Of a DNA stretch of 64,000 bases, positions 1 to 64,000 are shown one piece after another. Each line of letters starts with the position of its first letter. Position 1 is the first letter of the stretch. The stretch lies in contig CP136061.1 of the NCBI GenBank assembly GCA_032622095.1, positions 189,788,369-189,852,368 of the forward strand, read 5' to 3'. Both the position numbers and the translations under genes were made by a program. This DNA comes from Siphonodentalium dalli (taxonomy: Eukaryota; Mollusca; Scaphopoda; Gadilida; Siphonodentaliidae). The notes under the pieces are model-generated. The model ran no database searches. It saw only the letters and a program-made list of their open reading frames with translations, and was not told the origin of the DNA.

Positions 1-601
1 CCAAAGCCAGACGCTTTTGGTCGTATATAGACTATATCTGATTTTGTGATGTCACCAATTATTATTTAATACGACACTGTTGTTTTGAATTTATGCGACC
101 ACTTTTGTCGCACAGTAGATCAGTGGGCGTAAATATGTCATAATCGGAATTTTTTTTTACTACTAGTATGTCTATCGATTACTGTATTTCAAAATAAGGG
201 GAATTACTATCGGAATTATGAACAATTGAACTATGTATTCATAAACAGTTATTATCAATAAATTTGTTCATATTAGATCAATTTCCTACGTTTGTTAGCA
301 GAAAACCAATTATGACATCATGACGTCATTTGTCTTGGCGGGCCAGAATCCAAACAAGGCTGAAATTGTCATGTCGTATCTGGACAACTGATTTCGCTTG
401 TCTAGAGTTTACGCAGGAACACTTCAATACATGGGGTATTGATAATACGGTCTACCGGATCCATGTCCATGCATGTGAACCCTAATTACTAGTTGTAAAT
501 CTTGGATGTCTCATCTACCCAGATACATGATTGACCTAATTTATGCACTAAATTGCTGTTTGGGCCCCCTCTTTCAATGAGCACTTGTGTCCAGAACGTA
601 A
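1..601. other. Unassigned intronic DNA
   Basis: No coding exon, RNA gene or clear repeat terminus seen. It lies downstream of the last visible plexin exon, so it is probably intron of that gene. It ends at the TTAA flanking the piggyBac element. Confidence 0.5.
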
Positions 602-639
602 TTAACTTTTTCGCTGCCATGCAGCACCACAGACAGATC

Positions 640-1590
640 TGCCACTGCCAAGCATTCTATAGCATATTGCTGCTAAATACATATGGATTCGGTATTTCTC
701 AATAACTTTCATATCTGCAGAGCTGTTTTCATGAAACTTGGTATGCATGTAGGTATTGGTCTGGAGAATCTAAAACACACCACAGTCCACCACAATCACG
801 TGACCATGACCACGTGACCACAAACAAGATGGCCACCACCCCCAAAATATTAGAAAATTTCAGTATTTCTCAACAACTTTTGTATTTGTAGAGATATTTT
901 CACGAAAGTTGGTATATAAGTAGGTACCAGTATTGGGAATAGAAAATATGTTCTAGTCCGCCAGTGTCACGTGACCACGATCATGTGACCACAAAACAAG
1001 ATGGCCACCATCCCGAAATATAAGAAAATATTAGTATATTGCTCCTAAATACATATTGATTGGGTATTTCTTAATAACTTTTGTATCTATAGAGTTATGT
1101 TCATGAAACTTGGTGCACAGTTAGATAGTGGACTTGCGAATCGAAACACGTCTCAGTCTGTCTGGGCCACGTGACCGTAACCACGTGATCACAAAACAAA
1201 ATGGCCACCACAACAAAATATAAGAACAATTCATTATCTCTCAATAACTTTTGTATATGTAGAGATATTTTGACGAAAGTTGGTATGTAAGTTGGTATTA
1301 GTATTGAGAATCGAAAACATTTTCCAGTCTGCCAGTGTCATTTTACCACGAACATTTGACCACAAAAGAAGATGGCCGCCATCCCGAAAGATAAGAACAT
1401 TTTAGTATTTTTCTGCTAAATACATATATTATTTGGTATTTCTCAATAACATTTGTATATGCAGAGGTATATTCCTGAAACTTTATGCAGGTAGGTATTG
1501 GTCTCTGCGGAATGGAAAACACTTCCCATACCAGTAGGGTCACGTGAGCGCGACCACGTGATCACACAACAAGATGGCCGACATCGCGTA
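640..1590. repeat. Tandem array with CACGTG and AAGATGGCC motifs inside the piggyBac element
   Basis: Five imperfect units, each ending in a block with CACGTGACCA-like sequence followed by AAGATGGCC (near 826, 998, 1197, 1369, 1571). Spacing alternates about 172 and 199 bp, because every second unit has an extra piece containing GCTAAATACATAT. This is a dimeric higher-order structure. CACGTG is a canonical E-box and AAGATGGC resembles the YY1 site; binding is not shown. Confidence 0.75.
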
Positions 1591-1950
1591 ATATAAAAAA
1601 ATTAAACCGGGAATTTCTCGTTACATAACTGATTGCGTTGCCAGTTGGTAAGTGTGGGTCAAGCCATATAAATGTTCAGGCATAATTGCGTGGCCGTGGT
1701 CACATAATAGCGGGAACAAAGATGGTCGCCCCTGTAGATGATGTGATATGACCACCAATCACGGAGAACAAACAATTGACTTCGCAACTCTTTTTTTTTT
1801 TCAAACACAAATACAGGCAGTAATATAAATTTCAAACATAGACAACAAAGAATCACTATTATATCAAATTAATTTATGTATTATTCGTTGAAGTTCAAAT
1901 GATCTTGTGGTACCTTGAAACCATGGGTACGTGGGTTCTACTCGAGGGCT

Positions 1951-3749
1951 TCATTGCAGATAATTTTCCCTTGCTTTCTGAATATCTTTATGAGAGTGGA
2001 ATAGTTCAAAACTTGGAATAACGCACAACGCAGTAGAACATTTTTCGCAATGGTAACTGGTTTGCCTATGTACCCGTGGTTTCAAGGAACCACAAACTTT
2101 ACAGTCTGGCTTATACTTTAGGTTCTCAAATTTCTTCATAAAATGTCGCTCAGTCAGTCTGAGTATGCTCTCAGTGTGGTCGCCAGAACACTTTTGGATC
2201 CTCGTTGGTATGAAATCCGATACCAAACTTGATACTATTGATTTGCGAAATGCCATAGCCATCATGTGCCTATCGGTAGGGTTCAAATCATTGCGATACA
2301 GTATATAGCCATTCACCAGTGCTGTTTCCACAATGCCATGGTAAAGCGGTTGATACCACTTTTGAGACTTATGCGGATATGCGTATGTCCCCATCATCTG
2401 ATCATATAAATCAATGCCTGCCATATTTGAATTATAGCGGTCCACCATTATCGGCTTTTCAGCGGTGCGTTTCCCAGTCGGTTCTGAGAGGCATCAAATA
2501 GTTTTGTCTATTATATTGTTGGTATCAACAATACTTAGAAGTGTGACACGCTTGGTATCTTGTCACGCACAGGCTACCAAACTGTCCGATCTGTAGAAGA
2601 CTGGATCATCTCATTTGTTTAGAGGGAGATTTCGCGGCTTCAGGTCGATAGGCATGTGCTTCCTATTCGGGTTCACGGTACCACATGCTCCTATCCCATG
2701 ATGCATTAACGAAGTAAAGAGTCTTGGACTGGAATAAAAATTGTCCATATAAACGATATGACCCTTGTTTTCATAACCCGAGAGAAGACGTTTCACTACT
2801 TGTCCTGTGAACGACGAATGTGGATCAATTTCAAATCCTGACTTTCCCGTGTAGACTATTTGTTTCAGCACGTAACCTGATTTAGCATCAAATAACATGA
2901 AACTTTTGATCCCCCACCGTGTAGGCTTCTTCGGCATATATTGTCGAAAGAACACTCTTCCCTTAAATTTGGTCATGGACTCATCGATTGAAAGATCTCT
3001 CCCAGGACAAAAATAGCGTTCATATAGTGGATGCACGATGACGTGCAAACGTTGAATCTTGAAAAGAGGATTATACCCAGGCTCACCCTTTTCTGCTCTT
3101 GAGCTGTTATCAGATAAATGAAAGAATGTCCTCAATAACTGGTATCTGTTCCTTGACATTATATCGCTGTGTCCCGTTTTAGTAAGCCAGTATCGATTCC
3201 AATACTCCTCCAAGTACCCATACTTATTTCAATTCCGACTGCAGCTGATATCTCTTCCAGTGTGGTGTCTTTCCATTCCCGTAATCGTGAATGAGGAGGC
3301 AAATCAATTGGACTATCAAATGATTGTTCAGCGTAACGGTTGGTTTCATCGCATATCAGTTGAAATGCAGTGTCAAGGAAGAACAGCTTAAAATAATCTA
3401 CCGGGATGAAATCTCTGGTATCGACCAACACAATTTGGGGTCGACGGTACGTTTGAATCCAGCATGGCTCGAAAGGATCTTCAATAGTGTATAATTGCCA
3501 ATCAAATTCAGTCTAATAATGTGCTGGAGTGTCTCCTATCTATAATTTGCCAGACATACCGCCATCACCGAAAGCTCTGATCACACCATTTCCAAATGTA
3601 GCGCAACCGCCAGGGGCTAACATTCCCACACTAGACGCACTGTCGTCAGACACGTAACCATTCTCACTGTCGGAATCACATTCGCTATCGGAGTCCATAA
3701 AAATACGCTCTAAAACCTCGCTCGTTTTAAACCGTTTACTCAGCGACAT
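1951..3749 (-). pseudogene. piggyBac transposase (DDD, PGBD-like), broken
   Basis: Reads right to left in four blocks. The N-terminal block (3749-3543) is acidic and serine-rich. The second (3512-3216) is the start of the DDE_Tnp_1_7 domain. The third (3213-2614) contains SIDESM, with the first catalytic Asp, and MDNFYSS, with the second. The fourth (2448-1951) has NMAGIDLYDQ, with the third Asp, then a C-terminal Cys/His cluster (CKVCG, CEKC) typical of the family. Breaks: in-frame stops at 3540-3542, about 3513-3515, 2611-2613, 2563-2565 and 2494-2496, plus a frame change with probable small deletion near 3210-3216, where MG meets YLEEYW. All three catalytic Asp remain, but no continuous protein is possible. 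Family length is usually about 600 aa and the summed blocks fit. The first Met of the N-terminal block (3782) is less likely than the Met 11 codons later. Confidence 0.85.
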
Positions 3750-3951
3750 TTTGCCTGTGTGAAGTGTCAACAACTGCCGCAACTAGCTCTGGTCCGAACT
3801 GTAACCGAAGTTGCATTCGACTTTGACGGGTAAACAACTTTCTGACCTTGACCAGGGGACATCAATAGATAATCACCTACACTGTTTTCGCAGAATAATA
3901 TAGAGTTACTCCACATGGATTGACGTTACGGGACGAAGATGTCAGGATTCG

Positions 3952-4008
3952 ACTGAAGTCACGATCGGTAGTGTATGGGTAATTCGACTCAAGTCGCGAT
4001 CGGCAGTG
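3952..4008. repeat. Two subterminal direct repeats of the piggyBac element
   Basis: ATTCGACT(g/c)AAGTC(a/g)CGATCGG(t/c)AGTG occurs twice, at about 3952 and 3982, immediately inside the right TTAA. Repeats in this position are often transposase-binding sites; that role is inferred. Confidence 0.6.
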
Positions 4009-4320
4009 AAAGAGTTAATAATAATCACCCAACAAAGTAAGGCCTAAGTGGATCATATTTGATGGGAATACATATTAATGAACTTATTTTATCAATGAAC
4101 TTATTTTTATAACAATAAAATATACCTTATAAGTGTGATTTAGCTACGGTTAGTCAATTACGCTAGCATATATGGTCATATTACCATAGTTTCAAGTGAA
4201 ATGTGAGATAAACGAGAAAGCCATAAAATAGTGAATTAATTCTAAAAGTTAAAAGTCTTGTTCAGATTCAGTCAAAATCATATCAGATCATGGCTCTCCA
4301 ATTTTCTGGTAAAATTGAAA

Positions 4321-4870
4321 GTGTCAATGACACTGTAGCTCAACTTGGAGAGGGGATAATGCTGAAAGTATAAATGTCTAAGTAATACTAGATGTCAACA
4401 TGAAGAGATATGTATAAAGAAAATCCAAGATGACTAATGGCGAAGTTTGGTGATGATCAGATGTGGTCAAATGAGTGTGCCAACTGATTTAGACATGCAA
4501 AGAGTAAACTCCAAGATGGCTGCTGGTGACCATGTTTTTTAACAAATTTCTGAAAAAAAATTGATGGTCACCAAAAAGATCCATATAAAATTTGGTAATA
4601 ATTGGATCCGGAATGTGACCCGTAGGGTGTGCCAAAGGATTAATTTGAAATCCAAGATGGCTGCTGGCTGCCATTGTTTTAACAAATTTTGAGAAAAAAA
4701 TTATGGCTACCACCAAGATGTCCCCCCAAAGATCCATTTAAAGTTGGATGAAGATCGGATTAGAAATGTGGCCTGCAGTGTGTGCTAAAGGAAATTGTTG
4801 ATGGACACATGCACGATGGACGCCAACCCATGGCAATAGCATCAAACTTGACTTTATCAAATTAAGCTAA
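4321..4870 (+). mobile_element. Short copy of the satellite-bearing inverted-repeat transposon
   Basis: Begins with the leader GTCAATGACACTGTAGCTCAA also seen at 26328 and 33257. It contains about two units of the AAGATGGCTGCTGG satellite and ends in a degraded CCCATGGCAATAGCATCAAA tail like the tail at 29167. The terminal inverted repeat AGCTCAACTT is intact on the left and eroded on the right. Confidence 0.6.
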
Positions 4871-6318
4871 AAATGGGCAGACCTCACACATATTCGAACA
4901 TGACCTGTGTTCTTAGCTAGCACACTTACCAAATATTGTTTAAAGGCACGTGCAGCCTTAATTGTCGAAAATATTCATATTTGTTCCAATCACCGTAAAC
5001 AGAAAAACATTAAAACGCATACAGTTCCGTTCATATATACCATGACCATCGCGTACACAGCATGTTATCATAAAGACCTACTATATTTTACCCAAGCAAG
5101 AGCCTGATTGTGTTACAAAAGACAGCACAATGATACTGGCTAATCACACACAAATGGCATAAACGCTCTTTATTAGTTCCATATCAGGTATTCACCAACA
5201 AAGAACGCTCTTTATGTTTACCATCATAATATAAACAAACACCAGAAAAGTAACTTTTTATGCTTTTGTTTACATAACAATGGTCAAACATATGACCACA
5301 ACATACTGTTTATGCGATATTTCTTATTTGTATATGGACAAAGTCTATCTAAATTTTGATGTTCTTTCTGTTTGTGGCGGTTTTTGACGGGTGGAGATAT
5401 TTTCACAGGATACCCACCGCCAAGGCCAACCGTGTCTTTAATTGCATTAATTATTACTTAAATATAAAGTAAGCATTGACAGTGTGTATTGCTGTTAAAA
5501 TAGTCACATAAATTAAAACCGCCATCAACAGAATAATATTATCGACAAATTATGTTCTTATACACATAAATTGCATGTTATTGTTATGTCAGTACTCTGT
5601 GTTATGTAAACAAATGCCATGTTATGTAAACAAGCAGTAAGTAAAGACTATGTGATAAGCAAAAAGTTAACACCTAGGAGATCCCACTAAGTTGTTTACA
5701 ACATACCAGAATAGTGCTCGCAAATCTTTGCCTATCAAGATTTTAAATGGGGCACTGTGAATCACTCTCCTAAAAATGGTGTTAAGTGTTTTGCTTATCA
5801 CTCACTATTTATACGTGCTGTATATAAACAACTGCTCAGCTTACACAAAGTCTGTTTTGTGGAAAATATCACATTCATACTATCATTATACCATACTATT
5901 AGTATATTCTTGGGGAAACTTTCATAATTTGGTAACTGTCATTTCTAAATTATAACCTATAACGAAGGTCATCCGTTACTTAAAGATATCATTGGGAAAC
6001 AATCTGGGACAGATGCACGGATGGACACACAATTAGGCAGCTGGACTCCAAAATCGAACTTAATCTGTGTTTTGTGATAGCAAACCTACTGGTACATCAA
6101 ACTTGATTCAATTAAGTTCAGTAGGACTAAAGGTATCATCCGAAAATGAAAAATTAAGACAAGGATGGATGGAAAGATGAACGGAGAGACCAAAAACACA
6201 ATACCTACTGTTTTTAAAAACGGACATATCAAAATTTAGTAATATAATATGGAAGCAAAACAGACCCCTGTCCAATCCTCAAGGCAAAATAACTTAGTGA
6301 TAGATAATGCAAACTTAC
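4871..6318. other. Plexin intron, no recognised feature
   Basis: AT-rich with many stops in all frames. A fragment near 6040-6120 resembles repeat family D (seen at 13195 and 24580). Nothing else supported. Confidence 0.5.
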
Positions 6319-6456
6319 CTTTTCTTCACTAAGGAGATAGAGGTATTTATTTTTCTGGTCAAGTTCCATGTCTGGCTGTATCATGTTTCCTGCTGTAGGA
6401 AGTTGATACTTCATGTACGGTATCTGATTTCTGCCGAATCCTCCATGCACAGTAAC
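6319..6456 (-). CDS. Plexin, exon 3 in window (end of Sema domain)
   Basis: A 138-nt exon encoding 46 residues, starting VTVHGGFGR and ending YLYLLSEEK. Acceptor is ...CATTTCAG just above 6456; donor is AG|GTAAGT at 6318. Both edges are phase 0, so it joins exon 2 in frame. The pattern of a small beta strand, a conserved Asp-Met (PDMELD) and a final strand YLYLLSEEK matches the last blade of plexin Sema domains, where the family has RDM...LYVMSE. In family members the next residues lead into the PSI domain, which must lie left of position 1. It is separated from exon 2 by a 24.5-kb intron. Confidence 0.8.
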
Positions 6457-8377
6457 CTGAAATGTATTGAACGGACATGATTTATTTGAAAAAAAATTTT
6501 TTTGAGGTGATCATTTGAGGCTTGAGTCTCAAATAATAAACCTTGACATAAGTTTCATACTCGAATAATCAAATTGCATGCTACTCAAAACAGGTAAAAT
6601 ACTTTATGTGGCTTTATGTTATCCAACAAGAATTCTATTAAACTCTTTTTGAAGGAAAATTTTCATTATCATTTCCAAACAAGACAGTAAATGACTGTGG
6701 AGTCGCTCACCTGACTGTAAAGACTGAGAAGACTGGGACTCTGAAGACTACAAGAGTCAGTACTTGTCAAATTTACTTCAAAATAAGCAGTTAGAACTAC
6801 ATGTATACATTCAGCTTAGAAATTAAAGTGTTCACAATGATATACATACACAATCATAATTTAAATAATTTGAGTGCAGAGTATTAAATCTGCAATGTCT
6901 GCCCCTTCTTGAATAACCAATCACATTTGAGCAAACCCGATACCAGTACGAGATTCAGATGTTGACATTATGTGCACCAAATGTGTACATGTGTTGGAAG
7001 ACAAAAAATTGTATTACAATGACATACATCAGCAGATTTTTTTTAATCTGAAAGGTGTATATTATCAGGAACTGATTCTACAGGTAGTTCATGCTCAAAT
7101 TTAAATATTAGCACAGTAGGATAAAGTGGACAATGGGCATGAAAGGTTTTAAATAACCACACCAATCATGCAAGCTTAATGAAACTTATATAAAAAAAAT
7201 TGTTCAGTGCAAATTTTTCCTCATCAGAAGCCGGATCCACCCCATGATATATTGTACAATGGCATTATTTAAGCATAAAAATACCGCGGTAATCCTAAAA
7301 TCATACCGCGGGATACGGAAATACCAATTATTTAAACTAATCCCTTAAAACCCCCCTTTAGTTGTGGTCGTTTGGTGCACAAGTCAATTCTTAATAAAGG
7401 AAATCTATTCGCTCCACAGATTACATTAAATAAGGAAGTTTACATATACTGAACGCTTCGTTTTATTAAATTATGGATTGCAATCAGTGACAATGTATCA
7501 TTGTCTGCATGCATAGATTCAAGAGCTGATCTTAAATACAGGTAATATTTGCGATTTATGCAACTGAATACAAGTATCATTCAGCGAAGTTGGATACATC
7601 CAAGAGCTTGGAAATAATCCCCGCTGACTTGCACAGAGCATGTGCTGTGACGTGAGGTTCTGCTGGGTGTGAATAATTACAATGCTTTTATTAAATGCCG
7701 GGAAGTAAAGTGAATTAATTTCAAAGGATTTAACTTATAGAACTATGATTGACTTCCCGGCTAAATTATTATAAATGATACATTTAAATCCCCGTTTATG
7801 AATGTAATCAATTATTCCAACTCGATAACACCCTGGGAAATAATGAGCAGTCCCAAGCGTTCAATGGATTAAAAATAGCACAGAATGATGCAATCATAAC
7901 TTGCAATATGTTTTTTGTCCCAGGTAGCAAAGGAATGCATTTTGTTTGGAAATGACACCGGGAAAGAAGTGACATAAATGAAGAATGAAAAAAAAAAATT
8001 CAACTAAAAGTTAACGCAAAATTCAAACAACATTATACACTAGTTAATGCTTGTCAATTTACAGGTTCTTTGTTTCCGCCATTTCAACTTCAATCAATAA
8101 TTAAATGAATTATGGGATTGCAAATTATGACCTGTTTCAATAAATTGTAACATGGGATGAATCCACATAAGGGCGTTCCATAAACTAGCACACACACCAA
8201 TCATTGAAACGGACTAGTCATTTAAAAGTTGTTGATCAGCAGCGCGTGCATGGGGCACACAACGTAAGTCTTGAAATATATTCACGAACAACTCGGTAAA
8301 AAAAATCCGCAACACTATGCAGGTTCTCCAGCCCAATTTACAGCAATGCGCTAAGTGTCTCCTAACACTATAACATT
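6457..8377. other. Plexin intron with a partial B-family repeat
   Basis: 6683-6775 is a partial copy of repeat B (GACTGTGGAGTCGCTCACC, then GACTGGGACTCTG), better preserved at 21640 and 25690. The rest is AT-rich single-copy-looking DNA without exons that I can support. Confidence 0.5.
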
Positions 8378-9600
8378 TTAAAAGAAGTAGATCTAAACAG
8401 GATATGTGGCTAGCGAGGCTTCATATATGTAGATCGGTGAATATCCACCTTGAAATTACCAACTGTACACTACTGATCACCTCCCTCCTCCAGCTCAACA
8501 AGTCCCCTCCCGACCGGGTTCCAGACTCCCAAGTCTTAGGTTGGAATTTCACAACCGACATCTCAAACTTTCTCAATTGTTGGAAATTTCCAATCTCACA
8601 AGCGCCTTTTTATAAAACCATTTAGACATGTTTGAAGCCCAATTATCCATGGACCCAAAACATCATACATGTATGTCAGATTAATCAGTTAGGTAGTTCC
8701 AAGGTAGATGTTTTAATGAATTTGGTATTTCAATGATTTTATTAAACACAAAAGTATTAACTCCCCATAGCCCAGTCTTTCCTTAACAGGCTGACCTCAT
8801 GTTAACAAATCTGAATCTCAGTCACTAAAGGATCCTCCATACTATATGTAAGCTAAATAGTACAACCTCTCTTGAGAAGACATTTTAAGAATTACTATAG
8901 AGACATAGAGTTATGTCCCTGGTCCCTCCCTATTTAACCTGGTGACCCCATCTGAATAAATTTGAATCCCAGACACCGAAGAACCCTTCATACTAAATAT
9001 CAGTAAAATAGACCTGATGGTCCTTGTGAAGGAAGCATATTAAGAGGGGAACTGTCCTTCGCTTGGCCCCTATTTGACCAGGTGACCCCATTTAAAAAAA
9101 TCTGAATTGCAATCAAACAAGAACAATCCATGCTAAATAAGCCAACTAGTTCTTGGCTCTTGCAAACATATTTTAAGAATTACTATGTGGTGAAATAGTT
9201 ATGTCTCTGGCTCTGCCCTTATTCGACTTTGTGATCCCATTTTCACAAATATGTCATCCAAGGTAATTTCGTGCCAAATATAAGCAAAATAGGCCATTTG
9301 ATTCTTGCATAGAAGACATATCATGAATTATTATGTTGAGAAAGAGTAATGTAGCTGGCCTTGCACCTACTTGACCTGGTGACCCTGATTGAACAAATCT
9401 GAATCACACATCACCAAAGGAGCCTCAATATTAAATATGAGCTAATTAGAGCTGGTGGTTCTTTCAAAGAACACTTTTCAAGTTTGCCAAATATGTTCTA
9501 GTGAAGTGGTGGATGTGGGAGGGTTAAATGTCCTGTTGAAAGATATGGACAATACATATGATAGATTGTTGTCGTAATTGGGAATTAATGACCTCTAGCA
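8378..9600 (+). repeat. Composite B/C dispersed repeat, uninterrupted copy
   Basis: Starts with the B block (AAAGAAGTAGATCTAAACAGG, then CTTCATATATGTAGATCGGTG) and continues into the C blocks (GTGACC...CATTTGAACAAATCTGAA repeated about every 130-140 bp). It ends ...GTCGTAATTGGGAATTAATG, the same end as at about 22115. This copy shows the arrangement before the satellite transposon at 26321 inserted into its relative (8868-8910 corresponds to the junctions). Confidence 0.65.
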
Positions 9601-9794
9601 GATCTCCAGGGAATGTTTATAAAAATGTCATATTTCACTTGACATGTGTAGGCATACCCTGCATACAGTTAGAGCCAAAGTAAATGATTCTTATTAATGA
9701 TTCACTGACAAGAATTTGAGTAAATACATGTATTATTTTTGGGACCAGGGTGGCAGAAGCAGTGAACTTGAGTGAAGGGCCAGGGGGGGCACAT

Positions 9795-9822
<28 letters not shown>
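9795..9822. repeat. (TA)n microsatellite
   Basis: Uninterrupted TA dinucleotides, about 14 copies, abutting the fold-back element that follows. Confidence 0.9.
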
Positions 9823-9825
<3 letters not shown>

Positions 9826-9975
9826 GATCTACAACGAGTTCCCAGTTTATAGCGGAATTTACAAAACTAGTCCCGTAAATTAGGTCTGGACCGAGCCTTT
9901 GGCGAGGTCCAGACCTAATTTACTGGACGAGTTTTGTAAATTCCGCTATAAACTGGGGACGAGTTGTAGATTCTA
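9821..9975. mobile_element. Fold-back MITE
   Basis: Two arms of about 66 nt, almost perfect inverted copies (ATCTACAACGAGTTCCCAGT ... ACTGGGGACGAGTTGTAGAT), around a short loop centred near 9900. Outer ends read TAGAGGATCTACAAC and, reversed, TAGAATCTACAAC. No coding capacity. Confidence 0.75.
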
Positions 9976-10439
9976 TTTATTACAGGATCCAAAACCTCGA
10001 CAAAGCATACTTAAATCAACGAATATGACACGAAACTAACATTATAGGCTTCTATAAGGCGTGCGATGACGTTTCACTTCACTATGCGTTGTTTGTCCGC
10101 GTAAAGAAATAGTCCCATATAAATAAAGACTCTTTGGCGTATTTGATAGCGAATATTTAATGACATAACTTTCCAAACTCTTCGTTCATTAGAGTTTGTT
10201 GGAAAAATATTGGAAGCCATAGTATTTTGAGACGTAGCGTACGGAATACGACAAACCGGAAGTCAAAGGTTACCTGGCACTATTTCCTGTTATTAAACGA
10301 ACGTTTAATATCACAATTTATAGAATGAGTTTATTGAATGGAATAGGGGTAGGATCATGTAATAAATATATATATATATATATATCTATATATATATATA
10401 TATATATATAATTGACCATGGAGTTAAATAAAAAAAAAA
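9976..10439. other. Spacer with (TA)n tract
   Basis: No gene seen. 10365-10410 is an AT-dinucleotide microsatellite broken by one CT. Confidence 0.6.
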
Positions 10440-10830
10440 ATATATATTTTTTGGAGTTATGTCCCTGGCCCCGCTCACATTTGACCCAGTGACCTCATTT
10501 AAACAAATCTGAACCCCAGTCAACCAAGAATCCTTCATACCAAATATGAACCCATTTGGCCTGATGGTATTTGAGAAGAAGATGTTTAAAAGAATTACTA
10601 TGGAGGAATAGTGTTATGGCCCTGCTTTCGCAACTATTTGACCCAGTGACCTCATTTGAATGAGAGTCACCTAGGGAACATCCACACCAAATATGAACCC
10701 ATTCGGTCTTTTGGTTCCAGAGGAGAAGATGTTTAAAGAATTGTTGACAGATGGACGAATGGACGGAAGACGGACGAGGAGTGATGACTATAGCTCCACT
10801 GGAGACTTCGTCTCAGGTGAGCTAATAAAC
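10440..10830 (+). repeat. Family C dispersed repeat
   Basis: Two C units (GTTATGTCCCTGGCCCCGC... and GTTATGGCCCTGCTTTCGC...) followed by the C tail: GACGGA-rich stretch, GAGGAGTGATGACTATAGCT, then GAGACTTCGTCTCAGGTGAG. The GAGAC...GTCTC part can fold. Confidence 0.65.
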
Positions 10831-11139
10831 TTGTAAACTTTCAAACAGGTATTTTAGATGGCAGTCAACACATTGGATTAATTTGCAACCCACTATCTGC
10901 TGGGAGAACTGTAGATATTGAGATAACTAATTACTATATAATGGCCGGATGGACAGCTGTGCAGAGTAAGGCCATGGAGTTTGTTGTGCTATCTATACAT
11001 TGGCATGTGAAATAAACACTTTTGCTGTAGTCAAAGAAGACATTTAATGGGTGAAGTGGGCAGGGATCTGATTTTTTGTTTTTTAACTGAGCAAGGATTT
11101 CAATCTAAGAACTTTTTATTGTTTTTTGTTTTGATTTTT

Positions 11140-11505
11140 AAAAAGTTATATCCTGGCTCTGCCCCTATTTGACCCAGCGACCCCATATGAACAAATCTGA
11201 ACCCCAGTCACACATGGACCCTCATACCAAATATAAGCTAAATAGGCCTGGTGATTTTTGAGAAGTTGTTTTAAGAATTACTATGGCGGGAAAGAGTTAT
11301 GGCCCTGGCTTCGCAACCATTTGACTTGGTAACCTCATTTTAACAATGTAAGTCACCCAGGGAACATCCACACCAAATATGAACCCATACAGACTTATGG
11401 TTCTGGAGAAGAAGATGATTCTTGAAGGACATATGGACAACAAACGAGGAGTGATGGCTATGGCTCCACCGGAGACTTCGTCTCAGGTGAGCTAAAAACA
11501 GAAGA
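11140..11505 (+). repeat. Family C dispersed repeat
   Basis: Same organisation and tail (GAGACTTCGTCTCAGGTGAG, ending near 11492) as the copies at 10440 and 30160. Direct orientation relative to them. Confidence 0.65.
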
Positions 11506-12580
11506 GAAATATCTGGTTTTAAAAATGTTCAATTAAAAGTGGTTTGATATATAGATTTTCAACAGGAATAAAATACACACAAATCACAGCTGAACAGTGT
11601 AATGTCCTAAATTAGCAACATTTTCTGTCCCAGTTCATGAAAAATTAGGTTAAAAATATCTCACAGTCACATCAATTGGTTATAATTATTTTATACCTGT
11701 GAGTCTATATAGAATGTTTTGGGAAAAGAAATACACCACCTGTAAAGATGATCTATCTCTTGGCAGCACTTCCAACAATATTTCTATGAAACTCCTTTTC
11801 AGGTTCATTAAGTATTATTACTCAGAACATGTAAGTGAAAATATCTGGTGTTGCACATATTTCACTTTAAAAAAGTTTTAAAAGATAAATTTCTTATCAA
11901 GTTGTGACGTTCTAAAAATAGCCACATTTTCTACCTCAATTCATATAAAAAAAAAAAATTCTCTATTAAAATTTATCTATTTCCTGAAGACTGAAGCTCC
12001 TGTTGACTGAATCTATACTGAAAGTTCAGGGAAGAGATACACCATCATTGGAGATAGTGTATCTCTTCTGGGCCACAATTACAACATAATTTTTATAAAA
12101 CCCTGATTTCAAGACAACAAATAGCCTTTTTTGTGTGAATAAAAGCTGCAAGTTGACTAAATTATCTATAACTATAAGGCCACACAAAGTAAATTACCCA
12201 TTTCTCACGCACGCACACTTGGTCCAGAAACCCTGCGCATGTAACCTTTTTATTCGCTGTCTAATATGTTGGAAAAAATATATAAATAATATGAAATAAT
12301 TGCGGTACATTATATAAACTGCATCAAACTGAGATTGAACAAAGCAGTTTTTGAATTAAAGTTTCCGTCATGATGAATAGCATCAGCAAATTCATTAGAA
12401 AAAGTCTCAACAATACTTTATTTGGAGAAATAAATCCTATGGAGACTATCATCTAAATTTTTTTTGGACATTTGTTTGGATAATAATGGCCACGGGGCAA
12501 CTGACATTAACCCAGAGCTAGCTCATCAAGGGGTGAATGCTTCATTGGCATCTTGATCGGTGGCCACAGAAATAACAAAT
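11506..12580. other. Intron, nothing recognised
   Basis: AT-rich, no exon, RNA or repeat boundary supported. Confidence 0.5.
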
Positions 12581-12655
12581 TTAATTAACGAGAGGCCGAT
12601 CACGATCGGCAGATGTTAACCCATCCTTTGGCGATAGTAAATTACTATGATCAGA
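12581..12655. repeat. Family F repeat fragment
   Basis: ACGAGAGGCCGATC(a)CGATCGGCAGATG followed by TTAACCCAT and CTTTGGCGATAGT; a second copy lies at 23043-23100. GCCGATC.CGATCGGC is palindromic. Confidence 0.55.
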
Positions 12656-13316
12656 ATCATAAATGAGAGTTTTGATGTTGAATTATAGAGTATACTGTTA
12701 TTTACTGTAAAAGACAAATGTACATAAACACAAATTATTGGAATTTATGGGTCACTCGCATTTATATAAGAGAATGCACTGGTACAGGATCTGTAATGCT
12801 GCACCACCACAGATACCATAGCTTTCTTTATCTGCACATTGGCATAAGAGACATCAGAAAATAATATAGCCTTATCAATAGCTAAGTAGTCCAAAGGCAT
12901 GGGATGGTATTGATGAATTTGGTTTAATGTCGCTCCAAACAAATTTACCAGTACATAACACAAGATTTTGGACCAATTTAAACCAAATTTGGTGTGGTGA
13001 CTCGGGGTACCCTTGGCAGAGTTATAATGGTGTTAGTTTTTCAAATTTTGTTAACTTTAAATTTTTTTTATTTAATTATTTAAATAAAAAATATTTTATT
13101 ATATATATTTTTTCATTTATTTATTTTATTATTATTTTTTTTTTAAATTGAGCAAGGAATTCAATCTAAATTTTTTTTTAAGGGTGAATAATTTTTCGAA
13201 AAAGGACCATAACTCAGTTTAAAATAGCTGGATCAAACCCATATTCACACTCGATCTGTCTTTTGTGCTAAGAAATTCATATACAAAATTTGGTTCCGAT
13301 CAGATAGAAAATATTT
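12656..13316. repeat. AT-rich spacer and left part of a family D repeat
   Basis: 13195-13316 (GGACCATAACTC ... GATCAGATAGAAAATATTTG) matches 24580-24710. The family D copy appears to be cut by the LINE that starts at about 13317, with its tail resuming after 21163. Confidence 0.5.
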
Positions 13317-13423
13317 GAGCGGGTGGAAATTTTGTTAGCGGAGTGGACATTTCTATTTTCTATTGTTTATTGTGTGCGGTAAGCCGGTTTCTTGGACTAT
13401 TGTTTTAACTGGACATTCGTTAA

Positions 13424-14083
13424 TTGGACTGGGATTACTCGCGAAAAGGTAGGATCATGTCAACCTCAAAAATCCAGCGTAAATTGACACTATCGTTCGA
13501 GAAAAATAGATACCTGAGCCATGACACTGTAATTAGGTCACTGGAAAAAGTCGTCGCATTGAGTGACATTAGAGGCGTCCAGCTTACTGAGACCCATTGT
13601 TTTATCACAGTGAACAGCCCAGTTGCCAAAAATGAAATAATTAACTCTGGCCTTCAGATATTCAGAAACTTTGTTCGACCGGTAGATGTTGATAGCCAAT
13701 CTCTACATGTCACTGTCAGGGACGGCCCAATTGAGATGGATGATAAATTTATCGTTGATGTACTTTCACCGTATGGCCAAATAGTAGAGGGCAGTTTGAA
13801 AAGGGCTATGATAAACGGGACTACCATTGAGACTGGGACCCGGTATCTTCAATTGATTCCCGGGACAGACTGTGATGAAATTCCACACAGGCTTGTCGTC
13901 GACAGTTATACATTGAAAGTTATTTCAAACAAGACTAAAGTGCCGTGTAAGGAATGTAGTGATCAACACTTGTGTAATCAGCCACGCGAGAAGCCCATGT
14001 CATGTTCACGCTGTTTTGGCGATCACAACTCACTCAAGTGTACAAACGATGTTGTGTGCCGTTTCTGCAAGATCAGTGGTCAC
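13424..14083 (+). CDS. LINE ORF1, N-terminal part (RRM-like region and CCHC knuckles), cut by hAT insertion
   Basis: 220 codons are open from the Met at 13424; the Met at 13457 (MSTSKIQRK) is an equally good start. Residues about 25-155 look like one or two RRM-type folds (for example VTVRDGPIEMDDKFIVDVL), a tentative reading. A Cys/His-rich end follows: CKECSDQHLC, then CSRCFGDHNSLKC (CX2CX3HX4C), then CRFCKISGH, which is half of another knuckle. The reading frame is broken at 14084 by a hAT element. With the element and one duplicate of GTGGTCAC removed, the frame continues into 15280 and the second knuckle is completed (CX2CX4HX4C). The intact protein would be about 510 residues. The likely role is RNA binding in the retrotransposition particle. 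Confidence 0.75.
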
Positions 14084-14954
14084 CAGTGTTCGCGCTGTCG
14101 GTAGCCAAATTAGCCAATGGCTAATCTTTTTCGAATTTGGCTAATAAAAATTTCATTTGGCTAAAATTTTGGCTAAACTTTTTTTGAATCCAAATGGAGA
14201 CTGAAAAGCATGGAGCCAGAAAGCTAATTAATAAAAGCGCTCAATAGATCGACATTAAAGACGAAGTTAGGCGACGAAAGTATTTCATTATTTTCGTACT
14301 TATGAAATATCGTACAAAGGGAAACCCGATCGACAACTCTATCAACCAAGCGATCACAAAGTGATATACAATCATCTTTAGTTTTCACAAGACGGACATT
14401 CAAAGACGCATGAACATTAAACCGACCGTGGTTGAATTATGACAATGTGAAGAAAGCAATGTTTTGTAAAGTGCATTGACGCCGGTATATAAGCAATTTG
14501 TTCGTAACAGGCTGTTTTAATCTGGAGAAAGATTACGTCACTCTGCACGAAGCAGCAAAAGGTCATTATTAATTTTTACATTTAATCCCCCAATCCCCCA
14601 TTCAGCCCATTGTCTGTCTTGTCACTCACGGCGCGCCTGCACAATGGATGTTTATGATGACATTGTATTTATGACGGTCGAGGTTTATGAGCACCAAGTG
14701 TAAGACAATAGCTTAATCAGCCAAATGTGAATCACGACAGATATTTTGTGGCTATTTGTCGTCAATACCGATACAGTCAAAATAATATGCATGCTTTTAT
14801 GACAGATTGTAATTTGATAATGGCGTAAATAATATAAGTTATTAGTTTCCAGATGTCACTTAGATATTTTCGCAAGGATAAATATTTAATGATTTAAAAA
14901 AAGATATTGATATAAAACAAAAAAATAATGACATTAAAAAGGACAATCCCGGGT

Positions 14955-14985
<31 letters not shown>

Positions 14986-15271
14986 CACTCTTTCACATAA
15001 AGATTAATAAATTTTTAATATAAATTATATATATAAAAATACTTCTAGTTCATCAAAATTATTTAAATTATTGTGTATTTTACCTGTGTCTGTTAGATTT
15101 TACGTTTTAGTCATTAATTGTGAACCGACCAGAAAACGATGTTTAATTTGGCCAAAGTGTTTTTTAATTTGGCCAAAAAACATTTGGCTAAAGTTTTTTT
15201 CATTTGGCTAATAAAATTTTCATTTGGCTAAACTTTTGGCTAAAGTTTTTTTCGGTCCAGCGCGAACACTG
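14084..15271. mobile_element. Non-autonomous hAT transposon
   Basis: 1188 bp. Terminal inverted repeats begin CAGTGTTCGCGCTG at the left and, reversed, CAGTGTTCGCGCTGGACC at the right. Flanks carry a perfect 8-bp duplication GTGGTCAC (14076-14083 and 15272-15279), the hAT hallmark. Subterminal TTTGGCTAA-type motifs recur at both ends. There is no transposase ORF. It contains a 28-nt poly-C run at 14955-14982. A related end lies at 61990-62078. Confidence 0.9.
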
Positions 15272-15279
15272 GTGGTCAC

Positions 15280-16152
15280 GTGGTTGCTAGGTGTGCAATG
15301 CGCCAGCGTGGGAATGATGAGTACACTAATCGACTCTCTAACAATTACCAGTACAGCGGGAACGGGAACCACAGAAATGACGAGTACACTAATCGATCCT
15401 ACAATGATCACCGTTACGGCGGGAACGAGAACCGCGATCAAACAATGGAACCAATCATCGGTAAACCGTTCTCCCAACAAGTCGACAGCTCCGCTCGCGA
15501 TTCGCCGAATTATGACGTCACAAAAGGCAACGTAAATATTGTTGTTGATACAGTAATATTGGGCGCAAGCAATTGTGCTGGACTCCCGATTACAAAACCC
15601 AATATAAAGTTGTACGCGTTTTCTGGCGCATGCTACCGCGACATTGACAAACTTTTGAAAATGGTGTCTCAGGACAAGGACATTGACAATAAACTTATAT
15701 CTACTGTCATTGTGCATCTGGGCACAAATGACATTGTTCACGAGAAAGGCAATTCAACTCCCGCTATTGGATATATTCCAGAAGCATTGGCTGAGATTCG
15801 TAGAATGTTTGAACGCGCGTCTGTTAAGCTGTACAGTGTCCCACTGAGGAAGGGACGCAGTATGCGTGCACAGGACCACAATAACGCCGCTATTCTGGTC
15901 AACCAATTTATTGAGTGGTCATGTAACCGAAAACCGTATCTAACATACGTGGACACCACTGCGCAGTTCTGGGAAGGTGACAGTGTTGCCAAAGCGTTGT
16001 TTGATGACGATTACCGGAACGGCCTTCACCTTAGTCCTAAAGGTAGAACGGAGTTGGCAGAATCGTTCATAGGCACAGCGTCCGGTAAGCGGGATAGAAG
16101 TCCCACGAACACTACCCCTGAGCAGATTAAGGCTGCCAAAAATGACATTTGA
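15280..16152 (+). CDS. LINE ORF1, C-terminal part (SGNH/GDSL-like esterase)
   Basis: Continues ORF1 after the hAT insertion. The first codon is GTG (Val), not a start. The first residues finish a CCHC knuckle (VVARC). A low-complexity N/Y/G/R/H-rich linker follows, then an SGNH hydrolase-like domain with block I ILGASN (Ser at about residue 97 of this part), HLGTND at about 146-151, and the His block NGLHLSPKG at about 248-256. Esterase domains of this kind are known in ORF1 of CR1/L2-type LINEs. The usual Asp two residues before the catalytic His (DGLH) is Asn here; nearby Asp residues (DDDY) could substitute, so activity is uncertain. It ends in TGA at 16150-16152, in the same frame as ORF2 and with no other stop between them. 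Confidence 0.8.
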   Translation: MVARCAMRQRGNDEYTNRLSNNYQYSGNGNHRNDEYTNRSYNDHRYGGNENRDQTMEPIIGKPFSQQVDSSARDSPNYDVTKGNVNIVVDTVILGASNCAGLPITKPNIKLYAFSGACYRDIDKLLKMVSQDKDIDNKLISTVIVHLGTNDIVHEKGNSTPAIGYIPEALAEIRRMFERASVKLYSVPLRKGRSMRAQDHNNAAILVNQFIEWSCNRKPYLTYVDTTAQFWEGDSVAKALFDDDYRNGLHLSPKGRTELAESFIGTASGKRDRSPTNTTPEQIKAAKNDI

Positions 16153-16191
16153 AATGGTAACAGTTGTATCCACCCAAAATTTACCCAGTGT

Positions 16192-19100
16192 ATGAATACT
16201 CCAAATTATTATTCACATTCGAAATCATTTAAATTCAACGCTTCTGCTGAATTCAACGGTCCATGTGATGATACCTTAATTCAAAATTCCCCAATATATC
16301 CACAATGGTCAGTTGGCGAGCTATATGTCCAAAAACCGAATGATATAAGTGTTGAATCACTTGACACATCGTTGAATAAAAATTATTTTTCGAACACTGT
16401 TACCGTGAACACGGAAAGAACGATCAGGGGTGAACAAGATGTTTTATTCGATAACCATAAATACACATGTACTTACTCTGAGCACATTTCAGGTTCCAGA
16501 GGTAAGTCTGTAAACCTCGTCGATGGTAATTATTACACTAACTCTCAGAGGTCCGTGTGTGATAATAATGAACACATTGTTGATACCGAATATCACGGTG
16601 ACGACGAAATCGATAACGATGGTGTAGATAATTATTATGTTTATGACTATGGAATAAATATATGGAGAGGTCTTGATACTTTCTTCCAAGAAAATAATTA
16701 TGCATGTATTAACCCGCAACATTTATCAGAAAATGAACACCTACATTCTCAAATCACTGTGTGTTATAATGGTGGTGATGATCATGGTGATGATAGCGAC
16801 GAAGAGGGTAATGGTGATGATGCTGGTGGAGATGAGGGTGATCATAACGGTGACGACGAGGGTGAAAATGATGGTGGGGTTGATGACGATACTGGTGATG
16901 AGAATGCCGATGGTGATGGTGATGATGAGGAGGAGGACGACGACGATGATGATGCTGATGATGATGATGATGATGATTATGATGATGATGATGATGAAGG
17001 GGGTGACGATACTGACGATGAAGATGATGATGATCATGATGCTGGTGGAACGAACAATATTAGAATACTTTCGCTTAATGTGGGTGGTATAATGAAACGC
17101 CTCAATTACCCCGAGTTCCTTTCTTTGATTATGAGATATGATGTTTTGTGTTTAACAGAGATTAAAGTGCATGCCACAGACAATTTACAAATTCCTGGAT
17201 TTGAGATAATCACGAAGAAATGCAGACCGAATAATGTAACGCGCTCGGGAGGGTTATTAATAGCGATACGCGACGGCTTGAACATGAAACCGAGGGTCAT
17301 TCAAACTGACTTGAAATTTATTTTGTGGGCTGAGTTATCTCTTTCAAATGGGTCACAACTTTTGTTGGGTAACGTTTATATACCACCAGAAAACACAAAA
17401 TACACAGACAACAACTGGGGCACATCACTTGAAAACGAGATTATTCAAATGAAGTCCACGTATCCAAAAACAATGCTAGTTGGTGATTTCAATTCTAGAA
17501 CTGCCGAACTTGAAGATTATGTAGATTTAGAATCTTCGCAAGATGAATCTGATTATCTAACGACTTATCTACAGGCAACAAGAGACATGGTAATTTATAA
17601 ACGCGCATCGGAAGACATCGGGAGGCCCAACGCATACGGTTATCGACTGCTTCACCTAACAAAATTTACCAAAGAATATATTATGAACGGACGGTTAGGA
17701 GCAGACAAGGGTATAGGCAAGAAAACATGTCGTGGTGCCAGTGTCGTAGATTACGCTTTAGGGTCTGAGGAGGTATTTGGTCTCATTAGTGATTTTGAAA
17801 TCCTTGAATTTTCTTGTCTCACGTCTGATGTCCACTGTGCACACAATATCGAGATTAGCAGTAGTATATCGTGCGAACAACTTGCATCTTCTTCTGATCA
17901 CTTTGAATCGGAGGGACACAGTTTGCCATCGCGAATAAAAAAATGGGAAAACGATAAATCGGAAGAATTCATAAACTTAGTTGGGATGCGCGCGGACGAA
18001 TTGCAGGTAATTTTTGAAAAGTATTGTGATGGACATACGTGTATGACATCGAATACCGCGCATTGTGCTTCTCAAATTGCGAACATTTTAACATCTGCAG
18101 CAGAAGAAATATTTGGTAAATCTGATCGGAAATTTGTTAAAGCCGATAATGCTAACTTTAAGCATAGAAACAACAGGCCATGGTTTGACAAAGAATGTAG
18201 AATCAAAGGAAAAAGGTTTAACAGAGCCAGAAAGAAGTTTAATAAAAATAAATCCGTATTAAATAAAGCCGCTTTAAGATCTGTAAGTAAAATTTACAAG
18301 AACACAATGAATAAGAAAATTGTTTCTATGAACGAACGTTGCAATAACGAACTTCGGTGTCTTTCGCAGAGGTCTACGGGCGAATTTTGGCGAACGCTCG
18401 AAAAGTACTCATCCAGCAGAACGGCCCAAACTGAAATTCCCATTGGGGTGGACGATTTCTTTGAACACTTTAAATCCCTGAATGTGGAAGAGGAAACAAC
18501 TCAACAAGAACCCCTAATTAACGAAATGTTTGGTCTAGAAACAACTGACGAATTGAACAACCCCATCAGTTCAGAAGAAATCGCTAGTGTTATTGACAAG
18601 TTAAAATTCAATAAATCAAGTGGTGTTGATCGGGTCTCGAATGAGTACATCAAGACAACTAAAGACATTATGTTACCATACTACACTCGTCTATTCAACT
18701 CTATACTTGATACTGGCGTTTTCCCCGATGAATGGACAACAGGGTTAATTGTACCCCTATATAAAAATAAAGGTTCTCGTAACAACCCAGATTCATATAG
18801 GGGAATAACTTTGCTTAGTTGTATTGGAAAAGTGTTTACCGGCATTCTAAATAAGCGGCTATCAGACTACATAGAACGGCAGGGAATTTTGAGCGATAAT
18901 CAGTCTGGGTTCAGGAAACAACGTTCCACTTTAGACAATATTTATATATTATACGCACTTTTTGAAATTTATTTGAGAGGTGGGAAGAAACTCTTTTGCA
19001 CTTTCGTAGACTTCAAGAAAGCATTTGATACCGTTTGGCGACAGGGTCTGTGGGTAAAACTCTTGAGAAGTGGAATAAACGGAAAATTCTTCCAGGTAAT

Positions 19101-20523
19101 CAGATGTATGTACCAGACCACCAAAGCTTGCGTTATGAGGGGTGGTCGGAGATCTGAATATTTTTTATGCACAACAGGAGTGAAACAAGGGGAAAATCTT
19201 TCGCCTCTTCTATTCTCGCTGTATCTGAATGACCTTGAGGATTTCCTAGAAAGCTGCTCTATCGACGGTTTGAAATACCTGTCATCTAGTATGTATGAAC
19301 ACCTTGGCGCATATTTGAATTTGTTCTGCATTCTTTATGCAGACGACACTGTTATTTTTTCCGACAATGCACGTGATATGCAACGTTCACTAGATGCCTT
19401 CAGCGATTATGCAAGTTCATGGGAACTGAAGGTAAACACACAGAAGACTAAGGTTATGATTTTTGGCAACAAAAGGGCTGAATCTGACATAAAATTCTAT
19501 ATTGATGGACATGAACTAGAAGTTGTTGATGAATTCATTTACCTTGGTGTTAAATTATTTTATAACGGACGATTTTGTCGCGCGATAAAACATAACCGCT
19601 TGAAAGCAACAAAGGCTATGTATGGACTACTCTCCAAGGTTCGAAAACTGTCCCTATCAACTGACCTGGCATTGAAACTTTTTGACTGGCTCATCAAGCC
19701 AATCCTTCTGTATGGGTGCGAAGTTTGGGGGTGCGAAAATCTAAGGGACATAGAAGCCGTCCATTTAAATTTTTGCAAGTCATTAACACATATGAAGAAT
19801 AGTACTCCAAATTACATGGTATACGGTGAGCTCGGTCGTTGGCCTCTTTACATTGAGGTAAAAAAGAGAATGATATCATATTGGTCAAGACTGATAACCC
19901 AACCTGACCACAGACTAATGCACAAACTGTACAGACTGTTGATCTCCGTTGAAATGAGTGGGAAAAAGGTTCGATTGATTGATTGCTATAGGATAACCCT
20001 TCAGTCTACTGGGTTCGATGATACTTGGCATCGCCAAAAGACGATGACACCTTCGATGATAGGCAGTATGCACTCAGCTTTGATTAATACTTTTAAATCA
20101 GATTGGGATAGGGATATATCTGCCTCTTCTTCTCGTGGTGAATTATACAGACATCTTAAAACCAAGCCCACTCTCAGTATTTTTTATTATGAATTGTCAT
20201 TTAATGACAGAGTAAGTATTCAAAAAATCCGAACAGCGAATCATAGATTGGGAGTAGAAGTGGCTAGATGGGGCAAAAATAAAAAGGGGAATAAAACGCA
20301 GCTTGTGTGCCCTCTTTGTAAGGTCTCTATATCAGACGAGTATCATTTTATAATAATTTGTCCGAAGTTAGCAGACATTAGAGAAAAACTTATCTCAAAT
20401 GAGTATTGGACAAATGGATCCATTGATTATCTGTATAAACTTTTGAACTCTACTGATCTCATTCAACTAAAAAATCTCGCAAAATTCATACGCATAGGCA
20501 TGAAGCGATATGAAGACAACTGA
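16192..20523 (+). CDS. LINE ORF2: endonuclease-reverse transcriptase with acidic N-terminal extension
   Basis: 1443 codons without interruption. Residues 1-193 are unrecognised and polar; 194-283 are a D/E/G tract encoded by GAT/GAC/GGT repeats. An EEP endonuclease starts at about 288 (ILSLNVGG, LTEIK, GNVYIPP, GDFNSRT at about 431, SVVDYALGS, SDVHCAHN). The reverse transcriptase follows: LIVPLYKNKG near 852, SYRGITLLS, FVDFKKAFDTVW, GVKQGENLSPLLFSLYLNDL, and the catalytic YADD at 1049-1052. A CPLC...H...C motif lies near 1374-1393, as in many LINE C-termini. Most LINE ORF2s begin close to the endonuclease, so the 287-residue extension is odd. All catalytic motifs look intact, suggesting a young copy. 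The open frame extends upstream to the ORF1 stop. Confidence 0.92.
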   Translation: MNTPNYYSHSKSFKFNASAEFNGPCDDTLIQNSPIYPQWSVGELYVQKPNDISVESLDTSLNKNYFSNTVTVNTERTIRGEQDVLFDNHKYTCTYSEHISGSRGKSVNLVDGNYYTNSQRSVCDNNEHIVDTEYHGDDEIDNDGVDNYYVYDYGINIWRGLDTFFQENNYACINPQHLSENEHLHSQITVCYNGGDDHGDDSDEEGNGDDAGGDEGDHNGDDEGENDGGVDDDTGDENADGDGDDEEEDDDDDDADDDDDDDYDDDDDEGGDDTDDEDDDDHDAGGTNNIRILSLNVGGIMKRLNYPEFLSLIMRYDVLCLTEIKVHATDNLQIPGFEIITKKCRPNNVTRSGGLLIAIRDGLNMKPRVIQTDLKFILWAELSLSNGSQLLLGNVYIPPENTKYTDNNWGTSLENEIIQMKSTYPKTMLVGDFNSRTAELEDYVDLESSQDESDYLTTYLQATRDMVIYKRASEDIGRPNAYGYRLLHLTKFTKEYIMNGRLGADKGIGKKTCRGASVVDYALGSEEVFGLISDFEILEFSCLTSDVHCAHNIEISSSISCEQLASSSDHFESEGHSLPSRIKKWENDKSEEFINLVGMRADELQVIFEKYCDGHTCMTSNTAHCASQIANILTSAAEEIFGKSDRKFVKADNANFKHRNNRPWFDKECRIKGKRFNRARKKFNKNKSVLNKAALRSVSKIYKNTMNKKIVSMNERCNNELRCLSQRSTGEFWRTLEKYSSSRTAQTEIPIGVDDFFEHFKSLNVEEETTQQEPLINEMFGLETTDELNNPISSEEIASVIDKLKFNKSSGVDRVSNEYIKTTKDIMLPYYTRLFNSILDTGVFPDEWTTGLIVPLYKNKGSRNNPDSYRGITLLSCIGKVFTGILNKRLSDYIERQGILSDNQSGFRKQRSTLDNIYILYALFEIYLRGGKKLFCTFVDFKKAFDTVWRQGLWVKLLRSGINGKFFQVIRCMYQTTKACVMRGGRRSEYFLCTTGVKQGENLSPLLFSLYLNDLEDFLESCSIDGLKYLSSSMYEHLGAYLNLFCILYADDTVIFSDNARDMQRSLDAFSDYASSWELKVNTQKTKVMIFGNKRAESDIKFYIDGHELEVVDEFIYLGVKLFYNGRFCRAIKHNRLKATKAMYGLLSKVRKLSLSTDLALKLFDWLIKPILLYGCEVWGCENLRDIEAVHLNFCKSLTHMKNSTPNYMVYGELGRWPLYIEVKKRMISYWSRLITQPDHRLMHKLYRLLISVEMSGKKVRLIDCYRITLQSTGFDDTWHRQKTMTPSMIGSMHSALINTFKSDWDRDISASSSRGELYRHLKTKPTLSIFYYELSFNDRVSIQKIRTANHRLGVEVARWGKNKKGNKTQLVCPLCKVSISDEYHFIIICPKLADIREKLISNEYWTNGSIDYLYKLLNSTDLIQLKNLAKFIRIGMKRYEDN

Positions 20524-21163
20524 GGCAGACGGAATGGTAAATTTAAGGGTCACAACTGACAATTTTAGTGCTAACCAGTTATTAATCAGTCCTCATTAAT
20601 ACTTGGTGCATATTGTATCATGACTATTCGATATTTGATGACTTAAATATCTCTTATACGTGAGTATACTCTATTGAATATTCTATACTACACGCAAATA
20701 TAACGATGATTAATACCCCAGCATACACCGATACATTCATACAGCATACATTCGATATTTGATGACTTAAATATCTCTTATACGTGAGTATACTCTATTG
20801 AATATTCTATACTACACGCAAAGATAACGATGATTAATACCCCAGCATACAGCATGATTAAGAATAAGTAGTAGGCCCCTATATCTCGATTCATGTTATA
20901 TTGTCGAGCACCGCAATCAAAACAAAGTAACTCGTGAACTAATTTTACTTTTACGTGGTATCTATTGATTCTTTATATTTTGGGGTATATAGTTATATAA
21001 GCAATTGTCGATGGTAATCGAAACTGTATTCATTTAATATGTTCGCGGGTGGATACTTGTATATATGTGTACATATGTTCTACATTATGCATGTCATTAT
21101 ATGTTATATTTTCCTTGTATCATGTCAAAATGGCTGGAAATAAACAATCAATCAATCAATCAG
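20524..21163 (+). other. LINE 3' untranslated region
   Basis: From the ORF2 stop to the (CAAT)n end. It contains a 125-bp-period tandem duplication (20625-20852) beginning ATTCGATATTTGATGACTTA. The terminal repeat is likely the template end recognised by the reverse transcriptase, as in related LINEs (inference). Confidence 0.65.
20625..20852 (+). repeat. Tandem duplication in LINE 3' UTR
   Basis: Two nearly identical copies with starts 125 bp apart, sharing CTCTTATACGTGAGTATACT and ACGATGATTAATACCCCAGC. Confidence 0.85.
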
Positions 21164-21639
21164 TTATCGCACCATGCGTAAAATGTCTACAGACAGACAT
21201 ACGGACAGACTAACGACGAGTGCTCAATCCGGACATCGACACTGTTTACCATACTATGGTATGGGTAAACATAAAAACAGCATGCTCGCATGCTTTTCAA
21301 AATGTTTTGGTCTGAGAAAAGGGAAATTGACCTTGTATGGCCTAAAGGCATTTTACAATTATAAAGTCGTTCAGACTAGTGTTGGCAGTGAAATCTCTTC
21401 GATTGGAAATGACTTTGGCCTTGATGGATGGCGCTAACAAGATAGAGTTCTCATTCTTGCTAATCTCCAAACATTTCCCTGAGATCACATGGAGTTTCTG
21501 TTCTGTAAGTAGCCTGTAAAACTGTCTCGAAATAAATCGAAATTAATATTAATGTAATTGATAGAAGCATATTCTGGACAGGTATCATAGATTCATATTT
21601 CTTATTTTAACCCCGGGAATTATATACAAGACAGTCAAA
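21164..21639. repeat. Family D tail and spacer
   Basis: 21164-21290 carries TGTCTACAGACAGACATACG and CCATACTATGGTATGGGTA, matching the family D tail at 25165-25275. The remainder to 21639 shows no gene. Confidence 0.5.
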
Positions 21640-22131
21640 GACTGTGGGGTCGCTCACCAGACTGCAAAGACTGATAAGACTGGGACTCTGGAGACCACAA
21701 CAGTCAGAACTTTTCATAATCACGTTAAAAGAAGTAGATCTAAACAGGATAGGTGGCTAGAGAGGCTTCATCTATGTAGATCGGTGAATATCTACCTCGA
21801 AATTACCAACTGTTCACTACTGATCTGAGCTAAATAGACTTGGTGGTTCTTTCAAAGAACACTTTTCAAGTTTGCCAATTATGTTCACTAGAAGTAGATC
21901 TAAACAAGATAGGTGGATAGAGAGGCTTCATGTATATAGATCAGTGAATATCTACCTCGAAATTACCAATTGTTCACTAATGATCTGAGCTAAATAGACA
22001 TGGTCGTTCTTTCAAAGAACACTTTTCAAGTTTGCCAATTATGTTCTAGTGAAGTGGTGGATGTGTTAAATGTCCTTATGAAAGATTTGAACAATACATA
22101 TGATAGATTGTTGTTGTAATTGGGAATAAAA
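21640..22131 (+). repeat. B-family repeat with internal tandem duplication
   Basis: Starts GACTGTGGGGTCGCTCACCA. A segment from GAAGTAGATCTAAACA to TTGCCAATTATGTT is present twice (about 21733-21885 and 21888-22040). It ends in the shared GTTGTAATTGGGAAT terminus (compare about 9580). Confidence 0.65.
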
Positions 22132-22695
22132 GGTCGCAGACCACATGTCCCCACACTCGAGTGGTAAACTTCATGATTGGATTTGTTAGAAGGATACTAT
22201 TTGCAACAATGTTATACAGTTTATAGATGTTGCAAACCACCTCAAAATTTCTTGGACAAAACAACCCGATGAACAAACGCATGCAAACGCGAAAAAATGA
22301 TATTTTTGTATTTACTATTAGCTATATAGATGTTGCAAATCACCAACATGTTAGGAACAATATCCCAGAGTTTCAAATCTCTACATTTAAAACTGTAGGA
22401 GGAGTTGATTACACCATGAAGGTACCCAATCTCGTCCAAAAGGCAAAAATGTTCCAAATTTTCTAAGTCGAAAACCCCCCAAAAATATTGAAAAAAATGA
22501 TATTTTTTATTAGCTATATAGATGTTGCAAATCACCAACATGTTAGGAACAATATCCCAGAGTTTCAAATCTCTACTTTTAAAACTGTAGGAGGAGTTGA
22601 TTACACCATGAAGGTACCCAATCTCGGACGCACGGACGCACGGACGGACGAGGGTCATTTCTATAGTCCTCCGACGGAAACGTCGGGGGACAATT
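22132..22695 (+). mobile_element. Short interspersed element with duplicated core, inserted in B repeat
   Basis: It interrupts the shared AATTGGGAAT / AATTAATGACCTCT boundary of repeat B. A core (ATAGATGTTGCAAATCACCA ... ATGAAGGTACCCAATCTCG) occurs twice, at about 22325 and 22520. The tail has GACGCACGGACGGACGAGG, then CCTCCGACGGAAACGTCGGGGG, which can fold. Class unknown; no coding potential. Confidence 0.5.
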
Positions 22696-22724
22696 AATGA
22701 CCTCTAAGGGGTCATCTCAAAACT

Positions 22725-22890
22725 ACTATCGGGATCCCGATAAATATCCCGATAGGATCCCGATAACTCAAAACTATCTTCTAAATTTCCCGATAGATCC
22801 CGATAGAGAGGTCGCCATTTCCCGAAAATATTCCGATACTGCATCTAAATAGTCCGATAACACGCTGATTTCCCAAAAATTTCCCGATAA
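22725..22890. repeat. Cluster of CCCGATA motifs
   Basis: TCCCGATA or a one-base variant occurs about ten times in 165 bp with irregular spacing, mostly in one orientation. It includes the palindrome TATCGGGATCCCGATA near 22729. Confidence 0.75.
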
Positions 22891-24579
22891 CTTTCCGAAA
22901 GTAATGCATGTAGCACAAATCTCCTAGAAGCGCTCTGAAGGAAACATAAAAATAAATGGTTTCATAAAGGTAGTATCCCTTCAACACTAGCAATAGACTG
23001 TTCCAAAGTGAATGTGATAAAAAATTCAAATATATATTTGAAAACGAGAGGCCGATCAGGATCGGCAGATGTTTAACCCATACCTTGGCGATAGTGATTA
23101 GCTATTTTCATAAATCTGTATACCAATTTTTTCATGAGTATAAGACTTTCAACAATTCACAGCTTACTATTAATTAATAGTTCCCAAGTGGAATCAGACT
23201 TATTGGGCAACTTGCTCACATAAACACAATATGACCATGGATATGGCATTAAATTTCAAGATACAATGTCTGTAAACAGCAGAATATTATTAAATAAGGG
23301 GTAAATATTTTCAAAACCATTCAATCAATACCAAAATTTATACAGGTGAAGAAATTTATGTGTCATGATTAATCTGGATGAGATTATAAAAGTTATCGGT
23401 GAGAAATATTTGACCAATAAGTAGTCTCAAGAATACTAGCACCATTATTATTCTGCAGCCCAAATGCAATTGAGTGAATTTAAAAATAAGATATTTCATC
23501 TGATGATGAATATTGGTCAAGGTGAAAGAGATAATTTAATATCTGCCTATCGGATATCATGTGTCTATGGAATGGGTTAATTTTAATCGCAAAATCCATG
23601 CAAGCAAAAAGTGGGTAACTCCAACACAGATACATGTATGTGTTATAGAGTGATAAAGCTAAATAACCCAAAAACAGTCAGACAGATGCACCATAGCTAT
23701 AATAGTTATGAAATTAAGCACATAACAACTCTATTTATCTACTTCTTACATTGGAACCCGAGTCATAATATTGTTGTGTTAGCTACATATTACAAAGTTA
23801 TGAGATCATTGAATTAGAGACCAATCAATACTTGAACATCTATACAAGTGATGGGTGTATAGACCTCGATATTAAATGTGATTGATAATGGTTGGATATA
23901 AAATATTTTAAAGCAGAATTATTAGATAAATAAAGGTGAGATATGAGAATGGTCAGATTGAAAATATTAGAGTCATAACATTGGATTGTATACAGTATAT
24001 CTATGGTTAACTTTATTCTAAGCTGATCATTTGAAAGATACAATGTCTGTAAACAGCAGAATATCATTAAATATGCAAGGGAAAAGTGGATCACCATCAA
24101 CCTGGACATAGAATAGGAGAATGATCAGATGGAAAACATCAGAAGACCATATGATGTGCGGAGAGGGTTAATAATGTTCAATGATATCATATGATGGAAC
24201 TATGGGATGGGTGGGTTAATTTATTTCTAAGTTACAGTGTGAGTGTAAACAAAAATGTCTATAAACAAAAATGTCAGTAAAACATCCCAACAAATAAACA
24301 ATGGACTATTCCAATTTGTAATTGTAAGGTGTACATTAACTAATAATGAACCAGTTTCAACAAATGGGTTAACTTAATATTGCACAAAACAGAATAGAGA
24401 CCCATCCATTAATTATATTCTTGACAGCCACCTGCAGGCACCAAGGCTATCTAACTCAATCTAGTGTACAGCTAAAATAAATAAAACTAATAAGAGAGGC
24501 ACTGTGGCATGACAACTTCTCTTAAAATCCCACACTAGCAGACAACAGCTATTAGTTACATTATCAGTTACTTGAATTA
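22891..24579. other. Intron with a second family F fragment
   Basis: 23043-23100 repeats the F block of 12589-12650. ATACAATGTCTGTAAACAGC with AGAATAT occurs twice (about 23262 and 24038), so an old duplication is likely. No exon supported. Confidence 0.45.
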
Positions 24580-25300
24580 TAAATGGCCATAACTCTGTTA
24601 AAATATATCAGATCAAACCCAAATTTGAACTTGATTTGTATTTTGCGGTGAGGATCATATGTATCAAATTTGGTGCTGATCAGATGAAAAATATTTAAGT
24701 CTTCACAGCTTGGATGAATTCTATTTAAAAACAAGAGTGGAAAGGGTTAACAAAACAATACCAAAATCCATACAGATAAAGAACGTGCTAACAAAGATCT
24801 AGGTAAGAAATATGAGGCAGATCATAAGCAAATTGTTTGACTTAGATGCATCAGTTAGAATTTGTGTGCAGGGTTAATTATTTTCTAAATCAATCAACTG
24901 ATCAATACCAAAACTATAAAGGTGAGGGGTGTGTCATCATAAACCTACATTTCAAATATGAACAGAATCGGACAAAAAACACTTTGGTTATTGCATCGGA
25001 TAGCACATGCCCATGTGTGGATGCAAAGTGTTAATAATTTCTAAACCGATCAATCGATCTGTACCAAAAACTATACAGGTGAGGGGTGTGTCATTGTAAA
25101 CATGCACATGAAATTTGAACATGATCCAATAAAAGATACTCCAGTAATCGAATCGGATAGCAAGTGTCTACGGACAGACGGACAGACAGACGGACATACA
25201 GACAGACGGACGAATGACGGATGGTTGATCTGGACGTCGGCATTATGTGTACCATACATGGTATGGGTACACATAAAAATCGAATAAATTACCAAACATG
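24580..25300 (+). repeat. Family D dispersed repeat
   Basis: Begins ATAAATGGCCATAACTCTG and runs through TGATCAGATGAAAAATATTT. It contains two further related blocks at about 24890 and 25050 (CTATA(a/c)AGGTGAGGGGTGTG) and ends in GGACAGACGG repeats plus ACCATACATGGTATGGGTA, an inverted repeat. This is the best copy of the family cut by the LINE. Confidence 0.6.
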
Positions 25301-25689
25301 TGAAATATATGCCATAAGATTACGATAATTACTACACATTGGCTTCAATTAGTTGATTTTCAAAAGCAGGTATCTTTCTTCAAACAATGTTTGAGAACTA
25401 TATTGTTCGGCTGATTTTCCCCACCTGATTTGCGCTTATTTTTGGGCGCCATCAGTTTCTAGTAAACAATTCACGCTGCCAGGATTTCGATTCATCATTC
25501 AAGAATAAATTTGTTCTCAAAACTATGGCCAATAAATATAATTTCTCCCGTGTATTTTTGTTATCAATCATACTCAGTGTAAAATTGACAAGGTAATTCT
25601 TAAAATGCAGATAACGAAATGCGCTAAATCATTATTTTTGAAAATGGCGCGTCTCGCACGTGTTTGCCTCGCCGCCTATACTGACACAA
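25301..25689. other. Nothing recognised
   Basis: No exon, RNA or repeat boundary supported. Confidence 0.5.
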
Positions 25690-26320
25690 ACAAGACAGTC
25701 AAAGACTGTGGGGTCACTCACCAGACTGCAAAGACTGATAAGACTGGGACTTTGGAGACCACAACAGTCAGAACTTTTCATAATCACTTTAAAAGAAGTA
25801 GATCTAAACAGGATATGTGGCTAGAGAGGCTTCATGAATGTAGATCAGTGAATATCAAATTACCAAATCTACAAAATCTACCTTGAAATTACCAAATCTA
25901 ACTTGTAATTACCAACTGTACACTAGTGATCACCCCCTCCTCCAGCTCAAGAAGTCCCCTCTCGCCCGGGGCCCAGACTCCCAAGTCTTAGGTTGAAATT
26001 TCACAACCGACATCTCAAACTTTCTCAATTGTTGGAAATTTTCAATCTCACAAGCGCTTTATATAAAACCATTTAGACATGTTTAAAGCCCAATTATCCA
26101 TGGACCCAAAAACACTATATGTATGTCAGATTAATCAGTCAGGTAGTTCCAAGGTAGACGTTTTAATGAATTTTGTATTTTAATGATTTTTAGACACAAA
26201 AGTCTTAAGTCCCCATAGTCCCGTCATTTCTTAATGGGTTGACCTCATGTTAACAGATCTGAATCTCAGTCACTAAAGGATCCTCCATACTATATGGTCC
26301 AACCCCTCTTGAGAAGACAT
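25690..26320 (+). repeat. B/C composite repeat, left half
   Basis: Same order as 8378-8880 (B block, then the TCTCAGTCACTAAAGGATCC block), but broken after GAGAAGACAT at 26320 by the satellite-bearing element. It resumes at about 29215. Confidence 0.65.
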
Positions 26321-29213
26321 TATGAAAGTGTCAATGACACTGTAGCTCAACTTGGAAAGGGAATAATTTAATGTATTACAGTCAATGGAGCGATTAGGAA
26401 TGTGGAGTAAAATCCAAGATGGCTGCTGGTGGCCATGTTTTCGGCCGAATGACCCCAAAATGAGTCGTTCCCATCTACATGTCATTGTTAATATACATGA
26501 CAAATTTTATGATGATCAGACTAAAGGTACGACCTGCAGCCCGTGCTAAAGAATTTAGTCATACAAAGAGTAAAATCCAAGATGGCTACTGGCGGCCATG
26601 TTTTTTGGCCGAATGACCCCAAAATTACTCATTCCCATCTACATGTCAATATTATCATCCATGACAAATTTCATGATGATCAGAAGAACAGTACGACCTG
26701 TACCGGTACGTGGCCCGTGCTAATGGATTAAATTTTGAAATCCAAGATGGCCGCCATGTTTTTTGTCCGAATGACCCCAAAATGACTCGTTCCCATCTAC
26801 ATTCCAATTTCAACGTTAACATCCATGACAAATTTTATGATGATCAGACTAAAGGTACGACCTGTAGCCCGTGCTAAAGGATTTAGTCATACAAAGAGTA
26901 AAATCCAAGATGGCTGCTGGCGGCCATGTTTTTTCGCCGAATGATCCAAAAATGACTTGTTCCCATCACCATGTCATTATTAACATTCTTGACAAATTTT
27001 ATGATGATCAGACTAAAAGTAGGACCTGTAGCCGGTGCTAAAGGATTTAGTCATACAAAGAGTAAAATCCAAGATGGCTGCTGGCGACCATGTTTTTTGG
27101 CCGAATGACCCCAAAATTACTTGTTCCCATCTACATGTCATTGTTAATATCCATGACAAATTGTATGATGATCAGGCTAAAGGTACGACCTGCAGCTTGT
27201 GCTAAAGAATTTAGTCATACAAAGAGTAAAATCCAAGATGGCTGCTGGCGGCCATGTTTTTTGGCCGAATGACCCCAAAATTACTCGTTCCCATCTACAT
27301 GTCAATATTATCATCCATGACAAATTTCATGATGATCAGACGAACAGTACGACCTGTGGCCTGTGCTAATGGATTAAATTTTGAAATCCAAGATGGCCGC
27401 TGGCGGCCATGTTTTTTGTCCGAATGACCCCAAAATTACTCGTTCCCATCTACATTCCAATTTCAACAGCCATGACAAATTTTATGATGATCAGACTAAA
27501 GGTACGACCTGTAGCCCATGCTAAAGGATTTAGTCATACAAAGAGTAAAATCCAAGATGGCTGCTGGCGGCCATGTTTTTTGTCCGAATGACCCCAAAAT
27601 GACTCGTTCCCATCTACATTCCAATTTCAACAGCCATGACAAATTTTATGATGATCAGACTAAAGGTACGACCTGTAGCCCGTGCTAAAGGATTTAGTCA
27701 TACAAAGAGTAAAATCCAAGATGGCTGCTGGCGGCCATATTTTTTGGCCGAATGACCCCAAAATGACTCGTTCCCATCTACATGTCATTATTAACATTCA
27801 TGACAAATTTCATGATGATCAGACTAAAGGTAGGACCTGTAGTCCGTGCTAAAGGATTTAGTCATACAAAGAGTAAAATCCAAGATGGCTGCTGGCGACC
27901 ATGTTTTTTGGCCGAATGACCCCAAAATTACTCGTTCCCATCTACATGTCATTGTTAACATCCATGAAAATTTTTATGATGATCAGACTAAAGGTACGAC
28001 CTGCAGCCCGTGCTAAAGAATTTAGTCATACAAAGAGTATAATCCAAGATGGCTGCTGGTGGCCATGTTTTTCGGCCGAATGACCCCAAAATTACTCGTT
28101 CCCATCTACATGTCAATATTATCATCCAAGACAAATTTCATGGTGATCAGACGAACACTACGACCTGTGGCCCGTGCTAATGGATTAAATTTTTAAATCC
28201 AAGATGGCCACTGGCGGCCATGTTTTTTGTCCGAATGACCCCAAAATGACTCGTTCCCATCTACATTCCAATTTCAACAACCGTGACAAATTTTATGATG
28301 ATCAGAATAAAGGTACGACCTGTAGCCCGTGCTAAAGGATTTAGTCATACAAAGAGTAAAATCCAAGATGGCTGCTGGCGGCCATGTTTTTTGGCCGAAT
28401 GACCCCAAAATGACTCGTTCAAATCTACATGCCATTGTTAACATCCATGGGAAATTTTATGATGATCAGACTAAAGGTACGACCTGTAGCCCGTGCTAAA
28501 GGATTTAGTCATACAAAGAGTAAAATCCAAGATGGCTGCTGGCGGCCATGTTTTTGGGCCGAATGACCCCAAAATGACTCATTCCCATCTACATGTCAAT
28601 ATTAACATCCATGACAAATTTCATGATGATCAGACGAACAGTGCGACCTGTGGCCCGTGCTAATGGATTGAATTTTGAAAACAAAGATGGCCACTGGCGG
28701 CCATGTTTTTTGTCCGAATGACCCCAAAATGACTCGTTCCCATCTACATTCCAATTTCAACAGCCATGACAAATTTCATGATTATCAGACTAAAGGTACG
28801 ACCTGTAGCCCGTGCTAAAGGATTTAGTCATACAAAGAGTAAAATCCAAGATGGCTGCTGGCGGCAATGTTTTTTGGCCGAATGACCCCAAAATTACTCG
28901 TTCCCATCTACATGTCAATATTAACATCCATGACAAATTTCATGACGATCAGACGAACAGTACGGCCTGTAGCCCGTGCTAATGGATTGAATTTTGAAAT
29001 CTAAGATGTTTTTTTTCCGTATGACCCCAAAATGAATCATTCCGGTACAAATGTTGATGTCAACAGCTATGACAAATTTCATAATGATCCGATAAAAGGT
29101 ACGACCTGTAGCCTCTATTGTTGACGCCTTACGCACACACGCACACATGGACGACGGACGACAAAGCCATGGCAATAGCTCAAACTTTACAAAGTAAAGT
29201 TGAGCTAATAAGT
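26321..29213 (+). mobile_element. DNA transposon filled with a 160-bp satellite array
   Basis: The left end has GTCAATGACACTGTAGCTCAA and the right end AAAGTTGAGCTAATA. AGCTCAACTT (26344-26353) and AAGTTGAGCT (29197-29206) form an inverted pair. Comparison with the uninterrupted relative at 8870-8910 shows a clean insertion into the C repeat with slight rearrangement at the site. There is no transposase ORF. The tandem-array-in-transposon layout resembles the pearl-type elements described in bivalves, a comparison from general knowledge. Confidence 0.7.
26400..29110 (+). repeat. About 17-unit, 160-bp satellite with YY1-like motif
   Basis: Units recur every 158-166 bp, each with ATCCAAGATGG(c)..GGCGGCCATG, CGAATGACCCCAAAATGACT and ACAAATTTTATGATGATCAG. 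Two subtypes alternate irregularly. One has GCTAAAGGATTTAGTCATAC before the AAGATGG box; the other has GCTAATGGATTAAATTTTG (about 26690, 27340, 28152, 28630, 28955). The short ORFs that recur in this region are repeat artefacts. AAGATGGC/GCCATGTT fits the YY1 consensus in both orientations; binding is untested. Confidence 0.9.
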
Positions 29214-29745
29214 ATTACTATAGAGACATACAGTTATGTCCCTGGTCCCACCCTATTTAACCTGGTGACCCCATCTGCATAAATTTGAATCACAGACACC
29301 AAAGAACCCTTCATACTAAATATCAGTTAAATAAACCTGACGGTCCGTGTAAAGGAAGCATATTAAGAGGAAAACTGTCCTTTGCTTGGCCCCTATTTGA
29401 CCAGGATGACCCCATTTGAACAAATCTGAACTACAGTCACCAAAGGACCCTTCATACCAAATATGAACCAATTCAACCTGATGGTACACGAGAAGTCGAT
29501 TTTAAGAATTACTATGGAGGGCAAGAGTTATGGCCCTGGCTTCACAACCATTTGACAGAGTGACCTCATTTGAACAAATCTGAATGTGAGTCACCTAGGG
29601 AACATACACACCAAATATGAACCCATTCAGTCTTATGACCTAGAGAAGATGTTCAAAGAATTGTTGACAGATGGATGGACGGACAGACAGATGAACAGGT
29701 GACAGATGAGAAGTGATGACTATAGCTTCTTCTCATAAGAGCTTC
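29214..29745 (+). repeat. B/C composite repeat, right half
   Basis: Resumes with TATTACTATAGAGACATAC, matching 8891 onward, and ends near 29745 in a degraded C tail with GACGGACAGACAG. Confidence 0.6.
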
Positions 29746-30159
29746 AAATTTACATTTCATTGAACAAATCTGTCAGTCACCCCCCCCCCCCCAACACTGT
29801 GGGGACATCCCTGTGAGAATATGACATACAACATTTATTTGACTACATTAGCTTAACAAAATTCCCATGACCTTGAGAGCAAGTGCATTCTGAGAATTAT
29901 ATTCCATTCATGAAACCATCAGCTACCAGTGTCTGAGAGACATAGATTATTAGGTTTTAACGACTGCACACACAGCTTTTTGATACTCCTACAGCTGTGA
30001 TCAAAACAAGGATTTTAATGGGTGAACAAGGAAGAGATAACATGGTATGATACAGTGTGGTGTGGCAGGGACAGGAGGTGGGGTGGGGGAGGGTGGGTTG
30101 GGTAGCTGTGATATGTCTAAAAAAAATCAAAGGTCAAAATACAAAAATGTTATTTTTTT
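29746..30159. other. Spacer, nothing recognised
   Basis: Contains a short poly-C run near 29780. No gene or repeat terminus supported. Confidence 0.5.
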
Positions 30160-30705
30160 TAGCTATGTCCCTGGCTCTGCCCCTATTTGACCCAGTGACC
30201 CCATTTTACCAAATCGGAACCCCAGTCACCCAAGGTCTCTCTGTACAAAATATAAGCTAAATCGGCCAAATATTTGTTTAGAAGAAGTCATTGTAAGAAT
30301 TACTATGAGTTATGGCCCTGGTTTCTCAACTAATTGACCGGGTGACCTCATTTGAACAAATCTGAACACCAGTCACCCAAGGACCCTCCATACCAAATAT
30401 TAGCTAAATCGGCCCAATGGTTCTGAAAAAGAAGTCGTTGTAAGAATTACTATGGAGGAATAGAGTTATGGCCCTGGCTTCGCAACTATTTTACCCAGTG
30501 ACCTCATTTGAACAAATCTGAATGAGAGTCACCTAGGGAACATCCACTCCAAATATGAACCAATTCGGTCTTCCGGTTTCAGAGGAGAAGATGTTCAAAG
30601 AATTGTTGACGGACGGACGGACAGACAGACGGACGGACGGACGGACGACGGACGAGGAGTGATGACTATAGCTCCACCGGAGACTTCGTCTCAGGTGAGC
30701 TAATA
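30160..30705 (+). repeat. Family C dispersed repeat, three units
   Basis: Three C units, then the full tail: GACGGACGGACAGACAG stretch at 30607-30650, GATGACTATAGCTCCACC, GAGACTTCGTCTCAGGTGAG. Confidence 0.7.
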
Positions 30706-30987
30706 AAACATAACACAAGTTTTACGCAGTCAATTCTTTAATTTTTCACAAATATTCATTGATGGGTTAACCGTTGGAAAATGTTCAGATAATAAGTTCA
30801 TCAAATGTTATTATCTGAACATTTCCCTCCAATAAACAAGACTCCTTCTGTACTTGTATTATCTCTTGTCTGCTTTTATTTCCTAAAAATCCCTCGAAAT
30901 GGAGAATAGACGATTCTGATGTATACATTTATGTTTGTAACTGGATGGGGAAATCCATTTGGTAAAGAAAGTGTTAATTGAACTTAC

Positions 30988-31173
30988 CTTGAGTAAATAG
31001 CCATCATAAGTCCCAAGAACAGCCACCAGCTCTTTATTCTGCTCAACGACAACCACGGAAGTGAGTGGTTTAGATTCATGATGATAAATAACTTCGCCAT
31101 CAAAATAATCCATAGATTCAATGAAAGTGTTCTTACTTGAAAAACAGAATGCATTGTCTATTATCTCAGTCGT
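30988..31173 (-). CDS. Plexin, exon 2 in window (Sema domain)
   Basis: A 186-nt exon, 62 codons, from TTEIIDNAF to GTYDGYLLK. The acceptor has a good pyrimidine tract (TATATTTTTCAG) and the donor is CTCAAG|GTAAGTT. Phase 0 on both sides. The segment KPLTSVVVVEQNKELVAVLG followed by TYDGYLLK matches the plexin Sema motif that reads LTSV...FVGT..G.LKK in other members. It joins exon 1 (ending ENRCQQ) across a 3.3-kb intron and exon 3 across 24.5 kb. The combined 483 residues account for a complete Sema domain, so no exon seems to be missing between them. Confidence 0.85.
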
Positions 31174-31227
31174 CTGAAAAATATAACACACAAAACTAGA
31201 TATCAAATTAACACTGAGAAATTTGTA

Positions 31228-31443
31228 TACAATAATTCCCTAAGTAATCGACTCCTTAACCACAGAAGGATTATGGTAACTTTTCAGGATTTAGTCGGAA
31301 ATATGGCTTGTTGCCATTCATCGGAAAGCGCTCGCCGAGAGCTTTCCGATGAATGGCAACAAGCCATATTTCCGACTAAATCCTGAAAAGTTACCCATTA
31401 TTCTGATGTGGTTAAGGAGTCGATTACTTAGGGCATTACTGTA
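31228..31443. mobile_element. Fold-back MITE, family P, copy 1
   Basis: 216 bp, nearly a perfect palindrome. Arms run from TACA..AATTCCCTAAGTAATCG through GGATTTAGTCGGAAATATGG to CATTCATCGGAAAG on each side. TA at both ends is the probable target. Two more copies at 36976 and 37376. Confidence 0.8.
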
Positions 31444-32140
31444 GTTGCAAATTTGTAATCACCATCTCTCAGATACTTATAAAATATATTCCAAGTTTGG
31501 TTATAATCTACAAAACAATCTTTGCTCCATGTATATTTGACAAAATTACATATATGATTGCTAAACATATATATCTCGAAAAGGGGGATAACTATTGTGA
31601 AACAGCTCAGATCTTATAATTGCAGGTGCGCATTAATAGCCTAGTGGCTTAGGGCCAAAATTTTGCAATATCGTGACAGACCCGATTAAAAGCATGAAAC
31701 ATTGCCGATATGTACAACGGGATATGGGAAATAATTTTGGAGGTGGGTGCCCGGGCTGCGGTTCAATGGGTCATGGTTCAGGAGAATTTCTGGTTTCCAT
31801 GGCAACGGCATAAAATATTTGGGGAAAAGTGGAAAAAGGCCGCGGTTTGGAAACAATAAGCCTTGTGTTTGAATAAATGATGTGAACTCATAGCGCAATC
31901 AATGGTCCATCAAATGGACTGGGCCACTAAGACATATAGAGTCATGGTCACCAATAAGGTCAAGGTCATTGGAAAAATGTAATTTTTCAGTCTGTTTTTA
32001 AGTTATTGTCTCATATTCCGCCAATCCTAATGCCTTAGTCATAAATGCAATCCTTTCTTAATGCACAAAAAAAATGTAGGTGATATGACCCATACCAGTC
32101 CAAAACGTATTATATTTGGGTTTTCATGGCCGTACGTGGC
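31444..32140. other. Nothing recognised
   Basis: Plexin intron without supported features. Confidence 0.5.
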
Positions 32141-32144
32141 TTAA

Positions 32145-32481
32145 CCCTTTGGCGAGTAGAACGACATATATGTCGTCTATCGGTTGAGGAGAAGAACGAC
32201 ATATATGTCGTTTCAGGAAGTGTTATTTTACGTAGACATAAATTCAATAAATCATCTGATTTATAAATGATTTGTATAGGAGTTATTTTGATTAATATAA
32301 TGTCCCAAATGTATAAGTGCAATCGATATTATGATAACACACGTTAACAAAAAATGCATACAAATTAAAACGAATTATTGGACCCCTTTGACTCGAACTT
32401 GTTAATAATTATTGCTATGACGTTGACTTTAAATTTACTCATGACGTCATGTATATGACGTTACAGATACTCTCCAAAGGG
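32145..32481. mobile_element. TTAA-flanked MITE (piggyBac-like ends)
   Basis: 337 bp between TTAA at 32141-32144 and 32482-32485. Ends are inverted: CCCTTTGGCGAGTA at the left and, reversed, CCCTTTGGAGAGTA at the right. The palindrome ACGACATATATGTCGT occurs twice near the left end (about 32161 and 32195). No coding sequence. TTAA targets and CCC-starting ends are typical of piggyBac-mobilised MITEs. Confidence 0.8.
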
Positions 32482-32485
32482 TTAA

Positions 32486-33250
32486 CCTTTTGACAACATA
32501 AATTTGTTTTGCTACCATTGGATAAAGAATTATAATACCTACAAAATGACACATCACCTATTAAAATCCAATCACAATGAGATTACAGTTTAACCCACCC
32601 CATGATGATCAGAACAAAATGGAAACTGAGTAAGGCTAAACTTTGACCCAAAAGGTACAATAGGACCCAAAATATTTTTCCTCAACAATACAATTTTTAT
32701 TAGGGTACATGAAAATACCAAAAAAGTTAAGTTATGGGGGGGGGTGCATGAGGGGTCCTACCAGCCCATGGACTATTATATTGTAATATTTATTGTGTAA
32801 ATAAAACATCTAAATCTAAATCTAAACTCAATAACATTCATTATCTTCACTGAGCTGTGTGGCCCCTAAAATTGCTCCATACCAAGTATCAAGGAAATCT
32901 GCCCAGTGAGACTGCACAAACATTTTGAATTATTTAAAATAGTGCTATCTGGCCCTAAGCCAGCCTTTTTTTTGCCTCCTGTCTGAGACCCCTAAAGCCC
33001 CTGACATGACACCAGAGTAAACAAGCATAATGATGAGAATGTGAAGGAATCACATTACTTTTGGTGACTAATACTCATTGGCATTACATGAATAAAGCTA
33101 GTAAATGGAGGCTCTAAAAATAATTCCTTTTCAATAAACGGCTGTGATAAATCTGCAGGTGATAACGTTCTCTTATATTTCACAGTGGGAAGCCTGTATT
33201 ACTTGAGTTACCATCAGGAATCCTCAAATCTGGATAATTCTAAGTAAAAT
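32486..33250. other. Nothing recognised
   Basis: Plexin intron; a short poly-G run near 32740 and simple ATCTAAATCTAAA repeats near 32810. Confidence 0.5.
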
Positions 33251-33910
33251 GAAAGAGTCAATGACACTGTAGCTCAACTTGGGGAGGTGTAAATTTTTTG
33301 CTGAGCAATGAAAAGAATGATAAAGAAGAAGTCACACTGAAGATCCATATAAAGTTAGATCAGGATCGGATGAGGGATATGGTCTGTAGGGTGCGCCAAA
33401 GAATTTAGTCATACAAAGCGTAAAGATTTGTTTTTCAACGAATTTCGGTCAAAATAGGAGGTTCCCATATAGAGGTCACCCGAAGATCCATATGAAGTTT
33501 GGTGATCATCAGATGAGGGATGTGGTCTGTAGGGTGTGCCAAAGGATTTAGTCATGCAAAGAGTAAAATCCAAGATGGCTGCCAGCCATTGTTCAAATGT
33601 GATAGCTCCCATCTAGAGTTAATTCTAAACTTGCCTGTAAATTTTCAAATAAATTCTCCAATAAATGCAGGCTGCGGAGTGTGCCGATAGATTCAAATTT
33701 GAAATCCAAGATGGCCATGTTTTAAAAAAAATTTCTGTCCAAATAGGAGGTCACCCCGAAGATCCATATGAAGTTTGGTGATGATCGGATGAGAGATGTG
33801 GTCTGTAGGGTGTGTCAAAGAATTTAGTCATGCAAAGAGTAAATTCCAAGATGGCCATGTTTTTCATCAAAAATCATTCAAATTCGATAGCTCCAAGAGC
33901 TCTTTCCATC
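33251..33910 (+). mobile_element. Degraded copy of the satellite-bearing transposon
   Basis: Starts with the same GTCAATGACACTGTAGCTCAA leader and holds about three diverged units with ATCCAAGATGGC. The right terminus is not recognisable. Confidence 0.55.
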
Positions 33911-34078
33911 AATGTATCACATTATTATAATCAATAAATTTGAAAAATGTTCAAGGAAATATGGGTTGATACAAAAATCGGACTTGGCACTGAAAGGGTT
34001 ATTAAATACTCATTGATGAGAATCAGTAGTTCCCTTAGGAAATGTTCAGATAATAAGTTCAGCAAATGGTCATATTTC

Positions 34079-34291
34079 AAAGCTTTGAAATAGTGTGTCT
34101 GTCATTTGCAGAATGAGGTCCCCAGAGGGTGAATTTACCCTCTGGGGACCTCATTCTGCTTACACCTCAGCAGAATGAGGTTCACAGAGGGTGAATTTGG
34201 AGATGCTAGCCCACTATGCGGGGTAGCATCACTAAATTCACCCTCTGGGGACCTCATTCTGAAAATGACAGACACACTATTTTAAGGCTTG
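34079..34291. mobile_element. hAT-like nested-palindrome MITE, family Q, copy 1
   Basis: 213 bp with inverted ends related to CAAGCCTTGAAATAGTGTGT (left start mutated to AAAGCTTTG). It is flanked by a perfect 8-bp duplication CATATTTC (34071-34078 and 34292-34299). Inside, several inverted copies of CAGAATGAGGT..CCAGAGGGTGAA make multiple hairpins. 8-bp duplications point to hAT mobilisation. Confidence 0.85.
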
Positions 34292-34477
34292 CATATTTCA
34301 CAGCAATGTCAGAATAGGAATCTTTCTGCACTTGTATTATCTCTTCATCTGTCTGTTGTCTGCTCAGTTTTCATGAACACCCCTCCAAATGAATAATAGT
34401 CCATTCAATATATATGTTTATAACTGAATGGGAGAATACATTCAGTAAAGAAAGGGTTAGATTTGTAAATATTTTAC

Positions 34478-35602
34478 CTGCTGACACCGGTTTTCAGTGA
34501 CTCCCGTTATCCAGGGTATGGTAGCGCCTCTTCCTGAATAACACTCTTGTTGTGCAAGCTTGAATTGCTCCTCAATGTCTTCCATTTTAAAACTACAAAG
34601 CACTGAATTGTAAACCTGAGGTTTGACTGGTGACTGACTCGTGTGAATCTCGAAGGTCACATATAATTCTGAGGTATCAGCGACCCCAGTGTCGTAAAGG
34701 TATGCACCAGTTGCTATATAGGCGTCACTCCGTGTGTTTCCATTTTGGGCATAACATGATATTGGCAGTTCCGTGTAAGAATAATAATAATAATCCCCTT
34801 GACAAACTCGTGCCAATCGTGTCTCTAATCTCGAATCAGTTGTACTTTTATTCTGAACGGAGATGAAATAGGCAAACTTGTGGAATTCAAAAGCATACTT
34901 GTATGATGCTTTAAATGATGTCTTATAAACATTAGCTATGTCAACAGCTGAAAATGTTTGATCATCAGAATATGAATACTCAACGAAATAAGAATTTTTC
35001 TCTGATTTCACTTTCAGGGAAGAAACTGCTCTTGGGGCGAAAGAAAGTAACCTGCCATCATAAGCTGAAGCAACATATAATGTTTTATCGTTCTCTCCTT
35101 CCATTGCCCCAGATCCAAAGAATGCAGCAACAGAAGATTTACTGGACACGTAGCTATTTGTCACATTGGGATTCATTGTGTAGTTAATTCCAATACTGGT
35201 GAGAGCATGAACTGTGCACATTCCCTGGTTAGCTGACCCACAACACAGTAAATATTTCTTAACTGGATTTATCTCCAGTATATTGATATGATTGTCAGTT
35301 GTAGACCTCGGAAAACTGCATTCTAAGGGTGAAGGTTTACATTGCGAGTTGTCATCCACTGGCCCTTTGATTACGTTGCCTTTGAACTCTATATCCTTTG
35401 CTAAATGAAGCAGAATATTACGTCCTCCCACATAGACCTCCCCTGTGTCTTTATTAACAGCCACCTGTGTCAGTGGTGAATAGCTTCTTGCCACGCTGTA
35501 TGTTTTGAGTTGTCCATGACAGGGATATAAAGGTACAACCAAAATTATAAACACCAGTAGACAAAGCATGTTAACCTGGCAAGAAGCATAATTCAGCAAC
35601 AT
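34478..35602 (-). CDS. Plexin, first coding exon (signal peptide and Sema domain)
   Basis: 375 codons from the Met at 35602 to ENRCQQ at the donor CAG|GTAAAA. A second Met at codon 12 is followed by a strong hydrophobic run (LCLLVFIILVVPLY) and a plausible cleavage after YPCHG, so the shorter start may be the real one. The mature part has the plexin Sema layout: YSPLTQVAVNKDTGEVYVGG, then VIKGPVDDNSQC, TTDNHINILEI, YLLCCGSANQGMC, and a C-terminal IPWITG. Subclass (A or B) is not decided. Plexins are cell-surface semaphorin receptors acting in axon guidance and cell migration. PSI, IPT, transmembrane and GAP segments are outside the window. Confidence 0.87.
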
Positions 35603-36017
35603 GGTTATGTTTTATCTTCCGGTAGAAATGAATAATCCTTTGAAAAGAGTGCTTAGCAGTGAAAATTATTCAAATGTTTTCCGAAACTTCCAGAAGATAA
35701 TCAGGCTCCCGGATATGTCCACCATAGACGACAATTATCCATTCTACAAATGTCAAGTTCATTTGAAGCTGGTTATTACTAACAATTTAGCAGCCTCTGT
35801 CATCAGTTCACTCAGAGTAATATGTAATTATTGACGGCTTTGGTCTCTGCTGTTTAATTATGCAGCCTTGGTGCAAACAATGTTGGTATAAATAATAAAG
35901 TGACATGTATCAGGAGAGATGGTACTGTCAGACATCAGGGCTCATTCCAGTTGCTTTAATATGTGTTGTCTTGTCGCGGGGCATGTAGTTCTCACTTCCA
36001 AATAACTACCAAGTAAC
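35603..36017 (-). other. Probable plexin 5' untranslated sequence of the first coding exon
   Basis: A good acceptor (TTCTTCTGTCATTTCAG, then GTTACTTGG) lies just above 36017 on the minus strand, and stops precede the Met at 35602 in this stretch. The coding exon may therefore begin at 36017 with a non-coding upstream exon elsewhere. Inference from splice-site quality only. Confidence 0.4.
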
Positions 36018-36975
36018 CTGAAATGACAGAAGAAAAATTAATAATCATTAAAAATCTGTTAAGGTCTTAGACCAAATATTTTCATGATATTTTTATTTTG
36101 GTATCAATATCTGAAGAAAATATATACTAGTATTTCACACACAAGCAAAGTTTTGTTTGTGTACAAAACCTATGCAAAGTTGTATAAATTTATCGCCTTA
36201 AAACATACATAGTGACATTTAAATCCTGTTCAAATTAAGATTCAGTTTTCAAATTTGGGCCCAGATAATGTTTCAACACTTAAGCAATGGATGTTGATAT
36301 GTTTGCGTTACATGGAGTATGGATGCAGGTTTGTCTGACATTGTGTATGGGACATGTCAGATCAACATCCAATGTTAGATTTACAATAAACATGCAAATT
36401 AAAAGAGCATTTAGAACCCATTTTTTTAAGTTGCATACACACAATATGTTACATGACGTGACTTCAACCAACCAACATCGTCCATTCAGGTTCCACAGCG
36501 CGAATGCATGTAGGAGTTTAAATATATTGCTATGGTGAAAGATTAGTGTAGGCCATCAGGGAACTCTATTCTGTTTGCTTTCAGAACATGGTTCCACAGT
36601 GTAGTCTATTGCATATATCTTTTGATCACACATATATATAATCCCTATTTATCATTTTAGCACATACAGCAAATGGTCCCTCTACTGTGGAAACACAGCA
36701 GTATTATCTCCCTCAATATCAGAATTTTTGTTTTCACTTCTCTGACATTATTATGAAATGACGAGAAATGTTTTTTTCTGATCTGTTTTGAGTACACTGA
36801 CCAGTACTACTAGTACATACAGAAAGGTACAGTATACATTGGAATCCAAAACTAAATGGCAGGGTATTAAAGGTTTCAAAATTTATTGCTCAGTTACAGA
36901 CAGTACATGTATAACGAGAGGTTTCACCAGCGTTGCTGGCATATCCCAAAGGTAGCAATTTCAAACATGGGCAGG
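36018..36975. other. Upstream/intron DNA, nothing recognised
   Basis: No promoter motif I would defend and no exon. Confidence 0.5.
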
Positions 36976-37178
36976 TACAGTAATGCTCTAAGTAAACGAC
37001 TTCTTAACCACAGCAGAATTATGGGTAATTTTTCAGGATTTAGTCGGAAATCTGACTTGTTGCCAGTGAGAGCTTTCCGATGAATGGCAACAAGCCATAT
37101 TTCCGACTAAATCCTGAAAATTAAGTTACCCATAATTCTGCTGTGGTTAAGGAGTCGATTACTTAGAGCATTACTGTA
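36976..37178. mobile_element. Fold-back MITE, family P, copy 2
   Basis: Ends TACAGTAATGC ... GCATTACTGTA; one arm is shortened. It is flanked by direct copies of GCAATTTCAAACATGGGC(a/c)GG, much longer than the TA expected for this family. Confidence 0.8.
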
Positions 37179-37221
37179 GCAATTTCAAACATGGGCCGGT
37201 AGGAACCCAAATACTGACAAC

Positions 37222-37296
37222 CTCTACAATTCTCTCCTCCCTCTACAATTCTCTCCTCCCTCTACAATTCTCTCCTCCCTCTACAATTCTCTCCTC
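37222..37296. repeat. 20-bp minisatellite
   Basis: CTCTACAATTCTCTCCTCCC repeated about four times without change. Confidence 0.9.
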
Positions 37297-37375
37297 CATA
37301 AGATCATTCAAATAACTTTTGAAAACTCTCAGCAGAAGAGCCAGCCAGGACAAAAATCATGAAAAATTGACAATC

Positions 37376-37592
37376 TACAGTAATGCCCTAAGTAATCGAC
37401 TTCTTAACCATAGCAGAATTATGGGTAACTTTTCAGGATTTAGTCGGAAATATGGCTTGTTGCCATTCATCAGAAAGTTCTCCCCGAGAGCTTTCCGATG
37501 AATGGCAACAAGCCATATTTCCGAGTAAATCCTGAAAAGTTACCCATAATTCTGCTGTGGTTAAGAAGTCGATTACTTAGAGCATTACTGTA
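37376..37592. mobile_element. Fold-back MITE, family P, copy 3
   Basis: 217 bp, ends TACAGTAATGC ... GCATTACTGTA, arms nearly perfect inverted copies. Same orientation-free structure as copy 1. Confidence 0.85.
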
Positions 37593-40087
37593 ATGGCCAT
37601 ACATGTAACTCAGGCAAAAATGCAAACAAAATTATAAAATTCAAAAAGTGGGGATATAATAATGTTTGAATCTTCCAATTATAATTTGCACTCAAAATTT
37701 TCACGGCTGTAACTTGCCAAAATAAAAGGGAACATAAAAGAGTCTTTAACCCCTTAGATCTGTTCCAATGAATAATTTAGCTGGTTTACTAATCTCTACT
37801 GGACTCTAGATGGATTTTTTATGATAAATGTGCAAGTAGTGTATTTTGTTACTTATATAGTAATATTAATTTCCAAAACTCCACCTCCACCTCCATGTGC
37901 CAATCTAAATGTGTCTCCTAACCTAGAATCTCAGATACCAGAAACCATCAAAAACAGCACTTCCTACCGGTATATCAATTTTAATTTCATTCCAAGAAGC
38001 TTTAATGATATAAAGATTTTATATAAATAATACTATATTTAATATCTAATCTCGAATAAAAATACAAACAACAAACATTCAACTCAAGGGAAATAATGAG
38101 TTGATTCTACTTACACTTGTCTTTGGAAATTAAATATTTGAATTAACAGAAAACACAGAATGCATACTTTTCCTTTTCACTATGTACATGGTAATTTCCA
38201 CACATTGACTATTCAGTAAACCAAAGTATCAACATAGCTGAACAAATGTTGCATGACACAATACCAAATGGTAACATTCTCGGTTGTAAAATAAAAAGTT
38301 TCAATTTAAAAGTGAAAGCATTGGGTTTTTGGATAATTGCAAGCTTGTTGTAGATTGTATGAGCCATAAATTATGTGGGTCCAATTGGGGGATAATTGCA
38401 TTGCAATTACTGCCTTCCTTCACAAGTAATAGTGGATAAATTCATTCAGATATCACATCAAATCATGATATATATTCTGTCATGAGACCTAACCTTTTCT
38501 GTGGTAGAAATTTATACTGAAGCTGATGGATCATTGTCCCAAGGCAACAATCACATACCTACACGAATATGGCTAGAGGGTCTCTGTTATCCAATCCATT
38601 TGCACCCCTCCCTTTAGGGTGGATAATTGGGTTGGATAATCGGAAATTATTGACTGCCAAATTTCAGTCCAAAAAATAAACCAAAAGTAGGAAAATCGTT
38701 GACTTTGACCTAAACGAACACATATCCCTCTATAACCCTTCCATGACTGTGCCAATGCACTGTCTTATATATAGGCCCCTGCGAATCAGGGGTTTTCATT
38801 TCGAATCTAATTTCAAATCAAATCAAATTCGAAATTTAATCAAAACTGGAATCGAATCGTAATATCAAGTGTATCAACAGTGAAGAGGTTAAACACTTTG
38901 GGAAACACTTAAATTGGAATCTGTAACGAACCGAAAAACTCGTAATAACTGATCACCAATGGATATTATATTACCTATAATGATATTAATGCATCTTCTT
39001 CATAAAACGCATGCATATAATTTTTCTCATAAATAATGATGGGTGCGAATCATTGTCATATTGAATGCGATGAGTTGTAAATCTTTACAATGTTCCTTCA
39101 AACTTTTTTAGTTGGCAAACTTTGACGATCTCCGTGTTGTACTGAAATCTGCCATTTAAATTGTATCATTCTGACCTCCTTAACCTATATATGGCAGTAT
39201 ATGGAATGGAGACTTGTGAGGTTTGCCAAATGAGTTTGACTGTAATTTCATTATGACATTCAACTCATGGACTCCTGGAGTCATGTTGGGTTTACGTCAT
39301 TCTTACTGAGATTATAATAAATTAAAGTCGATGTCACAAGTATTTTCACTTTCCACACTTTCATATGTCCTTGTAATCACATAAGGCCAAGTAGAGAAAA
39401 GCACCAAGCTCGAAGACCCAATGCACTCTAAAATGTGTCTATTTACATTGCAGTGTTACTCTGCAGTTGAAACTTAGGGCGCCAACTTGACTTTTAAGTT
39501 CCAACGTCATGACGTCACACCGAGAACTGATTACTGCATGGATAAGACTACGTTGTTGATTTCTTGAAAATACTGTTGGCAAAGACTTGTTTTATTTAAT
39601 GTGTATTCTGTTGTGGGTAGCTATATATATGATGCATGTGTATCGGATGGCAGATTTGTAAGATATTAAGTATGTCATGACATATATGAATAATTGCTGT
39701 AATCTGGAATCCTGCGCCCATGATAATGACCTAAATCTATCGGATATATAGATCTATTGGTGTTCCTATATATCAAAATTAGGCCATGTCTTACACTGAT
39801 ATACATAGAGATTATAGTCACATCTATACATTCTATATGGTTGGGTATTAATATGTTTGTTTACGGATAAGACGACCCAAAACTGACAAACTGGAAAAAA
39901 AGGACAATTAATTTCATATTTGTCCACGAAGATCCAACTATGACATGAACCAAAATAAAAAAATATATATGTATAGTCTATATACATGTATATATATAAG
40001 ATAGACCTATGTCAAATTCAATCCTGAGCGATACATGGACTGTCCTCATCTAGAGTAATATATGTAGAAACAATTCAGTCTCAGACA
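37593..40087. other. Nothing recognised over 2.5 kb
   Basis: AT-rich, no exon, RNA gene or repeat terminus supported. GGATAATTG-type motifs recur near 38330, 38390 and 38625 without forming a defined element. Confidence 0.45.
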
Positions 40088-40341
40088 CAAGCCTTGAAAT
40101 AGTGTGTCTGTCATTTGCAGAATGAGGTCCCCAGAGGGTTAATTTAGTGATGCCACCCCGAATAGCAGGCTAGCATCACCAAATTCACCCTCTGGGAACC
40201 TCATTCTGCTGACGTGTAAGCAGAATGAGGTCCCCAGAGGGCGAATTTGGTGATGCTAGCCTGCTATGCGGGGTAGCATCACTAAATTCACCCTCTGGGG
40301 ACCTCATTCTGCAAATGACAGACACACTATTTCAAGGCTTG
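40088..40341. mobile_element. hAT-like nested-palindrome MITE, family Q, copy 2
   Basis: 254 bp. Ends CAAGCCTTGAAATAGTGTGT and its inverse; perfect 8-bp duplication CTCAGACA at 40080-40087 and 40342-40349. Four copies of GCAGAATGAGG..CCCAGAGGG in alternating orientation fold into two hairpins inside one large one. Confidence 0.88.
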
Positions 40342-40816
40342 CTCAGACATGAGAGTCATTCAGAGAGATTACATGCACTGAAAACAACACAATGTGAATG
40401 AGGATCAATCATTCCTGTGCTCATTGTTACAAAATTAGGTCACTTAAGGAGTCGGACACAATGCATCATTGGAGAATTGGTAGCTCTGTTTCCAGGTTAT
40501 CTTGACCCGCTTATATATACACTTGTGTTGAATGTTCATAAATTAAAGCCACATGGCGGTTTGTGCTCCAAAATACATCTAATAATATTTGCTTTTGAAT
40601 TTTTACCCGGTATCAAAATAAGTCGATAACTACTTTTCTATGGGCATTATATGTCCCAGAAAGATGCACTGAAGTTATAAAAAAAAAATACAGCTTTGAA
40701 TATGGTGTTTGGGTCCCAAAAACAAACAAAAGCCATGTGTCACATGTTAGTCTATTCCTGATATGGTAGAAATAAAGATTGTTTGTTTCACTTCTGTGCG
40801 AAAAATTTTAAACAGC

Positions 40817-41846
40817 TGGAAAAATGGTTGTTACCATGGACAGTATTTTTCAGAGCAAATGAAGTGCATATATCAATATTTCATGTATTTATCAGCCTAT
40901 ATTATACCTCCTTCCAAGGTAAACAAAAATTGGAAGCTTGAATGAGCCATGTCCATTATAAAATAGTATAATAGAATTTGGGGCAGGGAATTAAAGACAC
41001 AATGAATAAAGACACATAGTCCAAGTCTTCTCGTACTAAAACCAGCTGAGATATTGGGATAGCGAGATGCTGGTGTTTATTCCTAGTTCGCCTCCAACAT
41101 CGCTTTATTTATATGTTTGTTTACGTTTTAACTGAAAGCCGAAGTGTTCCGAAGAACTTCGGCATAGTCCGGAGTTTGTTTTGGCCGAGACGAATATCGA
41201 TACAAACAAGATGGCAGCTCCCATATTTATTCTAATGCTCGTTGTGTTTACACTGTTTTAAACTGTGAGAGGGTTGTAATTTCCGTAATTTATTTAAGGT
41301 ATTACATTTATATCTTCAATGTTTACTTAATCTATTTATTTATTTATTTATTGACACACATAATTACAATTACAATGGGAATTCATCGTCATGTGCGTGG
41401 TTAGTCGAAAATCTACGGAACATTTTCACCGGAAAATGCTGAACACAGTTCGCGAGGTCAACTGAGTTCGCATACTTTTAAAAATATGTCAACACTGCAG
41501 TAAATGTCTCTTTTAACATTAAATTACCGCTTTCAATTCACAACTGAAAAAGTATGCCTAAAATATTAAAATTATCCACGTACGTACATGCTATAGTGCT
41601 ACCCATCCCACCCCCCCCCCCCCCCCCCCCCCCCTTGTGAAAAATTGAAAAAAGCTGTTACCATGGACAGTATTTTCAGAGCATATGAAGCGCGCGCATA
41701 TAAAAAATTTGTGTATTTGTGTATACCTCCTTCAAAGGTAGACAAAAATTGGAAGCTTGATATGATAGAACGAAGTCCTTTATAAAATAGTATAATAGAA
41801 TTTGGGGCAGGGAATTAAAGACACATGAATAAAGACATAGTGACTA
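40817..41846 (+). repeat. Pair of about 200-bp direct repeats
   Basis: 40817-41020 and 41648-41846 share GTTACCATGGACAGTATTTT, ACAAAAATTGGAAGCTTGA and AGAATTTGGGGCAGGGAATT. The 630 bp between them contain an ATTTATTT run and a poly-C tract but no gene I can support. Confidence 0.75.
41611..41634. repeat. Poly-C tract
   Basis: 24 consecutive C. Similar runs at 14955-14982 (28), 47893-47914 (22) and a shorter one near 41860. Confidence 0.95.
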
Positions 41847-42394
41847 TCTGTTTCATGTACCCCCCCCCCCCCCTCCATCCCTCCCCCCGCGCCATTTAAT
41901 TTCCATTTTAAACGTTCATAAGACTTCAGTGTAACAACCTATAGCTGTTATCACACATTTTTTTTAAATTATATAGATATCTTCAACTTCTTTCAATGAA
42001 TGTAAACGCATTGAGAAACTAATTTTTTGTCACCTACCAACTCTGTATTTCCAGTTCAGCTAAAAAAAAAAAATTTAATCATATTTTTATTATTCCGACA
42101 TACATGCAGGTATATACAGCAACTCAAACCTCTTGACAAAATTATCGGTAAAGCAACATAATGAAAAACTCGCCTTATTCAATGAACGAACCTTGAAAGT
42201 GGTTGAATCACCACAACTTACTAGTATAACCATCAAATAACAGATTAATTATAATTTTTCTGTTTGGCAAAAGAACAAAAACGAGCTCTAGATGTATGCC
42301 GTACCTATGCACCTCTGTTTAGGTGGTCCTGCTATATACGATGCTGGTATTTGTCAAAATTTCAGGTAAAGTGGCTGCTCTATGGCGAAATAAT
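41847..42394. other. Nothing recognised
   Basis: Poly-C run near 41860; otherwise no supported feature. Confidence 0.5.
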
Positions 42395-42513
42395 AATGCC
42401 CAATTCAATCATTTAGAAACTAGATGATGACATCAGTAGCTCATTTTAGATGCACATTTTCCATATTTTGTTGTCTTTTATAAAACTTACTGGTTAAGAG
42501 ACTAGAGTTAGTA
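42395..42513 (+). repeat. 119-bp direct repeat, left copy, flanking the L1-like LINE
   Basis: Matches 48202-48320 with about six substitutions, all transitions. It abuts the truncated 5' end of the LINE; the right copy abuts the LINE's poly-A end. This is the position of a target-site duplication. Confidence 0.8.
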
Positions 42514-44050
42514 AATGGGCATATATCTCTGAGTTTTAAACTATATCATGGCTGTCGATAGGGTGACCCAGTCTCGCCATTTATCTTTTTATATGCATGG
42601 AAATCTGAACTATTATGATAAAGTCCAATGACCGCATTAAAGGTGTCAACCTCGGCAATTTAGAATACAAACAAAATTACACAGTATGCAGACAACACGA
42701 CTCACATCTTAGACGGTAGCGAAGAAAGCCTCAGGGATGTATATACTGTTTTAAACTCATTTGCAGATTATTCAGGCCTGAAAATTAACAATAGCAAGTG
42801 TCAGGCGTCATGGATTGGCTCTTATACGGAGCGTGCGGATATTATATGCCCAGATCTTGGACTAAAATTTGATAGTAATTTCAATCGCCTTGGAATACAC
42901 ATTGATACCAACCTTGACAAAATGGATATCAATTATGATAGAAAACTTGCTGAAGTCAAACGTTTGATATAAACATGGAAAAACCGGTTACTTACATCCA
43001 TTGGTCGAATAAGGGTTAAAAAATCACTAATACTCCCAAAATAAACACACCTTTTTGTAGCTCTCCCATATCCCGGTAATGTTTTTATGAAAAATCTTGA
43101 CACAACGCTCTTTAATTTTATCTGGAACTCGAAGTGTGATTGAGTTAAACGCAAAGTTATTTGTCAGGATTATAAGAATGGAGGCTGTCCTTGAAAATAA
43201 CTTGGGTGAGGCACCTCGTAACAGAAAGTGCCGAAAAAATCCCATTAATATATATACCTTTACGCGATGACCCTATGTTCCTTACTTATGACAATTGTTA
43301 CATAGAAAAACAAGCAAAGAAATTAACCCATCCTTTTTGGCATGATGTACTGATGGCATTCACAAAATTTCTAGAGAAAGATAGAAACAATCGCCAAATA
43401 TTAGCATGTACGTTATGGAATAACCCAAATATAAAGCAGTACAGAAAAGTAATACATATCACATCCTGGCGAGAAAAAGGGATTATATTTTTAAATGATA
43501 TGCTGGAAAATAATGGTCGCTTTCTTACACGCAACGATATACTAAAGATATATATATAAACATATGCACAAACTTCATCACTCTCAATAACATTCAACAT
43601 CAAATAAAATTACTCACAAAAAAACTTGACCAGCCTATAACTCGAACTTGCAGCCCCCTTTCACCAAATAATTTCATTAAACTGTTTAAAATCTATTAAG
43701 GAGTCTTTTATAAAATTTTAATTGATATTCCAACCTCTACAGTAGCACACAGAAAATGGCAAGCGTTATTTTCTGACAACAATTCAATGGTGTAAACTAG
43801 ATAAACTACACTTTCTCACGACACCTGACACAAAGCTGCAATGGCTACAATTCCGAACAAACTCACGAATATTATCAACTGGCAAGTTTCTTAAAATGTC
43901 CAATTTACGACATGATGATAAAGGTGATAGATGTAAAATTGAGACAGAAGATATCTCCCACATATTTTGGGACTATGTTCACATTCAGGAAATCATAAAG
44001 GAACTCAGCAATTGGGGTAAAATTAACAGCATTGATCTCTGTCCCCAACA
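42514..44050 (+). pseudogene. L1/Tx1-like LINE reverse transcriptase fragment, 5'-truncated
   Basis: Translation begins mid-RT (NGHIS..., GCR[stop]GDPVSPFIF) and continues through QYADDTTHILDGSEESL, then SGLKINNSKCQASWIGS, LLTSIGRIRVKKSLILPK, FNFIWNSKCD, and DPMFLTYDNCYIEKQ, to a C-terminal CKIE..DISHIFWD motif. Many stops and frame changes. Order and wording of motifs fit the L1/Tx1 side of LINEs rather than the CR1-like element at 13317. It is cut at 44050 by a DNA transposon and resumes at 47551. Confidence 0.75.
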
Positions 44051-47000
44051 CACAGTGGTGCAAGATCGGTGGAGAAAACGGTGGAGAAAACGGTTGAGAA
44101 AACAGTGTAGATGATCCAACATGGCGGAGGATGTATGTTTTGATGAATATGTGCATTGGAAATCATGGTATTAGTGGTATGTTTCGTAGTAACTGCACAT
44201 TTCCGCAACTTTACTAGTTTTAAATTGGCTGTTGCAGGGATGCAAAATAATTGATGTTTTTCTTCACTGTTAATGTTAGAAACAGGTTCGAATCCATCAG
44301 TCATGAAATTTCTAGCATTTGAGGTGGAATTAAATTTCTGTTTTACCGTATTTTTCGGTCAGGATGTTATTAATGGCCATGAAACATCACCGGAGTGTAT
44401 ATTTTATTGTTCTAGATAAACAAGAGTAAGTTACTTCGCATGGTCACCTTCAAAATCAGTTGAATTTACCTCAATACAAACAACCATTTTTGGCAGTGCA
44501 GATAAATATTTATGACGGTGTAGAATGTTGCCTGGTTACTGCGAATAGCAATATTAGTAATGATGGTGTAGATGAAATACACGATGATGGTGTAGATGAT
44601 ATCTAGACATGGTGGTGTTGAGGAAATCGTGATATACTAATACAAATGGCCATAATCGAAAGCTGTCATCTTCATCCAGTTCTCAAGATGTGCTAGATGT
44701 ATCAAGGTATGTACATGGATGTCATGGCTTATCAGAATTCTACACCCCAGTAGCTATTCCTGCCGGCCTAATATAAATGACGTGATGTCACTTGCCTAAT
44801 AATGACCATTAATTTGGAGAACACGAAAAATCCCTTTTCTGTCATATTCTGGTAAATAAATTGAGAGAGAAATGTGTTTATTGTGATGGATACCAGTGCA
44901 TCATGTTTCCAAAAACCATACAACCCATAATAATTGTTTGACGACTGGTACGTTAGTATTGGAATAGGTTCAAGCAGAAACAAAATTATATAATTGCCTC
45001 GTAAAAAGTCATATTTAACCCCGACATTGAGATTATCTACAGGGGAATTTGTGGTGCAATAGGTAGATATATTTCATGAAAAATGACCAGTGACGTTCGA
45101 TTAGATATGCATAACAAACCACTCCAAACACCACAGACCACAAGGATGTGTGATCTTAATGTAAATTAAAACTCCACACTAAGATATTTTGGTCCCAAAT
45201 TGGTAATGTTCCATGATCATGTATGTTTGGTGAATAAACTGAAGCTCGTCGAATGTCACATGGCATTCTTCTTAAAAACTTATGCCATGGCTAAAATTAA
45301 TAGACATACAATATAATTTAGAGCATGGTTATGATACTCCATTTCAGGGATCATCAATTCGATTTAGAAGAGCGCACACTTCTCAAACGAAACCTTAAAA
45401 GTGGAAAAGTGTCACAACCAGAGGAGCCAGCGAGAAACCCATTTCCTGTGAGAGAATTTCACCGTGTCCAGGAATAAAAATATATTTGCAGACGTCAGGC
45501 AGGGATTAAACTTTCAGAATATAAAAATAATAAACACACGATATGTATAATATGTGTTGCCCTTCATGTTTACCCCCACTCATCGGAAAGAATGGTTACT
45601 CTGCAATTTTAATTTCCTGAGAGTGGATCTCAGGCCTGCTATAAGCCTTGTTTGGGAACTATCAACAGACATGGTGGGTGTGTATCGGTATATATATATA
45701 TAGAGAGAGGTTATCCCCACACATGGTAGGGGTGAAGATAAAGTTTCCAAAAACCAGGCATGCCAGGTTGGATGTACATGTACTGGCTACCTCCAGACAA
45801 TGGGATGAAGTCATCACAATACAAGTACCGTTATAATGACAGTATTATGGCTAAAATTCTCATAAAACGTTAGTGACATCAATTTCATACCAAGTAATAT
45901 AGCCAAAATTATGAAAATGCGGTATGTCAATAACAAATCACTCACTTAAGCATAAACCAAGTTTGATCTTTTATTCAATCTTAATGTAAATTTCCACTGT
46001 GTTGTTCAAGTAATACTTTCCCCACAACATAAGTTGGCATTTTATGTCACTTCGTTGGAGGTACATGTAGTTCAATATTTCTGCAGCTGGATAAAAAATA
46101 AAAATAAAACAAAAATTCCCTACCTACCTACCCTAATTTTTTCACACCGTTAGCGGAAACATACTATCTTCTTTTTTTTTGGCCTAACATATAAATTTAC
46201 TCTTAAAAAGATAAATTCCAATCTTCAAATTTAGATCCATCACGATGTGCAAGCAACAAATGTTTCTCATTAAACTTTTGGCCACAATCACCACACAAGA
46301 TTGGTTGTGAATTTTGTGTGTATTCTTGTGCTTTTTCCTGTTGAAGGAACTTGGAAATGCCTTTGCACAATATGCACACACATGTCTGAATCGCTTGTCC
46401 GAGTCCGATTGACCATGTGTTGTCTGAGACGTTGAGCCTGATTCTTTGTTGAAGGATTCTTCCATCGCTTCAATTCTGAAACAAAAATTCACAAGTAAGG
46501 TTATGGAGAGCAAAGTTCAATATATGTATAAAGGGACGTGATGAACGAGTCCAAAATAAGGTCCCAAATTACTCTTAATAAAAATAATTTATTATGTTTG
46601 TCATCTCTATTAAGTAGGCATATGGTTATTATAGTCATATTGATAAATTCCACTATAGAAGAATGGTCTTCATGACCTTCATCCATGATTATCAGACACC
46701 GATACAATCCAACTGATCATATACGGTAGGCCCTTTAATGGGTTTTAAAATCCATTAGGATTCAATAAAAAGAGTTTTCCCCAGCATAAATTCAAATTAA
46801 TAGTGTATCTTTGCTCTGCAGTTAGACAATATAATTATGGAATCAAGTTTTCAACATCGTTTGCGATGTCATTTATGCATAGGCCAATGTAGGTGTCAGA
46901 GGCTGAAATTGCCATACAAAATAGCCTATACCATATGTCTATAGTGCCTGACATTGATATATAGGTCTACCCCCGAAATGACATCACAAACGACGTTGAT

Positions 47001-47545
47001 TGCTTATAATTACACCCATGCATTTTAATTTAGAAAATACTCTGCACCATCATACCGGTAAATATTGTACTCTACACCGACATCATTATTGTGTAAATTG
47101 TATTCATCTACACCGCCATTTTGACAATTTGGAAAATAATTTCATTTTTGCCAATTTAATTAGTCCTAAATGTGAATTATAAAATTACATTACTCGTGTA
47201 ACTTCATATCCTCTAGCAAACACAACTGTTTGGATTCCATCTGAATCCCGTCGGATTCACAGTCTATACACAAAAATGCACGAATCTCGCCACCTCAAAA
47301 GGTAAACAAAAAATTCACCACATGTTGACATTTCTAGCACACTTAAAATACTTAATATCAATTGAACATCATGCCGAATAGATTCCACACACAATTCGAC
47401 TGCCAGTGCAACTTTGTCGTAGTGAAATGAATTACTTAAATGAGAGATAACGTTCATTGATTTGAACCACGTACCGTATGCTACTTTTGTCCGTCGCCAT
47501 CTTGAAACTCTCCACCGTTTTCTCCACCGATCTTGCACCACTGTG
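44051..47545. mobile_element. 3.5-kb DNA transposon with CACAGTG termini (Transib/RAG-like signature)
   Basis: 37-bp perfect terminal inverted repeats start CACAGTGGTGCAAGATCGG at 44051 and mirror this at 47545. A 5-bp duplication CAACA flanks the element (44046-44050, 47546-47550); removing the element and one CAACA restores a LINE reading frame. Subterminal GGTGTAGATGA-type motifs recur in direct orientation on the left (44104, 44517, 44565, 44589) and inverted on the right (47071, 47104). Transib and RAG-like elements use 5-bp duplications and CAC-starting ends, and CACAGTG is the V(D)J signal heptamer. No RAG1-like or other transposase ORF is visible, so it is non-autonomous or gutted. 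Confidence 0.8.
46203..46475 (-). pseudogene. C2H2 zinc-finger exon relic inside the CACAGTG transposon
   Basis: The acceptor TTTTTGTTTCAG lies just above 46475. The frame then reads acidic/serine-rich sequence and one good finger, HVCAYCAKAFPSSFNRKKHK followed by NTH (CX2C...HX4H). After KIHNQ a one-base frame change is needed to reach a second finger-like segment CGDCGQKFNEKHLLLAHRDG, whose final His is lacking, and a stop at 46203-46205. It could be a terminal exon of a captured host gene, or part of an element-encoded zinc-finger protein. No partner exon found. Confidence 0.5.
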
Positions 47546-47550
47546 CAACA

Positions 47551-48201
47551 GAGGACAATGATTCTCAGCTAATCACCAAAGAATCTGAACTTTACAACAA
47601 ACATGCTATGGCTTCTAATTAAAAAATACATTTATAAGACTAAATTCTAGCCAACTAACTTATTGCTAAATGTTTTCCTCAAAGAATTGAATTATAGATA
47701 CCAATGTGAGAAGTATACCGCACTATACCAATCGAACAACAAGAATTTTCGAAAAACTTGTTCCTTTTAGAAAAGGCTATACATATACATGTATGCACGA
47801 GTCAACACCAATAAACTTGAGTGTCCTGGAAATTATCTCTTCACCAGTTCGAAACTCACTTAATTACTATACCCAGGAAATACTATTACTGACCCCCCCC
47901 CCCCCCCCCCCCCCAATACCACAATGTCGTCTATGGTTAGATGTCGTACCGATGTGCTGTACACAGGAAAAAAGTTCAAAGATTTAAAATCTAAATAACT
48001 ATATAAAAATTAACATATATTCAATTTAACCCTATTCAAATGTAAGTCACTGGGAGTGCATATGATGTACGAATGACGTGTAAATGAAGTGAGTGAGATG
48101 TGAGCGAATTGGAAGAATGTGTTACTTTATCTATAATAGCATGCACCCCTGTCTGTATTTACATTCATTCATTGATGTCTGTTTATTCCAATAAAAAAAA
48201 A
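47551..48201 (+). pseudogene. L1/Tx1-like LINE, 3' part
   Basis: Continues the frame of the fragment ending at 44050 (...LCPQ joined to QRTMILS). It then shows the family's C-terminus (LLIKKYIYKTKF, LNVFLKELNYRYQCEKYTAL with stops), a 3' UTR with a 22-nt poly-C run, and an AATAAAAAAAAAAA end at about 48191-48203. Confidence 0.7.
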
Positions 48202-48320
48202 AATGCCCAATTTAATCATTCAGAAACTAGATGATGACATCAGTAGCTCATTTTAGATGTGCATTTTCCATATTTTGTTGTCTTCTATAAAACTTACTGG
48301 CTAAGAGACTAGAGTTAGTA
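48202..48320 (+). repeat. 119-bp direct repeat, right copy
   Basis: Begins AATGCCCAATTTAATCATTC directly after the LINE's A tail. See left copy. Confidence 0.8.
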
Positions 48321-48465
48321 TTGGAGAGTATAATATACATGTATTAAAGCTTTTAAAGCTGATTTCAGCTATCGTAGCCGAATTTAACGTTTCCCAGACC
48401 TGACAACTATAATAGTTGAAATCAGGATATGCTAGACCTTATTTCGCCCAAAGGATGATACTAAA

Positions 48466-48905
48466 GGTACTCAATCTGATTTGATGGTCCCCATATCATC
48501 AGATTCCAACAACAACATTTTTTTAAATGCCGATTCAGTTATCATAATCGTTTAATAGCCCAAAAATAATGCTAACCACCGTCATCTATAGTATAAAATT
48601 GCCCAAAACCTGTTATTTATCAACTTTTTGTTCACCAAAATTTTGCCGGTTTGTCAATATCTGACACAAAAAAGCCACCTGATTTTAGAGCTATCCATCT
48701 TCATTCGCAATTTGGTCTGAGACCGTCTTCTCGTCGATTGTTTACTGGACTAATCAAAATTATCTGTGGTGAAAAATAATAATTTTAAAAAATCAATATC
48801 TGATCAAGTGCTGAGCTTTGATGGGTGGGTATCACTCTCACCTTTGATAGGTGGGTTCCTCCACTCGTATCAAATATTTTTTACCCCCGAAGCCAAGGAA
48901 ATAGT
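48466..48905. mobile_element. Long-inverted-repeat MITE, family E, diverged copy
   Basis: The left end TAAAGGTACTCAATCTGAT and CAGATTCCAACAACAACA match the reversed right end of the element at 62874. The right part GTATCAAATATTTTTTACCC matches it directly. Confidence 0.6.
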
Positions 48906-49290
48906 AATTTACAAGCGTTAATTCGGATTATGCATATTGAAACTATTCGTTTACACTGTGTCAATAGATTTCACCTGGGTCTCAGGGTTTACCAACACGA
49001 AATAGATGGTACCATTGCTTTTCTTTAATATCATATGGAATCGTATTAAACCAGCCCCTAAATACCAGCCTAAATATATTGACAAGGTGCCAATTACCGG
49101 TGTGACTAAACTCTGCCGGGAGACGCTCGGATCCGGATCAGCCCAGACCGGCCCCATGGTGTATTGGCGGGATTTTACCCGAACAGTGCGGGATCTCATG
49201 AAAACCCACATATTCATGGTTGGGGCAGCGGCTACGCAGAAGTGGCGATATTAACCACTAACTTGCCAGAATTTCAACACAGTTGCTGGA
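48906..49290. other. Spacer; block shared with 52010-52230
   Basis: The stretch ending CTAACTTGCCAGAATTTCAA (49258) recurs at 52201 in the same orientation with weaker similarity upstream. No gene. Confidence 0.4.
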
Positions 49291-51262
49291 GCTGATGGGG
49301 TCATTGTTACAAGGCTCCAGTCACATTCGTTGCCAGTTTTTTAAATCGATCACTGATGTAGCCAGCTTTTCAGTGGCAAACACATTCATAGCCAACTTTT
49401 CTAATTCCATGCTTTATAAGACGCGAAATATGACGTTATCATGTTCGTGACTAAAATATCAACGCCATGTTTCAAAGCTGACTTCGTTTGTCAACTCATA
49501 TCTACTATATATTTTAAGACTTCCCTATATATGTGTGTATGTCCTTTATAGACTCGAAAACGGCTTGACCGATTGAGCCCAAACTTGCGGTGTAAGGGTA
49601 AAAAGCCACGGGAAGTGTCATCGGACCATTCGCGAGCCCGTGGAACAACTCCTTCACCCTTCAACTGCCACAGCAATGGGGATTGATGGGTTAATTGCAT
49701 GATAATTAATGAGCGTTTGTATATGTTGCATCGCTATAAAAGAGCGTTTATCTACTGAAAATATACAGCATTTGACCGTCTCGGAAACTGGGGATATCGA
49801 GACGAAAACTGCTGGGCCGATTGAACCCAAACTTGCTGTGTAAGGGTAAAAAGCCACAGGCAGTGCACTCGGACCATTCGCGAGCCCTTGCGACCACTCC
49901 TTCACCCTTCAACTGCCACCGTAATGGGGATTGATGGGTTAATCGCGTGATTATTAATGAGCGCTTGTATATGAGGTGTCGCTATTAAAGAGCGTTTATC
50001 TACTTTAGTGAAAATATACGGCAGGTCAAAACTAGGGATATCGAGACGAAATTTCGTACTTAGGGGTTCCAAGGGACGGGGGAGATTTTCGTCGGGTTAG
50101 TTTGTCCGCCCGAGGTGACCTTGACCTTGAAACGGGTACCCACAAATGACCTTGGGCGATATCTCGGTAGTCAGCGGTGACATCGATGTGAAATTTGTTA
50201 TGTATGGTCAACTCGGGATGGGAAATATTGTTATTTTGTCCACCCAACATGACCTTGACACGGGTACCGCAAATGACCTTGGGCGATATTTCAGCCATCA
50301 GCGGTGGCAGCGATGTACGGGTTACCTTGAAAAACAAAAATTAATGGATCGACCAAAGCTATGGGACCAATCCCGCCAGTGGCGGGCTAATCTGCTAGAC
50401 TACTATATATTTTAAGACTTCCGTATATGTGTATGTATATCCTTTATAGACTTGAAAACGGCTCTACCGATTGAGCCCAAACTTCCTATCTTTGGGTAAA
50501 AAGCCACGGGAAGTGTCATCGCACCGCTTCTGTGGAACGTCCAAGCTCTCCTTCACCCTTCAACTGCCACAGTAATGGGGATTGATGGGTTAATCGCGTG
50601 ATTATTAATGAGCGTTTGTATATGAGGCGTCACTATTAAAGAGCGTTTATCTACTTTAGTGAAAATATACGGCAGGTCAAAACTGGGGATATCGAGACGA
50701 AATTTCGTACTTAGGGGTTCCAAGGGATGGGGGAAATGATTTTCGTCGGGTCAGTTTGTCTGCCCGTGGTGACCTTGACCTTGAAACGGGTACCCACAAA
50801 TGACCTTGGGCGATATCTCGGTAGTCAGCGGTGACATCGATGTGAAATTTGTTATGTATGGTCAACTCGGGACGGGAAATATTTTTGTCGGGTTATTTTG
50901 TCCACAGTGCCTGTACGGGGTTACCTTGAAACAAAAAAAATAATGGATCGACCAAAGCCATGGGACCAATCCTGCCAGTGGCGGGCTAATCTGCTAGTTG
51001 GAATATAATTTGAGCATTCTAACGACATTGATCGGAAACCTTAGGTTATTAGATGAACTAATATCGAATTAAAATTCAAGTCGTTTTTCATCCATCAACT
51101 CAGAAAAAATTAGATTAACCTTGTCTTGTTTGTTGAGGCTCAAATGAATATGAAAAGTTGGCTTCAAATGTGATCGCCCTAGAAAAGCTGGCTACATGTG
51201 TGATCGATTTAAAAAGCTGGCTACGAATGTGATCGATGCCTTGTGACAATGACCCCATCAGC
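49291..51262. mobile_element. Long-inverted-repeat element, interrupted by a Helitron pair
   Basis: The left arm starts GCTGATGGGGTCATTGTTAC; the right arm is its inverse (ending at 51262) for about 120 bp. Each arm carries three diverged iterations of a TCGATCACATTTGTAGCCAG-like block. Without the Helitron the element would be about 475 bp. Confidence 0.75.
49501..50997 (+). mobile_element. Non-autonomous Helitrons, two in tandem
   Basis: The left end is A|TCTACTATATATTTTAAGAC and the right end CTAG|T, so the insertion is between A and T as Helitrons do. Both copies end with a hairpin (CCCGCCAGTGGCGGG; one stem base changed in copy 2), a short spacer, and CTAG (50395-50398 and 50994-50997). 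Copy 2 starts directly after the first CTAG at 50399 (ACTACTATATATTTT). Copy 1 has an extra internal duplication (about 49540-49745 repeated at 49795-50030). No Rep/helicase. Confidence 0.85.
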
Positions 51263-52247
51263 GTTACTGGACATAAAGTCCCAAAAATAAGGTTTTAATA
51301 AAATTTATAAATTGGTATAACTAATATGAATTTTATGCTCAAGTAATGAAGGCATTCCCGGGTACCAAATAGCCATATAAACATATCTCAAATAAATGCA
51401 CTAAACACAAAACACATATATCACCTGTTTCCTATAAATACTTATCTACAACATTTAGTGCCGAGTGAATCATCGCCATTTTGTTTGTTACCATAATGTG
51501 AACGGAACCAGTGTTCTGAAAAATTGCATGTGTTCCAACATACTATTTGTTGCAGAACACAGGTTTTTCCAACTTCTGATTGAACAAGTATAGATGGCAA
51601 AGTTTCACTCGGCACTAAATGTGAATATGGTTTAAATGCTGTTAATTTGACGACCGGAATCAGAGCCTATATTTCAGCGAGAATCCAAACCTAGATTCTC
51701 GTAAATATTCTTGCAAATTACCCTGGATTCTCGTGAAAAAGTATGTATGCATTCTCACAAAATCAGATGAAATATAAGCCCTGGGAATGATTTTATCGCT
51801 GCAGAGTTGTAGATGAGTATGTTATTTATAGGAAACAGGCAACATATGCCCAGTGTTTTTTGTTTAGTGCTTTTATTTTTTATATGTTTGTCAGGCTATT
51901 TGGTAATGGCTTCATTACTTGAGTATTTCTATTAAGAACTCCACACGTATATGTAGCGGAACTAGCATCGACTACATTCGCAAAGAAACAAGTGCGAATC
52001 ACCCACAAAAACCATGGCAGGCAATTAACACTTGAAATGCCTACATCGCCAATATGTTTGTCGCGAATGAAGCGAACCAGCACGGACCATCCCTGGAACG
52101 TCCGAGTGATTTTAGTGGCCAGAACATTGGGATGGGTTCACCTGAAAATCCACATATTCACGGACGAGGGCCATGTAGAAGTGCCACTATATATTAACAT
52201 CTAACTTGCCAGAATTTCAATATTGTGCCTGCAATAACATGACCAGA
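51263..52247. other. Nothing recognised
   Basis: No supported exon. 52010-52230 shares a block with 49030-49280. Confidence 0.45.
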
Positions 52248-53199
52248 TCTGGCAAATGTGAAAATACAGCTAAAGTACGGTACCGGTAGCTGTATTCAGC
52301 TAACATAGCTGAATCCAGATATATATTCTACTCTCGAACTGGCTGTTTTTCAATAATAAACTTGAAGCGCTAATATACGCATCAAATTTAGGTCACCCTA
52401 TTATCTGGTCACTTTCAACCAAATAAAAAATGACACTTGTTTTGTCACAAAGTTGTAATTTATCGACACAGTGATTTTGTGTAAAAACTTACGACAACAG
52501 GAGGCGAACAAAAATATCCTGGGGACTATTTTCTGTGAAAACATGAACTAAATGACTTGTAAAACAAAGATGTACCCAATCAGAGACATTCCTGTATTTC
52601 TTCCCGCTGGAAAGGAGAAAGTAGATTGGTGTACATAACCTCAAGCAATTGAACTCACACACCACTTGTCGGGTTGTGTGCGATATCGATAACTATTCGT
52701 AACGGTATTATAATTTATATAGATAGTGTGCGGTAATCTAAAGTTGTGAGTTGTGCTCCCTCAATTAATCTCAGGCTAGAGATCATGTCCACCCTTTCAA
52801 CTATTTAATAATTTTCGAGCGTTTGAGCAGCACCTGATTGCTATTTCTGGAACTGATAAAGAAATTGCACCTTCGGCATTGAATATTGTATTAAATATAG
52901 TTTTCAAGGTATTCCACAATGCATAAGAGAGTTATTAAACTGTTATGACCGACATCATCGACACATAATCGACATAGCCGAGACGGCAAAAGTCAAAACA
53001 CAATACTTTGTCACAAAACGAGTAACAGTTTTGATTTCTTTGAAAGTGATTGGAGAATGATGTAACCTAGTTTTGTTGTGCAAATTAGCGTTTCTAGTTT
53101 ATTATCGAAAAACATCCTGTTTGAGAGCAGAATATATAGCTGAATTCAGCTAGGTTTGCTGAATACAGCTCTTGTAGCTGTATTCTCACATTTACCAGA
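52248..53199. mobile_element. Inverted-repeat DNA element with AGCTGTATTCAGCT palindromes
   Basis: About 85-bp imperfect inverted ends: left CTGGCAAATGTGAAAATACA, right (reversed) CTGGTAAATGTGAGAATACA. Both continue into GCTGTATTCAGC and AGCTGAAT.CAG blocks. No clear target duplication and no ORF. Confidence 0.7.
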
Positions 53200-54515
53200 A
53201 CTGATGACTTGCAAGTCACATATATTTTTCATATTTTCCAAATATATGTGATTAAATCTTGTAAATTAGTTCATGGACGATCTGATGCATGGATCATTTT
53301 TTTTTCCTGCTACTGATCTGATAGTGAAACACTGGTGAGCTATGGCTGATGCTAGTCAGACCTGATATGATGGACTTAATGTTCGGATCACGCTAGACAG
53401 CCATACCTATATAGCATGATGAGATTAATTAATTTCTTAAAATAAACTTAATTTTGAGAATCGAGTACCATAGTCATTAATATTATCAATATTGCAATTT
53501 ATATTAACTTTGACACCTACCAGAAAGTGTGCATAATTCCGTAATTATTTAATCCAAAATTCTAGTCAGTAACACAATGTTGAAACCACCTTGTAAGATG
53601 GCCGAGTAGGTAGCCCTAAACATCACATGACTACCAGTGCATGGGGAAATCATAACATATGTGACAAAAAACTGTTTCAGTTACACGTAGTAAGGTTAGT
53701 TGAACAAAGGTTACGCATGCGCAGAGTGTAGTTACACTCGACCTGATTTGAGCTGATTCTCATTTGAGCTAAATTTTTAATATGATTTCAGTCTATTTCT
53801 TCAGTTCAACACATGCCGCAAGTTATCGCAATGCAAATTTACCTTCATTAGTTAGACCCCATGTCAAGCTTCACAGAAACACCTTGGTACAACTAATTAA
53901 AACAGCCCTGGTGCGACCAAAGGTGATTTGAATAACACTTAGTAATTTGACTAAACTTCTTATCGAACTTAGAAATTGTGTACATAAAATGCCGCTTCTG
54001 GATATACATTTACCTGGAATGTATTTCTGAAGGTTGAGGACACAAGGTTACAACGTCTTGTCCGATTGGATAAACCGATGGCATCCATTTTCGAGAAATA
54101 TTTTTTCCAAAGTGACTGAACTCCCATTAGGAGAGGAAGAAATACGGAAGCACAAGCAGTCAATAAATTTGTATTCTACTGTATAATTTTATGCATTGCT
54201 TACTGTGTTTTCTATTTTGTCAATATGGTTAAGCAAGTGGCTTTCCATACATTATAACTGGTGAAATTCAATTAAAATCATACTTATAAACACATGTAGG
54301 GAGCCTGTTTTGAGTAGCCAATCAGAATGTTTGTTTCATTTTATCTTAAGACCTGACCTGAATACATGCTGCGGTCACATGCTGCGGTCACATATGTAAT
54401 GGTAGACATACATGTCAGTGTTTACGTTCTGTTATTTGTCAGATTTTAAGGATAAATGACACGTAGTCGTACCAGTACTCGTGGTAGGTGAGTGCATGGT
54501 TTCACACTTGGGAAA
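53200..54515. other. Nothing recognised
   Basis: No supported feature. Confidence 0.5.
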
Positions 54516-54581
54516 GGCTATTCTGCCGCTAGCAGCAAAATAAGAGTGCAATCTTATTATTCCGCTTGCGGCAGAATAGCC
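54516..54581. repeat. Inverted repeat (fold-back remnant)
   Basis: GGCTATTCTGCCGCTAGCAG and its inverse ending GGCAGAATAGCC enclose a short A/T-rich loop. Related pieces at 58203-58325 (TGGCATAATAGCC, GGCTATTCTCCCGCTAGCGG). Confidence 0.65.
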
Positions 54582-54819
54582 TGTTTGGCTATTCTGCCGA
54601 CAAAAATGAAGTCACCAAAATTGTACTTATCCACCCGTCATAGCATGCGACGTTGGTCGAACAAATCTGTAGTAGATTCTTTTGAATCTCATGCGGCAGT
54701 TTTTGATGCCGTGGCCAGACACGAACTGGCAATGAATACAAAGTATTGGAAACTGGACAGTAAAACCATCCAGCGCCATATGTCCAAACGGATGGTTAGA
54801 AGAGTTGACATATTACAGT

Positions 54820-55927
54820 TAGGGGGTGCCACAATTATTGATTTTGATAATCAATAATCGGTCATCAATAATCGACTACAATCGATTAATCGTACCTAAT
54901 ATTAATAACATCAGTGAAAGAATTCCGTAATATGGCCTATTGCCGTATTGGCTGTGTGCTGGTTAACTGCTATTGCTGCTTGTTTGAGACATCGGCTGAT
55001 GTATTTTTATGTTAATAAAGTGCATCATAAACCGCCAGTAATGACTAATGAGCACAATGTATTGAATACGAGCACAGTTCTCGGCGATGTCATGGTTATA
55101 ATATTTGTGAGTTCATTGGAACGAACATAGCGATTAATTTAATAGTCAAACATACAAGCAATAGAAAAGTAGGAATGCACGACGGACCGACGGTGGTTTC
55201 TAAAAAAGGAATCTAATGTTACGGAAACTATAAGTTTCAGCAAACTTCCAGAGCGTAGATAACAATCACAAAGGTGGGCCCCCGCCCGCAAATTTCAGGA
55301 CTCAGAACAAGTTAAGTAATTGATAATAGTCAATTTCATTTAGCAGTCACCACACTATAAGCGATAGCCTGTACTAGTAACATCTAAGTATACTTATACA
55401 AACAAAGTATACTTGCTGCAAATGACAATGCGGAGAATATCGCTGATTAAAATGCCGTAGGTTCCCTGATTTCAAGAGAATGTCAATCAACTCCCCTTTG
55501 GTCCAATGAGATTCGAGGGCGAGTGCATTCAGTTCATTGACAGTCAGCTCATTTCAAAGACATAGTGCCGCCTTTCTTGAAGAAATATACAACGACGTCG
55601 GCATAAGTTCAAGGCTGCAGTGCCGCCAATGTGAAGAATATACAACGACCTGAAGAGTAACCATGTCACATCATCAAATGAACTGCCGACTGTTTGCAAC
55701 ATATATTAGTAGTACTCATGTTGTCGGAATCTCTTTGATACATGATCAAATGTTGTTAACCCCTCGGTTGTAGATTAAACTGTGTAAAACAATCAGGGTA
55801 TTAAACAATAACCGGCATTTTATAACTTCCGAAATAAATAACGCAGATTAATCGACGACGGAAACGATAATCGATTTTCGGCTTTATCAACGGTTCATCG
55901 ATTATACGATTAATCGTGGCAACCCTA
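54820..55927. mobile_element. Non-autonomous hAT transposon
   Basis: 1108 bp with ends TAGGGGGTGCCACAATTATT and, reversed, TAGGGTTGCCACGATTAATC. It is flanked by a perfect 8-bp duplication ATTACAGT (54812-54819, 55928-55935). Subterminal ATCGATTAATCG-type motifs are dense at both ends. No transposase. The open frame entering from 54492 continues into the element and is therefore not a gene. Confidence 0.88.
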
Positions 55928-55935
55928 ATTACAGT

Positions 55936-57609
55936 ATATATCACGCATATTTTTATTTTCGCCAGAGCAAGGAATTTTTGCGAGGTGTCCTGGCGCCATT
56001 TGTCTCGGGCGCCCGAAGATTCCGCACTGAATATTGCTATAAACGTGCATGCAACTACAGCAGTTTACATGCTTTGCATTACTCAAACGTATAGTTTATT
56101 TTAACTGTGGGTTGAATTGACTTCAATTTGGTATTCCACGCGATATGTATAGCCATGCAAGGGGCGAATCCAACATCCCGAGATGAAGGCCCGAGGGCTA
56201 TTTTTTGCCATGCAGAGCAAACAATTTCTGCGACATTTTGTATCGGAGTGTCGGAAAATATCTCGCCCGGTGCCAAGTTTTGGGCGCCCGAAGTTTCAAT
56301 ACTGAATATTTCTATCAAAAATAAATATAGCAATTCTAAAAGTGGAGTCAAAATTTAGACAATTCCATCTACAAATATGTAAAAACAAATGAATGATAAA
56401 CATGAGTCGTCTACAGTGCACTCTAGGTTATACAATGTAGTCCGATCAATGCCCGGACTATAAAACGCACTGGCGGCAGTATCATCAAAAAGAGATTATC
56501 TAAAGGCATGCACATACGTCATACTACTATATGGTATACATGTACCGTACATAGTATATTTTCGAATTATTATAGAAATACATTGCTGGTTCGTTTCCAA
56601 TGGTATATATGCATGGCATTTAAAATCGGTTATATCTTCCATCACATGTTGTGCCACCCTAATAGGAACAAATTTATGTGTGATAACAAGACATCTTCAG
56701 GTCACGACAAATACGCATCTGCCATTGCTTAATAAAAAAAGTCTGACACGAACTCATTCTTCAAAACATCGGTTTCCATGTGTCGTTATCGTCATTAGTC
56801 AGTTGATTGGCTGAACATATATTTATTCATAACCCAAACATTTACACAACAGATATTAATTTACATACAATATTTTAATTAACATTATGGATGCAACCAG
56901 AATGTAGATGAATAGGGGATTGGAATACTAGTTAATCAGTTCCGTGTCAGATATATTTTGGTGAAAACTGTGTTTATACTAATAAAACGAGTACGTGATT
57001 GGAGTGTGATCAGACCATCCATTTGGCTTGTATTGATGACTGAAGACATATTTTTCTGGTGTATCATGCATGAAGCTGATGGCTATTAGAAGTAAAACTG
57101 AACAAATCAGCATGGTCAATGGAGGAATTAAGTGGTTGGATACATGCATTGTATTACCAGCCGAAACACCTCTATACTAGTACTGTCTAGAGGCCATGAT
57201 TTTGCGATTATTCATTCTGAATTACAAAATATTCTCCCATGCACCAGCCCAAACCATAGGCGACCCGGTGATTCCGGGGCTTATCCATGGGCATGTCCGG
57301 TGCGCCAAAATCATCATGTCGCCCAGATAATTCACATTTGCACTGACTTTCAGAAGATAGTTCACTGTTCAAAGAAGCTTTGATCTTCCATCACTAACCT
57401 TCCATAGTATACCGTAATTGTACTGAATGTTATTGTCACTCGTTCCATATAGGCCTAATATAAAGCAATATAAACAGGCTCCAGAACACAGGAAAACGCG
57501 TCGTTTTGAATGTAGTATACGCAAAATTTCCCTCAACCCACACCAACGAGAAGGGGCTTAAACCCCCCTCTCGTGCTCTCCCCCACTTGCCGCTTCGCGG
57601 CTCATCATA
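55936..57609. other. No gene recognised; one internal duplication
   Basis: GGGCGCCCGAAG with following CTGAATATT.CTAT occurs near 56006 and 56281 in similar context, a diverged duplication. Otherwise nothing supported. Confidence 0.45.
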
Positions 57610-57654
57610 TGTAACGGGAGAAGGGTGGAATGCGGGAGTCGCACCGAAAGTTAG

Positions 57655-57734
57655 CAGCACCCTAAATCTCAGGCCACCGGTCACCCATCCAAGTACTAAC
57701 CGGGCTCGACGTTGCTTAACTTCGGTGACGAGAC
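57655..57734 (-). ncRNA. 5S-rRNA-like segment in the 3' LTR
   Basis: Identical to the 5' LTR copy except for one substitution. From here a transcript could read out into flanking DNA; the first TTTT lies near 57520. Confidence 0.8.
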
Positions 57735-57737
57735 AAG

Positions 57738-57757
57738 GCGTCTTAACCACTGGACCA
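57738..57757 (-). promoter_or_regulatory. tRNA-type box A-like motif next to the 5S-like segment
   Basis: TGGTCCAGTGGTTAAGACGC lies directly upstream of the 5S-like part on the minus strand (second copy 58060-58079). It resembles a tRNA 5' region with box A. No box B is seen. Confidence 0.45.
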
Positions 57758-57822
57758 AAGAAGCATGCTCCGTTGGAGCTGTTGATTAATCGGCCTTCTA
57801 TATTTACAACGCGACCGCTACA

Positions 57823-57836
57823 TTCCTCCCTTCCTC
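57823..57836 (-). promoter_or_regulatory. Polypurine tract
   Basis: GAGGAAGGGAGGAA on the minus strand, abutting the 3' LTR. Confidence 0.85.
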
Positions 57837-57915
57837 GTTTTGAGGTTCATCACCAAGTGATCCTCACCCAAGTTCCTCTCTCAGAGCGGTCGCACCATGA
57901 CACAGACTCTGAGGA

Positions 57916-57930
57916 CCGGACGAGCCCCCA
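57916..57930 (-). promoter_or_regulatory. Primer-binding site, tRNA-Pro type
   Basis: TGGGGGCTCGTCCGG on the minus strand, one base from the 5' LTR. It pairs 15 of 15 with the tRNA-Pro 3' end including CCA. Confidence 0.85.
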
Positions 57931-57931
57931 G

Positions 57932-58144
57932 TGTAACGGGAGAAGGGTGGTATGCGGGAGTCGCACCGAAAGTTAGCAGCACCCGAAATCTCAGGCCACC
58001 GGTCACCCATCCAAGTACTAACCGGGCTCGACGTTGCTTAACTTCGGTGACGAGACGAGGCGTCTTAACCACTGGACCAAAGAAGCATGCTCCGTTGGAG
58101 CTGTTGATTAATCGGCCTTCTATATTTACAACGCGACCGCTACA
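57932..58144 (-). repeat. 5' LTR of the TRIM
   Basis: 213 bp, TGTAGCGG...GTTACA on the minus strand. Differs from the 3' LTR at three positions only, implying a fairly recent insertion. It contains TAAATATAG near its start. Confidence 0.85.
57977..58056 (-). ncRNA. 5S-rRNA-like segment in the 5' LTR
   Basis: Reads TCTCGTC-ACCGAAGTTAAG, then CAACGTCGAGCCCGGTTAG, TACTTGGATGGGTGACCG and, further on, GGGTGCTG. This follows the animal 5S order through box A (AAGTTAAGCAACG), the intermediate element and box C, to the 3' part. The first about 35 nt of 5S are missing or unrelated and there is no TTTT terminator close by, so it is a derived promoter module, not a working 5S gene. Confidence 0.8.
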
Positions 58145-59206
58145 ATATATATAATAATACATAGCACCCCCCCTTTTCAAATTTCCTGGACCGCCACTGT
58201 AAGGGGATTATCTTATTGTGCTGCTAGTGGCATAATAGCCATATCATGCCATCAGGCTATTCTCCCGCTAGCGGCAGAATAAAAATCGGACCTTATTATG
58301 CCACTACTACTAGCGGCCTTCACACTTATAATTATATTAATATTATTATATTTATAGTATTTAGTTGATAAATACATGTGATTGTGTGTTGGTCATAATT
58401 GTTAGCCTACTGTTTATAGAAGTCATACTCACATCATAGCATTTAGATCTCGCTATGGAACTTAAATCCGTAAGACAATGGATCTAGGTTGATACGGCAT
58501 GCCTGATTCAGTGATTAAATCATTGATATTATTAATGATAATGAAACAATGAATTATCACCAGCTGATCAGTTGATTCACTTCCGCATTTTTACGAGATC
58601 ATCTGAGATTAGTCACCTTGATTTTTCTGAGATGTAAATCAATATTAAACTGCGGACATATAGAAAATATAAGTATATCAAAGAAATAATATTTTTAAAT
58701 ATAATTTAAAACTTACTTTGCCTTCCATTCCGTTGAAAGTCGGCATCAAAATCCGCAAATCTGCTAATCTCAAAAATAAAATCGGGAACGCTGAACGAAA
58801 CGACACCTGTTGAACTTGTACACATGTTATTTCGTACCGTGTCTATAATGTGCACTCACAAAAATCCGCAAGAAGAATGGCAAATCTATCTATCTCTATT
58901 GCCATCTCTATGGTAGAGGGGTGATGTTGCAAGAGCTATACTCGACCTTCACTTCAGAATTTGCAGTCTCGTTATATTCAACTAATTAACGGGTATTTTT
59001 CGGGTGGTTTCTAGAACACCAAAGTGGGTGGAACATTTTGATACATAATTCAAATTGAACATGCGGGTGGAATGGAGTCGAATTGAGATTATAGATGCGC
59101 GTATAGCTCTTGCGGTATTACCCCGCTACCTATCTCTATCTAGAACCAACAAAGACAAAGCCAGGGCCTGGAACCTACGTCATAAAACAAAGTTTTTTGC
59201 TGAAAA
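58145..59206. other. Nothing coding; fold-back remnant near 58203-58325
   Basis: Pieces of the inverted repeat seen at 54516. Otherwise no feature supported. Confidence 0.45.
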
Positions 59207-59232
59207 ATGGCGGATGTTGGAAACGACTCGAA
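59207..59232 (+). CDS. Possible first coding exon (MADVGNDS...)
   Basis: GAAAAATGGCGGATGTTGG starts with a good initiation context and runs 26 nt to a consensus donor AA|GTGAGTAT. The peptide MADVGNDS has a typical N-terminal look. The next acceptor I can point to (61582) lies beyond a transposon and leads to a stop after about 19 codons in the matching phase. The gene, if real, is unidentified. AAAATGGCGG is also YY1-like, so the match could be coincidental. Confidence 0.25.
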
Positions 59233-59617
59233 GTGAGTATTTCTCGTTTTTGCAAATTATTTGCATAAACCACTAAAAAATCAGTGCTTATAAATGAGCC
59301 GTAAAACATTGTTTGCTAGCTCGCAGTCAACCCCACCGAGATATATATATGTAACTGTGGTCAAAATTATCGCGTTAAGGTGGTTTCCGTCACCAATTTT
59401 CGCGACATGTTTCATTGTTTTGAAATGGTAACGCCTACATGGGCTTTTAACATTGGAATTTTAACGAAACTGATATAACGCCTAGGTACATATAACCATG
59501 ATGTGATTCCAAAATCGGCAATTTCACTGAATACTTGCCGAATATCACAATTGGTTTTACGACTATTGTATGCCTTCACATTTATGTAACGTGTGCATTG
59601 AAGCATTCACATGTCTA

Positions 59618-61281
59618 GGAGAGACCCGGGCAAAGCCGATCACCTTTATTATTTCAATAAGTAGGCCCTACTAGCAAATTATTCCGATTCTATCCGTATT
59701 TTAGAATAAGATATTTTTTTTTTTTTTTAGTTTTTATACGTTTTCACAGAGAACTAGGTATATAACTAAAATTTTGTAGCCCATTAGAACATTTTCGTCG
59801 ACATTTTACGATTTTACCAAATTTGTAATAACTGTGCGTTTGCGCATATCTATTGCGCAGGTCGATGGTCACATACCCATCTACCCGAATAAATGTTGTC
59901 GGTGTCTTAGGCAATATATATGTGGAATAAGACAATATGTCAATTTGCTATATTTGATAGGACACGCGCGTAATACGCCGGACTGTAAAAAGATGTGATC
60001 TGGGCAAAGCGGATCGGGCAAAGCGGATCATTCATAACATGACTAACTTCCGGTACACATGCGTAGATTAAGTGAATTTGGACAATTTTAGGCAATTTAT
60101 CTGATCTTCGATTTTGAAGATCCCCCGATTCCTACCGAAAGATTTTCGGCATTACTCGGTTTGACGTCTGTGTGTATTCTGCACATACTCCGAACAGATC
60201 CCCAATTTGTAACATACCCGAGCTACGGGACATAACTCTAATCCATACATACCAAGTTTCATCAAGACATTTCGCCGTATTGAAGGAACAAACACCACAG
60301 TCAAGTCGAAACGTGAAATGTGTACCTATTTAAGCACTGTATAAATAGGTAGTGATTGATAGTGCAGTGAACACGAGTATAGCATGTTGGAATTTATGTT
60401 TTCAATAGTAGACTATACTTCTACTATTTCGGCACTTAATGATTAAAACAATTTATTTATTTACTTTGTGCGCTTATTTTTTTTTTTTTTAAAGTCTTTT
60501 TCGTAACGTCTGGTGGCGTTCTACACCACCGTAACTGACTGTTCTGTGTCTGTTCAAAGTCAAACAATAGACGTATATAAATATCGTCTGCATGATTGTT
60601 AAAAAACAATTTTCATTCATGATTGATTGACATTCAATAATTAATTAATTGTTAATTCGTCTTTATTATATATACGGTATTTTTATAATCGCAGAGTACA
60701 CAAATAAATGTAAATTATAACATAAAATAAAACACACAACGGCAGTCAACATCAACAAAAACAACAGCGAAGTATACTCAGATCTCCGATGTTGAAGATC
60801 CCCCGGAGATACCCGAATCGGCTCGGCAATATTCGGGGGATCTTCAAAATCGAAGATCCGCGTCCTTGCCAATTTTAGTCCGATGTATCGACAAAACTAG
60901 TGCATTGTCGGAGCATGACCATAATTGGAAAACTTGAGCGTTTGAAAACACGCGGTATTAATTATTTGTGATAAATATGTATTATTGTAATAAATAAAAC
61001 TAAAAAGCATATGAATAGTTGAAAATTATTGCATTTTCAGAAGGATTCGTTTGCTGATCCGCTTTGCCCGATGTGGTGATCCGATTTGCCCAACGGCCGG
61101 GCAAAGCGGATCAAAATTAAAAATCACCATCTATAGCATCCAAACCAATAGATGTATCTTAATGCATCATCCATCAAATGTTATGCCATCATGATTAGAA
61201 ACTGACAGTGCTAATAATTCTGATTGCCGGTTGCATTTTGTACAAGAAACCCTTACGTAATCCGCTTTGCCCGGGTTTCCC
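59618..61281. mobile_element. TA-flanked DNA transposon with GGGCAAAGCGGATC repeats
   Basis: Ends GGAGAGACCCGGGCAAAGCC and, reversed, GGGAAACCCGGGCAAAGCGG, each preceded by TA (59616-59617, 61282-61283). The motif GGGCAAAGCGGATC recurs at 60001 and 60017, and inverted or varied at 61053-61115. No ORF of note. The superfamily is unclear; TA targets suggest Tc1/mariner-type mobilisation. Confidence 0.7.
60103..60858. repeat. Inverted GATCTTCGATTTTGAAGATC blocks inside the TA-flanked element
   Basis: GATCTTCGATTTTGAAGATC with following CCCC at 60103 faces its inverse ending at 60858; a variant lies at 60781. This is either a nested element or the inner part of a compound terminus. Confidence 0.5.
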
Positions 61282-61582
61282 TACCGTATGTGGTTAATTA
61301 TTATTACAATCTGTTTTGCCGGCAACCATACTCAATCGTTGATATTTGATAAGTAATTAGAACAATTTATAAATAATTATACATAATAAATATATAAGTG
61401 CATCTTCACGTTTAAGACTATGCAATCCCAAATTTCACTTTTATTCAATAACACCAAACTCTTGTAAACACATATATATGTCCATATTTGCTATATAATA
61501 TGCGAGTATCAGAACTTGAAAACTTTGTAATGGGCGTTATTGCTATTATATATACTTTTAATATATCATTTGTATATTTCAG

Positions 61583-61794
61583 ACAACAATTGCTTTGCCA
61601 GTTTTACGATGTGTTCCTAGACCTCACTGGGACAGCATGAATGCAGACACACGAACAGCGCCCCGTTCAGTTATCAAAATTGCGGCGCACGCTAGTAGCA
61701 TTTGGAGCGCCACGAGTTTGGCCATGACAAAACGCGTCCTTTCCGGTGTGAAACTTGTGCGGCGTCTTTCTTGGGCGAATATGATTTGAAATCA
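61583..61794 (+). pseudogene. Decayed C2H2 zinc-finger exon
   Basis: Acceptor TGTATATTTCAG at 61582. In the frame starting at 61585 the reading is CFASFTMCS, stop, TSLGQHECRH, a linker, SYQNCGAR, two stops, HLERHEFGH, the linker DKTRPF, and RCETCAASFLGEYDLKSNK. HX3H pairs and the KTRPFRCETC linker are clear C2H2 features. The second finger has lost its first Cys and the third its His pair. The longer open frame in another register (MPVLRCVPRP...) is a shadow. Confidence 0.6.
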
Positions 61795-61989
61795 AATAAG
61801 TTATGGCTCTTTATGTTTTGGAGATTATAAAGAAGACGTAATTCTTGTTGCCAAAAAATGTTGCATTTACTCAGGAAGAAATGTTTATGTTCTTAACTGC
61901 TTTTCTATATCGATATAAAAGTTGTCCAAACCACGAATGTCGAAACATTAGACATGATGTTTACGAAAATAATACTATCAGGATAGCAT

Positions 61990-62078
61990 TTGGCAAATGC
62001 TAAAATAATTTGGCAAACAAATATTTTCATTTGGCAAATTATTTGGCAAAAATAAATTTCGGTCCAGTGCGGACCCTG
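61990..62078. mobile_element. Terminal fragment of a hAT element related to 14084-15271
   Basis: CATTTGGCAAA-type repeats followed by TTTCGGTCCAGTGCGGACCC, TG. This parallels the right end of the hAT in the LINE (CATTTGGCTAA, TTTCGGTCCAGCGCGAACAC, TG). The opposite end is not found. Confidence 0.55.
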
Positions 62079-62661
62079 CTTCTATATAAGCGATTGCATG
62101 GCACTCTGGGACAATATTTACCATTTTCTATATTTCAGTCGCCATTTTGACAGCCATTTTTGGTTCCACTGAGTTGAAATATTCACGAGTAATAATATGC
62201 CTCACTTAGTTTGCACAGTTCTGCTCAATTCTTGTTGGATATGACTAGAATGAGTAGAATCCCAATGGTGATTTTTGGTTAAGTTTCATACTGTTCTGTA
62301 AAATCGAATTATTGATGGGTGGTACTAATGCGCTGGGATTCCACGGAGGGCATATTTCATTGCTTCAGTGACAAGTTAACACGACCAATACAAAATAAAG
62401 TCACATTTCCGAACAAGTTTCATACAGCAGAAACTTATATCGAAGATATTAATGAAAATCGTAAAATGTTCATGTTACGGCTGCCATTTTGACGGCCATC
62501 TTGGACGGGGAGCTCCAATTTCGCCCAAAAAATGTGCCATTACATCTCGCAGAGTCACACTTATTGTACATGATTCATTGTATATCGCATATTCCATGGT
62601 AAGATTAATTGCGACATTTAATAAATTATAAAATCACTAAAAACGCTCTTTAAATTCGGAA
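62079..62661. other. Nothing recognised
   Basis: Two GCCATTTTGACGGCCAT-like sites, no gene supported. Confidence 0.5.
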
Positions 62662-63539
62662 ACCCCCTTAAGAGAGGCTGAATATGTCACTCTCACCGGT
62701 TTTCTGTGATAAATTTACCCAGGTTCCTAAATTAATGATAAAGTTACACAGGTTGGAGAGAATTGTGACAAAAGTTACCCAGGTTAAGCGACTCTCACAA
62801 TATCAACTCGATTTAAAAGTAACAGAGAGAAATATTGTTCAGTTTGGCAAGTAATAGCCCTTATTAAAGGTACTCAACCCGATAAAACTCCTCTCAATTA
62901 CTATTTCAATGGCTTCGGGGGTCAAAAATATTTGATTCGAGTCGAGGAAGTCACCCATCAAAGCTCAGATTTGTTAGATATCGATTTTAAAAATCTATTA
63001 TTTTTCATTATCGGGAATACTATCTGGCCCAGAACTCAGTCAAAATTGCCACTTGATTTTAGAATTATCCATCCTTGTCTGTTTGAATAGATTTGGAGAA
63101 CACATCCAGAGCAGATTACGGCAGTTAGCAGTACTCATCTCGAGTTTATAACAAATTTCAAAAATCAATATCTAATAACTCTGAGCTTTGTTTGATGGGT
63201 TCCTCGACTCGAATCAAATATTTTTTACCCCCAAAGCCAAAGAAATAGTAATATAGGACCCTCCGATCGGATTGTTGTTGTTGGAATCTGTTGAGATGGG
63301 GACCCTCTTTACGGGTTGAGTACCTTTAAGCATAAAATTAAGACATATTAGTACTGTAGTTCGTCATTTTGATCGCAAAAATCAATAATTTGTTGCTAAA
63401 CATGAAATGTTATTAACCTGGGTAACTTTATCACAATCCTCTCCAACCTGGGTAACTTTATCACAATTTCAGGAACCTGGGTAACTTTATCACAGAAAAC
63501 CGGTGAGAGTGACCTATTCAGCTTAAGAGAGGGGTTAAA
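62662..63539. mobile_element. Long-inverted-repeat MITE with iterated arms
   Basis: Arms of about 130 bp: left CTGAATATGTCACTCTCACC, right its inverse ending CTTAAG near 63530. Each arm has three iterations of TGATAAAGTTACCCAGGTT. A second element is nested inside. Confidence 0.75.
62874..63328. mobile_element. Nested long-inverted-repeat MITE, family E
   Basis: Ends AAAGGTACTCAACCCG and inverse CGGGTTGAGTACCTTT. Internal arms repeat TTCGGGGGTCAAAAATATTT in inverted form. It lies wholly within the outer element, so it inserted later. Relative at 48466-48905. Confidence 0.75.
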
Positions 63540-64000
63540 GTGAAATTTCAGCGTGGCTCCACATCTAATATCAATTAGTATGTGAATATGTAGATATGTG
63601 CAAAATGTCATGATTTATAGTCACAAAGTGAACAATTTTATTACTAATCTATATACTCCACCGATCCTGCATGACAACGGATATTATATATGCGACTCGA
63701 TCGCTGAACGGTACTTTTCATGAATTCCACGAAAAAGCGGCCATGGATACCAATAATGGGTATTTGCATCATAAGCATGTCATCGGGGAATGTTGTTGCT
63801 TCTTCTGTATTTCATTATTACTATCCAATGAATATATTTTGGAATGGTCATTGCCCTCACTATACAATCTCTTAAACACCAGATATTGTGTGACTGGGGA
63901 TCAATGATGCGCGCATGCGCAGTCAACGCATATTTTCATATTTTGCCATATAAGGTCAAATGAACCAAAATATCATTTTCAAGCAGTTCAAGGGTCATTC
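63540..64000. other. Nothing recognised
   Basis: No supported feature up to the window edge. Confidence 0.5.

Follow-up and report, generated by a model that had tools for sequence, protein, structure and literature searches.

A dispersed family of miniature LTR retrotransposons with host-type 5S rRNA sequence in its LTRs in an animal genome

TRIMs with 5S or tRNA sequence in their LTRs

For miniature LTR retrotransposons (TRIMs) that carry promoters of the RNA polymerase III (pol III) type, the class name TRIMp3 was proposed (PMC10886601). Cassandra, found in land plants, has a 5S promoter in its LTRs, a methionine-type primer binding site (PBS; TGGTATCAGAGC) and a polypurine tract (PMC10853983); its copies also form LTR-sharing tandems, and long tandem arrays were reported (PMC7215508). 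For Cassandra, promoter mirroring has been raised (PMC10853983), and according to the discussion of PMC10886601 nothing indicates its autonomous helper. Ajax, described from two nemerteans with elements of 421 and 434 bp, contains a partial 5S sequence (boxes A, IE, and C) in its LTRs, uses a tRNA-Leu primer and produces target site duplications (TSDs) of 5 bp (Kojima, 2024; PMC10886601). The LTRs of Helenus, which is described from fungi, animals and one plant, contain tRNA sequence that includes boxes A and B; animal Helenus elements have 4-bp TSDs, some bivalve elements use a tRNA-Pro primer, and a Gypsy element is presumed to be the helper (PMC10886601). In the main text of a paper on bivalve TRIMs (PMC6934838) the terms 5S rRNA and 5S rDNA are absent, and a search of openly licensed papers found no animal 5S TRIM other than Ajax.

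Here we describe a further family, of which one copy lies in the stretch of 64,000 nucleotides that was analyzed (the window). It shares with Ajax that it is an animal TRIM with a PBS, a polypurine tract, no coding capacity and a partial 5S sequence covering boxes A, IE, and C in the LTRs, and this common plan would be explained if the family were the Ajax lineage of nemerteans by descent. However, as judged from the published description of Ajax, the two are set apart by length (535 bp here), by the primer (tRNA-Pro here), by the TSD (4 bp here) and by a tRNA-like arm that lies upstream of the 5S part in our family, and we regard such a descent as distinctly unlikely. If the host were a nemertean, the separation from Ajax could be less than these differences suggest. 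The first-pass annotation of the window had called the element Cassandra-like. This is appropriate for its anatomy: the two share a 5S promoter in the LTRs, a PBS, a polypurine tract and LTR-sharing tandems, boxes A and C are 18 nt apart here as in the published Cassandra query, and, compared by eye, box A agrees with the published motif in 10 of 12 letters and box C in 12 of 13. It does not extend to membership, as the PBS is of the tRNA-Pro type and the host is an animal. A true Cassandra related to the plant elements by common descent is highly improbable, given a primer site that differs from the conserved Cassandra PBS, the animal host, and a 5S part that is the host's own. With 5S sequence of the animal type and equal to that of the host, a capture independent of plant Cassandra, as favored at first pass, is the simplest reading. 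The same annotation had presented a 5S-bearing TRIM in an animal as a novelty, in which it was preceded by the publication of Ajax in 2024, and a primer other than tRNA-Met as a surprise, which it is not because Ajax uses tRNA-Leu and some bivalve Helenus elements use tRNA-Pro (PMC10886601). While the idea of a 5S-bearing animal TRIM is thus already published, the present family appears to be new in its combination of primer, TSD length and upstream arm. It suggests that animal miniature LTR retrotransposons captured 5S beyond the single pair of families published so far, and that such a capture can go together with a different primer and integration signature.

Anatomy of the element and its genomic family

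The window copy (L001) has a TRIM anatomy of about 535 bp and is encoded on the minus strand, running from 58144 to 57610 (Table 1). Two TG...CA repeats of 213 bp, the exact tRNA-Pro primer site and the 14-nt purine run were all present as first annotated. Read on the minus strand, the LTRs start with TGTAGCGG and end with GTTACA. The PBS (TGGGGGCTCGTCCGG) begins 1 nt past the 5' LTR and has no second match in the window even when three mismatches are tolerated. Extended by GA, TGGGGGCTCGTCCGG has been published as a probe against the zebrafish tRNA-Pro 3' end (PMC4688932), and the MLV site TTTGGGGGCTCGTCCGGGATTT was used as a proline-tRNA primer site (PMC4587795). In copy L041 the complementarity to tRNA-Pro amounts to 18 nt. 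The purine run closes the 109-nt internal part directly before the 3' LTR. The internal part was correctly reported to be devoid of ORFs: over the whole element a single frame of at least 150 aa exists (156 aa), which lies on the opposite strand and is mechanical. Next to the polypurine tract, a hairpin has a perfect 9-bp stem in all three subfamily B and in two of three subfamily C copies that were aligned (subfamilies are described below), and an imperfect stem in the window copy. As only one covarying pair was observed, we do not claim a conserved RNA element. When the complete element is folded, it does not surpass shuffled sequences (z −0.55), which counts against the explanation that we prefer below. 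Taken as a TRIM, the element is shorter than 1000 bp and has two LTRs, a PBS, a polypurine tract and no coding capacity, while the TSD is provided by the family and not by the window copy; with respect to TRIMp3, promoter sequence derived from a small RNA gene is found in both LTRs. To the first annotation we add the strand, the absence of a clean TSD from the window copy, and the tRNA-like arm that precedes the 5S part.

Table 1. Features of the window copy, in positions of the window.
Feature	Position	Strand	Basis
5' LTR, 213 bp, TG...CA	57932..58144	-	Repeat comparison; edges common to genome copies
3' LTR, 213 bp, three differences from the 5' LTR	57610..57822	-	Repeat comparison
Internal region, 109 bp, non-coding	57823..57931	-	Sequence, genome copies
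PBS, 15 nt complementary to the tRNA-Pro 3' end	57916..57930	-	Motif match; 18 nt in copy L041
Polypurine tract GAGGAAGGGAGGAA, 14 nt	57823..57836	-	Invariant in 9/9 aligned copies
5S-derived segment, 5' LTR (LTR 86-168)	57977..58059	-	Exact 50-nt identity with host 5S at 58001-58050
5S-derived segment, 3' LTR	57655..57737	-	Relaxed Rfam scan and alignment
tRNA box-A-like arm TGGTCCAGTGGTTAAGACG (LTR 66-84)	5' LTR 58061..58079; 3' LTR 57739..57757	-	Motif and shuffle tests, genome copies
Box-B-like stretch GGTGCGACTCC (LTR 178-188), one mismatch	5' LTR 57957..57967; 3' LTR 57635..57645	-	Not kept in subfamily C
Putative TATA-like box TAAATATAG (LTR 17-25)	58120..58128	-	Read from the sequence
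Internal hairpin adjoining the polypurine tract	57842..57865	-	Alignment of copies

The element belongs to a dispersed family in its own genome (2.23 Gb in nine contigs) with at least 45 matches, a lower bound obtained by scoring the best 40 of 1674 first-look candidates. The duplications of 4–6 bp that the first-pass annotation had proposed to look for are common in these copies. Exact 4-bp TSDs flank 27 of the 32 loci with both LTR ends and exact 5-bp TSDs flank two (L014, L036), compared with 16/992 and 1/992, respectively, when flanks were cross-paired as a control. This count excludes L010, L013, and the mixed-orientation locus L034, and it includes the non-simple loci L028, L032, L036, and L042. 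Four pairs of loci have common flanks and are duplications; after removal of one locus of each pair, 4-bp TSDs are found at 23 of 28. Without an exact TSD are L007, L041 and the window copy, the latter flanked by ATAT and TATG beside an AT-rich run, and its lack of a clean TSD counts against the explanation that we prefer below. The family contains both young and older copies, the divergence between the LTRs of one element ranging from 0 to 4.7% (28 comparisons at 26 loci) with an identical pair in L029 (0/213); for the counts of LTR divergence and variability, the duplicate or overlapping loci L010, L012, L013, L020, L025, and L031 and LTRs without both edges were dropped. Moreover, seven full-length solo LTRs were found, three with a 4-bp TSD, one with a 5-bp TSD and three with neither.

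Two loci, L042 and L028, are clean short tandems sharing LTRs (LTR-INT-LTR-INT-LTR) with a period of about 322 bp, each surrounded by one 4-bp TSD. A 5S satellite or an array of 5S pseudogenes, the reading for which a 322-bp period had been named in advance as the sign, could produce such tandem loci. Yet they are just two and short among the loci examined, the other copies being dispersed and single with common, sharp LTR edges and TSDs, and the 5S genes of the host sit elsewhere; the TSD counts refute this reading, which we consider extremely improbable. Dispersed copies, TSDs and the identity with host 5S over 50 of 50 nt described below confirm that the family is a retrotransposed TRIM and not a 5S satellite. 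Two loci are otherwise rearranged, L032 and L034, the latter with mixed orientation. At L036:1323-2436 the 5' LTR is split by about 890 bp, and a 10-nt overlap of the LTR pieces could be the target duplication of the insert itself. Scans for relatives gave 0 matches in a viral contig collection, with the queries of five scans, and 0 matches in a genome contig collection. Thirteen viral contigs that match a 16-mer of the LTR start were taken as chance matches.

The 5S segment and the predicted promoter

The first-pass annotation had reported a segment of about 80 nt in each LTR that follows 5S rRNA through boxes A, IE, and C. Against human 5S (34–113), LTR 86–168 matches in 66 of 84 columns, and the alignment to the host's own 5S genes, which it had proposed, reveals that LTR 95–144 of the window copy is identical to them over 50 of 50 nt spanning the three boxes. 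Copy L039 of subfamily C agrees with host 5S in 58 of 60 aligned columns. Host 5S genes are represented by at least 47 Rfam matches that exceed the cut-off and lie on contigs C2, C6, and C9 (47 matches scored out of 95474 candidates), and four genes that were compared are identical over the stretch examined. At C9:133539041-133551402 and C9:133595644-133603892 the host 5S genes are arrayed at intervals of about 1.36 kb, and those listed on C2 are less evenly spaced. At the gathering threshold Rfam finds no match in the whole window; in a relaxed scan the 5S parts of the LTRs score 22.1 and 21.5 bits compared with the gathering score of 38, which is low because the 5' part of 5S is absent from the LTR, the colinear comparison of 5S 1–33 with LTR 53–85 giving 6–7 matches in 33 positions. 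In comparisons of the 5' LTR with 5S sequences of several organisms, a generic mollusc sequence scores 107.5, human 76.5, Drosophila 71, Caenorhabditis elegans 63.5, Arabidopsis 35, and yeast 18 (not above shuffles). The animal sequences hence rank above plant and yeast, and these scores, together with the exact host match, bear out the early impression that the 5S part is closer to animal than to plant 5S. Within the segment, GTCCGATCACCG is found in subfamily B as in host 5S and GTCTCGTCACCG at the same place in subfamily A, to which the window copy belongs; at LTR 128, the T of host 5S is replaced by C in 31 of 63 LTRs. In 77 host sources (304 kb, 5S genes excepted), no fragment of 5S or of the tRNA-like arm was found outside the LTRs at E up to 0.05, and thus no SINE source was found.

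We consider it probable that these copies form a non-autonomous TRIM family of about 535 bp that holds a piece of host 5S with an internal pol III promoter in its LTRs and is mobilized by a Gypsy element. In the proposed mechanism, TFIIIA, TFIIIC, and TFIIIB would recruit pol III to the 5' LTR, perhaps aided by the tRNA-type box-A arm just upstream. The predicted transcript would start near LTR 53, run through the internal part and end in or past the 3' LTR, by which it would obtain the repeated ends needed for strand transfer. The first strand would be primed by tRNA-Pro and the second by the polypurine tract, and a Ty3/Gypsy element would provide Gag, reverse transcriptase and integrase in trans, with 4-bp target duplications as the outcome. 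The element contains no run of four T, and TTT occurs at LTR 174; with regard to a stop signal this counts against the pol III explanation.

To what extent the 5S promoter is kept can be judged from three subfamilies, A (with the window copy), B (L029, L030, L035) and C (L038, L039, L041); their comparison excludes the LTRs of L022, L028, and L036. Subfamilies A (46 LTRs) and C (6 LTRs) are separated by fixed substitutions at 2/65 positions in U3, 0/21 in the tRNA-like arm, 3/56 in the 5S core and 0/22 in the U5 end, compared with 15/43 positions plus six gap columns in the stretch after the 5S core; this stretch differs from the rest with a Fisher p of 4.5e-8, a test in which one replaced block would be scored as many separate changes. 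B and C differ at 2/56 positions in the core and 16/43 after it. For A and B the contrast is opposite to that between A and C (5/56 in the core, 2/49 in the stretch after it), which counts against our preferred explanation. Over 63 LTRs the mean frequency of the minor letter amounts to 0.035 for box A-IE-C compared with 0.018 for U3 (1–52), which, like the C at LTR 128, also counts against that explanation; it is 0.011 for the arm and 0.096 for LTR 143–168. In subfamily B, box C is altered by one inserted G and a T to C exchange (GGATGGGGCGACC), and the LTR pairs of this subfamily differ by 0 (L029), 1 (L030) and 2 (L035) bases. Such near-identical pairs indicate that subfamily B moved recently; recent spread can therefore do without a perfect box C, a further point against that explanation. 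These copies (L029:1001-1536, L030:1001-1536, L035:1001-1535) offer a natural experiment on how much 5S promoter the elements require, and together with the exact match of the promoter to host 5S they make promoter mirroring testable in an animal.

The 5S promoter is well kept and not rigid, which leaves room for a reading in which the TATA-like box (LTR 17–25) lets RNA polymerase II (pol II) transcribe an ordinary TRIM, with the 5S piece as a passenger. This box lies 28–36 nt upstream of the start expected from colinearity with 5S (LTR ~53) and fits pol II as well, U3 1–65 is no less conserved than the 5S core, and both the missing TTTT terminator and the altered box C of the young subfamily B speak for this reading. 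Against it, the window copy equals host 5S over 50 nt across boxes A, IE, and C while the following 49 nt diverged between A and C, and Cassandra, which may serve as an analogy, is stated to yield transcripts from its pol III promoter (PMC10886601). We regard transcription by pol II with a passenger 5S piece as unlikely.

Upstream of the 5S segment, the tRNA-like arm fits a tRNA box A and D-arm. Its box A is the same in 60 of 63 LTRs, and 61 of 63 agree with the consensus. Compared with nine tRNAs, the score of the arm against tRNA-Ser and tRNA-Glu is reached by 1 of 1000 shuffles, whereas for the other seven it is reached by 8 to 592 of 1000. A box A followed by a box B within 25–150 nt occurs only in these two LTRs when both strands of the whole window are considered. 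The box-B-like stretch has 3–4 mismatches in all six subfamily C LTRs, its support over the nine tRNAs ranges from 27 to 409 of 1000 shuffles, and it overlaps an imperfect inverted copy of the 5S box A (21 of 1000 shuffles). Rfam finds no tRNA at E up to 10, and ARAGORN finds none either. We therefore judge the tRNA-like arm to be probably real and box B to be doubtful, and a functional box B was dropped because subfamily C lacks it. An origin from a TRIM of the Helenus type, which took up 5S sequence later between its tRNA-derived boxes A and B, would account for the conserved box A and its resemblance to tRNA-Ser and tRNA-Glu, and animal Helenus resembles our family in its tRNA-type box A in the LTR, 4-bp TSD, tRNA-Pro primer (in some bivalves) and presumed Gypsy helper. 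On the other hand, our family differs from Helenus by the presence of 5S and by a box B that is weak and not conserved, and the shuffle results for the seven other tRNAs, the loss of box B in subfamily C, its overlap with the inverted 5S box A and the absence of an Rfam tRNA match speak against this origin, which is possible but rather unlikely. A more far-reaching reading, which we judge less likely than not, is that the family represents a separate, at least third, capture of 5S by miniature LTR retrotransposons. Its pol III promoter would then be composite, with a tRNA-type box-A arm joined directly to the upstream end of a host-matching 5S type-1 part, and the Ty3/Gypsy element described below would drive it in trans.

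A candidate helper and neighboring features

An autonomous partner with a tRNA-Pro site and similar LTR ends, as suggested in the first-pass annotation, was sought in the genome with the pattern RTTACA, one to three bases and the PBS, which gives 80 matches (reversed control, 0). A one-base spacer as in the TRIM is present in 61 of them (C in 58, T in 3), AA or AAA in 16, and another spacer in 3. Three of the sixteen AA/AAA loci were examined, and L090 and L091 contain long open frames. L091 encodes a PNMA-like gag with a zinc knuckle, followed by an aspartyl protease, reverse transcriptase, RNase H and integrase; in Pfam, the protease scores below the cut-off, the H2C2 zinc domain of the integrase over it, and the integrase core, which is cut off by the end of the stretch, below it. 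The order protease, reverse transcriptase, RNase H and integrase is that of Ty3/Gypsy elements. The L091 element (with L094 and L096) has LTRs of 1092 bp with 10 mismatches (99.1% identity) and TGTA...GTTACA ends, the TSD ATAA and the polypurine tract GGAAGGGGAGAA. Its LTR was tested for four 5S or tRNA motifs and has none of them. For L090 the LTR start was not found within the stretch examined, and L092 has a direct repeat about 3.2 kb downstream without resolved edges, so that the edges are fully resolved in L091 only.

The L091 family is the best candidate helper of the TRIM family. Both have a tRNA-Pro PBS, LTR ends of the form TGTA...GTTACA, 4-bp TSDs and similar polypurine tracts, and they differ in that L091 encodes Gag and Pol and has LTRs of 1092 bp without the four motifs. 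Since RTTACA and the PBS were conditions of the search, the matching LTR ends and PBS are not independent evidence, which is consequently limited to three features of one element, namely its TGTA start, TSD length and polypurine tract. With this concrete candidate in the genome, mobilization of a pol III-type TRIM in trans, as predicted here for L091-type elements, becomes directly testable.

Several further features of the window were noted. A plexin-type sema domain exon at 34457-35602 (minus strand), with Plexin-A1 as best PDB match (E 1e-33) and no match by Pfam or by protein search, indicates that the host is an animal and not a land plant. The molluscan hemocyanin domain PF14830 was not found in the genome, a result that carries no weight because no control gave a signal either. 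A non-LTR retrotransposon at 15280-20523 (plus strand) contains two ORFs, of which the first has a GDSL-esterase domain and the second, of 1443 aa, a reverse transcriptase domain. In a protein search with the second ORF, the named matches are symbiont bins and Patella caerulea (35% identity); relatives with 36–38% identity (P0011, P0021, P0029, P0033 and others) are filed under bins of Sedimenticola and Candidatus Thiodiazotropha, and these bacterial symbiont bins thus seem to include host DNA. Two neighboring ORFs are located at 1951-3213 (minus strand), the larger of which (2611-3213) matches DDE_Tnp_1_7, which we take to be piggyBac-type. A tandem satellite with about 16 copies of a 164-bp unit occupies 26405-28988. 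Finally, several pairs of inverted and direct repeats of 60–174 nt, mostly more than 90% alike, lie at 31275-37592 and 34132-40341 and are possibly miniature inverted-repeat elements.
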